Below are positions 1-64,000 of a stretch of DNA of 64,000 nt, one piece after another. Origin of the DNA: Lysobacter capsici (GTDB lineage: Bacteria; Pseudomonadota; Gammaproteobacteria; Xanthomonadales; Xanthomonadaceae); the NCBI RefSeq assembly GCF_014779555.2, contig NZ_CP094357.1, forward strand, positions 1,240,001-1,304,000, read 5' to 3'. Position numbers and translations under genes: made by a program. Each line of letters starts with the position of its first letter. Position 1 is the first letter of the stretch. The notes beneath the pieces were generated by a model that was not told the origin of the DNA, did not search any database, and was given only the letters and a program-made list of their open reading frames with translations.

Positions 1-1064
1 ATCTCGTTGTCGAAGTGGCCGATGTTGCAGACGATGGCCTGGTCCTTCATGCCCTGCATGTGGGCCAGGGTCAGCACGTCCTTGTTGCCGGTGGTGGTGA
101 CGTAGATGTCGCCGCGGCCCAGGGTGCTCTCCACCGTGTTGACTTCGAAGCCTTCCATCGCCGCCTGCAGGGCGTTGATCGGGTCGATCTCGGTGACCAC
201 GACGCGGGCGCCGTACGCGCGCAGCGAGTGGGCCGAGCCCTTGCCGACGTCGCCGTAACCGCACACGACCGCGACCTTGCCGGCCAGCATCACGTCCATC
301 GCGCGCTTGAGGCCGTCGGCCAGCGACTCGCGGCAGCCGTAGAGGTTGTCGAACTTCGACTTGGTGACCGAGTCGTTGACGTTGATCGCCGGAACCAGCA
401 GCGAGCCGGCTTCGGCCAGCTGATACAGACGGTGCACGCCGGTGGTGGTCTCTTCCGACACGCCCTTCCAGTCGCGCACGACGGTGTGCCAGAAGCCCGG
501 ACGCTCGGCGTGCACGCGCTTGAGCAGGTTCTTGATCACCTGTTCTTCGTGGTTGCCCGACGGGGTGTTGACCCAGCCGTCGCCGTTTTCGAGCTCATAG
601 CCCTTGTGGATCAGCAAGGTGACGTCGCCGCCGTCGTCGACGACGAGCTGCGGGCCGAGGTGCTTGTCGGTGCCGTTGCCCGGGAAGGTCAGCGCTTCCA
701 GGGTGCAGTCCCAATACTCTTCCAGCGACTCGCCCTTCCAGGCGAACACCGGGGTGCCGCTGGCGGCGATCGCGGCGGCGGCGTGGTCCTGGGTCGAGAA
801 GATGTTGCACGAAGCCCAGCGCACGTCGGCGCCGAGGTCGCGCAGGGTCTCGATCAGCACCGCGGTCTGGATGGTCATGTGCAGCGAGCCGGTCACGCGC
901 ACGCCCTTGAGCGATTGGGCGACGGCGTACTTCTTGCGGATCGACATCAGGCCCGGCATTTCGTGCTCGGCGATGTCGATTTCCTTGCGGCCCCAGTCGG
1001 CCAGGGTGATGTCGGCGACCTTGTAATCGCCTTCGGTCGAGAAGGTCTTCAGTGCTGCGTTCAT
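1..1064 (-). CDS. ahcY: Adenosylhomocysteinase (S-adenosyl-L-homocysteine hydrolase), C-terminus beyond window
   Basis: Cytosolic NAD-dependent enzyme that splits S-adenosylhomocysteine into adenosine and homocysteine, clearing the product inhibitor of methyltransferases. About 354 N-terminal codons are present; xanthomonad AhcY is about 480 residues, so the C-terminus lies left of base 1. The start [19 protein letters not shown] and the Rossmann motif [10 protein letters not shown] (around residues 265-275) are diagnostic. The ATG at 1064 follows an SAH riboswitch leader, so expression should rise when its own substrate accumulates. It is transcribed away from the S9 peptidase gene. metK lies 5.4 kb away on the same strand. 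Identity is certain from sequence; regulation is inferred from the leader. Confidence 0.97.
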
Positions 1065-1129
1065 TGGATGTCGCTCCAGTTCTTTGGGGAGCCGGCGGAT
1101 GCCGGGGTCCGGCGAGTCGTTGGACTCAA

Positions 1130-1204
1130 ACCGGGCGCCGTTGGGACCTGCGCCTCGCCGAGCCTGGCCGTGGCGTTCACGGTCGCAGCGCCCCTCGGCG
1201 GGCT
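1130..1204 (-). ncRNA. SAH riboswitch in the ahcY leader
   Basis: Read on the minus strand, the leader contains GCCGAGGGGCGCTGCGACC, then GCCAGGCTCGG, then CAACGGCGCCC. These are the conserved blocks of the SAH riboswitch in order: the P1 strands CCGAGG and CTCGG, the GCGCTGCGAC core and the downstream pseudoknot partner. In the known class, SAH binding turns on downstream SAH-recycling genes. The element ends about 65 bases before the ahcY ATG. Confidence 0.93.
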
Positions 1205-1212
1205 GAGCGCGC

Positions 1213-1218
1213 AGTATA
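1213..1218 (-). promoter_or_regulatory. Putative -10 box for ahcY
   Basis: The minus strand reads TATACT just upstream of the SAH riboswitch, correctly placed to start the riboswitch RNA. The -35 region (around 1236-1241, TGCGGC) is weak. The region from here to 1456 holds no other recognisable feature. Confidence 0.45.
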
Positions 1219-1456
1219 TCGCGGCGCCGATGACCGCCGCACGGCACGCCGTCATAGCGCGCGGATCGGGCCTGAATCGGCATTCATCGCGCCGTGTCGG
1301 CCCGCGCCGGCATGACCACCGGCCCGAATGGCATAAGCCGTCCGCCGCGCGCGCGGGCTAAGCTCGGGCGGGGGAGCGCCGGGCCGGCCCCGTTGGCGTG
1401 AACGCGCCGCGCCGGTCCCGCGATTCCGACGTTCATTTTCCTGAGGACCGCCTTCG

Positions 1457-4027
1457 ATGACATCCCTCGCGACGACCCGTCACGCGACCCGCCGCAAGCC
1501 GCGGCGCACGCACAGCCTGCTCGTGCTGGGCCTGCTGCTGGCCCTGGGCCTCACCCCGCCGGCCATGGCCGCGCAGAAAGCCAGGAACGCCGCGCCGGCC
1601 GCGGCCAAGCCGCAGAGCGACGGCTACCAACTGCCGCCCAAGCCCCTGCAGGCCATCGTCGATGCGCCGCGCCCGCCGCAGATGTTCCTCAGCCCACGCC
1701 GCGACCGGGTCGCGCTGGTGCAGACTCCGTCGCTGCCGGGCATCGCCGTGGTCGCGCAGCCGGAGTTGAAACTCGCCGGCCTGCGCATCCATCCGCGGGT
1801 GCGCGCGCAAAGTCGTTTCAGCTTCGGCAGCCAGTTGAGCCTGCTCGACACCGGCACCGGCAAGAGCATCGAGATCGAAGGTCTGCCGTCGCCGCTGTCG
1901 CTGGCGACCTTGCAGTGGTCGCCCGATCAGCGCTGGATCGCGTTCAACCGCATCGACACGGCCAGCGCGGCCAACGAGCTGTGGCTGATCGAACTGGAGA
2001 CGCGTCACGCGCGCAAGCTGGTGTCTGGTCTCAATACGGTCGGCGCCGGTTACCAATGGATGCCCGACAGCCGCCGTCTGCTGGTGCAACTGCAGCCCGA
2101 AGGGCAGGGCGAAGCGCCGCCCAGCGACGCCACCCCGACCGGTCCGGCCGCGCAGGAAACCCAGGCCAGCGCCACCGTGCGCCAGATCCGCACCTACCAG
2201 GACCTGCTGCGCAACGAGAACGACGCGCGCCTGTTCGAGTACTACCTGCGCTCGCAGCTGGCCACGGTCGATCTGACCGGCCAGGTCAGCAAGGTCGGAT
2301 TGCCGGCCTTGTACGTCGAAGTCGAGCCGTCGCCGGACGGCCGCCATCTGTTGACGACCACGCTGGAGCGTCCGTTCTCGTATCAGGTGCCGGCCTCGCA
2401 GTTCGCGCATCGCATCGACGTGCTCACGCCCGACGGCAAGTTCGAACACGAAGTCGCGCGTCTGCCCTTGGTCGAAGGCCTGCCGACCGGCAACGACGCG
2501 GTGCCCACCGGCGTACGCGATATCGCCTGGCGCAGCGACGTGCCGGCGACCCTGGTCTGGGCCGAGGCGCAGGACGGTGGCGACCCGGCCCGCGCGGTCG
2601 AGATCCGCGATGCGGTGCTGATGCAGGCCGCGCCGTTCGATAAGCCGCCGCAGACCTTGGCGCGTCTGTCATCGCGCTTCGAGCGTGCGCGCTGGGGTCG
2701 CGACGATCTGGCCCTGATCGATGAGTTCTGGTGGAAGACGCGCCAGGTCCGGCAATGGCGCATCGCGCCCGATCACGGCGATCGCGCGCCCGAGCTGATT
2801 TTCGAGGGCAGCAGTGAAGACCGTTACAACGATCCGGGCGAGCCGCTGATGCAACGCGAAGACAACGGCCGCGAGCGCCTGCTGACCTCCAGCGACGGCG
2901 CCAGCCTGTACTACAGCGGCGAAGGCGCCTCGGCCGAGGGCGACCGTCCCTTCCTTGACCGCTTCGACCTGGCCGACAAGAAGCGCACCCGTCTGTTCCA
3001 TTCGCAGGCGCCGTATTACGAGAAACCGTTCGCGTTGCTCGACGCCGACGCCAAGCGCCTGCTGACCACGCGCGAATCGCCGACCCAGCCGAGCAATCTG
3101 AACTTGCGCGATCTGTCCGTGGCCGACGCCGCGCCGCGGGCGCTCACCCATTTCCCGCATCCCACGCCGCAGCTCAAGGACATCAAGAAAGAACAGATCC
3201 GCTACAAGCGTGCCGACGGTGTCGAGCTGACCGCGAACCTGTATCTGCCGGCCGGCTTTGACGCCAAGCGCGACGGGCCGCTGCCGATGCTGATGTACGC
3301 GTATCCGGCCGAATTCAAATCCGCCAGCGCGGCCAGTCAGGTCAACGACTCGCCGTACCGCTTCAACGCGGTGAGCTATTGGGGGCCGCTGCCGTATCTG
3401 GCGATGGGCTATGCGGTGCTCGACAACCCGTCGATGCCGATCGTCGGCGAAGGCGACCGCGAACCCAACGACAGCTACATCCAGCAGCTCACCGCCAGCG
3501 CCCAGGCCGCGGTCGACGAAGTGGTGCGGCGCGGCGTCGCCGACCGTAACCGCATCGCGATCAGCGGCCATTCCTACGGCGCGTTCATGACCGCGAACCT
3601 GCTCGCCCACACCCGCTTGTTCAAGGCCGGCATCGCCCGCAGCGGCGCCTACAACCGCACCCTGACCCCGTTCGGTTTCCAGGCCGAGGAACGCAACTAC
3701 TGGCAGGCGCAGTCCACCTACGAGGCGATGTCGCCGTTCAATTTCGCCGACAAGATCAAGGACCCGCTGCTGCTGATCCATGGCGAGCAGGACAACAACT
3801 CCGGCACCTTCCCGATCCAGAGCGAACGCATGTACGCCGCGATCAAGGGCCTGGGCGGCCACGCCCGGCTGGTGATGCTGCCGAACGAAAGCCACGCCTA
3901 TCGCGCGCGCGAATCGATCATGCAGATGATGGCCGAGACCAATCGGTGGCTGGAGTTGTATGTGAAGAATGCCAAGCCCGACGCGCCCGCCGCCGCGAAG
4001 ACGGCGAAAGAGGCAGCCGCGAAGTAG
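1457..4027 (+). CDS. Secreted S9-family (prolyl oligopeptidase fold) serine peptidase
   Basis: 856-residue peptidase. An Arg-rich N-terminus and a hydrophobic segment ending in AMAA form a signal peptide, so it is periplasmic or secreted. A beta-propeller-like N-terminal region (about residues 50-560) precedes an alpha/beta-hydrolase domain. The catalytic triad is visible as Ser706 in GHSYGAF, Asp779 in HGEQDNN and His813 in NESHAYR. Overall order and length resemble the glutamyl-endopeptidase/acylaminoacyl-peptidase branch rather than classic prolyl oligopeptidase. It probably degrades peptides, but substrate specificity cannot be read from sequence. It stands alone and is closed by a strong terminator. 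Confidence 0.88.
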   Translation: MTSLATTRHATRRKPRRTHSLLVLGLLLALGLTPPAMAAQKARNAAPAAAKPQSDGYQLPPKPLQAIVDAPRPPQMFLSPRRDRVALVQTPSLPGIAVVAQPELKLAGLRIHPRVRAQSRFSFGSQLSLLDTGTGKSIEIEGLPSPLSLATLQWSPDQRWIAFNRIDTASAANELWLIELETRHARKLVSGLNTVGAGYQWMPDSRRLLVQLQPEGQGEAPPSDATPTGPAAQETQASATVRQIRTYQDLLRNENDARLFEYYLRSQLATVDLTGQVSKVGLPALYVEVEPSPDGRHLLTTTLERPFSYQVPASQFAHRIDVLTPDGKFEHEVARLPLVEGLPTGNDAVPTGVRDIAWRSDVPATLVWAEAQDGGDPARAVEIRDAVLMQAAPFDKPPQTLARLSSRFERARWGRDDLALIDEFWWKTRQVRQWRIAPDHGDRAPELIFEGSSEDRYNDPGEPLMQREDNGRERLLTSSDGASLYYSGEGASAEGDRPFLDRFDLADKKRTRLFHSQAPYYEKPFALLDADAKRLLTTRESPTQPSNLNLRDLSVADAAPRALTHFPHPTPQLKDIKKEQIRYKRADGVELTANLYLPAGFDAKRDGPLPMLMYAYPAEFKSASAASQVNDSPYRFNAVSYWGPLPYLAMGYAVLDNPSMPIVGEGDREPNDSYIQQLTASAQAAVDEVVRRGVADRNRIAISGHSYGAFMTANLLAHTRLFKAGIARSGAYNRTLTPFGFQAEERNYWQAQSTYEAMSPFNFADKIKDPLLLIHGEQDNNSGTFPIQSERMYAAIKGLGGHARLVMLPNESHAYRARESIMQMMAETNRWLELYVKNAKPDAPAAAKTAKEAAAK

Positions 4028-4053
4028 GGCCGACAATGTTTTGATCGACACGG

Positions 4054-4077
4054 AAACGGAGCGCCTGCGCTCCGTTT
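4054..4077 (+). terminator. Intrinsic terminator-like hairpin after the S9 peptidase gene
   Basis: Perfect inverted repeat with arms AAACGGAGCGC and GCGCTCCGTTT, 26 bases after the stop codon. The arm is nearly identical to the hairpin at 6391-6418. Confidence 0.75.
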
Positions 4078-4167
4078 CTGTTTGCGCCGCCTCGGCCGGA
4101 TGAAGTGACACCGGGCATCGTTGATGGGGCGTGTCTGGTTCTTACGGGGTTTATCTACGATCCCAGC

Positions 4168-4629
4168 CTAGTTGTGTTCGTACAGCGCCTCGGTTTCTCC
4201 GTCGAATATCCAGTGCCAGCTGTTGCGCGGTGCGTTGTTCTCATAACCGATGACGACTTGATCCTCGGTCTTCCGCCGGCCGAAAAGCGCGGTGGTGTCG
4301 GGCAATGCATAGCGGGCGTCTTCGGTGGATTCGCGCAGCGTGTACACGGATTTTTCGGCGGAATCGCCAACCGCCATGGATGACGGAAACTGCCGCAGTT
4401 GCGCCGCGGAACCGGTCAGCATCCAGTAGTGGCCGACATGCAGGAGGTTGTCGTTGATATCCCAGTTGTACGCCGTGGCATGAAGGCCGGCCGGCAGCGG
4501 TCGGCCGGTCACGAACTCGAACGCGTGCTCGGGATGCAGATACCAGTATTGGTGCCATGCGACAACGCCGGCCGCGATCAAGGCGAGGATTGCGGCAAGC
4601 TCCGATAGCGGTCGAAAAAAGGCTGGCAT
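4168..4629 (-). CDS. Membrane-anchored hypothetical protein
   Basis: 153 residues with one N-terminal transmembrane segment (about residues 9-25, LAAILALIAAGVVAW) followed by a soluble domain rich in Trp, His and Tyr. I do not recognise the family. The soluble part probably lies in the periplasm. The ATG follows AGGT at ribosome-binding distance. The upstream small membrane-protein gene ends 5 bases before it, so the two are probably co-transcribed and may act together. Codon use matches the surrounding genes, which supports a real gene. Confidence 0.65.
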   Translation of the reverse strand: MPAFFRPLSELAAILALIAAGVVAWHQYWYLHPEHAFEFVTGRPLPAGLHATAYNWDINDNLLHVGHYWMLTGSAAQLRQFPSSMAVGDSAEKSVYTLRESTEDARYALPDTTALFGRRKTEDQVVIGYENNAPRNSWHWIFDGETEALYEHN

Positions 4630-4634
4630 TGTTG

Positions 4635-4877
4635 TTACCTAGGCTGACGATCCGAACGCGGTTTCAGCAGGCGCAGTGCGGCTCGCGTCAGGCTCGCCAG
4701 TCCGAGCACGACGCCGCATGCGATCAACAGCCAGCCGATCGGAATCAGCCCGAATGGCTCGTGCAACACGCCTTGCGCGTCGATCGTGGAGCCGATCAGG
4801 TTGAACGCGAGCAGGCAGGCGCCGCCGAGAGCGATCAGGACGAGCGACAAGGTGGATAGCGGATTGATCTTGCTCAT
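4635..4877 (-). CDS. Small two-helix membrane protein, DUF3955-like
   Basis: About 80 residues from the chosen ATG (MSKINPLSTLSL...), with two transmembrane helices separated by a short loop containing IGSTIDAQGVLHEPFGLIP and a basic C-terminus. The loop with HEPF resembles the DUF3955 family of small membrane proteins. Upstream in-frame starts exist at 4892 and 4994; the ATG at 4877 is preferred because GGAA lies at a suitable distance and the hydrophobic region begins soon after. It forms a two-gene unit with the hypothetical protein downstream. Function unknown. Confidence 0.55.
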   Translation of the reverse strand: MSKINPLSTLSLVLIALGGACLLAFNLIGSTIDAQGVLHEPFGLIPIGWLLIACGVVLGLASLTRAALRLLKPRSDRQPR

Positions 4878-5100
4878 GGTCGTTTCCGGCATTGGTTCGA
4901 GGTCCAGCGGCGTTGCAATGAGATGCAGATTGATCGGCGCATGTGGGCTGGCGATGAAGCGGGTGTGAGGCGGAGCCCCGCGCTTATCGATCATTGCCGC
5001 GGATCGAGGCCGCGACGGCCTTCGCAGGTACGCCGTCCGCCGGTCGCACCTGTCGTGGCCGCGATGCTATAAACGCCGCCGACAACCAACGGAGTGGACC

Positions 5101-6348
5101 ATGTCGCATGCAGTGCCAAGCAGACTTTTGACCCTCGCCGCATTCGTCGCCGCCTTGTGCGCGTGCGGGCGCGGCGACGGCGCCGCCGCCTCGCCGGATC
5201 CATCGGCTAGCGCGTCGGTACCGGCCGCGACGGCGGATGCGGCTTCGGCGAATACGACAACGCCGACCGCCAACGCCGCGCCGTTGACCGCCGGCGATCG
5301 CGAATTTCCGGTCATCCCGACCATCGTCGTGCCCGACATCCTCGGCGTGACGCCGGCGCAGCGCGCGCTGGAAAGCTCGATGCAGGATCTGATCAATCCG
5401 ATCGACGGCATCACGATCAAGCCGGCCCGCTGCGGCGACGGCGGCGCGCTGATCAACGACGCGGGCCTGACTCACCTCGACGCCCAGGGCAATCTGTCCC
5501 GCAACGACGGCAAGGGCATCTTCAATCTGAGCGCCGACGGCAGCGGTTCGGCCAATTACCAAGGCGGGTTGATCACGGTCAACGCCGACGGTTCGGGTTC
5601 GATCAATACCGGCGGCGATGAGGACGATGAGGATGGGGGCGAGAAAGCCGTCATCAGCGTCAACGCCGACGGCTCGGGCAGTTACACCGGCCGCGGTGAC
5701 ACCATCCGTCTGGACGGCAAGGGCGGCGGCAGCTGGAACGGCGAGATGGGCCTGATCACCTACAATGGCGACGGCTCGGGCAGTTGGAACGGCCCGCAGG
5801 GCCTGATCACCATCAACGCCGACGGTTCGGGCACCTGGAACGGCCCCGACGGGCTGGTGCGCAACGACGGCAAGGGCCGCGGCACGGTCGGCACGCCGCC
5901 GCGCGAAATGGCGATGGCGCCGATCCCGAAGCTCGCGCCGGCCGGCCGTTTCCCGCTGTTGAACAAGTTCGTCGTGCCCGGCGCGCCGTGCGGTGTGCTG
6001 ATCACGCTCAACGACAAGGTGCTGTTCGATTTCGACAAGTCCGACATCCGTCCGGACGCGGCCGAAGTGCTCGATACGCTGGCCGAAGCCTTGGCCAAGA
6101 TCCAGGCCAAGGGCATGCAGATCCGCGGCCATACCGACGCCAAGGGCAGCGACGACTACAACCTGTCGCTGTCCGATCGCCGCGCCCAGTCGGTGGTGGC
6201 GGCATTGCGGCAGCGCGGCGCGGCGAAGGACGCGGATGCGCGCGGGTTCGGCGAATCGCAACCGGTCGCGCCGAACGAGGTCGACGGCCGCGACAATCCG
6301 TCCGGCCGCCAGCTCAATCGGCGGGTGGAGATCTACGTCAAGACCTGA
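5101..6348 (+). CDS. OmpA-family outer-membrane lipoprotein with Gly-Ser-rich DGSGS repeats
   Basis: 415 residues. The signal peptide ends in a lipobox (LCAC, lipidated Cys22). Residues about 120-275 carry repeated blocks of the form NADGSGS-W-NG-GLIT, at least six copies, some degraded to DGKG. A C-terminal OmpA/MotB-like domain (about 305-415) starts LFDFDKSDIRPDA and includes RGHTDAKGSDDYN and NRRVEIYV, which bind peptidoglycan in this family. The protein probably tethers the outer membrane to the cell wall; the repeat block may form a beta-rich spacer. It is followed by a bidirectional terminator facing metK. Confidence 0.85.
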   Translation: MSHAVPSRLLTLAAFVAALCACGRGDGAAASPDPSASASVPAATADAASANTTTPTANAAPLTAGDREFPVIPTIVVPDILGVTPAQRALESSMQDLINPIDGITIKPARCGDGGALINDAGLTHLDAQGNLSRNDGKGIFNLSADGSGSANYQGGLITVNADGSGSINTGGDEDDEDGGEKAVISVNADGSGSYTGRGDTIRLDGKGGGSWNGEMGLITYNGDGSGSWNGPQGLITINADGSGTWNGPDGLVRNDGKGRGTVGTPPREMAMAPIPKLAPAGRFPLLNKFVVPGAPCGVLITLNDKVLFDFDKSDIRPDAAEVLDTLAEALAKIQAKGMQIRGHTDAKGSDDYNLSLSDRRAQSVVAALRQRGAAKDADARGFGESQPVAPNEVDGRDNPSGRQLNRRVEIYVKT

Positions 6349-6390
6349 GCGCTTCGCGGCGCCGACGCTGATCGGCAACGCGACGCAAAA

Positions 6391-6418
6391 AAAACGGAGC
6401 GCCGAGGCGCTCCGTTTT
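6391..6418. terminator. Bidirectional terminator between the OmpA-family gene and metK
   Basis: Arms AAAACGGAGCGCC and GGCGCTCCGTTTT form a perfect 13-bp stem between convergent genes. An A-run on the left and a T-run on the right let it end transcripts from both sides. Confidence 0.85.
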
Positions 6419-6448
6419 CATTACTGCGATAGCGGTTGCGCGGGCAGC

Positions 6449-7672
6449 TTACTTCTTCAGCCCGGCGTCCTTGCGCAGTTCGTCGGCCTTGTCGGTCTTT
6501 TCCCACGAGAACGCGGTCGCGGTCTGCTTCTTGCCGGCGCCGTCGACGTAGCTCACTTCCTTCGGCTTGCGGCCGAAGTGGCCGTAGGCCGCGGTCAGCT
6601 GGTACACCGGGTGGATCAGGTCGAGCATCTTGACGATGCCGTACGGGCGCAGGTCGAAGTGCTTGCGGATCAGCTTCTCGATCTTGTCGTCGCTGATCTT
6701 GCCGGTGCCGAAGGTGGTGACCGAGATCGAGGTCGGCTCGGCCACGCCGATCGCGTAGGAGACCTGCACTTCGCAGCGGTCGGCCAGGCCGGCGGCGACG
6801 ATGTTCTTGGCCACGTAACGCGCGGCGTAAGCGGCCGAACGGTCGACCTTGGACGGATCCTTGCCCGAGAACGCGCCGCCGCCGTGACGGGCCATGCCGC
6901 CGTAGCTGTCGACGATGATCTTGCGGCCGGTCAGGCCGCAGTCGCCGACCGGGCCGCCGATCACGAAGATGCCGGTCGGGTTGATGTGGACCTTGTTCTT
7001 CGGCAGCTTTTCCAGCCACGCCTTCGGCAGCACCGGCTTGAGGATGTGCTCGTACACGCCTTCGATCAGGTCTTTCTGCTTGATGCCCGGGTCGTGCTGG
7101 GTCGACAGCACCACCGCGTCCAGGCCCAGCACCTTGTGCTCGTTGTCGTAGCGCAGGGTGACCTGCGACTTGGCGTCCGGACGCAGCCACGGCAGCTTGG
7201 AATTCTTCTGCTTGCGGATCTTGGCCTGCTGCTCGACCAGACGGTGCGAGTAGTAGATCGGCGCCGGCATGTACTCCGGGGCTTCGTTGCAGGCGTAGCC
7301 GAACATCAGGCCCTGGTCGCCCGCGCCTTGTTCCTCGGGCTTCTTGCGGTCGACGCCGGCGGCGATGTCGGGCGACTGCTTGCCGAGCATGTTGATGATC
7401 GCGCAGGTGTGGCCGTCGAAGCCGACATTCGAATTGTTGTAGCCGATGTCGTTGATGACCTTGCGCGCCAGGCCTTCGATGTCGACCCAGGCGCTGGTGG
7501 TCACTTCGCCGGCGACGATGGCCGCGCCGGTCTTGACCAGGGTTTCGCAGGCCACGCGCGCGCGCTTGTCCTGAGCGAGGATGGCGTCCAGCACCGCATC
7601 GGAAATCTGGTCGGCGATCTTGTCCGGATGGCCTTCGGACACGGACTCGGAAGTGAACAGGTAGCTCGACAT
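6449..7672 (-). CDS. metK: S-adenosylmethionine synthase
   Basis: About 407 residues, the usual length. It makes S-adenosylmethionine from methionine and ATP in the cytosol. The start [21 protein letters not shown], the motif [12 protein letters not shown] (about residues 114-125) and the triphosphate-binding [16 protein letters not shown] (about 268-285) are the family signatures. AAGGAT precedes the ATG. It converges on the OmpA-family gene and diverges from the acyltransferase gene. With ahcY it supplies the methylation cycle. I saw no SAM riboswitch in its leader. Confidence 0.97.
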
Positions 7673-8003
7673 CGGGCGGATATCCTTCGATTCGGATAAA
7701 AAGATGGCCGCATAGGATACAGCCTCGGCCGGGAGCGCGCATTGTGCCGTGCCTGGGGGTTGTCCGGGCGTTAAGCGGCCCCTGAACGCCTGTTGTCCGC
7801 CCGGTCTTTGGGCGGGCGCGTGCCCGGGGCGAGCGTGGGACCCTATCTCGGCATGCCAGGACGGCGCGGATTTCATGTCGTTCAGGCGCGCAAAACAGGC
7901 CGGGTAGGCGCTGTCATGCGACTGACCCGAAACCGCCATGTGGCTGTCGCCGCGCCGGTCCAGGCTGCGCGGCATACCGCCGCCCTCAGATGCGACGATC
8001 CCG
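7673..8003. other. Intergenic region between divergent metK and acyltransferase genes
   Basis: 331 bases containing the leaders of both genes. On the metK side there is an A/T-rich patch (around 7680-7715) that may hold its promoter. No repeat, riboswitch or small gene is recognisable. Confidence 0.5.
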
Positions 8004-9758
8004 ATGCTGCAATTCGAACGCCGACTGGAAGAACGTTTTCCGCAATGGTTCCGCGGCCGCCGCGCCGCGCTGGCCCGGCCGCTGATCCGGACCATCGGGC
8101 GTTGGTCGAAATTCGACCACATCGACCAGTTCCTGGCCGAAACCAGCCACCTGCGCGATTTCGATTTCGTCAGCGCGTCGCTGGACTTCGTCCAGGCGCG
8201 CTATCTGCTCGACGCGGCCGAGCTGCAGCGCATCCCGCGCAGCGGCCGGCTGCTGATCGTGGCCAACCATCCCTCCGGCGCGGTCGACGCGCTGGCCCTG
8301 CTCGACGCGGTCGGGCGGGTGCGGCGCGACGTCAAGATCATCGCCAACGACCTGCTGCTGGCCCTGGACGGGCTGACCGGGCTGCTGCTGCCGATCCGCA
8401 TCCTCGGCGGCCGGCCGAGCGCGGAGAGCCTGCACGCGATCGAGGCGGCGTTGAACGAGGAGCAGTGCGTGATCGTGTTCCCGGCCGGCGAAGTCGCCCG
8501 CCTGGGCCTGCGCGGGGTCACCGACGGGCGCTGGCAGCGCGGCTTCCTGCGCTTCGCCCGCCGGACCAACGCGCCGGTGCTGCCGGTGCGGATCGAGGCG
8601 CGCAATTCGGCGCTGTTCTACGGCGCCTCGGCGCTGTTCAAGCCGGCCGGCACCGCCTTGCTGGCGCGCGAGATGTTCGCCCGCCGCGCCCGCCGCATCG
8701 CCCTGCGCATCGGCCGCCCGCTGCATCTGCCGGCCGACGGCAACCCGAACCAGTTGCTGCGCGAGGTGCGGCGCGAACTGCACGCGATCGGTACGCCGCG
8801 CGAACGCGCCGCGCCGATCGGGCCCGAGCCGCTGATCGACGCGGTCGATCCGGCGCTCGTGCGCGCTGGCGTGGACGCGCTCGAATCGCTGGGACAGACC
8901 CTCGACGGCAAGCAGATCCGGGTCGGTACCCTGCGTCCGGGTTCGCCGCTGTTGCGCGAAATCGGCCGCCTGCGCGAGCTGACCTTCCGCGCGGTCGGCG
9001 AGGGCACCGGCCAGCGCCTGGACGTGGACATCTACGACAGCTGGTACGAACACATCGTGCTGTGGGACGAGGCCGAGGCGAAGATCGCCGGCGCCTACCG
9101 GATCGCGCGCGGCAGCCGGGTGCTGGCCGAACGCGGTCTGGCCGGTTTGTACACCGCGTCCTTGTTCCGCTACGCCGACGACGCGGTGCCGCGCCTGGCC
9201 CAGGGCATGGAACTGGGCCGCAGCTTCGTCGCGCCCGAATACTGGAACAGCCGCAGCATCGATTATCTGTGGCAGGGCATCGGCGCCTATCTGATGCGCC
9301 ATCCGGGCGTGCGTTACCTGTTCGGGCCGGTGTCGATCAGCGCCGCGCTGCCGCCGGACGCGCGCGAACAGATCGTGGCCTATTACGCGCGCTACTACGG
9401 TCAGCTGGAATCCGAAGCGTTCTCCAAGCAGCCATTCGTGTACCGCCAGGCGCCGCCGCAGTTCGACGAACTCGATGCGGCGACCGCGTTCCGCGTGCTC
9501 AAGAACAATCTCGACGCGCTCGGTACCAGCGTGCCGATGCTCTACAAGCAGTACACCGACCTGTGCGAACCCGGCGGCGCGCGCTTCCTCGCGTTCGGCG
9601 TCGACCCGGCGTTCAGCGATTCGGTCGATGGCCTGATCGAAGTCGATCTGCAGCGTTTGCGCCCGAAGAAGCGCGAACGCTACCTCGGCGCGTCGCCGTC
9701 GCGCGCCGAAGCGGGCGCGCCGAGCCACGCGCAAGCGGACGCCGCCCCCGACACCTGA
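8004..9758 (+). CDS. Two-domain acyltransferase, OlsF-like (PlsC-type + GNAT-type), probable ornithine/aminolipid synthase
   Basis: 584 residues from the ATG at 8004; an earlier in-frame start at 7938 would add 22. The N-terminal half is a PlsC/LPLAT-type acyltransferase with [10 protein letters not shown] (about residues 87-96, the H-X5-D variant) and [10 protein letters not shown]. The C-terminal half resembles OlsB-type GNAT N-acyltransferases, with [12 protein letters not shown] (about 343) and [13 protein letters not shown] (about 403). This order is that of OlsF, which acylates ornithine and then the lyso-ornithine lipid. Inference: phosphate-free membrane lipid synthesis. The metallophosphoesterase gene follows after 24 bases. 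Confidence 0.75.
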
Positions 9759-9782
9759 CCCCGTCGCCAGCGAGAACGTGTC

Positions 9783-10613
9783 ATGAGCCCCGCATCGATC
9801 ACGCCCTTGCCGATACGCCGCCGCGCGGTATTCGTGTCCGATGTGCATCTGGGGGCCAGGCACTGCCATGCGGCGGAACTGGCCGATTTTCTGGGCAATC
9901 TGCGCTGCGACCGCTTGTATCTCGTCGGCGACATCGTCGACCTGTGGTGGATGTCGCAGCGGCGCGCGAGCTGGGGCGCGGCGCAGTACCGGGTGGTCGA
10001 GGCGCTGCATGCGCTGGCCCGCGCCGGCACCGAGCTGATCTACGTGCCCGGCAATCATGACCGCTCGGTGCGTCGCTTCTGCGGCCTGGCGCTGCCGCGC
10101 ATGCAGGTGCGCCGGCGCGCGATCCACCTGACCGCCGATGGCCGTCGCCTGCTGGTTACTCACGGCGACGACTACGACAGCGTGACCCAGTTCGGCGGCA
10201 TGCAGGAGAAGTTCGGCGACTGGCTATACGAACGCATCCTCACCGGCAACCAGCTCACCAACCGGGTGCGGCGCCGCTTCGGTCTGCGCTACTGGTCGCT
10301 GGCGGATTTCCTCAAGCGCCGCAGCGGCGCGGCCGAGCGTTATATCTCGCGCTTCGTCCAGGCCGGTTTGAACGATGCGCGCCAGCGCGGGCTGGACGGC
10401 ATCGTCTGCGGCCATATCCATCGCGCGGCCTTGTTCGAACGCGACGGTTGCATCTATGCCAACGACGGCGACTGGGTGGAGAGCCTGACCGCGCTGGCCG
10501 AGGACCCCGACGGGACCTTGCGGTTGCTGGCGCATACCGGCGAGACCTTGGCGATGCTGCCGGCGCGGGCGGCTCGGTTGGCGGTGCGCGAAGAGTTGCC
10601 GCACGCGGCTTGA
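9783..10613 (+). CDS. Metallophosphoesterase of the UDP-2,3-diacylglucosamine diphosphatase-like type
   Basis: 276 residues. All calcineurin-like metal-binding motifs are present: DVHLG (Asp20, His22), GDIVD (about 49), GNHD (about 90), HGDDYD (about 125) and GHIH (about 210). Proteins of this type are commonly called LpxH-like, acting on UDP-2,3-diacylglucosamine in lipid A synthesis. However, there is a distinct LpxH group, and the gene directly follows an aminolipid acyltransferase. It may therefore act on another pyrophosphate or phospholipid-related substrate. It is followed by palindromic repeats and no clear terminator. Confidence 0.72.
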   Translation: MSPASITPLPIRRRAVFVSDVHLGARHCHAAELADFLGNLRCDRLYLVGDIVDLWWMSQRRASWGAAQYRVVEALHALARAGTELIYVPGNHDRSVRRFCGLALPRMQVRRRAIHLTADGRRLLVTHGDDYDSVTQFGGMQEKFGDWLYERILTGNQLTNRVRRRFGLRYWSLADFLKRRSGAAERYISRFVQAGLNDARQRGLDGIVCGHIHRAALFERDGCIYANDGDWVESLTALAEDPDGTLRLLAHTGETLAMLPARAARLAVREELPHAA

Positions 10614-10649
10614 GGCGGGCCGGGCGGCCCTCATCCGCCCTGTCGGGCA

Positions 10650-10734
10650 CCTTCTCCCGCAAGCGGGAGAAGGAAACAGCGTGCTTCTTGCTCCCTCTCC
10701 CTCTCCCTCTCCCGCTTGCGGGAGAGGGAGAGGG
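10650..10734. repeat. REP-like palindromes (two stem-loops)
   Basis: Two hairpins with the same core: CCTTCTCCCGC/GCGGGAGAAGG at 10650-10673, and a perfect 17-bp stem (CCCTCTCCCTCTCCCGC) at 10699-10734. The core TCTCCCGC-nn-GCGGGAGA recurs at 20364-20387 and in part at 20514-20535. They lie between convergent genes and may end transcription or stabilise RNA ends. Confidence 0.75.
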
Positions 10735-10760
10735 TGAGGGCAGCCGGGCACTCGTTGCAA

Positions 10761-11462
10761 TCACCCGTCAGCCACAGCCCGCCGCAACGCCGCCCGCGCC
10801 AGCAACCGCGTCGAATCCAACGTAGGCAACGCCGAATTCTCATCGCCGATGATCAGCGGAATCTCGGTACATCCCAGCACCACCGCATCGCAGCCCTGGG
10901 CCTTGAGCCCCTCGATGACCTGCTGGAAATACGCCACCGTCGATGGCTTGAACACCCCGTACACCAACTCGTCGATGATCAGCCGGCCGATCGCCGCGCG
11001 CTGCTGCGCATCGGGCCGCACGAACTCCAGCCCCAGCGCGCCGAGCTTGTCGGGATAGACCTCGCTCTCGACCAGCCACTGCGTGCCGGTCAGGCCGATC
11101 CGGCGGAAGCCGCGTTCGGCCGCGCTGCGCGCGACCACTTCGGCGATGTGCAGCCACGGCAGCGGCGAGCGCGGTAGCACGTAGTCCATCGCCTGATGGA
11201 TGGTGTTGTCGGGGCAGATCAGGAACCGCGCGCCGGCGCTGGCGAGCTTGTGCGCCGAGGACAGCATCAATTCGCCGACGCCGTCGATGTCGCCGCGATC
11301 CAGACACACCACGTAATCGGCCAGCGAATGGGTATGCAGCGCGATCTGCGGATGCGCATGCGGGCCGAGCAGGGCCGCGCCTTCGCTGCAGATCGTGCGA
11401 TAGCACAGCGCGGCGCCTTCGGCCGAACAGGCGACGATGCCGATGGAAGCGGGATGGGGCAT
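10761..11462 (-). CDS. Aspartate/glutamate racemase-family protein, first catalytic Cys replaced
   Basis: 233 residues from the ATG at 11462, chosen because AGGAG sits 7 bases upstream. The fold signatures of cofactor-independent Asp/Glu racemases are present: SIGIVACSAEGAALCY at the N-terminus and VLGCTEIPL with Cys198 near the C-terminus. In the usual PCNT motif, which holds the first catalytic Cys, this protein has PDNT (Asp85), with a nearby Cys83. It may be a stereospecific or altered-activity member, as seen in some one-Cys racemases. Substrate unknown. It is followed by REP palindromes and preceded by another repeat. Confidence 0.8.
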   Translation of the reverse strand: MPHPASIGIVACSAEGAALCYRTICSEGAALLGPHAHPQIALHTHSLADYVVCLDRGDIDGVGELMLSSAHKLASAGARFLICPDNTIHQAMDYVLPRSPLPWLHIAEVVARSAAERGFRRIGLTGTQWLVESEVYPDKLGALGLEFVRPDAQQRAAIGRLIIDELVYGVFKPSTVAYFQQVIEGLKAQGCDAVVLGCTEIPLIIGDENSALPTLDSTRLLARAALRRAVADG

Positions 11463-11511
11463 GAGGAACTCCTGAGCGGACGCAATGGACATCGCTATAT
11501 TGCCGAAGCCG

Positions 11512-11598
11512 CTGTAGGAGCGGCGCAAGCCGCGACCGCGACCTCACGCCAACGACGCCAGCCTGATGTCGCGGTCGCGGCTCGCGCCGCTCCTACAG
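11512..11598. repeat. Inverted repeat of the TGTAGGAGCGGCG family
   Basis: Left arm CTGTAGGAGCGGCGCAAGCC..., right arm ...GCTCGCGCCGCTCCTACAG, about 29 bp each around a 30-base loop. The same unit recurs at 25515-25637, 25731-25829, 33488-33573 and as a half-unit at 54001. It lies between the divergent racemase and YdjM-like genes. Confidence 0.85.
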
Positions 11599-11674
11599 GG
11601 CGCCCGCGCCAACAATCGCCGCGGGAAAACGAAAAACAAACGCCCGCCTTTTGCCGTATCGGTAGCATTCGCGG

Positions 11675-12766
11675 ATGGATTCACTGACCCAGATCGTGCT
11701 CGGCGCCGCGCTGAGCGCCGCCATCGCCCCTGCCAAACACCGCCGCGCGGCCCTGCTCGCCGGCGCGGCCCTGGGCACCTTGCCCGACCTCGACGTCATC
11801 CCGGTCAACCTGTTCACCGACGATCCGGTCGCGCGCATGACCTGGCATCGCAGCCTGAGTCATTCGCTGCTGGTGCTGCCGTTCGTGGCCTGGGCGATCT
11901 GGGGCTGGTGCCGCGCGCGCGGCGGCCGCGTGGCCGAATCGCCGAAGCGCTGGTTCTGGGCGATGCAGGCGGCGCTGCTGACCCATCCGCTGCTCGACGC
12001 GTTCACCGTCTACGGCACCCAACTGCTATGGCCGCTGCCGATGAAACCGGTGATGTGGTCGAGCGTGTTCATCATCGATCCGCTGTACACGATCTGGCTG
12101 CTGATCGCCTGCGTGATCGCCTGGTTCTGGCACGAACGCCGCATGGCGCAGCCGGCCTTGCTGGTCGGGCTAGGCCTGAGTTCGCTGTACCTGGGTGGGT
12201 CGCTGTGGGCCAAGCACCGGGTCGAACGCGACGCCGCGCCGGCGCTGGCCAAGCTCGGCCTGGAAAACGCGCCGCGCTTCTCGGTGCCGACGCCGTTCAA
12301 CACTCTGCTGTGGCGCGTGGTGGCGATGACGCCCGACGGTTTCGTCGAGGGCGAGCGCTCGCTGGCCGCCGATCGCGGGCCGATGCATTTCCGTCATTAC
12401 CGTTCCGACATTCCCGCCTTCACCCAGGTCAACGGCTACCCGGCGGTGCATCGCCTGCAATGGTTCAACCACGGCTTCATGAAGGCCGAGCAGCAGGACG
12501 GCCGGTTGCTGCTGAGCGACCTGCGCATGGGCGCCGAACCCGATTACACCTTCCGCTTCGCCGTGGCCGAGCGCGACGGCGAGAACTGGCGCGAGATCGA
12601 ACCCGAGCAGCTGAAGTGGTCGGCGGATGTGAAGCAGGCGTTGCCGGCGATGTGGGCGCGGATCTGGAACGAACCGGCGATCGTCGCCGACGCCGATGCG
12701 CAGATGCATCCGCTGCAGGAGGCCACGGCGATGCGCGCGCGGGTGCACAGCGATACGCTGAAATAG
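11675..12766 (+). CDS. YdjM-like inner-membrane metal-dependent hydrolase (DUF457 family)
   Basis: 363 residues. The N-terminal half has several transmembrane segments and the conserved start MDSLTQIVLGAALSAA. Metal-ligand candidates typical of the family are PDLD (Asp38, Asp40), HRSLSHS (His58, His63) and THPLLDAFT (about residue 110). The C-terminal half (about 200-363) is soluble. The family is annotated as membrane-bound hydrolases related to LexA-regulated YdjM; the true substrate is unknown. Single-gene unit; no LexA box was identified upstream. Confidence 0.8.
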   Translation: MDSLTQIVLGAALSAAIAPAKHRRAALLAGAALGTLPDLDVIPVNLFTDDPVARMTWHRSLSHSLLVLPFVAWAIWGWCRARGGRVAESPKRWFWAMQAALLTHPLLDAFTVYGTQLLWPLPMKPVMWSSVFIIDPLYTIWLLIACVIAWFWHERRMAQPALLVGLGLSSLYLGGSLWAKHRVERDAAPALAKLGLENAPRFSVPTPFNTLLWRVVAMTPDGFVEGERSLAADRGPMHFRHYRSDIPAFTQVNGYPAVHRLQWFNHGFMKAEQQDGRLLLSDLRMGAEPDYTFRFAVAERDGENWREIEPEQLKWSADVKQALPAMWARIWNEPAIVADADAQMHPLQEATAMRARVHSDTLK

Positions 12767-12951
12767 ACGCTCGCACGCGGCCGATCCGCGCCGCGATGCA
12801 GTGGATGCGTCGCGGAACGATGCCGCGATCGCGTCATCGGCGCGATCGGCCGTTGCATAATCCGTTGCGGCGGACTGTCTTCGCCACCGCGCCATGCCGC
12901 CGCGGCGGTGAACCGTCGCGGCACGGCCGGTCAGATCATCCGAGGTACACC

Positions 12952-13443
12952 ATGCACCACCTTCTAGCGCGGCTCGGCCTGACCACGGCTGCGCTGCTCG
13001 CGCTCGCCGGCACCGGCTGCGCGACCTTCGCCCGCGGCTCCACCCAGTCGCTGACCATCGACAGCCTGCCCGGCGGCGCGACCGTGTCGCTGTCCAACGG
13101 CGAGCGTTGCTCGACGCCCTGCACGCTCAAGCTCAAACGCAAATACCCGGTCGCGGTCGAGTTGTGCAAACCCGGTTACCGCCAGGCCCTGGCGCAAGTC
13201 CGCAGCCAGGTGGGCGGCGCGGGCGCGGCGGGGCTGGCCGGCAACATGCTGATCGGTGGCCTGATCGGAGCCGGCGTGGACGCGGCCAGCGGCGCGGCCA
13301 AGGACTTGAATCCGAATGTGGTCGCGGTGTTGCTGCTGGAGGAAAAGCCCGGTTGCACCGCGCCGGCGTTCCCGCTCGTGCCCCAGCACGGGCAGACGCC
13401 GGACGACTATGCGCAGCAGAAGGCCAAGCAGAAGAAGCACTGA
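12952..13443 (+). CDS. Small lipoprotein with PEGA-like domain
   Basis: 163 residues from the ATG at 12952, preceded by GAGG. A signal peptide leads to a lipidation site at Cys23 (AGTGC). The stretch SLTIDSLPGGATVSLSNGE followed by CSTPCTLKLKRK is typical of PEGA-type surface domains, and a Gly/Ala-rich hydrophobic segment (about 88-110) may insert in the membrane. The C-terminus is rich in Lys and Gln. Probable outer-membrane-associated lipoprotein of unknown role. No clear operon partners. Confidence 0.72.
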   Translation: MHHLLARLGLTTAALLALAGTGCATFARGSTQSLTIDSLPGGATVSLSNGERCSTPCTLKLKRKYPVAVELCKPGYRQALAQVRSQVGGAGAAGLAGNMLIGGLIGAGVDAASGAAKDLNPNVVAVLLLEEKPGCTAPAFPLVPQHGQTPDDYAQQKAKQKKH

Positions 13444-13646
13444 ACTCGGTGCAGAGTCGCGCGTCGCAGGCTGGCCGATAGAGATGGCGCTCGACGCCGG
13501 CGATGGTTTATCGGCCGGGCATGGGGCTGCTAGCGCCGCAGGCCCTTGCTAGGGAAATATCGCAAGGCTCGCGCGAGCCGCGGAATTTTGCGGGCACCCG
13601 CTCGCCGTGCGCTTTAACCGATCGCTCCGAGCGCAAGCGACAACCC

Positions 13647-14645
<999 letters not shown>

Positions 14646-14871
14646 GGGGGCATTGTAAGCCACGCTGCGGTGGCCGCCGGGCAAGGGCCGCGGGCTGGGT
14701 CGGCCGTCGGTTCCGCGGGCCTGGTTTCGAGGCGGCCAATTCAAGGCATTGGGGTCAGACCGGCCTGGCGGCCGTCTGGTCCGGTCCTGGACCCGCGCAA
14801 GCGATCGTGGCCGCACGCTTACGCGCGGCCACGGTCGGCCAGCCCCCGAGGGCCGGCCCGTATCGATCGGC

Positions 14872-15210
14872 TCAGCCGCCGCTGTTGTCTTCGATGGTCG
14901 TGGTCGGGCCGTTCTGCTTGACCGAGGTGATCCCGTTCTCGCGCGCCGCGTCGCTGTTGTACAGCTCGCTGGTGCCGATGACCTGGTGGTTGGCGGCTTT
15001 CAGCACGAAATACGGCTTGTTGTTGGACGCCAGCTTGCGCTCGTAGCGCGCATCGATCGGGCTGTTGGTCTGCACCGAGTGGATGCCGTTCAAGGCGGAG
15101 GCGTGAGTGGTGTAGCTCTCGCTGCTCAGAATGGTCTCGCCGTTGCCGGCCTTGAGCACGAAGTGGTACTGCCCATTGCTCTGCTTGCTGATGACGTACT
15201 TGCCTGACAT
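14872..15210 (-). CDS. YegP-family protein (tandem DUF1508)
   Basis: 112 residues made of two similar halves (about 1-50 and 52-104). Each has the pattern F-x-L-K-A-x-N, then a turn, Ser-x-x-Y and NGI-x-S-V, the DUF1508/YegP repeat. GAGGGAAC precedes the ATG, so translation should be strong. The family consists of small soluble proteins of unknown function, often stress-related. Single-gene unit. Confidence 0.9.
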   Translation of the reverse strand: MSGKYVISKQSNGQYHFVLKAGNGETILSSESYTTHASALNGIHSVQTNSPIDARYERKLASNNKPYFVLKAANHQVIGTSELYNSDAARENGITSVKQNGPTTTIEDNSGG

Positions 15211-15335
15211 GTTCGTTCCCTCGTTGAGCCGCCCGTGGCGGACGTGTGACTTCCGGTTACACGTCCATAGAACGTGCTTGTGAAGCCGGACCGGTCGGGC
15301 GGGGATGTTTCAGGAATGAACGGTCTGAGTGACTT

Positions 15336-16418
15336 TCAACGGCCTTTCGGTCGCAGAACCCCGATTTCGACGAGCCAGTTCTCGACCAGCGCAGGCCACG
15401 CCGCGACGACAGGGTGTTCCATGCGCCTCAAACCGAAGGCATGGCCGCCCTTGGCGAACAGATGGACTTCCGCCTGGACGCCGGCTGCATCGAGCGCGCG
15501 CGCATACACCGTGCTGTTGCAGATTTCGTCGACCGGGTCATCCCATGCTTGCAGCAGGAACGTGGGCGGTGTTCGCGGGCTGACGCGTATGCCGGGGTCC
15601 AGGCTCGCGCCGGAGCGACACAGGTGGCCGGGATAGAACGCGATGGCGAAGTCCGGGCGACTGCTGATCGTGTCGATCGCATCCACGGGCGTGTAGGCGG
15701 GTTCGAAAATATTGCTGGTCTGCACGACCAGATAGCCGCCCGCCGAGAAGCCCATGGCGCCGATCCTGTTCGGATCCACGCCCAGTTCGCCCGCTCTGGC
15801 GCGAACCAGCCTTATGGTCCTTTGCGCGTCCTGAAGCGCGCGGGGGATCTTGGGCGTGACAGCGCATTTGCACTGGCTGTCCCAATGATGATTGCTTTTG
15901 GGAACGCGGTACTTCGACAAGATGCAGGTGATTCCTTTCGAGGCGATCCATCCGCATATCTCGGTGCCTTGCTTGGTGACCACGACCGCTTTGAACCCGC
16001 CGCCGGGAAATACAACGATCGCTGCGCCGGTGTTCTCGCCCTTCGGTGGAAACACGGTCATCGTCGGAGCGGCGACGTCCCATGCCGCCTCGGACGTGCG
16101 TCCTTCGAGCGCGTCGGGTGTTTGCGCGATTTCAATTCGTTCCGGGCCTTGAACGACGCCTTGCATGTCCGGCGCGCCGTCAGGCCAGATCGCGGTTTGC
16201 TTCAAGCCGTGCGGCGGCTGCCAGATGCCCTGGACCCAGGCGTTGGGTGTCTGCGAGGGCTTCGCCGAGGCTGTTGCCGGGGTTGGTTCGGCCTCGGGCG
16301 CTCGCGCCACGGCGGTTGCCGCAACCGTGTTCGAACACCCCAGGATGCACGCGAGCAGCAGGCAGGTTCGGCTGATTGACGACGCTGCGCGCCGGCCTTG
16401 CGGTGCGATGGAGTCCAT
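15336..16418 (-). CDS. Alpha/beta-hydrolase lipoprotein, BD-FAE/acetylxylan-esterase-like
   Basis: 360 residues from the ATG at 16418; an upstream extension to 16607 lacks a signal peptide and is rejected. The N-terminal signal ends in ILGC (Cys28), suggesting a lipoprotein. The hydrolase core has VVFPGGGFK (oxyanion region, 136-143), GFSAGG with nucleophile Ser225, Asp293 or Asp294 in AWDDP, and His326 in GGHAFG. This pattern fits carbohydrate esterases and related feruloyl or acetyl esterases. Probable periplasmic esterase; substrate not predictable. Confidence 0.8.
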   Translation of the reverse strand: MDSIAPQGRRAASSISRTCLLLACILGCSNTVAATAVARAPEAEPTPATASAKPSQTPNAWVQGIWQPPHGLKQTAIWPDGAPDMQGVVQGPERIEIAQTPDALEGRTSEAAWDVAAPTMTVFPPKGENTGAAIVVFPGGGFKAVVVTKQGTEICGWIASKGITCILSKYRVPKSNHHWDSQCKCAVTPKIPRALQDAQRTIRLVRARAGELGVDPNRIGAMGFSAGGYLVVQTSNIFEPAYTPVDAIDTISSRPDFAIAFYPGHLCRSGASLDPGIRVSPRTPPTFLLQAWDDPVDEICNSTVYARALDAAGVQAEVHLFAKGGHAFGLRRMEHPVVAAWPALVENWLVEIGVLRPKGR

Positions 16419-16835
16419 GACCTGGAAAGCCCCGTTTGGCGGAGCCTGCGATTCTGGCGCCCCGGCCGAAGCGCGAGTAGCGAGGATTTCTTTTGCTTGC
16501 CTCAACCAAATCTTGCAACGGCCGCAGCCTGCGGTCGCGTAGTCGCGATGCGCCAGGTTGCTGGTGGCCTTGGAAGGCAAAGCAGTGAACGACAACGCCC
16601 GGGGCATACCCGGGGCGAGGCTTGATCGGAAGGCTCAGCGCGCCGGCTCCGACAGCGCCGGCAGATCCACGCGCGGCTTGAACATGGGCGGTGCGCATGA
16701 ACGTGGTGGCGGGCGTCGCGGATTTATCGAAGAAGCTGGTGTTATGCAGGTAGAGCGCTAGCGCTGGAGGGCTCAGTCCCGATGCCTTCGGTTCGGATCG
16801 CGACATTGTCCGGGGCGCTTTTCTCATCCGAAAGG
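16419..16835. other. Intergenic region without a recognised gene
   Basis: About 420 bases upstream of the esterase gene. Short open frames here have poor codon use and no family resemblance. It probably holds the esterase promoter. Confidence 0.4.
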
Positions 16836-16868
16836 AAAGCGTCGGGGCTGAAGCCCCTCCCACAAAAG
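16836..16868. repeat. Copy of the GGGGCTTCAGCCCC repeat family
   Basis: Short palindromic unit AAAGCGTCGGGGCTGAAGCC followed by CCTCCCACAAAAG. Its stem GGGGCTgAAGCCCC recurs as an inverted pair at 38668-38781. Located just after the PepSY gene stop, on the downstream side. Confidence 0.7.
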
Positions 16869-16918
16869 AGCTTGCGGTATCGGTATTGGCCTCGACGCCG
16901 CCGGCGGCTCGTCGCCGC

Positions 16919-18037
16919 TCAACGTCCGCGCCGGCGCCGCCAGAACAGGAAGCCGGTGACAAGCAGGAACGCCGGCACCAGGCCGGTCAGCGCGATGGCG
17001 ATCTGCCACACCCGTCCGCCGACGAAACCGCCATGCAGCGGATAGATCGCATCGAAGCTGCGCGAACCGCGGCCCTGCGCGGTCGCGTCCTGGGCGCCGA
17101 TCACCGCGCCGCGATAAGGATCGATCCACACCTGGCTGCGTCCGACCGGATGCCATTCGGCCGGCATGCGCGCGCGGATCGAGACCAGACCGCTGCCGGA
17201 CTTGGGCAGGCCGATGCGGCGCAGCTGCGCGCCGGCCAAGGCGCCGCCCGGCGCGACCGCGCTGTCGGCCGCGCGCAGCACCGCGTCCCAGGCGGCCGGC
17301 TGATCGCTGGCGGCGAGTTTCGGCGGCTTGGGCGGCTTGCCGTCGCCGAAGGCCGCGCGCAATGCGTTGCGCGCGACTTCGTCGTAGACCATCGAGGTGC
17401 CGGTCAGCGCCGCGAGCAAGGTCAGCGGCAGCAGCCACAGCCCCAGGCCGCGGTGCCAGCTGAGCCAGCGCCGCGTCGGCGGCCCGCGATACCACTTCAG
17501 GCTCGCCGCCAGCGCCGACCAGCGCGGCCACCACAGGTACAGGCCGCTGAGCAGCATGAACACCGCGACGAGGCCGACCACGCCGAGCACCTGTTCGCCG
17601 GTCTTGCCCGACAACAGGTGCGTATGCAGATCGCGCAGCCACAGCACCGCGTCGTTGCCGGTGTTGCGGGTCAGCAGCAGTTCGCCGCTGGCCGGATCGA
17701 AGTAACGCCGCTCGTTGTCGGGGAAATAGCCTTGCCACACCGGCAGTTGCGGCGTCGGCAGGTCGAGCGAAGTCATGCCCTGCGACTGCCACTGCCCGAC
17801 GATGCGTTGCAGCGCCTGGCTGCGTTGCTGCGGGGTGATCGCGGCGTCGCGTTGCAGTTGCGGGTACGCCCACAGCGCGAGTTCGCGCTGGAACGCGAGC
17901 ACCGTGCCCGACAAGGCCACCAGCGCGAACGCGGTGCCCAGGCTCAGGCCGAGCCACAGGTGCAGCCACCGCAGGAGCGCACGCGATCGCGAGCGTGTGC
18001 GGGGTGATGGATTCGCGGTGGCCTGGCTGGCGGTCAT
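16919..18037 (-). CDS. PepSY-domain inner-membrane protein (iron-uptake associated)
   Basis: 372 residues with four apparent transmembrane helices: near 22-45 (LHLWLGLSLGTAFALVALSG), about 150-170, 205-225 and a C-terminal one ending FLFWRRRRGR. This is the PepSY-associated TM architecture. Members sit beside TonB receptors and some reduce ferric siderophores or heme at the inner membrane. It begins 40 bases after the TonB-receptor stop on the same strand, so the two likely form one iron-regulated transcript. The reductase role is inference. Confidence 0.85.
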   Translation of the reverse strand: MTASQATANPSPRTRSRSRALLRWLHLWLGLSLGTAFALVALSGTVLAFQRELALWAYPQLQRDAAITPQQRSQALQRIVGQWQSQGMTSLDLPTPQLPVWQGYFPDNERRYFDPASGELLLTRNTGNDAVLWLRDLHTHLLSGKTGEQVLGVVGLVAVFMLLSGLYLWWPRWSALAASLKWYRGPPTRRWLSWHRGLGLWLLPLTLLAALTGTSMVYDEVARNALRAAFGDGKPPKPPKLAASDQPAAWDAVLRAADSAVAPGGALAGAQLRRIGLPKSGSGLVSIRARMPAEWHPVGRSQVWIDPYRGAVIGAQDATAQGRGSRSFDAIYPLHGGFVGGRVWQIAIALTGLVPAFLLVTGFLFWRRRRGR

Positions 18038-18076
18038 GGCTGGGCGTGGTCGGCGGTCGGTTTGGATGCGATCGGT

Positions 18077-20203
18077 TTAGAAACGATGCGACCAGCTTGC
18101 GCTGAACACCCGGCCGCGTCCGGACACGTAGGTGTCGTTGCGCGGCGTGCTCTGCGAGTAGTAGGTGATGTACTGCTCGTCGAACAGATTCTCCACGCCC
18201 AGGTTCAACTGGCCCAGCGGCAGCTTGAAGCGCGCCTGCAGGTCGACCGTGGTGTAGCCGTCGGTGCTGGCCACGCGCACGCCGCGCAGGTCGAAGTCGC
18301 GATCGAGCGCGCGGCTGCCCTGCAGGCGGGTCGACACGGTGTCGCTCCAGGTCTGGTCCCAGAACGCGGTGACGCGGTCGGGGCTGATGTTGATGCCGGG
18401 CAGATCGCTGTCGACGCGGTTGTCGCCGTCGCTGTCGTAGCGCCCGTTGGCTTGCGCATAACCCAGGCCGACCCGGCCGGCGTCGGAGAACTGGAACGCG
18501 ACATTGCCTTCGATGCCGCGGATCTCGGTGCGCTCGCGTACGACGAAATAACTCTGGGTGTTGCGATCGAACGCCAGGCGCGAGCCCAGGTCGGAATCGG
18601 ACCAGTACGCGGCCAGATGCGCGAGCCAGCGGCCGTTGTCGAAGTCCACGCCGATCTCGCGGTTGTCCGACACCACCGGCGACAGATCGACCAGTTGATC
18701 GACGCGCTGGTTCGGCGTGGTGATGCCGCGCAGCACCCGGCCGATGTCGGCGACGGTGTAGCCCTCCGAGTACGAAGCGTAGAACTTCAACGCGTCGGTG
18801 GCTTCGAACACGATGCCGTAGTTGGGCAGGGTTTCGCGGGTCTTGGGCGAGCCGCCTTCGACGAAGCGGCTGCCGCCGGCGTTGGCCGGGATGGTGGTGA
18901 AATCGCCGACTTTCAGCGTGCCGCGCTCATGCCGCACGCCCGCGGTCAGCATCACCTTGTCGGCGACCCACCACTCGGCCTGCACGAACGGCGACCACGA
19001 TTCGTACTGGGTTTGCGGCACCCACTTGTGGCCGGAGACCACCAGTTCCTGATAGGTCTTGTCGCGGTTCCAGTCCAGGCCGCCGGTCACCCGCAGGCGC
19101 TGGTCGAACAGGTTGTCGCGCGACCAGCTGAACTTGCCGCCGGTCTTCTCCGACACGTTCTGCGACTGGTCCCACCAGTGCAGGTCGCGGCCGTCGCGCC
19201 AGAAGTCTTCCCAGTCGGTGGCGCCGTACAGGCCCTTGAAGTCGACCCAGAACAACTGCGCGTTGAAGAAACCGCCGGCCAGTTGCTTGTCGGTGTAATC
19301 CAGCACCAGCGAGGTCGAGCGGTTGCGCGCGCCTTCGCCTTCGCGGCTGCCGCGCGCGGAGGTCGCCAGCTTGCCGGTGCGGATGTCGCCGTTGACGGTG
19401 ATGTAGTCGTTGTTGCCCTGCAGTTCGTAGCGGTTGGCGGTGAGCTGCAGGCGGCGGCGATCGTCGATGTTCCAGCCGGCCTTGGCGAAGAAGTTATGCG
19501 TGCGCGCGTCCATCAGGTCGCCCTGGATGTCGTTGACCGCGATCGCATCGCCGTTGCCATCAAAGTACAGGCCCTCGCTGGCATAGGACGCGCCGCCGAC
19601 GAAGTCGAACGCGCCGCGGCGGGTGCCGAACAGATAGGACGCGCGATAGCCGGTGCCGTCGCTCTGGCTCGGCAACGCGGTGCTGGCGCCGATGCTGAGG
19701 TCCTGGAAGGTCTCGCCGTCCTGGCGCGGCGCGCGCTTGGTGATGATGTTGATGATGCCGCCCGACGCGCCCAGGCCCTGCAGCGCGTTGGCGCCGTGGA
19801 TGACTTCGATGCGTTCGATCATCGCCGGATCGACGGTGTGGCCGTCGCGGCCGCCTTCGCGCAACGGAGTGGACTGCGGCACGCCGTCGACCAGGTACAG
19901 CGGCTTGCGTCCGCGCAGGGTTTCGCCGCCGTTGGTCAGCTTCTGCCGCGAGGGCGAGAACGAGGGGATCAGGTTGGCCAGCACCTGCGAGATGTCCTGG
20001 GTCACCGCGAGCTGCTGGTCGAGCTGTTCGCGGTCGATCACCGTGATCGTATTGGCCAGCGCGGCCTCGGAATTGGGCGTGCGGCTGGTGCTGGCCGAGA
20101 CGGTGACGCGGTCGATGTCTTTGGCATCGGCCTCGGCGGCCTGGGCGACGGGCACGGCGAGCGCGGCCAGCAGGGCGCTGGCGAGGAGCGTAAGGCGGGG
20201 CAT
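18077..20203 (-). CDS. TonB-dependent outer-membrane receptor, probable ferric siderophore type
   Basis: 708 residues. Signal peptide ending AQAAEA, plug domain (about 35-160) with ITVIDREQLDQQ, LRGRKPLYLVDGVPQ and RIEVIHGANALQGLGASGGIINIITK, then a 22-strand barrel ending in Phe (SASWSHRF). The plug and spacing resemble siderophore receptors. The promoter region contains a Fur-box-like sequence and the next gene is a PepSY protein. Specific ligand unknown. Confidence 0.9.
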   Translation of the reverse strand: MPRLTLLASALLAALAVPVAQAAEADAKDIDRVTVSASTSRTPNSEAALANTITVIDREQLDQQLAVTQDISQVLANLIPSFSPSRQKLTNGGETLRGRKPLYLVDGVPQSTPLREGGRDGHTVDPAMIERIEVIHGANALQGLGASGGIINIITKRAPRQDGETFQDLSIGASTALPSQSDGTGYRASYLFGTRRGAFDFVGGASYASEGLYFDGNGDAIAVNDIQGDLMDARTHNFFAKAGWNIDDRRRLQLTANRYELQGNNDYITVNGDIRTGKLATSARGSREGEGARNRSTSLVLDYTDKQLAGGFFNAQLFWVDFKGLYGATDWEDFWRDGRDLHWWDQSQNVSEKTGGKFSWSRDNLFDQRLRVTGGLDWNRDKTYQELVVSGHKWVPQTQYESWSPFVQAEWWVADKVMLTAGVRHERGTLKVGDFTTIPANAGGSRFVEGGSPKTRETLPNYGIVFEATDALKFYASYSEGYTVADIGRVLRGITTPNQRVDQLVDLSPVVSDNREIGVDFDNGRWLAHLAAYWSDSDLGSRLAFDRNTQSYFVVRERTEIRGIEGNVAFQFSDAGRVGLGYAQANGRYDSDGDNRVDSDLPGINISPDRVTAFWDQTWSDTVSTRLQGSRALDRDFDLRGVRVASTDGYTTVDLQARFKLPLGQLNLGVENLFDEQYITYYSQSTPRNDTYVSGRGRVFSASWSHRF

Positions 20204-20243
20204 TGGGGGCGGGGACCTGAAAACTGCGACAGGGTTGGCATGC

Positions 20244-20264
20244 TAATGCGAACCATTCTCAATT
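20244..20264 (-). promoter_or_regulatory. Putative Fur box upstream of the TonB receptor
   Basis: On the minus strand this reads AATTGAGAATGGTTCGCATT, a partial match to the Fur consensus, with the GAGAAT element shared with the stronger box at 28643. It is about 40 bases before the receptor ATG. Confidence 0.6.
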
Positions 20265-20363
20265 TAAAGGCCAGGAGGGTAAGTGGCGGGCGTGCTGGGA
20301 GCCGGGCAGGGCCGGGGGCAGGCAATACGCGGGGGCGGAGAACCAGGCGCAAACCGCCCGAAT

Positions 20364-20535
20364 CCTTCTCCCGCATGCGGGAGAAGGTGGTCCGAAGGAC
20401 CGGATGAGGGGCTTCGGCCGCTGGTTGCCCTCTCCCAACCCCACCCCGCCCCAAACGCACAGCGTTTGGGCGTTCACGGACGCGCGAGCCGATGCCTCGC
20501 AAGCGGCGTCCGCTCACCCCGCAAGCGGGAGAGGG
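20364..20535. repeat. REP-like palindromes after the ribokinase gene
   Basis: CCTTCTCCCGC/GCGGGAGAAGG hairpin at 20364-20387 and a half-palindrome CCGCAAGCGGGAGAGGGG at 20516-20534. The intervening bases contain AAACGC/GCGTTT. Same family as 10650-10734. Confidence 0.65.
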
Positions 20536-20537
20536 GC

Positions 20538-21518
20538 TTAGGAAGGAAAGCGCGCCCGCAAGTCGGCGTCGTTGGGCATCGCCGCCGCCGCGCCCGCGCG
20601 CTCGGTCGACAGACCGGCATAGCGGTTGGCATAGGCGACGTGCTCGCCGAAGGGCCGCTCGCCCGCGCGCGCCAGCGACGCGGCCAGGGCGCCGTTGAAC
20701 GCATCGCCCGCGCCGGTGGTGTCGACGGCCCGCACCGCCGCGGCCGCGACCCGGTAGCAGGCCTGGGCATCGCCGCGCAGCGCGCCGTCGGCGTGCGAGA
20801 CGAAGCAGCCGGATTTGCCGAGGGTCACGATCACGCTGCCGTGCGGCAACAGCGCGCGGCAATGCGCGTGCAACTGCGCATCGTCCAGCGCGGCCAGGGT
20901 ATCGGGGTCGAGTTCGGTCCCGGTCTGCCGGCGCAGTTGCGCGCAGAACTCGGTTTCGTTCGGCGTGATCGCATCGCTCAGCGCCCACAGCTGCGCGCTG
21001 ACGACGGCATCGGCCGGGGCCGGATTGAGCAAGGTCAGCGCGCCGGCCGCGCGCGCCAGCGCGAACGCGGCGGCGGCCGATTCGACCGGCGTTTCCAGCT
21101 GGGTCAGCACCACGTTCGCGGCACCGATCGCCGCGCGGTGTTCGTCGATGAACGCAGGCGACAGCTCCGCGTTCGCGCCCGGGCCGATCACGATGCTGTT
21201 GCGGCCGTCGGCGTCGACATAGATGCCGGCGGTGCCGGTCGGCGCGTCGCTGCGCAGGTCGCGCAGATCGATGCCGTCGGCGCTCGCGAGCGCACGCGCC
21301 CACTGGCCGCCGGCGTCGTCGCCCAGCGCGCACACGAACGCGGTCCGCGCACCGGCGCGCGCCGCCGCGGTGGCCTGGTTGAAGCCCTTGCCGCCGGGGC
21401 CGGTGTGGTAGGTGCCGGCGAGAGTCTCGCCGGGACGCGGCAGCACCGGCAGCGCCCACACGTGATCGACGTTGAACGAGCCGACCACGACGACGTGGCC
21501 GTTATGCGGATCGGTCAT
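20538..21518 (-). CDS. rbsK: Ribokinase
   Basis: 326 residues of the PfkB fold. It phosphorylates ribose (or deoxyribose) to the 5-phosphate in the cytosol. Signatures: VVGSFNVDHVW at the start, GPGGKGFNQA (residues 40-49, sugar binding) and AVDTTGAGDAFNGALA (about 262-277) with the catalytic Asp. It begins 4 bases after the stop of the nucleoside transporter gene, an operon linking nucleoside uptake with use of the ribose moiety. No nucleosidase gene is adjacent. Confidence 0.9.
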   Translation of the reverse strand: MTDPHNGHVVVVGSFNVDHVWALPVLPRPGETLAGTYHTGPGGKGFNQATAAARAGARTAFVCALGDDAGGQWARALASADGIDLRDLRSDAPTGTAGIYVDADGRNSIVIGPGANAELSPAFIDEHRAAIGAANVVLTQLETPVESAAAAFALARAAGALTLLNPAPADAVVSAQLWALSDAITPNETEFCAQLRRQTGTELDPDTLAALDDAQLHAHCRALLPHGSVIVTLGKSGCFVSHADGALRGDAQACYRVAAAAVRAVDTTGAGDAFNGALAASLARAGERPFGEHVAYANRYAGLSTERAGAAAAMPNDADLRARFPS

Positions 21519-21522
21519 GAAC

Positions 21523-22821
21523 TTAAGCGGCGAAGTGGGTCAGTACGCCCGCGATGGTCGCGGTCATGAAGGTGGCGATCGAACCGCCGAGCACCGCGCG
21601 CAGGCCGAACCGCGCCAGGTCCTGGCGACGTTCCGGGGCCAGCCCGCCGATGCCGCCGATCTGGATCGCGATCGAGCTGAAGTTGGCGAAGCCGCACAGC
21701 GCGTAGGTCGCGATCAGGCGGCCTTCCTCGCTGAGCTGGATGCCCGCGACCTTGTTGTTGACGATGTCGGCCAGGTGCGTGTACGCGACGAATTCGTTGA
21801 GCACGACCTTCTCGCCGATCAAGCCGCCGACCACGGTCGCATCGCCCCACGGGGTGCCGATGACCCAGGCGATCGGCGCCAGCACGAAGCCGAGCAGGGT
21901 CGACAGGTCGGTCGGACGGCCGAGCGCGGCGGCCAGGCCGGTCTGCTCGCCCAGCCAGGTCAGCGGCGCGTTGACCAGCGCGATCAGGGCGATGAAGGCC
22001 AGCAGCATCGCGCCGATGTTCAGCGCCAGGCGCAGGCCGTCGCCGGCGCCGGCCGCGGCCGCGTCGATGATGTTGGCGGTGGTCTTCTCGATTTCCATCT
22101 TGACCGTGCCGCGGGTCAGCGGCTCGCCGGTCTCGGGTACGAGGATCTTGGCGATCACCAGGGTCGCCGGCGCGGCCATGATCGAGGCGGCCAGCAGATG
22201 CTTGGCGTAGAACGCCTGCTGGACCGGGTCGCCGGCGCCGAGCATGCCGACATAGGCCGCGAGCACGCCGCCGGCGATATGGGCCATGCCGCCGATCATC
22301 ATCGTGATCAGCTCGGACTCGGTCATCTTCGAAATGTACGGGCGCACGGTCAGCGGCGCCTCGGTCTGGCCGATGAACACGCTGGCGCACACGCTGGTGG
22401 TCTCCGCGCCGGACACGCGCATGACCTTGGTGATCGCCCAGGCCATCGCGCGCACGATCGCCTGCATCACGCCCAAGTGGTACAGCACGCCCATCAGGGC
22501 CGAGAAGAAGATGATCGTCGGCAGCACCTGGAAGGCGAAGATGAAGCCGAATTTGCTGACGTCCATCAGGTCGCCGAAGATGAACTTCGAGCCGGCGCCG
22601 ACGAATTCGAGCACGTGGACGAAGCCCTTGCCGATCGAGTCGAACACGTCCTTGCCGCCGGGCACCAGCAGCACCACCGCGGCGAAGGCGATCTGCAGCG
22701 AGATGCCGATACAGACCAGTTTCCAGTCGACCGCGCGACGCTTGACCGAGAACACCCACGCAATGCCTACGAGCACCGCCAAACCGAACAGGCCGAAGGC
22801 CACGCGCGAAATCGATTCCAC
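21523..22821 (-). CDS. Concentrative nucleoside transporter (NupC/CNT family)
   Basis: 432 residues, polytopic. Family signatures are GQTEAPLTVRPYI (about 149-161), SVFIG just before it, and MTESELITMMIGGMAHIAGGV. Members import nucleosides with H+ or Na+. The start codon is GTG at 22821, preceded by GGGGAGAG at proper distance. Overlap-like spacing with rbsK (4 bases) supports coordinated nucleoside salvage. Confidence 0.93.
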   Translation of the reverse strand: MESISRVAFGLFGLAVLVGIAWVFSVKRRAVDWKLVCIGISLQIAFAAVVLLVPGGKDVFDSIGKGFVHVLEFVGAGSKFIFGDLMDVSKFGFIFAFQVLPTIIFFSALMGVLYHLGVMQAIVRAMAWAITKVMRVSGAETTSVCASVFIGQTEAPLTVRPYISKMTESELITMMIGGMAHIAGGVLAAYVGMLGAGDPVQQAFYAKHLLAASIMAAPATLVIAKILVPETGEPLTRGTVKMEIEKTTANIIDAAAAGAGDGLRLALNIGAMLLAFIALIALVNAPLTWLGEQTGLAAALGRPTDLSTLLGFVLAPIAWVIGTPWGDATVVGGLIGEKVVLNEFVAYTHLADIVNNKVAGIQLSEEGRLIATYALCGFANFSSIAIQIGGIGGLAPERRQDLARFGLRAVLGGSIATFMTATIAGVLTHFAA

Positions 22822-23014
22822 TCAACTCTCCCCGGCGCCGGGGCACCGGCGGCTTTTTGACGTCTAATTAGTCGGCGCAGACTAGAGGCTGGCCGCCTCA
22901 GCGGCAAGCCGCGGCGCAGCGCAAACGCGTTTTAAGCGTTGAAAAGACGCTCGGGCGGTTTTTTGTATGGACGCGGCGGCGGTGATCGCGGCGGTTATTG
23001 CGGGCCGCGGCGGC

Positions 23015-24154
23015 CTACAGATCCCGCGCCACCACCCGGTTGCGCCCGGATTGCTTGGCCCGCTGCAGGCGCAGGTCGGCCCGCCGCAGCAGCCGCGACA
23101 GGTCGCCGCCCTCCTGCGGGAAGGTGACCAGGCCGGCGCTGAAACTCAGCCACAGCGGCTCGGCGCCGCGGCCGGGTTCGAACGGGCGCTCGGCGACCGC
23201 GCGCCGGATCGCGTCGACTTCCTCGAACGCGGTGCCCAGCGGCTTGCGCATCACCAGCAGGAACTCGCCGCCGCTCAGCCGCACCAGCCATTCGCTGGGC
23301 TCGGACTGCTCGCGCAGCACCGTGACCAGGTGGCGCAGGCTGCGGTCGCCGAGGCGATGGCCGTAATCGTCGTTGATGCGCTTGAAGTGGTCCAGGTCGA
23401 TCAGCGCCAGGGTCAGGCTGCCGCCGTCGCGGCGCACCGCGTCGAACAGGCGCGGAATGCGATGGGTCAGCCAGGTCCGGTTCGGCAGCCGGGTCAGGCC
23501 GTCGGTGCCGGACATCTCGATCAGGCGCTGCATCCGGTAGACGATCATCGAGGTCGCCACGGTCATCATCGCCAGCAGCACCAGACGCTGGGTCTGGCTG
23601 CCGACGGTGACCGCGCCGTAATCGCTGGACATCAGGTCCTCGGGCGAGCCGGCGGTGGCGAACACCCACAGCACCAGCAAACCGTACTGGACCAGCGCGA
23701 GCGTGCCGGCGAACAAGGTCACCCGGCCGTCGCTGCGCAGCGCGGTCAACAGGATCGCCAGCAGATAGCCGCACCACACGATCAGGCTGTTGAGTCCGGC
23801 CGGCAGGTGCTGCGCGGCCAGCATCGCCAGCACCAGGGTGGTCGCGGTAACGTCGAACCCGGCGGTGCAGAACGGCAGCCAGCGGTAGCGGCGCTGCCGC
23901 CGCGCCAGCGCCAGCGCCAGTTGCGAGAACACATTGACGAAGATCGCGCCGCCCAGGCCGATCATGGTTTCCTTGACGCTGCCGCCGCCGATCGCGTTGA
24001 GCAGCGGCAACAGCAGCAGCATCGCCGCGAGCACCGCGCGCAGGCGCGCCACCAGCAGTTCGCCGCCGGCGCCGATCTCGAGCATGATTTCGTCCGGCCG
24101 CAACAGCAGCGCCACGATCACGCTGCGCATCCGACCGCCCACGCCTTGGTACAT
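23015..24154 (-). CDS. Membrane GGDEF-domain protein with degenerate SGGEF motif
   Basis: 379 residues. About six hydrophobic segments (40-200) anchor a C-terminal GGDEF domain (about 215-379) with GTDGLTRLPNR and LALIDLDHFKRINDDYGH. The active-site loop reads RLSGGEFLLVMR instead of R-x-GGDEF: the first Gly is Ser and the third-position acidic metal ligand is Gly. No RxxD inhibitory site is obvious. In known diguanylate cyclases that acidic residue is needed for catalysis, so this protein may be a c-di-GMP effector or inactive. Single gene. Confidence 0.85.
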   Translation of the reverse strand: MYQGVGGRMRSVIVALLLRPDEIMLEIGAGGELLVARLRAVLAAMLLLLPLLNAIGGGSVKETMIGLGGAIFVNVFSQLALALARRQRRYRWLPFCTAGFDVTATTLVLAMLAAQHLPAGLNSLIVWCGYLLAILLTALRSDGRVTLFAGTLALVQYGLLVLWVFATAGSPEDLMSSDYGAVTVGSQTQRLVLLAMMTVATSMIVYRMQRLIEMSGTDGLTRLPNRTWLTHRIPRLFDAVRRDGGSLTLALIDLDHFKRINDDYGHRLGDRSLRHLVTVLREQSEPSEWLVRLSGGEFLLVMRKPLGTAFEEVDAIRRAVAERPFEPGRGAEPLWLSFSAGLVTFPQEGGDLSRLLRRADLRLQRAKQSGRNRVVARDL

Positions 24155-24336
24155 CCCGGTTCCCGTTTACGGCCAAGCGCGGCCCGCGGCGAGCATAGCG
24201 CGACCGCGCGCGGGCGAACGTGCCGGCGAATCGTCCGGGCACCGAGGATCGGACCGTTCGATCCGTGCCGGTGGCCGCCGCCAGGCGACGACGGCGCCGT
24301 CTCGGCCGGACGCGGGTGGCGCGAACCGGCCGGCGA

Positions 24337-24927
24337 TCAGCCGATGCCGCGCACCGCCACCCACAGCGCCAGCACCGCGAACACCGCCGCGGCCACGTAG
24401 CGCGCGGTCTTCAGCGGCAGGCGATCGGCGAAGCGGCTGCCGAGCAGGGCGACCGGCACATTGGCCAGCAGCATGCCGATGGTGGTGCCGAAGATCACCG
24501 CCCACAGCGGCTCGTAGCGGGTCGCCAGCAGCACGGTCGCGACCTGGGTCTTGTCGCCGATCTCGGCGAAGAAGAACGCGATGGTGGTGGCGATGAAGGC
24601 GCCGCGCGCGGAGAACTTGGTTTCTGCCTCGTCCAACTGGTCGGGCTTGAGGGTCCACAGCGCGACGGCGAAGAAGCTCGCGGCGACCACCCAGCGCAGG
24701 ATCTCGGGTTTGAGCCACTGCGCGACCAGGGTGCCGAACCAAGCGGCGAGGGCGTGGTTGAGCAAGGTGGCCACGAGGATGCCGGCGATGATCGGCCAAG
24801 GCTTGCGGAAGCGCGCGGCGAGCAGCAGGGCGAGCAACTGGGTCTTGTCGCCGATTTCGGCGAGCGCGACGGTGCCGGTCGACACCGCGGTGGTGACGAC
24901 CGAGGCCGGCAGGTAGGACAGATCCAT
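24337..24927 (-). CDS. GDT1/TMEM165 (UPF0016)-family Mn2+ exporter
   Basis: 196 residues with six helices and two copies of the family signature E-x-GDK-[ST] (ALAEIGDKTQLLAL near residue 22 and FFAEIGDKTQVATV near 119). Members export Mn2+ or exchange Ca2+/Mn2+. The 5' leader carries a Mn2+-sensing yybP-ykoY riboswitch, which strongly supports manganese export. GGAG precedes the ATG at 24927 and lies beside a stem that could sequester it. The related xanthomonad gene has been called mneA. Confidence 0.93.
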   Translation of the reverse strand: MDLSYLPASVVTTAVSTGTVALAEIGDKTQLLALLLAARFRKPWPIIAGILVATLLNHALAAWFGTLVAQWLKPEILRWVVAASFFAVALWTLKPDQLDEAETKFSARGAFIATTIAFFFAEIGDKTQVATVLLATRYEPLWAVIFGTTIGMLLANVPVALLGSRFADRLPLKTARYVAAAVFAVLALWVAVRGIG

Positions 24928-25000
24928 GACAACTCCAGGGTCGGGCATTCGCGTGGACGCGAAGGCGGACGCCACGTGGCCCGACCCGGGTTGCACGCAA

Positions 25001-25172
25001 CGCCTGCCTTCGGTCTTGCCCGTGGTCGCTGCGTGGTCGTCGCCTGGCCTGGGGCCGTGGTTCGATCGCACGCTGGCTGCCGTACATGCGCCATGGCCTG
25101 TGGGCCAAGTGTGTTGACGCATGCCCCCGCGAACCTGGTCGGTGCGCGGGTGGGCTACTCCCCGGAGGAGGA
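25001..25172 (-). ncRNA. yybP-ykoY (Mn2+) riboswitch
   Basis: Minus-strand blocks in order: CCGGGGAGTAGCCC, then GTCAACACACTTGG, then GGGCAAGACCGAAGGCAGGC. These are the conserved junction motifs of the manganese riboswitch. The leader continues to a stem pairing GGGTCGGGC with GCCCGACCC (24937-24988) whose 3' arm abuts the ribosome-binding site, a plausible expression platform. Mn2+ binding is expected to raise exporter translation. Confidence 0.93.
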
Positions 25173-25182
25173 AAGTGGGCGG

Positions 25183-25188
25183 ATTGTA
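25183..25188 (-). promoter_or_regulatory. Putative -10 box of the Mn exporter leader
   Basis: TACAAT on the minus strand, about 12 bases before the riboswitch begins. No convincing -35 box was found. Confidence 0.45.
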
Positions 25189-25227
25189 GCGGCATTCGGC
25201 AGGCGGCGCAGCAAATGAGAAGCTTTC

Positions 25228-25277
25228 GCTTTGGTTGGCGCTTTGGTTGGCGCTTTGGTTGGCGCTTTGGTTGGCGT
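25228..25277. repeat. 12-bp tandem repeat (CGCTTTGGTTGG), about 4 copies
   Basis: Four near-perfect copies in a row just upstream of the Mn exporter promoter. A similar short G/T-rich tandem (GTTGGC) occurs at 33386-33415. Confidence 0.85.
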
Positions 25278-25504
25278 GTAGCGGGGGCGCGAGGTTTCGA
25301 TGGTGGCCGATGTGGCGTAGCCATCGGGGTTTTGACTTTGCCGGATATGGTTTGGAGAGCGCGGCATTGGCGTCTGGTTCCTCGCCGATGCGTAGATTGT
25401 AACGCGCGTTGGCCAAGCACTGCCGAAGGACGACGCGCATGGACGTGCGCCGCGCGCCTATGGACGCACGCCGTGCATTGTTGAACCACGAGGCGACGTG
25501 GCGA

Positions 25505-25910
25505 CATCGCAGCCCCTGTAGGAGCGGCGTCCTACTGGATTTCCTTCGGTCACAAGCCGCGACCGCGCCATGACGACAGCATCGCGATCTACGTCGTGGC
25601 TGTATTTCCGCGGTCGCGGCTTGCGCCGCTCCTACAGATAGGCCATGTGGCTTCGGCTTGTGCCTGAAGCCGCGCAGTTCATCCAGCGCTGCGACGCTTG
25701 TAACTCGCGTTAGTGGCGACATCGCAGCCCCTGTAGGAGCGGCGCAAGCCGCGACCGCGCCATGACGACTACTTCGCGACCTACGTCGTAGCTGTATTTC
25801 CGTGGTCGCGGCTTGCGCCGCTCCTACAGGTAGGCCATGTGGCTTCGGCTTGTGCCTGAAGCTGCGCAGTTCATCCAGCGCTGCGAAGCTCGGAACTCGC
25901 GAGAGCAAAA
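25505..25910 (+). repeat. Direct duplication of a ~215-bp repeat unit
   Basis: Copy 1 is 25505-25719 and copy 2 starts at 25720. Each opens CATCGCAGCCCCTGTAGGAG, contains an inverted TGTAGGAGCGGCG pair, then a shared stretch CCATGTGGCTTCGGCTTGTG and GCGCAGTTCATCCAGCGCTG. Copy 1 has a 23-base insertion (25530-25552) inside its left arm. A diverged related piece lies at about 25378-25500. No gene is supported in this stretch. Confidence 0.85.
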
Positions 25911-26413
25911 GCACACCCGAAGGGCGGCGCACATGGATGTGCGCCGTGCGCCACCGGGACAGGATGTCCCGTGTGGCGCATGCCTGCAGAAGCACCGATC
26001 GCGCGGGCACTTGATTCACAAAAAAGCATTTTTCTTTGGTTACCTTTCTTTTGTTGCTTTAGACAAAAGAAAGTGACCCGCCGCTTCAGCGGCGGAACGC
26101 TTTTGATCCTGCTTGCAGCTTTGAAGCTCTAGAGCTTTTGAAGCCAAAGGCAAGATCAACAGCTTTCGTCCGCAAGCGGCCGAGTTACTTTCTTTTGTCA
26201 AAAGCGACAAAAGAAAGGTAACCAAAGAAAAACGCTTTTCTTTGAATCAAAGGCCCGCACGTGCGTTGCTGACGCGGGCATGCGCCACACGAGACATCCT
26301 GTCTCGGTGGCGCACGGCGCACATCCATGTGCGCCGCCCTTCGGGTGTACTTTTGTTCTCGCTAGTCAGTCGCTTCGCAGCGCTGGATGAACTGCGCGGC
26401 TTCAGGCTCAAGC
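25849..26413. repeat. Large (~565 bp) imperfect inverted repeat
   Basis: Left arm 25849-26074 is closely complementary to right arm 26187-26413, separated by a 112-base spacer. Arms include GGCGCACATGGATGTGCGCC, GGGACAGGATGTCCC and ACTTTCTTTTGT blocks. Both arms can be read as related short peptides containing ACATRDILSRWRTAHIHV, but these are repeat-encoded and lack start signals. The spacer has its own small hairpins (CCGCTTCAGCGG). It may act as a bidirectional terminator or be a mobile repeat placed head-to-head. Confidence 0.88.
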
Positions 26414-26559
26414 CAAGCCAAAGCAAGGCAAAGGCCGAAACCAATACGAATGCCGGCGCCAGCGTAAATGCCGATGCCGATGCAAGACTGGCTTCAATGG
26501 CGACGATGGGTGTCGTCTACGCCGACGGCCCGGCGAAACTGTCGCTACCAGCGATCAAC

Positions 26560-27504
26560 TCACTGCGTACACGCCGGTTCGTTGTTCTCATCGGCATACA
26601 ACGAAGCGAACCCCGCCGGCATCAACCGTGGCAGCTTCTGCAACGGCGGCTTCACCGTCGGAAAATAGTCGCGCTGCCACTGCGACGCCAACGCCGTCGC
26701 GGCCGGTTCCAGGCTCGCGTAGCGCGACTCGGGCCGGTCCGCCGGTTTGCCGGCCAGGCGCGAAATCAACAGGCGCATCGCCCGCGCCTTGGTCGGGTCG
26801 TTCGCGATCAGACCGGTCAGCGGCGACGAGTTGTCGCTGTAGCCGACCATCAGATCGAACAACGACGGCAGATAGCCGGCCTCGAACGACAACTGCAGCA
26901 TGTTGCCGGCCTCGGCGCGCCAGCGATCGAACTCGGGCGAGTTCAGATGGGTGTAGTCGACCAGGACCGAATCGCCGCGCGCGTAGCGGTACATGGCCTC
27001 AGGTTCGCCGGCCAGTGCGGCTTGGCGTAGGTAGTGGTTGCCCTGTTTCCACGAATCGGCCGGCGCGTTGCGGCATTCGTTGATCATCTGGCGCGCGCGG
27101 CCCTCCAGCTTGGTCATGTAGGCGCGCTGTTCCGGCGGCAGGTCGGGACGCGAATTCTCTTCGGCCGCGGCCAGCACCTGTTCGGCCGGGGATACGTCGG
27201 TGCAGCGCAGCAGTTCCATGCCGAGCTGGCACGAGGCGCGGCTGTCGCCGGCGTCGGCGCGGCTCTTGAGTTCGGCCAACTGGGGATTGCGATAGTTCGA
27301 GCGGATCGGCTCGATCTTGCTCGGCGCATCCGCGCCTTTTGCCGATGCGGTCGGTTGCGTTGGCGTGGGCGCGCCGTCGTGGCCGATCGCCGCGGGCGCC
27401 GGCGTGGCCGGCGCGGGCGCGCGCAAACGCCACAGCTGCCAGCCCAGCAGGGCCACGGCGATCGCGATCAGGCTCACGATCAGGTCGCGCGTTTTCACCG
27501 CCAT
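26560..27504 (-). CDS. Membrane-anchored Sel1/TPR-like hypothetical protein
   Basis: 314 residues. An N-terminal transmembrane helix (about 8-26) is followed by an Ala/Pro-rich linker (27-65) and a helical region with Sel1-like features such as LKSRADAGDSRASCQLGMEL and LRQAALAGEPEAMYRYARG. The repeats probably mediate protein contacts in the periplasm. The Cys residues in the helical part could form disulfides. Stands alone between the repeat region and the aldo/keto reductase. Function unknown. Confidence 0.7.
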   Translation of the reverse strand: MAVKTRDLIVSLIAIAVALLGWQLWRLRAPAPATPAPAAIGHDGAPTPTQPTASAKGADAPSKIEPIRSNYRNPQLAELKSRADAGDSRASCQLGMELLRCTDVSPAEQVLAAAEENSRPDLPPEQRAYMTKLEGRARQMINECRNAPADSWKQGNHYLRQAALAGEPEAMYRYARGDSVLVDYTHLNSPEFDRWRAEAGNMLQLSFEAGYLPSLFDLMVGYSDNSSPLTGLIANDPTKARAMRLLISRLAGKPADRPESRYASLEPAATALASQWQRDYFPTVKPPLQKLPRLMPAGFASLYADENNEPACTQ

Positions 27505-27580
27505 CGGGGTATCCCGCCCTTGGTCTTAAGGCTCATCGGCGTAGCATGCGTGCAGTCAATGGTCCGATGGGAGTGTGTCC

Positions 27581-28576
27581 ATGCAATACCGTCGCCTGGG
27601 TTCATCCGGCCTCCAGCTATCGGCGCTCTCGTTCGGCGCCTGGGTTACGTTCGGTGCGCAGATCGGCCGCGACACCGCGCGCGAACTGATCGCCGCGGCG
27701 TGGGATCACGGCATCAACTTTTTCGACAACGCCGAAGGGTATGCCAACGGCGAGGCCGAGCGGGTGATGGGCGAGGTCATCGCCGAGCTGCGCTTGCCGC
27801 GCGACGGTTACTGCGTGTCCAGCAAGGTCTTCTTCGGCTCGGTCGAGGAGCCGGGTCCGACCCAGAAGGGCTTGTCGCGCAAACACATCACCGAAGCCTG
27901 CCACGATGCGCTGCGCCGGCTGCGTGTCGATCATCTCGATCTGTACTACTGCCATCGTCCCGATCCGGACACGCCGATCGAGGAAACCGTGTGGGCGATG
28001 GATGCGCTGATCCGCCAGGGCAAGGTGCTGTACTGGGGCACCTCGGAGTGGCCGGCCGGCTTGATCCGCGAGGCGCACAAGATCGCGCGCGCCAGCCATC
28101 TGCATGCGCCGAGCATGGAACAGCCGCAGTACAACCTGCTGCACCGCGATCGGGTCGAACTCGAATACGCGCCGTTGTACGCCGAGCTGGGGCTGGGCAC
28201 CACGATCTGGTCGCCGTTGGCTTCGGGCCTGCTGACCGGCAAGTACGGCGCGCTGTCGGCGCACGGCGACGGCAAGGACGGGGCCGAGCGCGGCCGGCTG
28301 GAGCATGCCGACAAGGACTGGCTGCGCCGGATCGCGGTCGGCAGCGCCGATCAGCGCCGGATCGAGCGGGTGGCCGCGTTCGGCGCGGTGGCGCGCGAGC
28401 TCGGGGTCGAACAGGCGCCGTTGGCGATCGCCTGGTGCCTGCGCAACCCGCATGTGTCCAGCGTGATCCTCGGCGCCAGCCGCGGCGAACAACTGCTGCA
28501 GAACCTGCAGGCGTTGGAGTTGGTGGAGAAGATCGACGAGGCCGGCTGGCAGCGGGTCGAGAACGCCTTCGCCTGA
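27581..28576 (+). CDS. Aldo/keto reductase, voltage-gated K+ channel beta-subunit-like
   Basis: 331 residues from the ATG at 27581, preceded by GGGAG; a GTG two codons upstream is possible. NADPH-dependent TIM-barrel reductase of the Kv-beta/YghZ group: GSSGLQLSALSFGAW, NFFDNAEGYANGEAE (catalytic Asp and Tyr), SSKVFFG (Lys), YYCHRPD (His) and a C-terminal cofactor loop SSVILGASRGEQLLQN. Physiological substrate unknown, likely aldehydes or methylglyoxal. Separate from the heme locus, which has its own promoter. Confidence 0.92.
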   Translation: MQYRRLGSSGLQLSALSFGAWVTFGAQIGRDTARELIAAAWDHGINFFDNAEGYANGEAERVMGEVIAELRLPRDGYCVSSKVFFGSVEEPGPTQKGLSRKHITEACHDALRRLRVDHLDLYYCHRPDPDTPIEETVWAMDALIRQGKVLYWGTSEWPAGLIREAHKIARASHLHAPSMEQPQYNLLHRDRVELEYAPLYAELGLGTTIWSPLASGLLTGKYGALSAHGDGKDGAERGRLEHADKDWLRRIAVGSADQRRIERVAAFGAVARELGVEQAPLAIAWCLRNPHVSSVILGASRGEQLLQNLQALELVEKIDEAGWQRVENAFA

Positions 28577-28632
28577 ACAGGGCGCTGGACGCCTTGTGCA
28601 TGACTGCAGTCGCAGATTTGTGTGTTTGCGTG

Positions 28633-28661
28633 TTGACTGGCAAATGAGAATCATTATCATC
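28633..28661 (+). promoter_or_regulatory. hemP promoter overlapped by a Fur box
   Basis: TTGACT (28633-28638), 17-base spacer and TATCAT (28656-28661) form a good sigma70 promoter. AATGAGAATCATTATCATC at 28643-28661 is a near-consensus Fur operator lying over the spacer and -10 box. Iron-replete Fur should block it. Confidence 0.92.
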
Positions 28662-28694
28662 ATTCGGGAGCCCACCCCCGAACGAGTCACCGCC

Positions 28695-28943
28695 ATGTCT
28701 CTGCGCAACCCGGTGCTGCAGCTGAAACCCCGCACGGATCGTTCCCTGTCCGCCGTCGCGACCCCCGCCGTCGATGCCTCCGCGCCCACCGCCATGGCCT
28801 CGGCCGTGGTCGCCGCCGCCCAGGGCGTCCTGGTCGAAAGCACCGCGCTGCTGCGCGGCGCGCGCGAAGTGCTGATCCGTCACGGCGGCGAGGTTTATCG
28901 CCTGCGCCATACCCGTAACGACAAGCTGATCCTGACCAAGTAA
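28695..28943 (+). CDS. hemP: Hemin uptake protein HemP
   Basis: 82 residues from the ATG at 28695. The C-terminal 35 residues carry the HemP signature LLRGAREVLIRHGGEVYRLR followed by HTRNDKLILTK; the N-terminal part is low-complexity and Ala/Pro-rich. HemP-type proteins are small cytosolic factors needed for expression of heme receptors in several bacteria. It is the first gene after the Fur-controlled promoter and precedes the heme receptor. Confidence 0.92.
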   Translation: MSLRNPVLQLKPRTDRSLSAVATPAVDASAPTAMASAVVAAAQGVLVESTALLRGAREVLIRHGGEVYRLRHTRNDKLILTK

Positions 28944-29291
28944 CCCCGCGATCCGGCGAGCAACCAGCCAAGCACCGCTCAGCAACATCCACACCCCAAG
29001 CCCGAGTTCGACCCGACCGCCGAAGGCCCCGGACCCTAACTGTCCCAAGCCGCAAGCGCATCCACCGACCCCGAGCCGCTGAGCCCCACGCTGCAAGCGA
29101 GCCCCATCGCCCGCGTCACCGCCGCACCGCGTCCCCATCCCGCCCAGGGATGCGACGCGGCGCGGTGCGTCGGTCCGCCGACCCGCCAGCACCCTCTCTC
29201 TCCCAGGCTGCCAGCCCGGTCCTGCAACGAAGCCGTTGCATCGGACGCCAGCCCGCCTCGGTTCAAACCCCATACAACCGAGTCCGACTGC
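28944..29291 (+). other. Long leader between hemP and the heme receptor
   Basis: 348 bases, unusually C-rich on the plus strand, with no ORF of credible codon use and no obvious terminator. It may carry a regulatory target of HemP or simply link the genes in one transcript. Nothing specific was recognised. Confidence 0.4.
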
Positions 29292-31592
29292 ATGTCCCGC
29301 GTCCTTAGTGTTGCCGCGCCTGCGCGCGTTTTTCCCGTTGTCGTCCCGGCGCGTTCCGCGCTGGCCCTGGCGTTGCTGCTCGCGCTGCCGGCCGCCGCGC
29401 TCGCCGCCGACGCGCCCGCGCCCGACGGCGCCGACGTCAACGAACTCCAGCGCGTGGTGGTCAGCGCCACCCGCACCGAGCGCGCGGTGCAGGACGTGCC
29501 GGCCACGGTCAGCGCGATCGACCGCGAGCGCATGGACAACGAACTCACCCGCAACATCAAGGACCTGTTCCGCTACGAACCCGGCATCGTCGTGGGCTCC
29601 AATCGCGAGCGCTTCGGCCTGGGCGACATCCGCATCCGCGGCCTGGGCGGCAATCGCGTGCGCGTGCTGGTCGACGGCATCTCGGTCTCCGACAGTTTCA
29701 GCATCGGCAGCTTCTCCAACGCCGGACGCAATTTCGTCGATCTGGACACGGTCAAGGAAGTCGAGGTCGTGCGCGGCCCGAGCAGCGCGCTGCACGGCTC
29801 CGATGCGCTCGGCGGCGTGGTCTCGTTCGTGACCAAGGATCCGGAGGACTACCTCAAGGACGGCGCCAACACTTATTTCGGCCTCAAGCTCGGCGTGGAA
29901 AGCCAGAACGACGGCCTGTACGGCGGCGCCACCGCGGCGTTCGGCGGCGAGCGCTGGTCGGGCCTGGTCGTGGTCAATCACCACCAGGGCCAGGAAACCG
30001 AGAACCAGGGCAAGCGCAATACCCTCGACGCCAGCCGCACCACGCCCAACCCGCAGGACAACGACGGCCGCAGCCTGCTGACCAAACTGGTGTACGCGCC
30101 CAGCGACAACCAGCGTTTCCGTTTGACCGTCGAAGGCAGCGAAGACCAGACCGACACCGACGTGTTCACCGCGCGCGGCACCGCGCTGTCGGCGCCGGGC
30201 GCGCCGGCGGTGCGGGTGCTGTCGCAGACCGGCAACGACCATCAGACCCGCGCCCGCGTCGCGTTCGCGCATGAAATCGATTCGCTGGACAGCACCTTCG
30301 CCGATTCGCTGCGCTGGCAGATCTACCGCCAGGACAGCGAGACCACCCAGCGCACCCGCGAGCAACGCGTGAGCGTGGTCGGCGGCCGCGAGATCAGCCC
30401 GACCCTGCGCCTGCGCGAATTCAACTTCGACCAGCGCGTGTACGGCGCCGAGGCCACCGCGCACAAGGGCTTCGCCACCGGTTCGGTCGAGCACACCCTG
30501 ACCTACGGTTTTGAATACGAAAACACCGAGTTTCGCCAGAAGCGCGACGGCCGCGCGATCAATCTGACCACCGGCGCGAGCACGAATGTGATCTCGCCCG
30601 ACACCTTCCCGGTGCGCGATTTCCCGGTCAGCAAGACCCAGAGCGCCGGCGTGTTCGTGCAGGACGAAATCCAGTTCGCCGACGGCCAGTTCCGGCTGGT
30701 GCCGGCGGTGCGCGTGGACCGTTACGAATTGCGTCCGCAACGCGATGCGATCTTCACCACCGACAATCCCGGCGTGGTCATCAGCGACCTGAGCAAGACC
30801 AGCGTGTCGCCCAAGCTCGGCGCGGTCTGGCATTTCGCGCAGCAATGGTCGGTGTACGGCGGCTACCAGCGCGGTTTCCGCGCGCCGCCGTACAGCGACG
30901 TCAACCTGGGCTTCACCAATCTGCAGTTCGGCTACACCGCGATTCCCAATCCGAACCTCAAGCCGGAAACCAGCGACGGTTACGAACTGGGCCTGCGCTT
31001 CAGCGGCCAGGCCGTGTATGCGCAGCTGTCGGCGTACTACAACGACTATAAGGACTTCATCGAGTCCAACCGTCAGGTCAGCGCGCCGCCGCAGACCCCG
31101 TTGATCGTGTTCCAGTCGCAGAACGTGGCCAAGGCGCGTATCCGCGGCGTCGAACTGCGCGGCGGCGTCGACTTCGGCGAATTCTCGCCGGCCTGGGCCG
31201 GTTGGTCGCTGCGCGGCGCGGCGGCGTACAGCAAGGGCGAGGACAAGACCGCCGATCGTCCGCTGGAATCGATCGCGCCGTTGACCGCGACCCTAGGCCT
31301 GGCCTACGACCGCGACGGATGGGGCGTGGAACTGGCCGGCCGTTTCGCCAAGCGCAAGCACGATTTGCCGGCGCCGAACCGGTTCGCCGCGCCGGGTTAC
31401 GGCGTGCTCGATCTGCTCGCGCATTGGAATTTCGCGCCGGGCGCCAAGCTCAACGTCGGCGTGTTCAACCTCGGCGACAAGACCTATTGGGATGCCGGCG
31501 ACCTGCCGGGCATCGCCGCGACCAGCACCGTGATCGACCGCTACAGCGCGCCGGGCCGCAATGTCGGCGCCAGCGTGTCGGTGAGCTGGTAA
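29292..31592 (+). CDS. TonB-dependent heme/hemoglobin receptor
   Basis: 766 residues. Signal peptide, plug domain (about 45-170) with LQRVVVSATRTERAVQDVPA, RGLGGNRVRVLVDGISV and VEVVRGPSSALHGSDALGG, then a barrel. FRAPPY and NPNLKPE (about residues 530-560) are the FRAP and NPNL motifs characteristic of heme receptors, which flank the heme-coordinating loop. Follows hemP under Fur control. Likely ligand is heme or hemoglobin. Confidence 0.93.
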   Translation: MSRVLSVAAPARVFPVVVPARSALALALLLALPAAALAADAPAPDGADVNELQRVVVSATRTERAVQDVPATVSAIDRERMDNELTRNIKDLFRYEPGIVVGSNRERFGLGDIRIRGLGGNRVRVLVDGISVSDSFSIGSFSNAGRNFVDLDTVKEVEVVRGPSSALHGSDALGGVVSFVTKDPEDYLKDGANTYFGLKLGVESQNDGLYGGATAAFGGERWSGLVVVNHHQGQETENQGKRNTLDASRTTPNPQDNDGRSLLTKLVYAPSDNQRFRLTVEGSEDQTDTDVFTARGTALSAPGAPAVRVLSQTGNDHQTRARVAFAHEIDSLDSTFADSLRWQIYRQDSETTQRTREQRVSVVGGREISPTLRLREFNFDQRVYGAEATAHKGFATGSVEHTLTYGFEYENTEFRQKRDGRAINLTTGASTNVISPDTFPVRDFPVSKTQSAGVFVQDEIQFADGQFRLVPAVRVDRYELRPQRDAIFTTDNPGVVISDLSKTSVSPKLGAVWHFAQQWSVYGGYQRGFRAPPYSDVNLGFTNLQFGYTAIPNPNLKPETSDGYELGLRFSGQAVYAQLSAYYNDYKDFIESNRQVSAPPQTPLIVFQSQNVAKARIRGVELRGGVDFGEFSPAWAGWSLRGAAAYSKGEDKTADRPLESIAPLTATLGLAYDRDGWGVELAGRFAKRKHDLPAPNRFAAPGYGVLDLLAHWNFAPGAKLNVGVFNLGDKTYWDAGDLPGIAATSTVIDRYSAPGRNVGASVSVSW

Positions 31593-31594
31593 GC

Positions 31595-32173
31595 ATGCGC
31601 GCGCCGTCGTCGATCACGAACCCGCCCGAACGCGCCGGCCTGCCGGCGCCGGAACGGCTGGCCGCGGTCGCGACGGTGTTGTGCGTGTACCCGCGCCGGC
31701 ATCGCGACGCGCTCGACGGCTGGCTGCAGGCGGCCAGCGCCGAACGCATGACCCGCCTCGACGGCGAGTCTTCGTGCGAAGCGCTGGTGTTCCGCAACGC
31801 AGCCGGCCGCGTGTGCTGGCGACTGTACCTGCTGCCCGACAGCGATTTCCTGGCCTGGGATGACGCCGCGGCGAAGTTGCCGATGTATCGCGGCGCGGAT
31901 GCGCGCGGCGGCGCCTGGGCCGGGCTGCGTCGGCGCTGGCTGCGTCGCCTGCGCGGGCGCTGGCAGGCCGAAGTGCTGCGCCTGCACGTCCTGCGCGACG
32001 ACGCCGGGCATTGCATCCTCGTTGCCGACACCGCCGAGCTGTCGCCGCTGGGACAAGCGCATGCGCGCCGCATCGCCATCGGCGAAGGCGCGCGCCTGCA
32101 GGCCCAGGCCCACGTGTGCTGCTGCATGGCTTCGCGCCTGAGCGACGAGGCGCGACCGGCGCAATTCGCCTGA
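31595..32173 (+). CDS. Uncharacterised heme-locus protein
   Basis: 192 residues from the ATG at 31595, two bases after the receptor stop, so translationally linked to it. Probably cytosolic: no signal peptide, many Arg residues. Visible features are RLYLLPDSDFLAWDDAAAK and a Cys cluster near the C-terminus (HVCCCMASR). I do not recognise the family. Position between heme receptor and the next exported protein suggests a role in heme handling. Codon use is typical of the chromosome. Confidence 0.6.
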   Translation: MRAPSSITNPPERAGLPAPERLAAVATVLCVYPRRHRDALDGWLQAASAERMTRLDGESSCEALVFRNAAGRVCWRLYLLPDSDFLAWDDAAAKLPMYRGADARGGAWAGLRRRWLRRLRGRWQAEVLRLHVLRDDAGHCILVADTAELSPLGQAHARRIAIGEGARLQAQAHVCCCMASRLSDEARPAQFA

Positions 32174-32229
32174 CGCCCGCTCCCATCCTTTCCTTTTATA
32201 TAGTCAATCGAGAAGCATCGAGTTCAGCC

Positions 32230-33219
32230 ATGACCCAACCCGTAACCCGCGCCAGCGTGCTGGCCCTTTGTCTGTGCGTCAGCCCGATTGCGCTGGCCCT
32301 GTCTCCCGTCAACGACGCCGCGTCGACCGAGCGCGACCGCGCTTCGATCCTGGCCATGCAGGGCGAGTACATCGTCGATTTCGCCTTCGACGAAACCGTG
32401 CTGCTCAAGCCGAACTACGAACGCGCGCCGGCGATGCGCAGCGGCGGCAACGAGACCGTGATCGTGGTCGAGGACAGCCCGCGCCGGATCGTCCTGCAGC
32501 ACATCCTGGTCGACGGCAAGAGCGGCCACGTCACCAAGCACTGGCGTCAGGACTGGGTGTTCGAGGCGCCGCGGCGTTTCGAATTCAGCGCCGACCAGAC
32601 CTGGCACGTGCGCACGATCCCGGCCGAGCTCAATCGCGGCGCCTGGACCCAGTGCGTGTACGAGGTCAGCGACGCGCCGCGCTACTGCGGCACCGGGCGC
32701 TGGGATTACCGCAACAACGTCGCCACCTGGACCAGCGATCCGAGCTGGCGTCCGCTGCCGCGGCGCGAGTACACCAAGCGCAGCGACTACAACGCGGTCG
32801 CGGCGATCAACCGCCACACCCTGACCCCGAACGGCTGGACCCACGAGCAGTACAACACCAAGGTGCTGCGCAAGCCCGACGGCACCCAGCAAGAGCTGGC
32901 GCGCGAGTTCGGCTTCAACGATTACGTCAAGACCCAGGACGTCGACTTCAAGCCGGCGTACAAATACTGGGCCGCGACCAAGGACTACTGGGCCAAGGTG
33001 CGCGCGCACTGGAACGTGTACCTGGACCAGGCGCCGGGCGTGCGGCTCAAGACCAAGGTCGACGGGATGGCGATGATCATTCCCTTGTTTGAGCAGGCCG
33101 GCAAGCTGGAAGAAGGCAAGCCGGTGGCGGACAAGGAGATCGACGCGGTGTTCGCCAAGTGGGTGGTCAAGGCGCCGGTCGACACGGCCGGTCCGGGGCA
33201 GTCGCCGCCGGCGAAGTGA
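32230..33219 (+). CDS. Exported DUF6607-like protein of the heme locus
   Basis: 329 residues from the ATG at 32230. A signal peptide (ALCLCVSPIALALS) suggests a periplasmic location. The body is rich in Trp and Tyr, with VTKHWRQDWVFEAPRRFEF and HTLTPNGWTHEQYNTKVL. This resembles DUF6607, a family I associate with iron/heme-uptake neighbourhoods; that association is from memory. It is the last gene of the locus and is followed by a strong terminator. Confidence 0.65.
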   Translation: MTQPVTRASVLALCLCVSPIALALSPVNDAASTERDRASILAMQGEYIVDFAFDETVLLKPNYERAPAMRSGGNETVIVVEDSPRRIVLQHILVDGKSGHVTKHWRQDWVFEAPRRFEFSADQTWHVRTIPAELNRGAWTQCVYEVSDAPRYCGTGRWDYRNNVATWTSDPSWRPLPRREYTKRSDYNAVAAINRHTLTPNGWTHEQYNTKVLRKPDGTQQELAREFGFNDYVKTQDVDFKPAYKYWAATKDYWAKVRAHWNVYLDQAPGVRLKTKVDGMAMIIPLFEQAGKLEEGKPVADKEIDAVFAKWVVKAPVDTAGPGQSPPAK

Positions 33220-33348
33220 GTCGCGGTGGTTGTCGCGCGGCGCAGGCCGATTGTGGCGATCGTCGCCGCGGTTGAGTCGGCGGCCGGTTTCGATCGGTGT
33301 GTTGCGCGCGTGTCAATGCACGCCGCGTGAATTGTATTTGAGTGAAGC

Positions 33349-33380
33349 AAAAAGGCCGGGCAGCGATGCCCGGCCTTTTT
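33349..33380 (+). terminator. Intrinsic terminator of the heme locus
   Basis: AAAAAGGCCGGGCA and TGCCCGGCCTTTTT form a perfect 14-bp stem with a GCGA loop and a T-run. Confidence 0.93.
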
Positions 33381-33385
33381 ATTGT

Positions 33386-33415
33386 GTTGGCGTTGGCGTT
33401 GGCGTTGGCGTTGGC
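33386..33415 (+). repeat. GTTGGC hexamer tandem repeat, 5 copies
   Basis: Five exact copies right after the heme-locus terminator. Probable slippage product. Confidence 0.9.
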
Positions 33416-33487
33416 GTGAGCGCGGGCGCGGGCGCGATTGGCGTGTGGCGATACGCGCGATGCGGATTCGCCGACGTGGGTGGGTTC

Positions 33488-33573
33488 GCGGTCGCGGCTC
33501 GCGCCGCTCCTACAGTCGGCCTACGGCGTAATCACCGCTGCAGACTGTAGGAGCGGCGCAAGCCGCGACCGCG
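33488..33573. repeat. Inverted repeat of the TGTAGGAGCGGCG family
   Basis: Arms 33488-33515 and 33545-33573 are complementary, with orientation opposite to the copy at 11512. Located between the convergent heme locus and PDZ gene. Confidence 0.85.
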
Positions 33574-33656
33574 ACACCTCGCATACGACGCAAATTCCGC
33601 AGCCCGCGCGGCGCCAATCGAATCGCGATCGCAGCCGCGATTTCATGGCGCCCGCT

Positions 33657-34952
33657 TCAATCGACGCGAGTCGCCCCGGCCTGTTTTGTCGACGCCCAAA
33701 CCGGCGCCGCGGGCGCGACCGGCGCCGCGGCAGGCGCGGGCAGCAGCATGCCGTGCGGAGGTGCCGGCGGCGGCGGCGGTGGAGCAGACGGGGCCGGCGC
33801 ATCAGGCGGTGCAATCGGCGCAGGCGGCGCCGGTGCCTTCGGCGGCGCGGGCGGCCTCGGCGGTGTCGGTGGAGCCGGCGGCGGCGGTGGCGCCCAGGCG
33901 ATCGCCTTGGGGACCTTGATCGTGCTCTTGGCCTTGGCGCGGTCGCGCAGATACGCCACTTCGACCTGACCGCCGTCGGGTTTGCCGCGCAAGGCCACCA
34001 TCGCTTCGCGCGGGCTGTCGACCTGGCGGCCGTCGATGCTCTGGATCACGTCACCGGCTTCCAGGCCCTTGAGCTCGGGACCGGCGCTGAGCACCAGCAC
34101 GCCGCGCTCGGCGCCGAAGTAGCGGCCGAGCTTGGCGTCGACCGAGGCCAGATTGAGCCCGTTCCAGCGCAGCGCCTCGCTGATCGACGGCAGCGGGCAG
34201 GGCTTGTTCTTGCAATCCGCATTCAGACGGATGATCTCGCTGTGCATGCGCGGCGCCATCATCGGCTCGGCCGGGATGTATTCGATGCTGTCGGCGGAGA
34301 CGTCCGATCCGCCATCGCGCGAGCGCCGGACCACGAGTTCGCCGTTGGTCACGAACTGCGAGCCGTCGTCGTTCTCGAACACCATCACCCGCTCGCCGAG
34401 CTGCGGCGTCGCGGTCAGGCTGGCCGGCTTGCCGTCGCGCTGATAGCGGATGCGCACCGGCTTGCCTGGTTCGAGCACGCCGAGCAGCGCGCGCGCATTC
34501 GCCAGCCGGGCCGAGCCGTCGGCGCCGGCGATGGTCTTGTCGCCCACGCCGAGCAGCGAATCGCCGCTGCGCAGCCCGGCCTTGGCCGCGGCGCTGTCGG
34601 GAGTGACCGCGACGATGCGCACGCCGGCTTTCGCGTCGGGCGCGAGGATCACGCCGAGTTGCGGGCCGCGCCGGTCGTCGCGGATCAAGGTCGGCTTGGT
34701 CACCGGATCGGGCAGCGCGCCCAGCTCGGTGCGGTGGCGCGGATAAGCCTGCGCGACCTGGCGCGGAGCGGCCGCGTTGTCGCGGCTCACGAAGTAATAG
34801 CGGTGCACCCGGGGCGGGGCAGCGGCGGCGGCCGGCGGCGCGGCGTCGATGGCGCCGGCGTCCTTCGGGTTGTCGTGCGCGAGCGCGCTGCCGATCGCCG
34901 CGGCCAGCAGCAACGGGAGCGTACGGCGTAAGTGGGTGATGGCGCGGGCCAT
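33657..34952 (-). CDS. Periplasmic protein with two PDZ domains and a proline-rich tail
   Basis: 431 residues. Signal peptide (LLLAAAIGSALA), PDZ1 about 95-170 with GVRIVAVTPDSAAAKAGLRS, PDZ2 about 280-345 with LEAGDVIQSIDGRQVDSPRE, then a Pro/Ala-rich C-terminal tail (about 350-431) with long PPPPAPP runs. No protease domain is present. GGAG precedes the ATG. It is the third gene after an ECF sigma and anti-sigma factor, so it may sense or scaffold envelope-stress signalling. The Cys pair near 250 (NADCKNKPCP) may form a disulfide. Confidence 0.8.
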   Translation of the reverse strand: MARAITHLRRTLPLLLAAAIGSALAHDNPKDAGAIDAAPPAAAAAPPRVHRYYFVSRDNAAAPRQVAQAYPRHRTELGALPDPVTKPTLIRDDRRGPQLGVILAPDAKAGVRIVAVTPDSAAAKAGLRSGDSLLGVGDKTIAGADGSARLANARALLGVLEPGKPVRIRYQRDGKPASLTATPQLGERVMVFENDDGSQFVTNGELVVRRSRDGGSDVSADSIEYIPAEPMMAPRMHSEIIRLNADCKNKPCPLPSISEALRWNGLNLASVDAKLGRYFGAERGVLVLSAGPELKGLEAGDVIQSIDGRQVDSPREAMVALRGKPDGGQVEVAYLRDRAKAKSTIKVPKAIAWAPPPPPAPPTPPRPPAPPKAPAPPAPIAPPDAPAPSAPPPPPPAPPHGMLLPAPAAAPVAPAAPVWASTKQAGATRVD

Positions 34953-34982
34953 GTCGTTCTCCGGTACGGCGGTGAAGAGGAA

Positions 34983-35933
34983 TCAGTCGACGCGCACCAG
35001 CGCGTCGTCGTAGCGTTCGCCTTGCGCGGCGAACCAGCGTTGCGTGCTTTCCACCCCGGCCAGCGCGCGCAGCGTGCCGACGCGCTGTTGCCACAGCGAC
35101 AGGCGCTGCGAAGCCGGCAGCGGCGCGGAAATCAGGGTGGCGTCGATCAGGCCCAGGCGCTGGTCGAGTTCGGAACTCATGACCGCCGCGGTGGCGCTGG
35201 CGACGCGGTCGTCGCGGCTGGCGGCGATCAGCGCCTCCAGCTGTGCCGACTGCGCCTGCAGTTCGCCGATGCGTTGCGCGATCGCGTCGCTGTCGTCGCT
35301 CGCGGGCGTCTGCGGCGTCGGCGCGGCGTCGTTCACGGCCAGACGCGTCGGCGCCTGGCGTTCGCGGGTTGCGGGCGATGGGTCGCGTTGCGGTTTGACG
35401 GCGCGCGGCGCGGGTGCGTTCGCGTCGCTGGAGGGATTCGGCGCGGTGGCGATCGCAGGCTCCGTCGCGCGGTCGGCCGTGCGGTCGGTGTTGCGCTCGC
35501 CGGTGTCGGCCAACTTGTCCGGGTCGGGCGAGGCTTGCGTCGAGGGCGACAGCGACGGATCCGCGATCGCGCGATCGGGCGCCGGGCTCGGGCTGTGCAC
35601 GACCTGCGCCGGCTGCGTTGCCGGCGTGATCGGATCGGCGCCGCGCTGGCTCAGCCACCACGCCAGCGGCAGCGCCGCGGCGAGCATCGCCGCCATCGCC
35701 CAGCGGCGGCGGTGCGGCGTGCGGCGACGCGTGGCCGTCATGCGACCGGTCGCGGGCAGTGCGGGCGATGCCGTGTCGCTGGCCGGCGGCGCGGCGTTCG
35801 CCGCGGCGGCCAGACGCGCGGCGACCTGCGCCCAGCCGTCGGCCGGCGGCGTTTCCGCCGGCAATCGCGCGAATGCGCTCGGCCAGTCCTGCGGCGCGGC
35901 GCCGCGCGGGTCGGGAAGGTTTCGATCAGGCAT
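34983..35933 (-). CDS. Probable anti-sigma factor (single-pass membrane protein)
   Basis: 316 residues. A short cytoplasmic N-terminus is followed by a basic stretch and one transmembrane helix near residues 79-95 (AMAAMLAAALPLAWWL), a Pro/Ser/Asp-rich region, and a helical C-terminus (about 215-316). Its ATG lies inside the sigma-factor gene with an 8-bp overlap, so the two are translationally coupled as sigma/anti-sigma pairs usually are. No recognisable zinc-binding anti-sigma motif is seen, so assignment rests mainly on context. Confidence 0.65.
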   Translation of the reverse strand: MPDRNLPDPRGAAPQDWPSAFARLPAETPPADGWAQVAARLAAAANAAPPASDTASPALPATGRMTATRRRTPHRRRWAMAAMLAAALPLAWWLSQRGADPITPATQPAQVVHSPSPAPDRAIADPSLSPSTQASPDPDKLADTGERNTDRTADRATEPAIATAPNPSSDANAPAPRAVKPQRDPSPATRERQAPTRLAVNDAAPTPQTPASDDSDAIAQRIGELQAQSAQLEALIAASRDDRVASATAAVMSSELDQRLGLIDATLISAPLPASQRLSLWQQRVGTLRALAGVESTQRWFAAQGERYDDALVRVD

Positions 35934-36561
35934 GGGCCTGCTCCGGTTCCAGCAACAGGCGCAGGCGGCGCGAGCCGCGCGCGAGTTGCGATTTGGAGAA
36001 GCTCGGCGTGCGTTGCATCAACGTCGCGATCTCCTCATGGGTATAGCCCTCGGCGTGGTACAGCCACACCACGCTGCGGGTCGGCGCCGGCAACTGGGCC
36101 AGGGCGCGGCCGAGCGCGGCGGCATCGGCGGCGGCCGGTGGCGGCGGCAGGCGGTCGTCGGCCAGGTGTTCGTCGTTGGGTTCGGCCGCATGCTCGTGGC
36201 GGCGCTGGCTGCGCAGCCGCATCAGCGCCTCGTTGACCGCGATCTGGCGCAACCAGCCCCAGAACGGCGTGCCGCTGCCGTCGCCGTGGCCGCGAAAGTC
36301 GCCGATCCGCGTGAGCACTTTCAACATGGTCTCCTGCAGCACCTCGGTGGCCTCGTCGCGATCGCCGGCGATCCGCATCGCCAAGGTGAACACCGGTCGT
36401 TCGAACCAGCGGTAGATCTGCTCGAACGCCGCGCCTTCGCCGTTGCGCGCGCGCGTCAGCAACGTCTCCGGGACGTCGATGGCGAAGCTCGACAGCGGCC
36501 GCTCCGGCGAGGGGGCGGGCAGCGGGCCGGGCGAGGGCGATGGGGTGGGTTCGGCTGGCAT
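35926..36561 (-). CDS. ECF-type RNA polymerase sigma factor
   Basis: 211 residues from the ATG at 36561; a TTG at 36582 is an alternative start. Region 2 (about 40-110) includes FEQIYRWFERPVFTLAMRI and ATEVLQETMLKVLTRIG. Region 4 (about 140-200) includes LPAPTRSVVWLYHAEGYTHE and PSFSKSQLARGSRRLR. The N-terminus is a Pro/Ser-rich extension. Controls an unknown regulon, probably including its own operon with the anti-sigma and PDZ genes. Confidence 0.92.
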   Translation of the reverse strand: MPAEPTPSPSPGPLPAPSPERPLSSFAIDVPETLLTRARNGEGAAFEQIYRWFERPVFTLAMRIAGDRDEATEVLQETMLKVLTRIGDFRGHGDGSGTPFWGWLRQIAVNEALMRLRSQRRHEHAAEPNDEHLADDRLPPPPAAADAAALGRALAQLPAPTRSVVWLYHAEGYTHEEIATLMQRTPSFSKSQLARGSRRLRLLLEPEQAHA

Positions 36562-36653
36562 TCCAGTACAAGGATGCAGCAAGGGCGTGAAGGGTCGCAG
36601 ACCCCCGCACGGCCTATACTGGCGGCCTCGGACGAGGCATGGAGGGGGAGTTC

Positions 36654-37610
36654 ATGGGAACGTTTCTGGCGATGGTGGTGGTGTTCGCGGGCGTGATCCT
36701 GCTGTTCAAGACGGTGCGCATGGTGCCGCAGGGTTATCAGTGGACCGTCGAGCGCTTCGGCCGCTACACCCACACCATGGACCCGGGCCTGCATTTCCTG
36801 ATGCCGGTGATCTACGGCGTCGGCCGCAAGATCAACATGATGGAGCAGGTGCTGGAAGTCCCCAGCCAGGACGTGATCACCAAGGACAACGCGGTGGTCA
36901 AGGTCGACGGCATCGTGTTCTTCCAGGTGCAGGACGCGGCCAAGGCGGCGTATGAAGTCGCCACTTTGGAAATCGCGATCCTTAACCTGGTCATGACCAA
37001 CATCCGCACCGCGATCGGTTCGATGGACCTGGACGAGTCGCTGTCCAAGCGCGACGAGATCAACACCAAGGTGCTCAACGCGGTCGATCAGGCGACCCAT
37101 CCGTGGGGCCTGAAGGTCAACCGCATCGAATTGAAGGACATCCAGCCGCCGCGCGATCTGGTCGATTCGATGGCCCGGCAGATGAAGGCCGAGCGCGAGA
37201 AACGCGCCAACATCCTCGAAGCCGAGGGTTTCCGCCAGGCCGCGATCCTCAAGGCCGAGGGCGAGAAGCAGTCGGTGATCCTGGAGGCCGAGGGCGAAAA
37301 GGAAGCCGCGTTCCGCCAGGCCGAGGCGCGCGAGCGTCTGGCCCAGGCCGAAGCCAAGGCGACCGAAGTGGTGTCCAACGCGATCGCCTCCGGCAACGTG
37401 CAGGCAATCAACTACTTCATCGCGCAGAAATACATCGAGGCGTTCAAGTCGCTGGCCGAAGCGCCGAACCAGAAGTTCGTGATGATGCCGATGGAATCGG
37501 CCGGCATCATCGGCTCGCTCGCCGGCATCGGCGAACTGGCCAAGGAAGCGCTCGAGCGCCAGCCCAGTCGCGCGGCCGGCGCGCCGCCGCCGTTGCGCAG
37601 CGGAGGCTGA
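36654..37610 (+). CDS. qmcA: SPFH/band-7 membrane protein (stomatin/QmcA-like)
   Basis: 318 residues; the ATG at 36654 is chosen because GGAGGGGGAG lies just upstream, rather than an ATG 15 bases earlier. One N-terminal transmembrane segment, the SPFH domain (about 20-190) with PQGYQWTVERFGRYTHTMDP and RTAIGSMDLDESL, then a coiled coil (about 180-240) rich in Glu, Ala and Lys. SPFH proteins form large membrane assemblies and often bind proteases. The NfeD gene follows after 3 bases, the usual partner. Confidence 0.93.
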   Translation: MGTFLAMVVVFAGVILLFKTVRMVPQGYQWTVERFGRYTHTMDPGLHFLMPVIYGVGRKINMMEQVLEVPSQDVITKDNAVVKVDGIVFFQVQDAAKAAYEVATLEIAILNLVMTNIRTAIGSMDLDESLSKRDEINTKVLNAVDQATHPWGLKVNRIELKDIQPPRDLVDSMARQMKAEREKRANILEAEGFRQAAILKAEGEKQSVILEAEGEKEAAFRQAEARERLAQAEAKATEVVSNAIASGNVQAINYFIAQKYIEAFKSLAEAPNQKFVMMPMESAGIIGSLAGIGELAKEALERQPSRAAGAPPPLRSGG

Positions 37611-37613
37611 GCC

Positions 37614-38054
37614 ATGGCCTGGACCTGGCAGACCGTAAGCTGGGCTGCGATCGCGATGCTGCTGTTCGCGGCCGAGGCGCTGGCGCCCGGCGCGTTCATG
37701 CTCTGGCTCGGCTTCGCCGCCGCGGCGGTGTTCGCGCTGTCGATGGTGTTCCCGGGCCTGACCGTGCTGGCGCAGGTCGCGGCCTTCATCGTGTTGAGCT
37801 TCGCCTCGATCCAGGTCTACCGCACCTGGTTCCGCGGCCGCGAGCGCAAGAGCGACCAGCCCTTGTTGAATCGTCGCGCCGAGCAGTTGATCGGCCGCGT
37901 GGTGGTGCTCGAACGCGGCATCGTGCAGGGCCGCGGGCGGGTCCAGATCGCCGATGCGTTCTGGGACGTGACCGGGCCGGAGCTGGCCACCGGCACCGCG
38001 GTGCGGGTGATCGGCACCGACGGCATGACCCTGCAGGTCGAACTGGCGGGCTGA
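37614..38054 (+). CDS. NfeD-family membrane protein
   Basis: 146 residues. Two or three transmembrane segments (about 8-75) followed by a small OB-fold domain (about 90-146) with RVVVLERGIVQGRGRVQIAD and WDVTGPELATGTAVRVIG. NfeD proteins pair with SPFH proteins, here in a directly adjacent gene, like E. coli qmcA-ybbJ. Probably modulates the SPFH assembly. Confidence 0.93.
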   Translation: MAWTWQTVSWAAIAMLLFAAEALAPGAFMLWLGFAAAAVFALSMVFPGLTVLAQVAAFIVLSFASIQVYRTWFRGRERKSDQPLLNRRAEQLIGRVVVLERGIVQGRGRVQIADAFWDVTGPELATGTAVRVIGTDGMTLQVELAG

Positions 38055-38057
38055 CCC

Positions 38058-38609
38058 ATGACGACCGTGCGCGCCGTGGCAACGAGCTTGCGCGCATCGG
38101 CGATGGCGTTCGCCATGGTGCTGGCGGTCGCGCCGGCCTCGGCGGGCGGACCGCAACGCGGCGACGACTGGATCGGCAAGGTCGTGCCGCCGTTCCCTGA
38201 GGGCTTCAAATCCAACACCGGCGGCTGCGTCGGCACCGGCCGCAGCGCCGAGCAGATCTGCGCGCGCAGCATCGGCACGATCGACGACAACGAGGACCGC
38301 TCGCTGAAGTTCTACGCCGCCGAACTGGTCGGCCGGATCGGCAACGAAGCGCGCTGGAAGATCACCGACGTGGTGCCGTACCCGAAGCTGCTGCGCGGCG
38401 AACGGGTATCGATCTCGACCTGCATGATCGACGGCATCAGCGACCCGGGCGTGATCGCGATCATCGATACCCTGGTCGAGGGCGCGGCCGCGCGCGAACG
38501 CTTCGACGCCTCGCGCTGGGCGGTGCGGCTGGACCGGCGCAAGGGCCGCTTCGTCGAGGTCAAGCCAACCGAAGTAAGCTGTTACAACGAAGGCGCCGAA
38601 GAGGAATAA
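38058..38609 (+). CDS. Exported hypothetical protein
   Basis: 183 residues with a signal peptide (AMAFAMVLAVAPASA) and a compact domain containing four Cys residues (GGCVGTG, EQICARS, STCMID, SCYNE), which could form two disulfides in the periplasm. Begins 3 bases after the NfeD gene, so likely co-transcribed with the SPFH/NfeD pair. I do not recognise the family. Confidence 0.65.
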   Translation: MTTVRAVATSLRASAMAFAMVLAVAPASAGGPQRGDDWIGKVVPPFPEGFKSNTGGCVGTGRSAEQICARSIGTIDDNEDRSLKFYAAELVGRIGNEARWKITDVVPYPKLLRGERVSISTCMIDGISDPGVIAIIDTLVEGAAARERFDASRWAVRLDRRKGRFVEVKPTEVSCYNEGAEEE

Positions 38610-38667
38610 AGTCGGCCGCGCCACAACGCCGACCGCGCATGCCCGAAGCCTCGCTGCCCCGGCCGAC

Positions 38668-38781
38668 CTTTTGTGGGACGCAGCTTCAGCCCCGACGCTT
38701 TTCTTTCAGCACAACAAGCGCCTTCAAGACAGCGCCGCGACCCGAGCGAAGTGTCGAGGCTGAAGCCCCTCACGCAAAAGG
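38668..38781. repeat. Inverted pair of the GGGGCTTCAGCCCC repeat family
   Basis: CCTTTTGTGGGACGCAGCTT...GCCCCGACGC at 38668-38698 and the complementary TGTCGAGGCTGAAGCCCCTC...GCAAAAGG at 38752-38781. Same unit as 16836-16868. It separates the exported protein gene from gcvT and may end upstream transcription. Confidence 0.75.
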
Positions 38782-38895
38782 CCTCGCAGCTGCGCGGCGC
38801 CACCATTCGCCCGCGTACCGAACCCCGGTAAATACGCACGCAGCGCGCTTCTGGAATAATCACCGGCTCAAACCCCCACGAGCAGGCAGCGCCCC

Positions 38896-40032
38896 ATGAG
38901 CCAGAAGACCATCCTCAACGACGCCCACCGCGCACTCGGCGCCAAGATGGTGGATTTCGGCGGCTGGGATATGCCGATCAACTACGGCTCGCAGATCGAA
39001 GAGCACCATCAGGTGCGCCGCGACGCCGGCATGTTCGACGTCAGCCACATGACCGTGGTCGACCTGCGCGGCGCGCGCGTGCGCGAGTTCCTGCGCCGCC
39101 TGGTCGCCAACTCGGTCGACAAGCTGCAAAAGTCGGGCAAGGCGCTGTACACCTGCATGCTCAACCCGCAGGGCGGGGTGATCGACGACCTGATCGTGTA
39201 CTTCCTCGACGAAAGCTATTTCCGCCTGGTGGTCAACGCGGCCACCCGCGAAAAGGACCTGGCGTGGATCGGCGAGCAGGCCAAGGCGTTCGACGTGTCG
39301 GTGAGCGAGCGTCCGGAGCTGGCGATGATCGCGGTGCAGGGCCCGAACGCGCGCGACAAGGTGATCGGCCTGCTGCGCGAGGAAGATCGCGCGCGGATCG
39401 GCAAGCTCGGCAAGTTCGTCGCCGGCGATGCGCAAACCAGTGACGGCATCGCGCTGTTCATCGCCCGCACCGGCTACACCGGCGAAGACGGCTTCGAAGT
39501 GGTGGTGCCCGAAGACCGCGCGGTCGCGCTGTGGGACGCGTTGCTCGCCGCGGGCGTCAAGCCGGCCGGCCTGGGCGCGCGCGACACCCTGCGCCTGGAA
39601 GCGGGCATGAATCTGTACGGCCAGGACATGGACGACAGCGTTTCGCCCTACGAAGCCGCGCTGGCCTGGACCATCGCCCTCGACAGCGGCGCCGACGGCG
39701 CGCCGCGCGACTTCATCGGCCGCGGTCCGCTGGAACAACTCAAGGCCACCGGCGCGGCGCGCCAGATGATCGCGCTGGTGATGGACGACAAGGGCGTGCT
39801 GCGTCACGGCCAGAAGGTGCTGACCGCGCACGGCGACGGCGAGATCCTGTCGGGCACGTTCTCGCCCACGCTGAACAAGTCGATCGCGTTCGCGCGCGTG
39901 CCGGCCGGCGAGATCGCGCTGGGCGCCGGCGGCAACGTGCGGGTCGACATCCGCGGCAAGGAAGTGCCGGTGCGGGTGGTCAAGTTCCCGTTCGTGCGCG
40001 ACGGTCAGGCGCAGGACGGCGTACTGATCTGA
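38896..40032 (+). CDS. gcvT: Aminomethyltransferase (glycine cleavage system T protein)
   Basis: 378 residues. Transfers the methylene group from aminomethyl-lipoyl-GcvH to tetrahydrofolate, releasing ammonia. Signatures: [57 protein letters not shown] and [12 protein letters not shown]. No glycine riboswitch was seen upstream. The DsbA-like isomerase gene follows after 10 bases and gcvH is 0.85 kb downstream; gcvP is not in the window. Confidence 0.97.
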
Positions 40033-40042
40033 GGCCGCGCGC

Positions 40043-40666
40043 ATGCCCCGCATCGACTACTACTTCAGCCTGATCTCGCCGTACGCCTACCTCGGCCACG
40101 CGCCGCTGCTCGCGGCCGCGCGCGAGGCCGGCGCGACCTTGGTCTACAAGCCGGTGCGGATCTTCGAACTGTTCGAGGCCAACGGCGGCCTGCCGCTGGG
40201 CCAGCGCGCGCCGGCGCGCCAGCGCTATCGCCTGATCGAGTTGCAGCGCGCGCGCCAGCAGCGCGGCGTGCCGCTGAACCTGACGCCGAAGTTCTTTCCG
40301 GTCGATCCGAGCCTGGCCGACCGCTGCGCGATCGCGCTCGACCGACAGGGGCGCGATCCGTCCGCGTATATGGATGCCGCGTTCCGCGCGATCTGGGCGC
40401 ACGACCGCGACCTCGCCGACCGCGACACCGTGGCCGCGCTGTTGCGCGATGCCGGTCACGATGCCGATGCGACGCTCGCCACCGCCGAAAGCGAGGAGGT
40501 CGCCGCGGTCTATCGCGGCAACACCCGCGCCGCGATCGCCGCCGACCTGCCGGGCCTGCCCGGCTATGTGCTCGGCGGCGAACCGTTCTGGGGCCAGGAC
40601 CGGGTCGAAGCGCTGCGCGAGGCGCTGCTCACCGGCCGCGAACCGTTCACGGCCGACGCCGGTTGA
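40043..40666 (+). CDS. 2-hydroxychromene-2-carboxylate isomerase-like DsbA-family protein
   Basis: 207 residues of the thioredoxin-fold HCCA isomerase/GST-kappa family: YYFSLISPYAYLGHAPL (Ser at the active site), a helical insert with KFFPVDPSLADRCAIA, and GLPGYVLGGEPFWGQDRVE near the C-terminus. Family enzymes use glutathione as a cofactor to isomerise aromatic intermediates, but many genomic members are of unknown substrate. Probably co-transcribed with gcvT. Confidence 0.9.
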   Translation: MPRIDYYFSLISPYAYLGHAPLLAAAREAGATLVYKPVRIFELFEANGGLPLGQRAPARQRYRLIELQRARQQRGVPLNLTPKFFPVDPSLADRCAIALDRQGRDPSAYMDAAFRAIWAHDRDLADRDTVAALLRDAGHDADATLATAESEEVAAVYRGNTRAAIAADLPGLPGYVLGGEPFWGQDRVEALREALLTGREPFTADAG

Positions 40667-40879
40667 ACGTTTCGCCGCTCGCTCCGGCAGGCGTCGCGGC
40701 GCGAGCTAAAGTTCCGGCGCGACGCCGTCTTGCGCCGCGTACTTGCGGCCGTTCCTCAAATCCGGCAACCCGATTCGCGCTTTGTGATCCCCGCTTTTGC
40801 GTTTACCCCTCCCACGGCGGCCCGGCATCGTTAAACTACGCGCCAATACCCGCCGCTCCCGCAACGTTCGAGGCCAGCC

Positions 40880-41275
40880 ATGAGTGAAATTCCCGGCGAT
40901 CTGAAGTTCATGAAATCCCACGAGTGGGCCCGCGTCGAAGGCGACGGCAAAGTCACCGTCGGCATCTCCGACCACGCCCAGGGCTTGCTCGGCGACCTGG
41001 TCTACGTCGAACTGCCCAACGTCGGCGACCGCGTCGAAGCGGGCAACGCCAGCGCCGTGGTCGAGTCGGTCAAGGCCGCCTCCGACGTCTACGCGCCGGT
41101 CTCCGGCACCGTGACCGCGGTCAACGCCGCGCTGGCGGACAAGCCGGAAACGATCAACGAAGACGCCTACGGCGAAGGCTGGATCTACACCGTCGAGATC
41201 GACGAACCCGACCAGCTCAACGAACTGCTCGCGCCCGACGACTACGCCGAGCTGCTCGAAGAAGACGACCACTGA
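40880..41275 (+). CDS. gcvH: Glycine cleavage system H protein
   Basis: 131 residues, normal length. Carries the aminomethyl intermediate on a lipoyl arm: lipoylated Lys65 in [17 protein letters not shown]. The start [20 protein letters not shown] is typical. It works with gcvT upstream. A TAAACT -10-like box lies at 40832-40837. Confidence 0.98.
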
Positions 41276-42647
41276 TCCACCCGCCGCGGCCGGCAACGGC
41301 CACGGCCCACGGGGAGCGCAGGACCGGCCCGCGATCGCGGCGCCCGGGACTCGCTCCCCGTTTCGTTTGTGGCGACGCGGTTCGCCAGCCGGGCCGGCGC
41401 GGCCTCGATCGCGACGGCGCGGGTTGATGCGAGGCCCGATCGCGAAGTGCGAATCCGAAGTGGCATCGCCGCGCGCCGCGGCCGGAACCGACGACGGCGA
41501 TGAACGCTCCGGCGCCGCGCCGATCCGCCGATGAGCGCGGCGAGCGGCCGCCGAACCGGCGCCTTCGATACGCCGACTGCATGCGATTGCGATCGCCTCG
41601 ACCAGGGCTCGCTCGAGCGTTCGCGTCGTGCATCGGCTCGGCTCGACGCATCGAGCGCGGATCGCGCAGGCGTTCGACGGCGCATGCGCGTTCGCGCGAA
41701 CCGCGAAAAACTGCGGCGATTTTCGTCGCGACGGTTCGGCTCGCGGTTGTCGCGTCACCATCGTCGCCGCATCGCGCGTGACCTCGGCGAGCGCGATGCG
41801 AGCGGCCGACGCGCGCGGGTTCGGCGCCGACGGCGTGGTCGCGACGATCGCCATCGCGGCCGGGCGCGACGACTGCCTGCAGGCGTGCAGGTCCGGTGAA
41901 GGACGACGCGGCACACCGAGCTCACGCGCCGCGTCGCCGTCCCGCGATTTATCGCGGCGCCACTTTCGCGTGGCGCTTGCGGCGACGCGATGTCCGTCGG
42001 CGCGCCGACTCGGCGCGATCACGCGAACGCGCGGCGCGGTTCGCGGCGGCCGTCGCGGCGCGCGCGCATCGCCTTTGTCCGCTCGCGCCGGAGTTTTCGC
42101 TGGCCAGGTAAAACGTTTCCAGCGCACGCACGCTCGAGTGCGAACGCGATGTGCGCGGGAGGCACGCGTCGGCGTTCGCGACCGACGAACGGTCGTGTCG
42201 GCGACGCCGCTCGAACTCGCGCGGCGTCGCGTCGCGGTCGGCCGCGTTCGCTCGCCTTCGTCGCGTCGACGGACGGCGCGCTCGCCCGCATCGACGACCG
42301 CCGCGGCGGTCGCGAGCGCCGCTCGCGGCCGAAAAAAGTTCGCGCACTTTCGCGCAATCGGGCTTGTGCGACGCGAAATCGGCGGCCGTCGCGGACCGGA
42401 ATTTTTTCTTCCGGTACAGGTCGTCGGCATCGTTCGCGACACGCTTCGCGCGCGACGCGCAAGCGTTGAAAAAACCGGAAGGAAAAAACGCGAGCGCGCT
42501 GAAAGCCGCGCCACGCTTGGGTTTCAGCGACGTCGAACGAAACGCGCGTCGAACGCGTCGATGCGCGCGCGCGTTTTTCGAACGCGCGCGTGGCGGCGTC
42601 GGCGCGGCGTTCCGGGCGAGCGGTCGGAAAAAAAAATAGGCCGGGTT
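41276..42647. other. CpG-dense 1.4-kb region without a credible gene
   Basis: Dominated by CG, TCG/CGA and GCGCG strings on both strands. Open frames exist in several phases but all encode Arg/Ala/Ser-rich sequence with no family resemblance, and their third-position GC is lower than in neighbouring real genes. It separates gcvH from the small-RNA candidate and histone gene. I see no palindromic repeat family, terminator or promoter that accounts for it. Confidence 0.6.
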
Positions 42648-42676
42648 GTTGACAGTCATAAAAAGCGTGATTAGGT
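42648..42676 (+). promoter_or_regulatory. Sigma70-type promoter
   Basis: TTGACA (42648-42653), 17-base spacer and TAGGTT (42671-42676). The -35 is a perfect match. It lies at the sharp boundary where the CpG-dense tract ends and composition returns to lower GC. Confidence 0.65.
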
Positions 42677-42682
42677 TTCGCC

Positions 42683-42906
42683 CAGCAGACGTTTCCTGCA
42701 GACGAGAGTGAGAAAACCAAGCGCGACAACACGCAGCACAAAACGGACCTCCGCCTGGACAGTCAAAACGGTGGACGTTGGGTTCGCTTCCTCTGCAGAA
42801 ATGTTGGCCACGCTCTCTCCGCCGATGACATCCAAAACCTCGATGACATCGCTGACGACCTGCTTCTTGCAACCCGGTGCGCGTTTGGCTCCCCGGGTTT
42901 TTGTTT
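42683..42906 (+). ncRNA. Candidate ~220-nt small RNA
   Basis: Starts about 7 bases after the TAGGTT box and ends at a terminator-like hairpin, AACCCGG (42871-42877) with CCGGGTT (42893-42899) followed by a T-rich tail. The segment has lower GC than the surroundings and no start-codon-bearing frame with good codon use. I do not recognise it as 6S, tmRNA, RNase P or SRP RNA. It could instead be the 5' leader of the histone transcript. Confidence 0.35.
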
Positions 42907-43134
42907 GGCCGCCCCTTTGGGCGACCTGCTCCGTCCGCCCTTCCGGCGGATGCGCCATCGGTCCCGCCGCGCTTGCGGCCGGGCGCGATCCCCGATCCGT
43001 TCCGGCGCGCCCAGCGCGTCGGCGGTTGCACGCGGGTCCGACTCCCGCGGCTCTGCCAACACAGAGTTCCTTTGAACTGGGCTTACCGCACTACCACTGA
43101 TCATTCCTGATCATCACTGACGAGGAGCCATCAC

Positions 43135-43596
43135 ATGGCCGTTAAGAAAGCTGCTAAGAAGTCCTCCGCCAAGAAAGCGACGAAAAAGGTCGCCAAGAAG
43201 GCCGGCGCTAAGAAGGTCGCCAAGAAGGCCACCAAGAAGGCCGCCAAGAAGACCGTGAAGAAGGCCGCCAAGAAGGCCGTCCGCAAGACCGCCAAGAAGG
43301 CCGCGAAGAAGGCGACCAAGAAGACCGCCAAGAAGGCTGCTAAGAAGGCGACCAAGAAGACCGCCAAGAAGGCTGCTAAGAAGGCGACCAAGAAGACCGC
43401 CAAGAAGGCTGCCAAGAAGGCGACTAAGAAGACCGCCAAGAAGGCCGCCAAGAAGACCGTGAAGAAGGCAGCCAAGAAGACTGCCAAGAAGACCGCGAAG
43501 AAGGCCGCCAAGAAGGCCCCGAAGAAGGCCGCCAAGAAGGCTCGCAAGCCGAAGGCTGCTGCAGCGCTCCCGGCGACCCCGGCTCCGCTGATCTAA
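43135..43596 (+). CDS. Histone H1-like DNA-binding protein (AlgP/Hc1-like)
   Basis: 153 residues, almost entirely Lys, Ala and Thr in KKAAKKA/KKTAKKA repeats, ending ARKPKAAAALPATPAPLI. It resembles the C-terminal tail of AlgP and chlamydial/bordetellar Hc1-like proteins, which bind and compact DNA. At DNA level the middle is a 36-bp tandem repeat, four copies (43309-43452), prone to length change. GAGGAG precedes the ATG. It ends at a clear terminator. Confidence 0.92.
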   Translation: MAVKKAAKKSSAKKATKKVAKKAGAKKVAKKATKKAAKKTVKKAAKKAVRKTAKKAAKKATKKTAKKAAKKATKKTAKKAAKKATKKTAKKAAKKATKKTAKKAAKKTVKKAAKKTAKKTAKKAAKKAPKKAAKKARKPKAAAALPATPAPLI

Positions 43597-43624
43597 TAAG
43601 AAACACCCGATTGCCGTAATCCAG

Positions 43625-43661
43625 CTCTCCTCCCGCAGCCCAGGCGGGGGGAGAGTTTTTT
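43625..43661 (+). terminator. Intrinsic terminator of the histone-like gene
   Basis: CTCTCCTCCCGC pairs with GCGGGGGGAGAG (one G-T pair), followed by TTTTTT. Confidence 0.92.
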
Positions 43662-43901
43662 ATTTGTGGCGGGCGCTAGGCTCGCGGGCCGGCGGCTCGC
43701 GCCACGGCGGGCGCCCGGGCGATCGGCCCGGGCCGGGCTCGCTTCGTGCAGGGCTTGAGCGCGCAGTGTTCGTGTCCTGCCGCATGGCCTCTCGACGCCG
43801 CGTTGTCCGGCGTTTTCGAAACGTCCGCGTGTGACGCGCCCGCGTGGTCTCGCCGGTCGCGTTGGCGGCTTCGTTGCGGTTGGTCCTGGTCGCAGGACGC
43901 T

Positions 43902-44330
43902 GAAGTCTCTGGATCCCCGCCTGCGCGGGGATGACGGTTTGGGGAGGGGCTTCGTGGTTGATGTGTCGGCGCTTCGTCGCGGGTTTCCCAAAGTCACTGG
44001 ATCCCCGCGTTCGCGGGGATGACGGGTGGGGGAGGGCTTCGTGGTTGATGTGTCGGCGCTTCGTTGCGGGTTTCCCAAAGTCGCTGGATCCCCGCGTTCG
44101 CGGGGATGACGGGTGGGGGAGGGCTTCGTGGTTGATGTGTCGGCGCTTCGTTGCGGGTTTCCCAAAGTCGCTGGATCTCCGCGTTCGCGGGGATGACGGG
44201 CGGGGAGCGGGTTCGTAGTTGATGTATCGGCGCTTCGTTGTGGGTTCTCGAAGTCGCTGGATCTCCGCGTCCGTGGGATGGCCGGTGGGGAGTATTTCGT
44301 GGTTGAAGTGTCGACGCTCGTTGCGCGGCA
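43902..44330 (+). repeat. Tandem array of ~87-bp units (5 copies)
   Basis: Units start near 43902, 43991, 44077, 44164 and 44250. Each has AAGTCGCTGGATCCCCGC, the palindrome CCCCGCGTTCGCGGGG, ATGACGGG, then TTGATGTGTCGGCGCTTCGT. Copies 2 and 3 are almost identical; 4 and 5 have decayed. The palindrome is a REP-like core, related to the one at 51090. The 43662-44492 interval has no credible gene. Confidence 0.92.
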
Positions 44331-44492
44331 GCCGGGCTCGCCGCGTCGTTCACCCAAACTCACCGACGCGTGACCTCGGTCGCATGCCTCTCGTCGGCAA
44401 GTCGGGCCTTGCACGCTCGCGTCGCGGCGGCCGGCGGTAGGATCGGCGCAAACCGGTTCGCATCCATTCGTGCCAGTCATCGGGGGAACACC

Positions 44493-45026
44493 ATGAAGCG
44501 CTTGTTCAAGGGACTGCTTTATCTGGTCGTGCTGCTCGCGGCGGTGTTCGTGGTCGGCGGCTTCCTGTTGCCGGCGAGCACCCATGTCGAGCGGTCGATC
44601 TCGATCGCGCGGCCGCCGGGCGAGGTGCATGCCTTGCTCGATTCCTACAAGCGCTTCAACGAGTGGTCGCCGTGGTTCGAGCTGGAGCCGAGCGCGAAGT
44701 ACAGCTACAGCGGCCCGGAGTCGGGCGTCGGCGCGGCGATGGCCTGGGAGGGCGAGAAGGTCGGCAAGGGCGCGCAGCGCATCACCGAGTCGGTGCCGCA
44801 GCAGAAGATCGTCAACGCGCTCGACTTCGACGGCACCCAGGCCACCGGCACCTTCACCCTGAAAGGCGAAGGCGACGGCACCCGCGTGACCTGGGCGCTG
44901 GACAGCGAGCACGGCAACAACCTGGTCTCGCGCTGGTTCGGCCTGCTGCTCGACAGCATGGTCGGCAAGGATTACGACAAGGGCTTGGCGAAGCTCAAGC
45001 AGGTGGCTGAGAGCGGACCGCAGTAG
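44493..45026 (+). CDS. SRPBCC-family protein (polyketide cyclase/START-like)
   Basis: 177 residues from the ATG at 44493, preceded by GGGGGAA. An N-terminal membrane anchor (about 6-27, LLYLVVLLAAVFVVGGFLLP) leads to an SRPBCC ligand-binding domain with HVERSISIARPPGEVHALL, WSPWFELEP and TRVTWALDSEHGNN. Such proteins bind hydrophobic ligands; the ligand here is unknown. Single gene with its own terminator. Confidence 0.85.
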   Translation: MKRLFKGLLYLVVLLAAVFVVGGFLLPASTHVERSISIARPPGEVHALLDSYKRFNEWSPWFELEPSAKYSYSGPESGVGAAMAWEGEKVGKGAQRITESVPQQKIVNALDFDGTQATGTFTLKGEGDGTRVTWALDSEHGNNLVSRWFGLLLDSMVGKDYDKGLAKLKQVAESGPQ

Positions 45027-45032
45027 CGGAGC

Positions 45033-45210
45033 CGGGAATCGGGAATGGGGAGTCGGGAATCGGTAAGAGCCAAAGCGGGACGAGCTCGATATTCACGATC
45101 CGCGAATAAAAAAGGCCCGCGCTTGGCGGGCCTTTTTTTATGCTTGGAATGGGACGGTAACGGTTGCTCTTGCTTCTACCGATTCCCGATTCCCGATTCC
45201 CCATTCCCGC
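45033..45210. repeat. Inverted GGGAATCGGGAATGGGGA repeat pair
   Basis: A run of GGGAATC/GGGAATGG motifs at 45033-45064 and its complement at 45178-45210, flanking the terminator. The same motif forms pairs at 46723-46892 around the 5' end of the serine hydrolase gene. Confidence 0.8.
45108..45138 (+). terminator. Terminator after the SRPBCC gene
   Basis: AAAAAAGGCCCGC / GCGGGCCTTTTTT perfect stem with loop GCTTG. A/T runs on both sides allow use from either direction, since the serine hydrolase gene converges on it. Confidence 0.93.
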
Positions 45211-45212
45211 CG

Positions 45213-46613
45213 TTACCGCGGCGCCGCAGTCGCCTTCTGCGCATTGCTGCCATTGACCTCGCGGCTCGGCGTCACGCCCTCGGACGCGTACAAGCCGGGG
45301 TCGTCGAAGCCGTCGACGTCGAGCCAGCGTTCGGTCGGCAGGCCGATCGCGCGGTCGAGCAGGGTCGGCAGCATGCCGGTCGGCAGGCCGCTTTCGCTGT
45401 TCCACAACACCGCGATGCCCAGGTCGCGATCGGGCAGCATCGCGACCATGCCGCGATAGCCCTGCACCGCGCCGGCATGGAACACCACGCGGTGGCCGGC
45501 GTAATCGAACACGCGCCAGCCCAGCGCGTAACCGGCCGTGCTCAGGCGCTGGCGGCGCCAGCTCGAGCCGCGGATTTCGGTCGGCGTATCGACCAGCGGT
45601 TGATGCAGGGTCGCGAGCAACGGCAGCGGCAGCACATCGGTGCGGTGGCCGGTCTGCGCGATCAGCCACTGCGCCATGTCGCTGGCGCTGGCGTTGACGC
45701 CGGCGGCCGGCGGCAACTGGTAATAGGTCGGCTTCGGCGTCACCGAGGCCCAGCCGCCGCGCGCGCGCACGTGCGGCTTGGCCCAGCGCGCGCTGGCGGT
45801 GATGCCTTCCAGGCCGAGGCTGGCGTCGTTCATGCCGAGCGGCTTGAACAGACGACGCTGCACCTCTTGGCTGTAGAAATCGCCGGTGGCGGCGAACACC
45901 ACGTCGCCGATCAGGCTGAAGGCGATGTTCTGGTAGCCGTAGCAGGTGCCGGGCTGGCAGGCCATCGGCGCGTACGCGAGCTTCTGGGTCAGCACGCGGT
46001 AATCGGCGTAGTTTTCCAGGTCGCGGTCGTAGGTGTTGTGGGTCAGGCCGACCCGATGGCTGAGCACGTCGGCGACGGTGAGGCTGCGCGCGGCGGTGGG
46101 ATCGACCAACTGGAAGCCGGGCATGTAGTCGACGACCTTGCTGTCCCAGCGCAGGGTGCCGTCGTTGACCAGCAGGCCGGTCAGGGTGCCGGCGAAGCTC
46201 TTCGACAGCGAGGCCAAGCGGAACACGGTGTGGGCGTCGATCGGCTCGGCGTTGCGGACATCGGTGATGCCGTAGCCGCGCGCGCTGAGCACTTGGCCGT
46301 TGTGGACGATGGCCATCGCCATGCCCGGGATGCGTTGCTCGGCGACCAGCGCCTGCGCCATGGCTTCGAACTGGCGTACGTCGAAATCGGCCGACAGCGG
46401 CTGCACGCGCGGATTGAGGTCCTGCGGCGCGGCGCTCAGGCCCGGCAGCGCGGTGCCGTCGTAGCCCTGCGCGCGCGCGACCGGCTGCGAGGGTTCGGGC
46501 GTGCGCCAGCGCAACGAGGTCTGCGCGGTCGAGCCCAGGGTCATGGTCAGCAGCGCCGCGAGCGTGCCCAGGCGCCAGGGGTTGAGTGAGCGTCGGGAAG
46601 AGGTGCGTTTCAT
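45213..46613 (-). CDS. Serine hydrolase of the class C beta-lactamase/PBP4* fold
   Basis: 466 residues from the ATG at 46613, with a signal peptide (LGTLAALLTMTLGSTAQT). Active-site motifs: SLSK (about residue 135, nucleophile Ser and Lys), YQN (about 226) in place of YxN, and HAG (about 379) replacing KTG. HxG in this position is usual for esterase or D-aminopeptidase-type members rather than true AmpC. Periplasmic; might act on peptidoglycan fragments or esters. No resistance role can be claimed from sequence. Confidence 0.87.
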   Translation of the reverse strand: MKRTSSRRSLNPWRLGTLAALLTMTLGSTAQTSLRWRTPEPSQPVARAQGYDGTALPGLSAAPQDLNPRVQPLSADFDVRQFEAMAQALVAEQRIPGMAMAIVHNGQVLSARGYGITDVRNAEPIDAHTVFRLASLSKSFAGTLTGLLVNDGTLRWDSKVVDYMPGFQLVDPTAARSLTVADVLSHRVGLTHNTYDRDLENYADYRVLTQKLAYAPMACQPGTCYGYQNIAFSLIGDVVFAATGDFYSQEVQRRLFKPLGMNDASLGLEGITASARWAKPHVRARGGWASVTPKPTYYQLPPAAGVNASASDMAQWLIAQTGHRTDVLPLPLLATLHQPLVDTPTEIRGSSWRRQRLSTAGYALGWRVFDYAGHRVVFHAGAVQGYRGMVAMLPDRDLGIAVLWNSESGLPTGMLPTLLDRAIGLPTERWLDVDGFDDPGLYASEGVTPSREVNGSNAQKATAAPR

Positions 46614-46722
46614 CGCTCGCAGCGCCTGGTTAGCCGGGGTCGATCCGATTCTAGCGCCGATCTCAGGGAGTTGTGCAACAACCGCATTCAGGATTCTGAT
46701 TTTGCAGGGATTAATGGGTGGG

Positions 46723-46892
46723 GCGGGAATCGGGAATGGGGAATCGGGAGTCGTAAAAGCCACACCATTGGCGTGTCATTTCAGCCGTTGGAGCGGGAAT
46801 CGAGAATCGGGAATGGGGAATCGGAAAGGCAGGAGCGGTAGAGCAAGCACGTAGCCGCTTTCCGATTCCCTATTCCCCATTCCCGATTCCCG
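46723..46892. repeat. GGGAATCGGGAATGGGGAAT repeat cluster
   Basis: Direct copies at 46723-46753 and 46793-46826 and an inverted copy at 46858-46892, between the serine hydrolase promoter region and the GMC oxidoreductase stop. Confidence 0.8.
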
Positions 46893-46895
46893 GCC

Positions 46896-48485
46896 CTACC
46901 GCCCGCGAATCAGATCCGAAGCCCGCTCGGCGATCATGATCGTCGGCGCATTGGTGTTGCCGCCGATCAGGCTCGGCATCACCGAGGCGTCGATCACGCG
47001 CAGGCCCTGGACGCCGCGCACGCGCAGTTGCGAATCCACCACCGCCGCGTCGTCGTCGCCCATCCGGCAGGTGCCGACCGGGTGGTACACCGATTCGGCC
47101 TTGGCGCGCACGAATTCGATCAGCTCGGCGTCGCTGAGGTCGCTGCGGGCCGGGAAGATCGGCGCGCCGCGGTACGGGTCGAAGGCTTTCTGCGCGAACA
47201 GCGTGCGCGAGAGCTTGGCGCACTCGAGCATCATCTTCAGGTCGAAGCCTTCCGGGTCGCTGAGATAGTTGGCCTGGATGCGCACCTTGTCGCCGGCGCT
47301 GGCGCTGGCCAGGCCGATGTGGCCGCGGCTGCGAGGGCGCAGGAAACAGGCGTGCGCGGTGTAGCCGTCGCCGGCCAGGCGGTGGCGGCCGTGGTCGTCG
47401 AGCATCGCCGGCACGAAATGCAGCTGGATGTCGGCGCGATCGTCCGGCGCGAGCTCCGAGCGCACGAAGCCGCCGGCCTCGGCGAGGTTGCTGCTGCCCG
47501 GGCCGCTGTGGCCGCGCAGGTAGTAATCGAAGGCGACGCGCACGTCGCTGGCGCGGTCGTAGGTGACGCGCTGGGTCGAGTGCTGCAGGGTGCACACGTC
47601 GAGATGGTCCTGCAGGTTGCGGCCGACCTGCGGCGCGTCGTGCAGTACCTCGATGTCGTGCTTGCGCAGTTCGTCGGCCGGGCCGATGCCCGACAGCATC
47701 AGCAACTGCGGCGAATTGATCGCGCCGCCGCTGAGCAGCACCTCGCGCACCGCGCGCTGGTGGTACGAACGCCCGCCGCTGCTGTAGACCACGCCGGTGG
47801 CGCGGCCGCCCTCGATGCTGATGCGGGTGACCAGCGCGCCGGTGACCACGTGCAGGTTGCGCCGCTCGCGCGCCGGGTCGAGGTAGGCGACCGCGCTGGA
47901 GCAGCGCGCGCCGTTTTTCTGGGTGACCTGGTAGAAACCGAAGCCTTGTTGCCGCGGCCCGTTGAAGTCGGTGTTGCGAGCGAAACCGGCCTGTTGCCCG
48001 GCTTCGATGAACACGCTCGACAGCGGGTTGGTGTAGCGCAGGTCGGACACGTACAGCGGGCCCATGCTGCCGTGCAGCGCGTCGTCGCCGCGGCTGTTGC
48101 GCTCGCTGCGGCGGAAGTAGGGCAGCACGCCGTTCCAGTCCCAGCCGCTGGCGCCGGCCGCGGCCCAGTCGTCGTAGTCGCCGGGCACGCCGCGGATGTA
48201 GCACATCGCGTTGATCGAACTCGAACCGCCGAGCACGCGGCCGCGCGGCCACCACAGGGTGCGGTTGTCGAGCTGCGGTTCCGGCGCGGTGTCGTAGTCC
48301 CAGTTCACGCCTTTCTTGTTGACCAGCTTGGACAGGCCGGCGGGCATGTGGATGAACGGATGCAGGTCGCGCGGACCGGCTTCGATCAGCAGCACGCGCG
48401 CGTCGGGGTCTTCGCTCAGGCGGTTGGCGAGCACGCAGCCGGCCGAGCCGGCGCCGATGATGATGTAGTCGAACTCGGTGGGCAC
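46896..48485 (-). CDS. GMC-family FAD oxidoreductase (choline dehydrogenase-like)
   Basis: 529 residues from a GTG at 48485, preceded by GGGAA at good distance; a longer form starting at 48596 would add 37 unconserved residues. FAD-binding motif FDYIIIGAGSAGCVLANRLS at the N-terminus, GGSSSINAMCYIRG (about 85-98), and catalytic HPVGTCRMG (His about 455) with GGNTNAPTIM (Asn). Oxidises an alcohol; substrate unknown. No betaine aldehyde dehydrogenase is adjacent, so osmoprotectant synthesis is not implied. Confidence 0.88.
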   Translation of the reverse strand: MPTEFDYIIIGAGSAGCVLANRLSEDPDARVLLIEAGPRDLHPFIHMPAGLSKLVNKKGVNWDYDTAPEPQLDNRTLWWPRGRVLGGSSSINAMCYIRGVPGDYDDWAAAGASGWDWNGVLPYFRRSERNSRGDDALHGSMGPLYVSDLRYTNPLSSVFIEAGQQAGFARNTDFNGPRQQGFGFYQVTQKNGARCSSAVAYLDPARERRNLHVVTGALVTRISIEGGRATGVVYSSGGRSYHQRAVREVLLSGGAINSPQLLMLSGIGPADELRKHDIEVLHDAPQVGRNLQDHLDVCTLQHSTQRVTYDRASDVRVAFDYYLRGHSGPGSSNLAEAGGFVRSELAPDDRADIQLHFVPAMLDDHGRHRLAGDGYTAHACFLRPRSRGHIGLASASAGDKVRIQANYLSDPEGFDLKMMLECAKLSRTLFAQKAFDPYRGAPIFPARSDLSDAELIEFVRAKAESVYHPVGTCRMGDDDAAVVDSQLRVRGVQGLRVIDASVMPSLIGGNTNAPTIMIAERASDLIRGR

Positions 48486-48812
48486 TGGCGGTTCCCGCAG
48501 GCGCGCGGCGTGTGTCGTCGCGCTGACGGGGCGACCGTAAGCGCCAAAACTAGAGCAAATGCTCCCAACATCGCGGCCGAGCGGAATCCCGCCCAATGCC
48601 GTGGTGGCGATATGCGACGCCTTGGGCTACCGTGCCGGCAACCCCGCGCGGCCGGAACCTCGGCGACGCGGGCGGCGAGCGGTTCGATGCGGTCATGCCG
48701 TGCATCGCGCCGCGCCGCCGTCGAACCGCACGACCCGCCTCACTCAGCACCACCCGCACAGCACCACCGCACAGCCGGCGGCCCGCCGGCGCTGTACTCA
48801 CGGAGCGACGGA
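48486..48812. other. Divergent promoter region, GMC oxidoreductase / MFS transporter
   Basis: 327 bases serving both genes. No repeat or recognisable operator. The right part (about 48740-48800) is C/A-rich on the plus strand and leads to a GGAG ribosome-binding site for the transporter. Confidence 0.45.
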
Positions 48813-50201
48813 ATGTCGGCAGTTCAAGGCGCCAGCCTGCCCTCCGGGCGAGTGCATACCGGAGAGTGGCGCGCGGTCGCGTTCTCGGTGGGCTATTTCT
48901 TCTGCGTGCTGACCGCGTACTACGTGATCCGGCCGCTGCGCGACCAGCTCAGCGGCGCGGTCGGCTCGACCCAGTTGCCGTGGTTCTACCTGGCCACCTT
49001 CATCGCCACGCTGGCGCTGACGCCGGTGTTCTCCGGCCTGGTCTCGCGTTATCCGCGGCGGGTGGTGGTGCCGCTGGTGTACGGCTTCTTCATCGTCTGC
49101 CTGCTCGCGTTCATGCCCTTGTTCGGCGAACACGGGCCGCTGAGCGCGCGCGCGCTGGGCACGGTGTTCTTCGTCTGGATCAGCGTGTTCAACCTGTTCG
49201 TGGTGTCGGTGTTCTGGAGCTTCATGACCGACATCTGGAGCGAAGGCCAGGCGCGGCGGTTGTTCCCGGTGATCGCGGTCGGCGGCACGGTCGGTTCGCT
49301 GGCCGGTCCGGTGCTGACCCGGGTGCTGGTCGACCGAATCGGCGTGGCGCCGCTGCTGATGGTGTCGGCGGGGCTGCTCGGCCTGGCGCTGGTGTTCGTG
49401 ACCCTGCTCGGGCAGTGGTCGCGCGTGCACGGCACGCGCCGGCACGAGGCCTCGCACGAGGCGGCGATCGGCGGCGGCATGCTCGACGGGCTCAAGCAGA
49501 TCTTCTCCAATCCGTTCATGGCCTCGATGGCGCTGCTGCTGTTGCTCGGCGACTGGATCGGCACGGTCAACTACGGCCTGGTCGTGGATTATTCCAAGGC
49601 GACTTTCACCGACGCGGTGGCGCGCACGCGCTTCGCCGCCGACCTGGACCTGATGACCAATATCGTCGCCCTGACCATGCAGGTGCTGATCACGCCGTGG
49701 CTGTTGTCGCGGCGCGGCGCGGCGTCGGTGATCGGGGTGTGGTCGGTGGTGACGGTGGCGTTTCTGACCTTGACCGCGATGGTGGCCGACGCGCATGCGC
49801 CGTTGACCGAAGTGTTTCCCGCCTTCGGGGCCTTGATCGCGATGCTGCCGGCCGGAATGGCGGCGACGATCGCGCCGATGCCGGCGGTGGCGATCACCCT
49901 GGTGATCAGCCGCGGGCTGGCCTACGGCATGGTCAATCCGGCGCGCGAAAGCCTGTTCACCAGCGCCGCGCGCACCCTGCGCTACAAGGGCAAGAATGCG
50001 GTCGATACCGCGTTCTGGCGGTTCGGCGACGTGACCGTGGCGACCACCGTGGTCGCGCTGCGCAGTGTCGGTGTCGGCGTGGCCGGGCTGGCCGGCATCA
50101 GCGCGGCGGCGGCGGCCGGCGCGGGGGTGATCGGCTGGCGGGTCGCGCGCTGGGTTCAGCGCAACAACACGGCGGAACGTCGCGAGACCACCCAGGCATG
50201 A
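48813..50201 (+). CDS. MFS transporter resembling NTP/NDP exchangers (copy 1)
   Basis: 462 residues with about 12 hydrophobic segments. The start region YFFCVLTAYYVIRPLRDQLSG and the loop SFMTDIWSEGQARRLFPVIA are shared with the bacterial ATP/ADP-translocase-like group of MFS proteins and with the paralog at 51472. PARESLFTSAARTLRYKGKN is another shared block. Substrate is inferred only from distant similarity. Its stop overlaps the metallophosphoesterase start (ATGA). Confidence 0.72.
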   Translation: MSAVQGASLPSGRVHTGEWRAVAFSVGYFFCVLTAYYVIRPLRDQLSGAVGSTQLPWFYLATFIATLALTPVFSGLVSRYPRRVVVPLVYGFFIVCLLAFMPLFGEHGPLSARALGTVFFVWISVFNLFVVSVFWSFMTDIWSEGQARRLFPVIAVGGTVGSLAGPVLTRVLVDRIGVAPLLMVSAGLLGLALVFVTLLGQWSRVHGTRRHEASHEAAIGGGMLDGLKQIFSNPFMASMALLLLLGDWIGTVNYGLVVDYSKATFTDAVARTRFAADLDLMTNIVALTMQVLITPWLLSRRGAASVIGVWSVVTVAFLTLTAMVADAHAPLTEVFPAFGALIAMLPAGMAATIAPMPAVAITLVISRGLAYGMVNPARESLFTSAARTLRYKGKNAVDTAFWRFGDVTVATTVVALRSVGVGVAGLAGISAAAAAGAGVIGWRVARWVQRNNTAERRETTQA

Positions 50202-51073
50202 GGCGCGACTGGCGACCGTGGCCGCGCCAGCAATGGCTGCAGCGGGTGCTGGTCACGCTGGTGCTGTGCGCGGTCGCGTGCCTGGCCTGGGGGTTTTTCT
50301 GGGAACCGCGGCAGTTGATCCAGCGCGATTACGAATTCGCCTTGCCGCATTGGTCCAGCGAATGCGAAGGCCTGCGCGTGGACGTGGTGGCCGACCTGCA
50401 TACCGGTTCGCCGCACAACGGCCTGGACAAGCTCGACGACATCGTCGCCAAACTGGCCGAGAGCGACGCTCAGGCGGTGCTGATGGCCGGCGACTACGTG
50501 ATCCTGAGTGTTTTGGGCGGCACTTATATTTCGGCCGACCAGATGGCGCCGCACCTGCGCCCGCTGACCGCGCGCAAGCCGGTGTATGCGGTGCTCGGCA
50601 ATCACGACTGGTGGAAGGACGGCCACAAGGTGCGCGCGGCGCTGGAAGCGGCCGGCGTGATCGTGCTCGAAGACCAGGCCGTGCAGACCCGTCTGGGCAA
50701 CTGCCGGGTGTGGATGGTCGGCATCGGCGACAAATGGGAAAGCCCGCACGACATCGGCAAGGCCTTCGCCGACGTCGACGACAACGCGCCGGTGATCGCG
50801 CTGACCCACAACCCCGACCTGTTCCCGGACATTCCGGCGCGCGCATCGCTGACGATCGCCGGCCACACCCACGGCGGCCAGGTGAAGCTTCCGTGGATCG
50901 GCACGCCGGTGCTGCCGGCCGACCAACGCTACGCCGGAGGCTATCTGATCGAACACGGCAAGCACCTGTTCGTTTCGACCGGCATCGGCACCAGCATCCT
51001 GCCGGTGCGGTTCGGGGTGCCGCCGGAGATTTCGCGGTTGAGGTTGAAGGCGGCGAGCCGGTCGGTTCCTTAG
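50198..51073 (+). CDS. Membrane-anchored metallophosphoesterase (YkuE-like)
   Basis: 291 residues; ATG overlaps the preceding stop by 4 bp. One N-terminal transmembrane helix (about 15-33) and a calcineurin-like domain with DLHTG (about 66), GDYV, GNHDWW (about 131), THNPDLF and GHTHGGQ (about 226-232). The GHTHGGQVKLP motif is typical of the YkuE/YaeI group, which acts on phospholipid head groups or related substrates outside the cytosol. Coupling with the transporter suggests a linked substrate. Confidence 0.85.
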   Translation: MRRDWRPWPRQQWLQRVLVTLVLCAVACLAWGFFWEPRQLIQRDYEFALPHWSSECEGLRVDVVADLHTGSPHNGLDKLDDIVAKLAESDAQAVLMAGDYVILSVLGGTYISADQMAPHLRPLTARKPVYAVLGNHDWWKDGHKVRAALEAAGVIVLEDQAVQTRLGNCRVWMVGIGDKWESPHDIGKAFADVDDNAPVIALTHNPDLFPDIPARASLTIAGHTHGGQVKLPWIGTPVLPADQRYAGGYLIEHGKHLFVSTGIGTSILPVRFGVPPEISRLRLKAASRSVP

Positions 51074-51089
51074 CGCATCGCTCAATCCG

Positions 51090-51113
51090 TCATTCCCGCG
51101 AACGCGGGAATGA
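51090..51113. repeat. REP-like palindrome TCATTCCCGCG/CGCGGGAATGA
   Basis: Perfect 11-bp arms around AA, 16 bases after the metallophosphoesterase stop. Related to the core of the 87-bp array at 43902. Confidence 0.85.
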
Positions 51114-51471
51114 CGGTAGGGAAGGTCGCCGCGGTGCGAGCCGCGACGGTAGCGACGATGCTGACAGCGCCAGGCAAGAAACGTGTGAGCGCACCGCACC
51201 GCCATGCCACGCGACGCCTGCGCGAGTGCAACGCCGGTCACGCCCCATGCCGAAGGTTGGGATGACCATCCGCAGAGGTCACGGCCTCGCGCCGGCGTTA
51301 GCTTGGGCGGGGGAATGGGAGCCGCGCGATGCGCAAGCCGGTCGGGCACTGCGAAACCACGGACGCATGGCGGACAGGCGCGACGGCTTGTTCGCCGTAT
51401 CCGGCTGAGCGGCGTCCGGCTCTGCGGCAGCCGGCCATGCGATACCCGACGGTAGCTCAGCGGTGCCTGGG
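51114..51471. other. Intergenic region between metallophosphoesterase and second MFS gene
   Basis: 358 bases with no credible gene or repeat. Presumably holds the promoter of the second transporter. Confidence 0.4.
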
Positions 51472-52857
51472 ATGAATCAAGTCGCCGCGCTTTCCCATCG
51501 CGATCGCGACCCGGTCGCCTCGAGCGCGCCGCTGTGGTGGTCGCTGCTGTACTTCTTCTGCCTGCTATGCGGCTACTACGTGCTGCGTCCGGTCCGCGAT
51601 GCGATGGGCGCGTCCAACGATGCCGCGACGGTGTTTCCGCACGCGATGGTCGCCTGGGCGCAGGCGCACGGCTGGCAGCTCAAGGACTTCGTGCTGCAGG
51701 TGCTGTTCACCGCCACCTTCGTCAGCATGGTGCTGCTGCAACCGGTGTACGGCGCGCTGGTCGCGCGGTTTCCGCGGCGGGTGTTCCTGCCGGTGGTGTA
51801 CGTGGTGTTCATCGCCTGCCTGTTCGGTTTCCACTGGGCGTTCGATACCGCGGTGCCGGGACGCGGCATGGTGTTCTTCGTGTGGATCGCGTTGTTCAAC
51901 CTGTTCGCGGTGACGGTGTTCTGGAGTTACATGGCCGACGTGTTCGACGACGCGCAGGCGCGGCGGGTGTACGGCTATATCGGCGCGGGCGGCACCGCCG
52001 GCGCGGTGATCGGGCCGATGCTTACCCAATGGCTGGTGCAGCCCTTGGGCGTCGCGAATCTGCTGTTGGTCTCGATCGGGTTTTTGTCGGTGTGCGTGCT
52101 GTGCATCGTGCGCCTGCGGCCGTGGGCGATGGCGCGCGAGCGCCGGCAGGGGCTGGTCAGCGGCGAAGCGGCGATGGGCGGTTCGGTCTGGGCCGGGCTC
52201 AAGCTGGTGTGGCAGCGGCCGGTGCTGCGCGCGATGGCGGTGACCTTGTTCTTCAGCGTCGGCGCGGCGACCTTGCTCTACAACCAGCAGGCGGCGATCG
52301 CGCGCGAGTTCTATCCCAACGCGGTGGCGGCGACCGCGTACTTCGCCCGCATCGACAGCGCGGTCAACGTGCTCGCGATCCTGACCCAGCTGCTGCTCAC
52401 GCGCTGGCTGTTGAACCGTCACGGCGTCGCGCCGGCCTTGCTGATGCCCGGCTTGACCTTGCTGCTCGGCTTCGGCGTGCTGCTGGCTTCGCCGGTGCCG
52501 GTGATGGTCGCGATCGTGCAGGTGCTGCAGCGCGGCAGCGAATTCGCCCTGGCCAAGCCCGCGCGCGAAACCCTGTACACGCGCATGGACCGGCCGTCGC
52601 GCTACAAGGGCAAGGCGGTGATCGACACCGCAGTGTTCCGCGGCACCGACCTGGCCTTCGCCTGGGTGCACAAGGGCGTGGCGCTGCTGGGCACCCAGGC
52701 GGTGTTCGCCGCCGGCCTGCTCGCCGCGCTCGGCATGACCGCGGGCGCGTGGAGCATCGTGCGCGCGCAGCGCCGGCTGCCAAGCGCGCATCGCTCTTCC
52801 GAATTGCCTTCTTCCGATCGTTCTTCCGAACCCCAATCCGCACGAGGTGAATCATGA
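51472..52857 (+). CDS. MFS transporter resembling NTP/NDP exchangers (copy 2)
   Basis: 461 residues from the ATG at 51472; a GTG at 51463 is an alternative. Paralog of the gene at 48813: LLYFFCLLCGYYVLRPVRDAMG, SYMADVFDDAQARRVYGYIG and PARETLYTRMDRPSRYKGKA align with the matching blocks there. About 12 transmembrane segments, Ser/Arg-rich tail. Its TGA overlaps the next ATG, so it is co-translated with the SDR gene. Confidence 0.72.
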   Translation: MNQVAALSHRDRDPVASSAPLWWSLLYFFCLLCGYYVLRPVRDAMGASNDAATVFPHAMVAWAQAHGWQLKDFVLQVLFTATFVSMVLLQPVYGALVARFPRRVFLPVVYVVFIACLFGFHWAFDTAVPGRGMVFFVWIALFNLFAVTVFWSYMADVFDDAQARRVYGYIGAGGTAGAVIGPMLTQWLVQPLGVANLLLVSIGFLSVCVLCIVRLRPWAMARERRQGLVSGEAAMGGSVWAGLKLVWQRPVLRAMAVTLFFSVGAATLLYNQQAAIAREFYPNAVAATAYFARIDSAVNVLAILTQLLLTRWLLNRHGVAPALLMPGLTLLLGFGVLLASPVPVMVAIVQVLQRGSEFALAKPARETLYTRMDRPSRYKGKAVIDTAVFRGTDLAFAWVHKGVALLGTQAVFAAGLLAALGMTAGAWSIVRAQRRLPSAHRSSELPSSDRSSEPQSARGES

Positions 52858-53981
52858 GCATCAGTCGCCGCGACTTCCTCGCCGCCGGCGCCGCCGGCGC
52901 GGGCCTGCTCGCGCTGCCGTCGTCCGCGCGTACGATCCTGCGGCCCAAGCCGCGCAAACTGCTGGTGCTCGGCGGCACCGGTTTCCTCGGCCCGCACTTC
53001 GTCGAGATCGCGCGCAAGCACGGCCACACCTTGACCTTGTTCAATCGCGGCAAGACCAATCCGGACAAGTTCTCCGGCGAGCAGTTCAACGACATCGAGC
53101 AACTGCACGGCGATCGCAAGAGCGACATGAAGGCGCTGGAAGGCGATCGCCAGTGGGATGCGGTGCTGGACACTTCGGCGTATCTGCCGGCGGACGTGAC
53201 CCGTTCGGCCAAGCTGCTGGCGTCGCGGGTCAAGCAGTATCTGATCGTGTCGACGATTTCGGTCTATGCCAAGAACGACGCGCCGAACGACGAAACCTCG
53301 CCATTGGCGGTGCTAGCCGATCCGAACGTCACCGAAGTGACCGGCGAAACCTACGGCGGCCTCAAGGCGTTGTGCGAGCAGGCGGCCGAACGCGAATTGC
53401 CGGGGCGCACGACCGTGGTGCGCCCGGGCCTGATCGTCGGCCCCGGCGACAACAGCGACCGCTTTACTTATTGGCCGGCGCGCGCCGATCGCGGCGGCGA
53501 GATCCTCGCTCCGGGCAGCGCCGCCGACCCGACCCAGTTTATCGACGTGCGCGATCTGGCCGCGTTCCTGCTGGCGACGATCGAGGGCGGTCGCTTCGGC
53601 ATCTACAACGCCGACGCCGCGCCCGGTTCGCTGACCATGGGCGCGTTGCTGAGCGAATGCCAGCACGCCGCCAAGGCCAAATCGAGCGTGACCTGGGTGC
53701 CGGCGGATTTCCTCGAAGCGCAGAAAGTATCGCCATGGCAGGACATGCCGGCGTGGATTCCCGCGCGCGGCGAATACGCCGGCTTCGGCCGCACCTCGGT
53801 GGCCAAGGCGCGCGCCGCGGGCCTGCAACAGCGCCCGTTGCGCGAGACCGTGAGCGCGACCCTGGACTGGTGGCGCGCCCTGCCGGAAGAACGCCGCGCC
53901 AAGCCGAAGGCCGGCATCGCCGCAACGCGCGAAGCCGAAGTCCTGAAGGCCTGGCACGAAAGCAAAAAAGCCAAGCCCTGA
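52854..53981 (+). CDS. Tat-exported NAD-dependent epimerase/dehydratase-family (SDR) protein
   Basis: 375 residues. The N-terminus MSISRRDFLAAGAAGAGLLAL is a twin-arginine signal, unusual for a Rossmann enzyme and implying export after cofactor loading. The SDR part has LLVLGGTGFLGPHFVE (about 39-54), VSTISVYA and TYGGLKALCEQ (YxxxK). It resembles extended/atypical SDRs of the NmrA or UDP-sugar epimerase type; substrate unknown. ATG overlaps the transporter stop by 4 bp. Confidence 0.85.
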   Translation: MSISRRDFLAAGAAGAGLLALPSSARTILRPKPRKLLVLGGTGFLGPHFVEIARKHGHTLTLFNRGKTNPDKFSGEQFNDIEQLHGDRKSDMKALEGDRQWDAVLDTSAYLPADVTRSAKLLASRVKQYLIVSTISVYAKNDAPNDETSPLAVLADPNVTEVTGETYGGLKALCEQAAERELPGRTTVVRPGLIVGPGDNSDRFTYWPARADRGGEILAPGSAADPTQFIDVRDLAAFLLATIEGGRFGIYNADAAPGSLTMGALLSECQHAAKAKSSVTWVPADFLEAQKVSPWQDMPAWIPARGEYAGFGRTSVAKARAAGLQQRPLRETVSATLDWWRALPEERRAKPKAGIAATREAEVLKAWHESKKAKP

Positions 53982-54000
53982 TCGAAAGCCACGTACCCCA

Positions 54001-54031
54001 CTGTAGGAGCGGCGCGAGCCGCGACCACGCC
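54001..54031 (+). repeat. Half-unit of the TGTAGGAGCGGCG repeat
   Basis: CTGTAGGAGCGGCGCGAGCC followed by GCGACCACGCC, without a nearby inverted partner. Located after the SDR stop. Confidence 0.75.
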
Positions 54032-54186
54032 ACCACATACCCCAACGCCACCACCACGAGGCCGACATCGCCCCCGATATCGGCCTCGCCTCACACATCG
54101 CCCGGCAACACCCCAAAGCCCCGCGCCACCACCCCCATCCAAAGCCGTATGCTTGCGCGAATCCATCCGCGCAAGGAACCCGACCG

Positions 54187-54537
54187 ATGCATTGGCTCAC
54201 CATCGTCCTGATCGCCTTGGTCGCGTTGCTGCACCTGTACTTCCTGATCCTGGAAATGTTCCTGTGGACCAAGCCGCTGGGCATGAAGGTGTTCCGCAAC
54301 ACCCCGGAAAAAGCCGAAATCACCCGCGTGCTCGCGGCCAATCAAGGCCTGTACAACGGCTTCCTGGTCGCCGGCCTGGTGTGGGGCCTGGTCTGCGCGC
54401 GAACCGACGTGGCGACGTTCTTCCTGGGCTGCGTGGTGGTCGCCGGCGCATACGGCGCGGCCACGGTCAGCCGCCGAATTTTCTACGTGCAGGCGGTTCC
54501 GGCGCTGGCCGCGCTCGCGGCGTTGTGGTGGCTGTAG
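54187..54537 (+). CDS. DUF1304 membrane protein
   Basis: 116 residues, four transmembrane helices. LHLYFLILEMFLWTKPLGMK, ANQGLYNGFLVAGLVWGL and RRIFYVQAVPALAAL match the DUF1304 family of small inner-membrane proteins of unknown function. Single gene. Confidence 0.9.
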   Translation: MHWLTIVLIALVALLHLYFLILEMFLWTKPLGMKVFRNTPEKAEITRVLAANQGLYNGFLVAGLVWGLVCARTDVATFFLGCVVVAGAYGAATVSRRIFYVQAVPALAALAALWWL

Positions 54538-54706
54538 TCCACTGCGCCGACACGCACGGCTGAAGCCGTCGCCCGATCTCCTTGATCGGATCGCGCCACT
54601 CGATCTTGTTTCGCGTACGGCGTCACGAAACGACATGCGCAACGGCTAAACTGGTCCGATCCACGCGGGCGATCGGCGCCAAGGGCGTGGCCGACAAGGA
54701 GTGGCG

Positions 54707-57700
54707 ATGCGTCGTTTCGAGTATGTGGAAGGCAGTTCGAGCAAGTTTTGGGAAGCCGAGCAGGACGGTAGCGATCTCAATATCCGCTGGGGCCGCATCG
54801 GCACCGCCGGACAGAGCCAGACCAAGGCCTTCGCCGATGCGAACAAGGCCGCCGCGGCACTGATCAAGCTGATCGACGAGAAGACCGGCAAGGGATACGT
54901 GGAAGCCGTCGCCGCCGCGGGCGCGAGCATCGGCAAGACCGCCGACAAACCCAAGGCCGACAAACCCAAGCCCGAGCCGGCGGCCGAGACGGTCGCGGCG
55001 CCCGCGACATCGCCCGCATCGCCTGGCGCCGCCGCGCCGCATGCCGCGGCCGCGCAAGTCGCAGCACCCCAGCCCGCGCCTTTCGCCGCGCCGAACGCAA
55101 CCGCCGTCGCGACGGACCGCGTTGCCGATGCCGCCACCGCATCCGTCGCCGCCGCATCCGACACGCCGCCGTGGCTCACCGACGGCGCACCGCTCGACAT
55201 CGGCCCGGACCTGATCAAGCTCGCCCTGGCGACCCGGCGTCATCCCAAGCCGATCGCCGACACCGATCCGCTCAAGCTGTGGCTGGCCGCGCGCGAGATC
55301 CTGCTCGCCGGCAACCGGATCGAACTGAGCAAGACTGATCCTGCCTGGCAGGAGGCGCTGGCCGAGGCCGGCGAACGCCTGCAATCGCGCCGGCCCGACG
55401 GTTCGGACGCGTCCACCGCCGCGCTGCTCGCGCTGACCATGGGCTATGGCGATCGCGATGCCGGCGTGCCGTTCGTGGGCTTCCTGGTCGCGCGCCATGG
55501 CTTGCTCAAGGCGGTCGAGCATTTGTTGGAGGCGCAGCGCTCGCTGGTCGTCGGCACCGATTGGGACCGCGCGACCCAGAAGCACGAGCGTTTCCTCACC
55601 GCCGATCCCGATCGCCCGCTCGGTTCGAGCTGGCACGGCCCGCTCAGCGAGGGCGAACTCGCGTTTCGCGAGCACCTCGCCGCCGCGCCGCAGGCCTTGT
55701 ACGACGAATGCGCGCGGCGGATCGTCGAGGTGCTGCCGCAGTTGCATCCCTCGCGCCAGATCAGCATGGCGATGCTGTTGCCCGACCGGCCGGAATTGTC
55801 GAACGAACTGGCCCATCGCTACGGCGGCAATGGCGCGCCGGCGCAGTTGCACTGGCTGCAGCTCAGCGCGACCGATCCGGCCGCGATCGCGATCGCGCGC
55901 AAGGTCAAGATCGACGGCTATACGCCGTTCTTCGGCCACGAGGACATGGTCGCCACGGTGTTGATCGAGCACGGGGTGGAGGCGCTGGACCGGCTCGCGC
56001 CCGGTGCCGGCTACGATGCCGCCGGCGAGGCGCTGGTCGCGATCGGCACGCCCGACGCGATCGAAGCGCTGGCGGCCGCGGCCAGCATGAGCAAGAACAC
56101 GCTGGCGCGTCTGACCCGCGCGGTGAATCGCTGGCCGAGCGCGGCGATGGTCGGGCTGGCGCGGGTCATCGCCAACGGCGGCAAGGACGCGGTATTGCTC
56201 GGCCCGAGCCTGACCGCGCTGCTGCGCGCGCGCGCCGATCAGGTGCCGGCGTTGCGGCCGTGGCTCAGCCCGGCCGCGGCGCAGACCATCGACAAACTGC
56301 TGGCCCAGCTCAGCGGCCCGGCCGAAACCGCCGCGCCCGACGAACTGCCGCCGGTGCTGGCGGCGCCGCCGTGGCTCGGTACCCGGCCCAAGGTGTTGAC
56401 GGTGACCGGCCTGGAGCCGTTGCCGCTGGCCGCGGTCGAGCATTGGACGCCGGCCGAACGCGAGGCCGCGCTGGATCTGGGGCCGTGGAAGCGCGAGCGT
56501 TTCGAAACGCTGCGCAACGACGCCATGGCGATGACCACGCTGCTCGGCTTCAAGCAGCACGACGTGTTGGACAAGTCGGTGTTCCAGGAGGCTGCCAAGG
56601 CGATCCGCACGCGCGACAGCCAGGCCTTGATCGAGGCCTGGCGTCGTTACAAGGCCATGCGCACGAACGGAGGCTGGAGCTGGATGCCGATCGACGGCAC
56701 CGAATTCGGTCAACTGCCCGAGGAATTGGCGCTGCCGGTGTGGAACGCGCTGGCCGGCGAAGGCGACAGCGACTACGGCGTGGATTACATGCTCGCGCGC
56801 TTCGGCCTGGCGGCGCTGCCCGGCGTGAGCGCGGCGGTGCGGCGGCGTCCGAGCGAGCATCTGCAAGTGGCGCTGCACGTGGGCACGGTCGAGTTCGCGC
56901 CGCTGATGGCGCGCGCGTTCGCCAAGCTCAAGAGCGTGCGCGATATCGGCCGCCGTTGGCTGCTGGCCAATCCCGAATACGCCGCGTGCGGTTTGATCGC
57001 GCCGGCGATCGGCAAGGCCGGCGAGGCGCGCGATTGCGCCGCCTCCGGCTTGCGCCTGCTCGACGAACAAGGCCATGGCGCGCTGCTGCGCGAGGTCGCC
57101 GCGCGTTATCAGCGCGAGGACGTGAGCGCGGCGCTGGAAGCGATGCTGATCGAGAATCCGCTCGACCGTTACCCGAGCAAACGCCCGCCCTTGCCGACGT
57201 TCTGGCAGCCGCGCGGCTGGCGCCGTCCGGTGCTGCGCAACGGCAAGGCGCTGCCGGATCAGGCGCTCGATCACGTCGGCACGATGTTCGCGTTTCCGAC
57301 CAACGAAGGCGTGTATCCGGGGATCGAACAACTGCGCGAGGCCTGCATCGGGCCATCGCTGGCCGATTTCGGCTGGGACGCGTTCGGTGCCTGGCTCTAC
57401 GCCGGCGCGCCGTCCAAGGACAGCTGGGCGATGAATGTGCTCGCGCTGATCGGCAACGACGAGACCGCGCGCCGGCTCACCCCGTATATCCGCGCTTGGC
57501 CCGGCGAGGCCGCGCATGCGCGCGCGGTCGCCGGCCTCGACGTGCTCGCCGGGATCGGCAGCGACGTCGCCCTGATGCTGCTCAACGGCATCGCCCAGAA
57601 GGTCAAGTTCAAGGGCCTGCAGGACAAGGCGCGCGAGAAGATCGAGGAGATCGCGCAGGCGCGCGGGCTCAGCGCGGAAGAACTGGAGGATCGGCTGGCG

Positions 57701-58648
57701 CCCGACCTGGGCTTGGACGAACACGGCACGATGCTGCTGGATTTCGGCGCGCGTCAGTTCCGGGTCGGTTTCGACGAAGCGCTCAAGCCGTATGTGCGCG
57801 ACAGCGACGGCGCGCGTCTGGCCGATCTGCCCAAGCCGAAGAAGAGCGACGACGCGGAGTTGTCGAAACAGGCCACCGAACGCTTCAAGCTGCTCAAGAA
57901 GGACGTGCGTACCATCGCCAGCCAGCAGGTGCTGCGGCTGGAAGTGGCGATGTGCAGCCGGCGCCGCTGGACGGTGGAGGTGTTCGAGCAATTCCTCGCC
58001 GGCCATCCGCTGCTGCGCCATCTGGTCCAGCGCCTGGTCTGGGGCGTATACGAGGCCGACGCCGACGATGCCGGTTACGGCGGCCGTCTGCGGGCCTGTT
58101 TCCGCGTCGCCGAAGATGCGAGCTACACCACCGCCGGCGACGATGGCTTTGAGTTGCCGCGCGGCGACAGCGTGCGCATCGGCCTGCCGCATGCGCTGGA
58201 GTTGCCGGCCGCCGACGCGGCCGCGTTCGGCCAGTTGTTCGCCGATTACGAACTGCTGCAGCCGTTCGCGCAGATGGGCCGCGACGTGCATGCGCTCGAA
58301 CCGGCCGAACGCGAGCAGGACAAGCTGCTGCGCTGGAAGGGCGTGGTGGTGCCGACCGGGCGCGTGCTCGGCCTGGTCAACAAGGGCTGGCGGCGCGGCA
58401 CCGCGCAGGACGGCGGCGGCATCTGGTACTTCAGCAAGCCGCTGGGCCGCGACTGGGTGATCGAGCTGACCCTCGACCCGGGCATCATCGTCGGCATGGT
58501 CGACGAATACCCGGAGCAGACCTTGCAGGAAGTGCAGATCGGCAAGCCGTCGAGCTGGGGCAACATGCAGACCGCCGAGCGCTTGTCCGGGCTCGATCCG
58601 ATCTCGGCCAGCGAGTTGATCCGCGATCTCGAAGCGCTGCGCGCCTGA
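54707..58648 (+). CDS. yehI: WGR-domain / DUF4132 protein (YehI-like)
   Basis: 1313 residues from the ATG at 54707, with AAGGAG 7 bases upstream. The N-terminal WGR domain (residues 1-75) has WGRIGTAGQSQTKAF; WGR domains bind nucleic acids or proteins in PARPs and similar proteins. A low-complexity Ala/Pro linker (about 78-150) leads to a long helical region and a C-terminal DUF4132 domain (about 1070-1313) with LVWGVYEADADD and GMVDEYPEQTLQEVQIG. The order matches E. coli YehI (MolR-like). First gene of the five-gene cluster. Confidence 0.88.
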   Translation: MRRFEYVEGSSSKFWEAEQDGSDLNIRWGRIGTAGQSQTKAFADANKAAAALIKLIDEKTGKGYVEAVAAAGASIGKTADKPKADKPKPEPAAETVAAPATSPASPGAAAPHAAAAQVAAPQPAPFAAPNATAVATDRVADAATASVAAASDTPPWLTDGAPLDIGPDLIKLALATRRHPKPIADTDPLKLWLAAREILLAGNRIELSKTDPAWQEALAEAGERLQSRRPDGSDASTAALLALTMGYGDRDAGVPFVGFLVARHGLLKAVEHLLEAQRSLVVGTDWDRATQKHERFLTADPDRPLGSSWHGPLSEGELAFREHLAAAPQALYDECARRIVEVLPQLHPSRQISMAMLLPDRPELSNELAHRYGGNGAPAQLHWLQLSATDPAAIAIARKVKIDGYTPFFGHEDMVATVLIEHGVEALDRLAPGAGYDAAGEALVAIGTPDAIEALAAAASMSKNTLARLTRAVNRWPSAAMVGLARVIANGGKDAVLLGPSLTALLRARADQVPALRPWLSPAAAQTIDKLLAQLSGPAETAAPDELPPVLAAPPWLGTRPKVLTVTGLEPLPLAAVEHWTPAEREAALDLGPWKRERFETLRNDAMAMTTLLGFKQHDVLDKSVFQEAAKAIRTRDSQALIEAWRRYKAMRTNGGWSWMPIDGTEFGQLPEELALPVWNALAGEGDSDYGVDYMLARFGLAALPGVSAAVRRRPSEHLQVALHVGTVEFAPLMARAFAKLKSVRDIGRRWLLANPEYAACGLIAPAIGKAGEARDCAASGLRLLDEQGHGALLREVAARYQREDVSAALEAMLIENPLDRYPSKRPPLPTFWQPRGWRRPVLRNGKALPDQALDHVGTMFAFPTNEGVYPGIEQLREACIGPSLADFGWDAFGAWLYAGAPSKDSWAMNVLALIGNDETARRLTPYIRAWPGEAAHARAVAGLDVLAGIGSDVALMLLNGIAQKVKFKGLQDKAREKIEEIAQARGLSAEELEDRLAPDLGLDEHGTMLLDFGARQFRVGFDEALKPYVRDSDGARLADLPKPKKSDDAELSKQATERFKLLKKDVRTIASQQVLRLEVAMCSRRRWTVEVFEQFLAGHPLLRHLVQRLVWGVYEADADDAGYGGRLRACFRVAEDASYTTAGDDGFELPRGDSVRIGLPHALELPAADAAAFGQLFADYELLQPFAQMGRDVHALEPAEREQDKLLRWKGVVVPTGRVLGLVNKGWRRGTAQDGGGIWYFSKPLGRDWVIELTLDPGIIVGMVDEYPEQTLQEVQIGKPSSWGNMQTAERLSGLDPISASELIRDLEALRA

Positions 58649-58711
58649 GTTCTCAACTAACCCTTCAGCGCTGATCGACCTCGCCGCTTTCATGGAACAC
58701 GACTGAACGAC

Positions 58712-59836
58712 ATGGCCAAGACTCCGACCGTTGCTCCCGCACCCGCGCCGTCGCATCTGCAACGCCCGCCGGCCGAACTGCTGCACGCCGACGAACTCGC
58801 GCGTCTGGCCGCGAACGACCGCGACCCGCGGCCGCCCGGCTGGGCGCTGAGCCTGAAGGCCGCGCGCGCGTTCGTGCTCGGCGACGACAGCCTGGGCATC
58901 GAGCGCAAGATCGTCGCGCCGGTCGCGTCGATCGAACGCATGCTGGTGACCCTGGCCACCGGCCGCGGCCTGATGCTGGTCGGCGAACCAGGTACGGCGA
59001 AATCGCTGCTGTCGGAACTGCTGGCGACCGCGATCAGCGGCGTGTCGACCCTGACCATCCAGGGCGGCGCCTCGATCACCGAGGATCAGATCAAGTACTC
59101 GTGGAACTACGCCTTGCTGATCAACGAAGGCCCGAGCCCGCGCGCGCTGGTGCCGGCGCCGTTGTACCAGGGCATGCGCGAGGGCCGCATCGTGCGTTTC
59201 GAGGAAATCACCCGCGCGCCGCAGGAAGTGCAGGACTGCCTGCTGGGCATGCTGTCGGACCGGGTCATGGCGGTGCCGGAACTGTCCGGCGAGGACGGCA
59301 TGCTGTACGCGCGCGACGGTTTCAACATCATCGCCACCGCCAACACCCGCGACCGCGGCGTCAACGAGATGAGCGCCGCGCTCAAGCGCCGCTTCGATTT
59401 CGAGACGGTGTTTCCGATCCTGGATTTCGAACGCGAGCTGGCCCTGGTCGAACAGGCCTCGGCGCGGCTGCTCGCGCGCAGCGGCATTCCCAGATCGGTG
59501 CCGACGCAGGTGCTGGAACTGCTGGTGGAAACCTTCCGCGACCTGCGCGGCAAGGACAGCGGCGCGGCCCGCAGCGACGGCGCGATGGACCGGCTCAACG
59601 CGGTGATGTCCACCGCCGAGGCGGTCAACGTCGCCCATGCGGTCGGCGTGCGCGCGTGGTTTCTGGAGCAGCGCGAAGGCTCGCCGGCCGACCTGGTCGA
59701 CTGCATCGCCGGCACCGTGGTCAAGGACGACGCCGACGACCGCGCCAAGCTGCGGCGTTATTTCGAACAGAAAGTAGCCAAGAAAGGCGGCAGCCACTGG
59801 CGCGCCTATTACGAGGCGCGGCACCGCCTGCCGTGA
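58712..59836 (+). CDS. yehL: MoxR-type AAA+ ATPase (YehL-like)
   Basis: 374 residues. Walker A GEPGTAKS (about 91-98), Walker B-like IVRFEEI (about 160), sensor region FNIIATANTRDRGVNEMSAAL, then arginine KRRFDFETVFPI. These are AAA_5/MoxR features; the YehL branch of MoxR proteins is the match by context. Such ATPases remodel or chaperone partner complexes with VWA proteins. Starts 63 bases after the DUF4132 gene; its stop overlaps the next start (GTGA). Confidence 0.93.
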   Translation: MAKTPTVAPAPAPSHLQRPPAELLHADELARLAANDRDPRPPGWALSLKAARAFVLGDDSLGIERKIVAPVASIERMLVTLATGRGLMLVGEPGTAKSLLSELLATAISGVSTLTIQGGASITEDQIKYSWNYALLINEGPSPRALVPAPLYQGMREGRIVRFEEITRAPQEVQDCLLGMLSDRVMAVPELSGEDGMLYARDGFNIIATANTRDRGVNEMSAALKRRFDFETVFPILDFERELALVEQASARLLARSGIPRSVPTQVLELLVETFRDLRGKDSGAARSDGAMDRLNAVMSTAEAVNVAHAVGVRAWFLEQREGSPADLVDCIAGTVVKDDADDRAKLRRYFEQKVAKKGGSHWRAYYEARHRLP

Positions 59837-62316
59837 GCGCGTCGGCGATGGCGTCCGCGCGCGCGCCGGTGGTGATCGGCGTGCGTCACCACAGCCCGGC
59901 CTGCGCCCGGCTGGTGGCCGCGCGCATACGCGCCTTGCGTCCGCGTCATGTGCTGATCGAAGGCCCGGCCGACTTCAACCCGCGCATCGACGAACTGCAT
60001 CTGCCGCATCGTCTGCCGCTGGCGATCTACAGCTATCTGTCGCATGGCCCGTTGCATCGCGGCTCGTGGTCGCCGTTCGCCGAGCATTCGCCCGAATGGC
60101 AAGCGCTCAGCGTCGCCCGCGAAATCGGCGCACAGGCGCACTTCATCGATCTGCCGGCCTGGCACGAGGCCTTCGCCGAACTGCCCAACCGCTACGCCGA
60201 CGAAGCCGATGCGCAGGCGCACGACCGCGCCGAAGCGTATGAGGACGAGTTGTCGCGGCGGCTGTCGATCGACGGCCGCGACGCGTTGTGGGATCACCTG
60301 TTCGAGGATGCGCCTCACGATCTCGACGGGCCCGACGAGGCCTTGGCCCAGCGGCTGCACACCTACTTCGAACATCTGCGCCACGACGATCCCGGTTCGC
60401 ACGGCAACGCCGCGCGCGAACAGATGATGGCGCGCTGGATCGCCTGGGCGATGGCGCGCGGGGACGGACCGGTGCTGGTGGTATGCGGCGGTTATCACGC
60501 GCCAGCGCTGACCCGGTTGTGGCGCGAGGTCGATGTCGAAAGCTTCGGCCGCGACAGCGACGGATTGCGTTGCCCGGCCACGCCGGTGCCCGAAGTCGAT
60601 TTAGCCGGCGATACGCAGGATCAATCCGCGTCCGGGCAAGCGCCGGCATTGCGCTACGGCTCGTTCCTGGTGCCTTACGGTTTCAAGCGTCTGGACGCGT
60701 TCACCGGTTACGCCTCGGGCATGTCGTCGCCGGCGTTCTACCAATGGGTGTGGGAATCGGGCATGGCCCAGGCCGGCCTGCGCATGCTGCAACGCGTACT
60801 GGCGCGTTTGCGCGGCAAGCACCTGCCGGCCTCGACCGCGGATTTTGTCGCCGTGCATACCCACGCCCAGGCATTGGCGCGTCTGCGCGGGCATGCGCAC
60901 CCGCTGCGTTCGGACTGGCTCGACGCGATCGCCGGCGCGCTGGTCAAGGACGCGCTCGACGCGCCCTTGCCGTGGAGTTATCGCGGGCCGATCCGCGCCG
61001 GCACCGATCCGGTACTGATGCAGGTGATGGACGTGATCGCCGGCGATGCGGTCGGAATGCTTGCGCCCGGTACGCCGCAGCCGCCGCTGCTGGCCTCGGT
61101 GCAGGCCGAACTCAGCGCGCACGGTCTGGCGTTCGACGGCGAACGTCGGCTGGACTTGCTCGATCGCGCCGATCGCGCGCGCAGCCGGGTGTTGCATCGT
61201 CTGCTGTTGCTGCAGATTCCCGGGATCGAGCGTCGCCAGGGTCCGCGGCTGTCGATGTCGGGCGAACGCCGCGAGCTGTGGCAGTTGCGCGCGCCGTTGG
61301 AACAGCAGGCGGCCTTGATCGAAGCCGGCGCGTACGGCGCGACCTTGCTCGATGCGGCGCGCGCGCGTATGGAAGAACGCTTGCGCGCCGCGCAGGGCCG
61401 GGTCGAGCCGCTGGCGCAGGCGCTGGATGCGGCCGCGTTCGCCGGATTGGCCGAAGTCAGCGACGGCTTGCTGCGCGATCTGCGCGCGGCGATCGCGGCC
61501 GAGCCGCGGCTGGAAGCGATCGGTTCGGCCCTGGCCTTGATCCATGCGCTGTGGCGGCATGGCGACCTGCTCGATATCAGCGGCGCGCCGGTATTGGCGG
61601 CCACGATCGAAGCCGGCTTCGATCGCGCACTGTGGTTGCTGGAACCGGCCGCGAGCATCGCCGCGGCCGACGCTGGCCAGCATCTGCGCACCATCGCGGT
61701 GCTGCGCGACATCGTGCGCGACGCGCTGGCCGACGCCGACGCTGATACCGATGCACCGCGGCCAGGCCCGCGGCTGGCGATCGAACCGGCGCGCGCGCTG
61801 GCGGTGCTGCGACGCAAGGCGCTGGACCCGCAGGCCGATCCGCTCGGACGCGGCGCCGCGTTGGGCGCCTTGTTCGATCTGCACGCCGGCCGCGGCGGGC
61901 AGGAAACCGACGATATCGCGCAGGCGCTGCATCTGCTCGGCGCGCTCGCGCCGGCGCGGCTCGGCGATGCGCTGACCGGGCTGGTGTCGCTGGCGCGCGA
62001 ACGGCTGACCCAGGAGCGCGCGTTCGTAAGCGGGCTCGACGCCCTGGTCGCCGCGCTCGACGATGCCGACTTCGTACTCGCTCTGCCGGCGATGCGCGGC
62101 GCGTTCGCCTGGTTGCCGCCGCGCGAACGCGGCGAGCTCGCGCATAGCGTGCTGCGTCTGCACGGCGCCGATCATCTGTCGCAGCGCGCGCTGACCGCCA
62201 CGATCGCCGCCGATCCGGCCCAGGTCGCCGCGGCCGCGCGGATCGAAGCGCAGGTGCTGCAACGTCTGCGCGACTGGGGCCTGGACGCGGTCGCCGACGA
62301 GGAACCCGCGCGATGA
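59833..62316 (+). CDS. yehM: DUF5682-family protein (YehM-like)
   Basis: 827 residues; GTG at 59833 overlaps the ATPase stop by 4 bp, with an ATG five codons later as an alternative. The N-terminus PVVIGVRHHSPACARLVAAR and VLIEGPADFNPRIDEL are typical of DUF5682. PVLVVCGGYHAP (about 216-227) sits in the N-terminal half; the C-terminal half is helical and Ala/Leu/Arg-rich. Homologs sit between MoxR and VWA genes. Biochemical function unknown; the conserved His residues suggest a metal site, which is inference. Confidence 0.87.
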   Translation: MSASAMASARAPVVIGVRHHSPACARLVAARIRALRPRHVLIEGPADFNPRIDELHLPHRLPLAIYSYLSHGPLHRGSWSPFAEHSPEWQALSVAREIGAQAHFIDLPAWHEAFAELPNRYADEADAQAHDRAEAYEDELSRRLSIDGRDALWDHLFEDAPHDLDGPDEALAQRLHTYFEHLRHDDPGSHGNAAREQMMARWIAWAMARGDGPVLVVCGGYHAPALTRLWREVDVESFGRDSDGLRCPATPVPEVDLAGDTQDQSASGQAPALRYGSFLVPYGFKRLDAFTGYASGMSSPAFYQWVWESGMAQAGLRMLQRVLARLRGKHLPASTADFVAVHTHAQALARLRGHAHPLRSDWLDAIAGALVKDALDAPLPWSYRGPIRAGTDPVLMQVMDVIAGDAVGMLAPGTPQPPLLASVQAELSAHGLAFDGERRLDLLDRADRARSRVLHRLLLLQIPGIERRQGPRLSMSGERRELWQLRAPLEQQAALIEAGAYGATLLDAARARMEERLRAAQGRVEPLAQALDAAAFAGLAEVSDGLLRDLRAAIAAEPRLEAIGSALALIHALWRHGDLLDISGAPVLAATIEAGFDRALWLLEPAASIAAADAGQHLRTIAVLRDIVRDALADADADTDAPRPGPRLAIEPARALAVLRRKALDPQADPLGRGAALGALFDLHAGRGGQETDDIAQALHLLGALAPARLGDALTGLVSLARERLTQERAFVSGLDALVAALDDADFVLALPAMRGAFAWLPPRERGELAHSVLRLHGADHLSQRALTATIAADPAQVAAAARIEAQVLQRLRDWGLDAVADEEPAR

Positions 62317-63434
62317 GCCTGGACTTGCCCGATCCGCTGCAACGTTGGCGCCTGCTGCTGGGCGAGGCCGCCGACCCGAGCCTGGGCGCGCCGCAGGGCG
62401 AACTCGCCGCCGCCGATGCCGCATTGGAGTGGCTGTACGGCCGCGATCCCGAGCGCGGCGAACGCGGCGAGCGCGGTGGTTTGGGCCCGTCGGCGCTGAG
62501 CGTGCCGGACTGGATCAACACCGTGCACTCGCTGTTTCCGCAGGAGGTGATCGAACGCCTGGAGCGCGACGCGGTCGAGCGCTACGGCATCGACGAGATC
62601 GTCACCAGCCTGGACGTGCTCGAACGCATCGAGCCGTCCGAATCGCTGCTGCGCGCGGTCCTGCACACCAAGCATCTGATGAACCCGCAGGTGCTGGCGG
62701 CGGCGCGCAAGCTGGTCGCCGAAGTGGTGCGGCGGATCATGGAGAAATTGCAGACCCAGGTGCGGCAATCGTTTTCCGGCACTCGCGATCGCCGTCGCCG
62801 CTCCTCGCAGCGGATCGCGCGCAATTTCGATTTCCGCCGTACCGTGCGCGAAAACCTGCACCGCTGGGACCCGCAACGCCGCCGCCTGTTCCTCGACAAA
62901 CCGGTGTTCGTCAGCCGCAGCCGTCGCCACAGCGAACGCTGGGACATCGTGCTGCTGATCGACCAGAGCGGTTCGATGGTCGATTCGGTGATCCACTCGG
63001 CGGTGATGGCCGCCTGCCTGTGGAACCTGCCGGGCATGAGCACGCGCCTGGTCGCCTTCGACACCGCGGTGGTCGATCTGACCGCGGACGTGGCCGATCC
63101 GGTCGAACTGCTGATGAAGGTGCAGCTCGGCGGCGGCACCGATATCGCCAAGGCGGTGGCGTATGCGCAGTCGCGGATTTCCAATCCGGCAAGGTCGATC
63201 GTGGTGCTCGTGAGCGATTTCTTCGAAGGCGGCAGCGAGTACGAACTGGTGCGCCGGGTCAAGGCGCTGGTCGAGTCCGGAGTCAAGGTGCTCGGCCTGG
63301 CCGCGCTCGATCCGCAGGCGCGGCCCGCGTTCGATCGCGACATGGCCGCGCGTCTGGTCGCCGCCGGCGCCCACGTCGGCGCGATGACGCCGGGCGAGTT
63401 GGCGGCATGGCTGGCCGAGAAGGTGCGCGCATGA
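62313..63434 (+). CDS. yehP: VWA-domain protein (YehP-like)
   Basis: 373 residues; ATG overlaps the previous stop. The C-terminal von Willebrand A domain (about 205-370) keeps the metal-ion-dependent adhesion site: DQSGSM (about 216), GGGTDI (about 273) and SDFFEGG (about 301). The N-terminal part (1-200) has a basic helical region SGTRDRRRRSSQRIARNFDF. VWA proteins are the standard partners of MoxR ATPases. Its stop overlaps the SWIM gene start. Confidence 0.93.
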   Translation: MSLDLPDPLQRWRLLLGEAADPSLGAPQGELAAADAALEWLYGRDPERGERGERGGLGPSALSVPDWINTVHSLFPQEVIERLERDAVERYGIDEIVTSLDVLERIEPSESLLRAVLHTKHLMNPQVLAAARKLVAEVVRRIMEKLQTQVRQSFSGTRDRRRRSSQRIARNFDFRRTVRENLHRWDPQRRRLFLDKPVFVSRSRRHSERWDIVLLIDQSGSMVDSVIHSAVMAACLWNLPGMSTRLVAFDTAVVDLTADVADPVELLMKVQLGGGTDIAKAVAYAQSRISNPARSIVVLVSDFFEGGSEYELVRRVKALVESGVKVLGLAALDPQARPAFDRDMAARLVAAGAHVGAMTPGELAAWLAEKVRA

Positions 63435-64000
63435 GTCCGCGCCGTCCCGACCTGCTCGAACTGTCTGTCGATGCGCTGATCGCGCTGGCCAACGCCGGGT
63501 TCGTCAAGCGCGCGCTGAAGGAACTCGACGAGGGGCGGATGCCTCGGATCGAGGAACTCGACGACGGCGCGGTGCGCGCGCTCTACGACGACGGCCAGCA
63601 CGCGACGTTGGCGGCGGGCCGGTCCTTGCGCGAGGCGGTGTGCAGTTGTCCGGCCAGCGGGCTGTGCCGGCATCGGGTGACGTTGGTGTTGGCGTATCAG
63701 CGTTGGGTGCGCGATGCGGTGGGTGAGGGGGCGGACGAAGCGCCGGTGTCCGACGCGAACGATGCGGTTGCCGATCCGTCGGGCGATAGCGCGTCCGCCG
63801 CCGAGATCGCGCCGCAGCGCTGGACCCCAACCGAATTCGACGATGCCGCGATCGCCGCTGCGTTCCCCGCCGCGACCGTGGACCTCGCGACGCGGCTCGC
63901 CGCCGCGCGACCGGTGATCGCATTGCAGGCCGGGCTCGGCGATAACGCGCCCAACGCGCGCCTGCCGATGTGCTCGGTGCGGTTCTTTTCGCGCAGCAGC
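63431..64000 (+). CDS. yehQ: SWIM zinc-finger protein (YehQ-like), truncated by window end
   Basis: About 190 N-terminal residues are present and the frame is still open at the window end. The SWIM motif CxCx(n)CxH is Cys71, Cys73, Cys79, His81 (CSCPASGLCRH), a zinc-binding fold seen in DNA- or protein-binding proteins. It starts 4 bp inside the VWA gene. It completes the E. coli-like yehI-L-M-P-Q order; the rest of the protein and any further genes lie outside. Confidence 0.9.
   Translation, partial: MSPRRPDLLELSVDALIALANAGFVKRALKELDEGRMPRIEELDDGAVRALYDDGQHATLAAGRSLREAVCSCPASGLCRHRVTLVLAYQRWVRDAVGEGADEAPVSDANDAVADPSGDSASAAEIAPQRWTPTEFDDAAIAAAFPAATVDLATRLAAARPVIALQAGLGDNAPNARLPMCSVRFFSRSS

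Follow-up and report, generated by a model that had tools for sequence, protein, structure and literature searches.

The question raised by this locus is what five unknown genes do together at the end of the window, by which we mean the whole stretch of 64,000 nucleotides of Lysobacter capsici DNA that was analysed. All five lie on the + strand, in the order WGR-DUF4132, MoxR, DUF5682, CoxE-type VWA and SWIM (Table 1). An AAGGAG sits 5 bp ahead of the ATG of the WGR-DUF4132 gene, which is separated from the MoxR gene by 63 bp. The last four genes are joined by 4-bp overlaps (GTGA at 59833, ATGA at 62313 and 63431), just as the original prediction had described the layout. The end at 64000 given there is the edge of the window; the full SWIM gene in the genome occupies 9431-11569 of locus L002, where position 11569 equals window 65569, and it carries a second SWIM motif (residues 196-206) outside the window. 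A Pfam profile search places all five proteins with every match above its curated cut-off, including the DUF4132 and DUF5682 matches on which the family assignments had been proposed to stand or fall. An NCBIfam search with the five proteins gave matches far below the cut-offs and nothing else.

Table 1. Features of the five-gene unit in window coordinates, with the evidence for each
Feature	Position	Strand	Evidence
WGR-DUF4132 protein, YehI/MolR-like, 1313 aa	54707..58648	+	Pfam, AF2 model
WGR domain, residues 5-67	54719..54907	+	PF05406 E 8.6e-17
DUF4132 domain, residues 1035-1228	57809..58390	+	PF13569 E 1.7e-48
MoxR-family AAA+ ATPase, YehL-like, 374 aa	58712..59836	+	PF07728 (AAA_5) E 1.2e-34
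Walker A GEPGTAKS, MoxR residues 91-98	58982..59005	+	alignment conservation
Walker B VRFEEI, MoxR residues 161-166	59192..59209	+	alignment conservation
DUF5682 protein, YehM-like, 827 aa, GTG start	59833..62316	+	PF18934 E 7.2e-102
First GxxH-type motif GVRHH, DUF5682 residues 16-20	59878..59892	+	conservation, profile-profile comparison
Conserved Glu motif IEGP, DUF5682 residues 42-45	59956..59967	+	conservation, profile-profile comparison
Conserved R195-E196..M199, DUF5682	60415..60429	+	alignment conservation
Second GxxH motif GGYH, DUF5682 residues 219-222	60487..60498	+	conservation, profile-profile comparison
VWA protein, CoxE-type, YehP-like, 373 aa	62313..63434	+	PF05762 (VWA_CoxE) E 5.2e-64
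MIDAS DQSGS, VWA residues 217-221	62961..62975	+	alignment conservation
SWIM zinc-finger protein, YehQ-like, 712 aa	63431..64000, on to window-equivalent 65569	+	PF04434 E 3e-6
First SWIM motif CxC..CxH, residues 71-81	63641..63673	+	alignment conservation

The five genes almost certainly represent one functional unit, as judged from their inheritance. Among 80 loci from one search, the best 80 of 569 confirmed, the five genes occur in order in 68 and the last four in 75; the neighbourhood gene calls are short or missing in L036, L040 and L056, and the gene order of L036 and L040 comes from a separate scan that mixed in wrong SWIM and VWA frames. Within a sample of 349 genomes of the phylum, a window-type DUF5682 is found in nine (the window's included), and all nine also harbor a DUF4132, which is present in just 11 genomes overall (Fisher p 2.9e-16 for co-occurrence). 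The unit appears to be gained or lost whole, since the same two flanking genes lie 11.2 kb apart with the unit between them in three close genomes, including that of the window, and are adjacent, 116-278 bp apart, in five others. Joint presence, block gain or loss and the retained gene order bear out the earlier claim of a conserved unit and answer its call for a co-occurrence test across genomes. According to record titles, the unit is found in Pseudomonadota, Actinomycetota, Acidobacteriota and myxobacteria.

The flanks also support the reading as one unit. Clustering of 649 flanking genes from the 80 loci, called with a gene finder trained on the window's codon usage that may miss genes at lower G+C, revealed no fixed functional neighbour, and the two clusters that reach five or more genera both lie at scattered distances. 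The wider of these spans nine genera and resembles, by eye, an ABC-type ATPase; the other spans seven.

A sister architecture, referred to as type A, has the order SWIM-DUF5691-MoxR-DUF5682-VWA and so shares the SWIM gene and a three-gene MoxR-DUF5682-VWA core with the unit, with a DUF5691 protein where the unit has WGR-DUF4132. WGR is absent from this architecture. No homology was detected between DUF5691 and WGR-DUF4132 (probability 1.4%), or between either of them and the helical half of DUF5682. In trees of MoxR, DUF5682 and VWA, with 47 tips each, 13 type-A loci split from the rest with support of 1.0, 1.0 and 0.999, and among 33 type-B loci the distances in the core trees correlate at 0.946-0.961. 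A MoxR-VWA remodelling pair with DUF5682 as its constant third partner would fit this phylogeny.

The MoxR protein has a complete AAA+ motif set, encompassing Walker A, Walker B, sensor 1 and Arg residues. GEPGTAKS, FEEI, the sensor N211 and RRF are each kept in at least 95% of 80 aligned rows, although the first acid of Walker B is Glu and not the Asp of the consensus. Its YehL-like label reflects only the gene order held in common with E. coli yehL. The operon partner of MoxR is a VWA protein with a DxSxS..T..D MIDAS, in which DQSGS is completed by T276 (63138) and D302 (63216); this set is kept in at least 95% of 77 rows. The same level of conservation, across 75 rows, applies to C71xC73...C79xH81 of the SWIM protein (all three alignments include the window). 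The AAA+, MIDAS and SWIM motifs first read from the sequence are confirmed.

The WGR-DUF4132 protein consists of an N-terminal WGR domain, an Ala/Pro-rich linker, an alpha-solenoid and a C-terminal mixed alpha/beta DUF4132 region. The WGR domain matches PDB 2ra8 in sequence (3.3e-10), and residues 540-1313 give an AF2 model with pLDDT 92 and pTM 0.79. A Foldseek search of PDB with the DUF4132 model found no match at E 0.001. The matches listed for this model are largely helical-repeat proteins.

DUF5682 is modelled by AF2 (pLDDT 87, pTM 0.82) with an N-terminal alpha/beta domain (residues 10-300) followed by a C-terminal helical region. The signature of the ChaN/TraB/TIKI superfamily is two GxxH motifs and a conserved Glu. 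This signature is present in DUF5682, and its GxxH-E-R-GxxH residues are kept in at least 95% of 81 rows. When DUF5682-N is aligned to ChaN by hhalign (probability 55%, E 1.2e-4, 170 columns; moderate in absolute terms), GVRHH falls in register with GETHD, IEGP with LEFF, REQMM with DEGMA, and CGGYH with AGSGH. The match to TraB is likewise moderate (39%, E 3.2e-4, 39 columns). Both lie above nine control comparisons, all at 0.7% or less, and the positive control, TraB with ChaN, gives 88% over 43 columns. Sub-threshold PF18934 hits overlap TraB/GumN genes in nine out of nine cases, which count as one observation because they seem to represent a single ortholog from related genomes. A Foldseek search of PDB with the full-length model gave no hit at E 0.001; the matches listed, 50 of 1076, are largely helical-repeat proteins with no ChaN or TraB among them, and PDB sequence searches with a single sequence and with a profile returned nothing of use. 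On the strength of the motifs and profiles, the N-terminus of DUF5682 very probably is a ChaN/TraB-like domain of the TIKI superfamily, a likeness that is new here and was missed by the original prediction. The conserved His/Glu set could act as a metal site, and the odds lean slightly towards DUF5682 being an active hydrolase.

Evidence on when the unit might be used comes from its relatives. In Deinococcus, DdrO sites are described ahead of DRA0165-DRA0166 (DUF4132) and of DR2173 (WGR), and mitomycin C induces the DRA0166 and DR2173 proteins in an IrrE-dependent manner, according to passages of PMC8533742; the link of DRA0166 to the unit is the shared DUF4132 family. E. coli molR appears among LexA-regulated genes in the lists of PMC11039860 and PMC4576408. 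A LexA-like box is found directly ahead of the first WGR gene in four of six enteric loci, E. coli included, and is absent in Erwinia and Serratia; its ACAGGG half could instead serve ribosome binding, and 17% of shuffled 500-bp stretches contain a 7/8 core match. Up to 400 bp upstream in the window and in G001, G003 and Root690, there is no box of the LexA, Xanthomonas or actinobacterial type. When 27 proteobacterial WGR4132 upstream regions were scanned, five showed an E. coli-type box with no more than one mismatch and none showed the Xanthomonas type. A universal SOS signature was sought across WGR4132 upstream regions and not found. Of 69 WGR4132 genes, 23 are preceded by actinobacterial GAACN4GTTC-like sites (one mismatch allowed), whose density there is 2.7 times that over the same loci; this enrichment is weak because the background is mostly coding sequence. 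By analogy with these relatives, a damage or stress role for the unit stands at about even odds.

The best explanation, to which we give a probability of roughly 0.45, is that the unit is an ATP-driven remodelling machine with a putative DUF5682 metallohydrolase that operates in a damage or stress response. For this genome we infer a complex in which the MoxR AAA+ ring would be the motor and the CoxE-type VWA protein its adaptor, and in which DUF5682, fed, activated or metallated by the motor, would probably be a metal-dependent hydrolase. The recognition arms, most likely directed at damaged DNA or a nucleic-acid-bound protein, would be the WGR-DUF4132 solenoid and the SWIM protein, and the whole machine would most likely be a DNA-damage or related stress-response device. 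Taken by itself, the proposal that the substrate is bound to nucleic acid is doubtful. It is improbable that the unit belongs to a new class of AAA+-driven metalloproteases in which MoxR and VWA thread or pull proteins off DNA where WGR and SWIM mark a break or crosslink, for the ChaN/TraB-like domain of DUF5682 to cut, under LexA or DdrO control according to lineage; were this true, bacteria would possess in it a machine that clears DNA-protein crosslinks or nucleoprotein.

Of the three roles suggested originally, stress repair is favoured by the published damage regulation of relatives, metal or cofactor insertion is possible, and defence is disfavoured; the earlier interpretation is partly supported overall. 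In a maturation role, MoxR and the CoxE-type VWA would open a client, either a molybdoenzyme or DUF5682 itself, and insert a metal or cofactor. The CoxE family match of the VWA protein and the possible His/Glu metal site of DUF5682 are consistent with this, and loading of that putative site by MoxR-VWA is possible. The name molR is said to have been given for molybdate use (Lee 1990), and a molybdoenzyme client would account for it. A precedent is NorQ-NorD, which serve nitric oxide reductase in this way; metal insertion by NorQD is described in PMC13036017. Yet clustering of the genes flanking the 80 loci brought out no neighbour family at a constant position, WGR and SWIM modules would be unexpected in a metal chaperone, and moeA and moeB are given as lacking differential expression on DdrO depletion in passages of PMC8533742; we regard maturation as unlikely.

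Defence against phage or other invaders, with WGR and SWIM sensing foreign nucleic acid and the motor freeing DUF5682 as a toxic hydrolase, is quite unlikely. It would suit the patchy distribution with block gain or loss, the presence of WGR-DUF4132 in at least two copies at 26 of the 68 complete loci, and one case, on a mobilizable Iodobacter plasmid, in which the unit adjoins a type I restriction system. PMC7159879 argues that related MoxR-VWA ternary systems are conflict systems. However, none of the five proteins has a significant PADLOC match (best 0.0059), and defence neighbours are few, with seven family matches in total from 78 flanking proteins scanned. Of 5426 E. coli genomes, 5284 carry yehM DNA, with 5289 of 5291 places chromosomal. 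No relative was confirmed in the viral contigs searched, and 50,697 phage records gave one partial match. The candidate effector, DUF5682, is also constant, while a mark of conflict systems, as portrayed in PMC7159879, is repeated effector displacement. Least probable is a role in translation or RNA quality control, in which WGR and SWIM would contact RNA and a stalled ribonucleoprotein would be remodelled. It draws on a synthetic growth defect of molR and lepA deletions (PMC4245954), in a screen that also picked tonB, ubiF and the like, and on RtcB, which adjoins one locus (L034); RtcB was found among just ten neighbour proteins scanned with Pfam, and no such family recurs in the flank clustering of 80 other loci.

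The closest known counterpart is E. coli yehI-yehL-yehM-yehP-yehQ, which has the same families in the same order, as originally claimed. RefSeq names yehL as MoxR family, yehP as VWA, yehQ as SWIM and yehI as DUF4132, and yehM goes under the name DUF5682 family in other records of E. coli. E. coli K-12 additionally has the WGR gene yehF and the pseudogene yehH, a molR remnant, upstream, together with a small gene, yehK. The literature searches made found no functional study of the yeh cluster, and no paper in the open-licence library searched contains the words DUF5682 or DUF5691. Nearly all E. coli genomes examined carry these unstudied genes. What were five unknown genes can now be viewed as one testable enzyme system, with a putative hydrolase in DUF5682, a MoxR-VWA motor and exchangeable recognition arms, for which candidate catalytic residues and a possible inducing condition can be named.

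In pairing MoxR with an intact-MIDAS VWA protein in one operon, the unit resembles RavA-ViaA, NorQ-NorD and CbbQ-CbbO, and CoxD-CoxE is a further MoxR-VWA chaperone pair. Unlike these pairs, it adds a constant DUF5682 along with solenoid and SWIM proteins. A YehL subfamily of MoxR has been named in print (PMC11834572), and the arc2 cluster of Pseudomonas aeruginosa is noted as having MoxR and VWF-domain genes too (PMC8926400). The MoxR-vWA ternary conflict systems likewise group MoxR and VWA genes with that of a dedicated third component, described as VMAP, iSTAND, FtsH or a beta-propeller, where the unit has DUF5682 (PMC7159879). None of those four is among the Pfam matches of the unit (bpMoxR reaches 16.7 bits against a cut-off of 27), effector swapping of their kind was not seen in it, and the words SWIM, WGR, YehI, DUF5682, YehL and YehP are absent from the main text of PMC7159879. 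With ChaN, TraB-PrgY-GumN and TIKI, DUF5682 has in common the GxxH-E-...-GxxH order and an alpha/beta domain; unlike them, it is associated with an AAA+ motor and has some 500 extra residues that are mostly helical.

The WGR-DUF4132, MoxR ATPase, DUF5682, CoxE-type VWA and SWIM genes form one unit, which is found in the same order across a wide range of bacteria. In the window, which spans positions 1240001-1304000 of a 6.24-Mb single-contig genome, the WGR-DUF4132 gene is separated from the MoxR gene by 63 bp, and the MoxR, DUF5682, VWA and SWIM genes successively overlap by 4 bp, with the SWIM gene extending beyond the window end to the equivalent of 65569. Among the matches listed, the nearest named relative is Lysobacter sp. 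Root690, with 94% identity across DUF5682.

Co-occurrence was assessed in 349 sampled genomes of the phylum, including that of the window, in which DUF5682 was found above cut-off in 13 and DUF4132 in 11. The Pfam profile score separates two versions of DUF5682, the window type (type B, 329-371 bits) and a sister type (type A, 658-865 bits), with one genome (G253) carrying both. Type B is present in nine genomes, all nine of which also contain DUF4132 (Fisher p 2.9e-16); DUF4132 occurs without DUF5682 in two genomes. The window's gene order is retained in seven of the nine; G209 has its WGR-DUF4132 copies between DUF5682 and VWA, and G224 has the genes split over two contigs. An alignment scan for type B in 84,980 species genomes gave at least 594 stretches, of which 569 were confirmed; the 80 best of these were retained, selected by similarity to the query and hence not a random sample. 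Going by record titles, they include Pseudomonadota, Actinomycetota, Acidobacteriota (Thermoanaerobaculia, Holophagales) and myxobacteria (Sandaracinaceae, Polyangiaceae). All five genes are in order in 68 of these 80 loci and the last four in 75. Two to four copies of WGR-DUF4132, counting matches longer than 1.8 kb, occur in 26 of the 68 complete loci, which suggests diversification of a recognition arm; tandem copies are seen in L087, L090, L091, L126, L131 and others. In aligned rows from the best 80 loci and the window (80 MoxR, 77 VWA, 75 SWIM and 81 DUF5682), at least 95% keep the motif residues of the ATPase, the MIDAS, the first SWIM motif and DUF5682; the second SWIM motif is less widespread, with the pattern present twice in 28 of 75 SWIM rows. 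Separately, the DUF5682, VWA and SWIM frames are split in Variovorax sp. E3 (L076).

Position of the five-gene unit, departures from its order among the best 80 loci, and nearby or interrupting features (L numbers denote individual loci; L002 is the window region extended downstream)
Feature	Place	Strand	Basis
WGR-DUF4132, MoxR AAA+ ATPase, DUF5682, CoxE-type VWA and SWIM genes, in this order	window, from 54707	+	gene calls, Pfam
WGR-DUF4132 after SWIM	L070, L079, L132		
WGR-DUF4132 on opposite strand	L088, L106		
No WGR-DUF4132 seen	L093, L103		
Loci cut by contig ends	L063, L065, L113		
Further genes missing without contig-end cut	L083, L086		
Two MFS-type transporters around a reading frame resembling a phosphoesterase	window 48900-52857		phosphoesterase by eye; first transporter below Pfam cut-off, second weakly matching TLC ATP/ADP transporters
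Start of a long reading frame downstream of the cluster, RHS/YD-repeat-like	L002:14518-18000		by eye
Uracil-DNA-glycosylase-superfamily gene nearby	L031:15674-16354		
RtcB gene nearby	L034:16847-18079		
Stop interrupting DUF5682, Escherichia sp. MOD1-EC7003	L081:10001-12289		
IS5-family transposase gene interrupting yehM, E. coli HNSQ2209	NZ_CP137737.1, 1867916-1871259		

The unit is gained or lost as a whole. In the window it is flanked by a DUF1304 gene on one side and a flavodoxin-fold gene on the other, and both were searched for in 13 same-genus genomes. The two flanking genes are separated by 11.18-11.25 kb in the three genomes that carry the unit (G000, G001, G003), but by 116-278 bp in five others (G002, G004, G006, G007, G009) and by 0.97 kb in G005; they are unlinked in G008 and G010, and no close flavodoxin homolog was found in G011 or G012. 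BLAST alignments of the left flank against the five empty sites end no more than 2 bases from the DUF1304 stop codon, and those of the right flank no more than 27 bases from the stop codon of the flavodoxin gene, so the cassette is exactly these five genes. No family holds a fixed position among the 649 genes that flank the best 80 loci.

Six same-genus genomes (G002, G004, G008, G009, G015, G018) have, in place of type B, the type A architecture, SWIM-DUF5691-MoxR-DUF5682-VWA, an order that a Deinococcus taeanensis plasmid shares, judging by RefSeq gene names. The type A arms were identified by Pfam for SWIM and DUF5691 at three loci and for DUF5691 at a fourth, and elsewhere by place and SWIM motif. 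Of four DUF5691 proteins, one gives weak HEAT matches, and DUF5691 has no detectable relation to WGR-DUF4132 (probability 1.4%). In an AlphaFold2 model of WGR-DUF4132 residues 540-1313 (pLDDT 92), some 456 helical residues are followed by a mixed alpha/beta part; this model has no PDB match at E 0.001, and armadillo/HEAT proteins top the weak list. Trees of MoxR, DUF5682 and VWA from 47 loci each separate the 13 type A loci, with support of 1.0, 1.0 and 0.999, respectively, and within type B (33 loci) the pairwise distances of the three proteins correlate (r 0.946-0.961). At L027, a locus of genome G054, the gene after MoxR, DUF5682 and VWA encodes a protein of 962 residues that matches HEAT weakly, and neither WGR-DUF4132 nor SWIM was found there; the same genome has a complete type B unit (L028), and L027 is possibly a third architecture. 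We read MoxR, DUF5682 and VWA as a core of three proteins whose scaffolds have been exchanged.

ChaN belongs to the Tiki/TraB superfamily, which is marked by a GxxH-Glu signature. In 18 diverse members of DUF5682, the fully or almost fully conserved residues include RHH.P, L.EGP, SPE, F.D, RE..M and G..H. The AlphaFold2 model (pLDDT 87, pTM 0.82) consists of an alpha/beta domain at the N-terminus and a mostly helical remainder, and places GVRHH, IEGP and GGYH at or just past the ends of strands (13-17, 39-45 and 214-219). In profile-profile comparisons with 24 ChaN-family (PF04187) and 30 TraB-family (PF01963) sequences, the alignment of DUF5682 to ChaN covered 170 columns and kept the motifs in register (probability 55%, E 1.2e-4 for the single pair), and that to TraB covered 39 columns near the second GxxH (39%, E 3.2e-4). 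As positive control, TraB and ChaN, an accepted pair, reached 88% over 43 columns, and nine control comparisons gave at most 0.7%. Independently of this, each of the nine hits that the DUF5682 profile gave below its threshold overlaps a gene found by the TraB profile; the nine appear to be one orthologous gene and were counted as one observation. Foldseek with the full-length model returned no ChaN/TraB likeness among the 50 matches listed. DUF5682 is described here as a putative ChaN/TraB-like hydrolase. Tiki/TraB is a recognised superfamily, and TIKI proteins are described as metalloproteases in the portion of PMC12329661 consulted.

In E. coli K-12 the order is yehF-yehH(pseudogene)-yehI-yehK-yehL-yehM-yehP-yehQ, and yehF with yehH (L138:2475-6270, NC_000913.3) seem to be fragments of a second WGR-DUF4132 gene, formerly named molR. 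Another Escherichia locus, L082, also has more than one copy. Excerpts of PMC10652928 report that part of molR and yehI to yehQ are among the deletions of a reduced-genome E. coli, and these genes are therefore dispensable there. The parts consulted of two sources (PMC11039860, PMC4576408) list molR as LexA-regulated, and E. coli, another Escherichia, Klebsiella and Intestinirhabdus have a LexA-like box directly ahead of the first gene; Erwinia and Serratia have none there. For Deinococcus radiodurans, extracts of PMC8533742 place DdrO sites before DRA0165-DRA0166 (DUF4132) and DR2173 (WGR), and report that mitomycin C induces both DRA0166 and DR2173 at the protein level in an IrrE-dependent manner. 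Two different damage regulators set over relatives of the same gene are the best functional lead. None of the three regulatory site types was found upstream of the unit in the window, to which the lead is not extended by sequence.

The original prediction had named stress repair, metal-cofactor insertion and a defence-type system as candidate roles. Since LexA and DdrO are reported to stand over relatives of its WGR-DUF4132 gene, the unit is best explained as a machine that probably serves a damage or stress response. MoxR and VWA would act as the motor, DUF5682 as its putative metallohydrolase partner, and the WGR and SWIM proteins as recognition arms. A role in cofactor assembly is suggested by the CoxE type of the VWA protein and by the precedent of NorQD (from part of PMC13036017), but is argued against by the absence of moeA/moeB co-regulation in the extracts of PMC8533742 and by a positional comparison of the flanking genes, in which no neighbour keeps a fixed place.

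The idea that the unit is a defence system draws on its patchy spread, on the tandem WGR-DUF4132 copies and on one plasmid with a restriction system as neighbour: the mobilizable plasmid pl1 of Iodobacter fluviatilis (L201), whose five-gene unit has two DUF4132 genes and adjoins a type I restriction system and an integrase. Against it, none of the five proteins has a significant PADLOC match, and the flanks gave seven matches from five families in the 78 of 163 candidate proteins scanned. The yehM gene is present in 5284 of 5426 E. coli genomes (with coverage of at least 80% in 5166) and is chromosomal in 5289 of 5291 places. DUF5682 is matched by 31 of 72,556 plasmid records, several of them of chromosome size, and by one of 50,697 phage records. 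None of 18 pattern matches in IMG/VR could be confirmed as a relative. An unverified 14-kb contig labelled Bacteriophage sp. (L200, MT835988.1) encodes a partial DUF5682-like protein, and could be bacterial DNA.

DUF5682 and DUF5691 are not named in any of 5.39 million open-licence PubMed Central papers, and no description of the five-gene system was found in their titles and abstracts, among the matches listed. As the individual genes are already known and named in RefSeq, the system is placed as a variant within the MoxR-VWA kind, to which it belongs.
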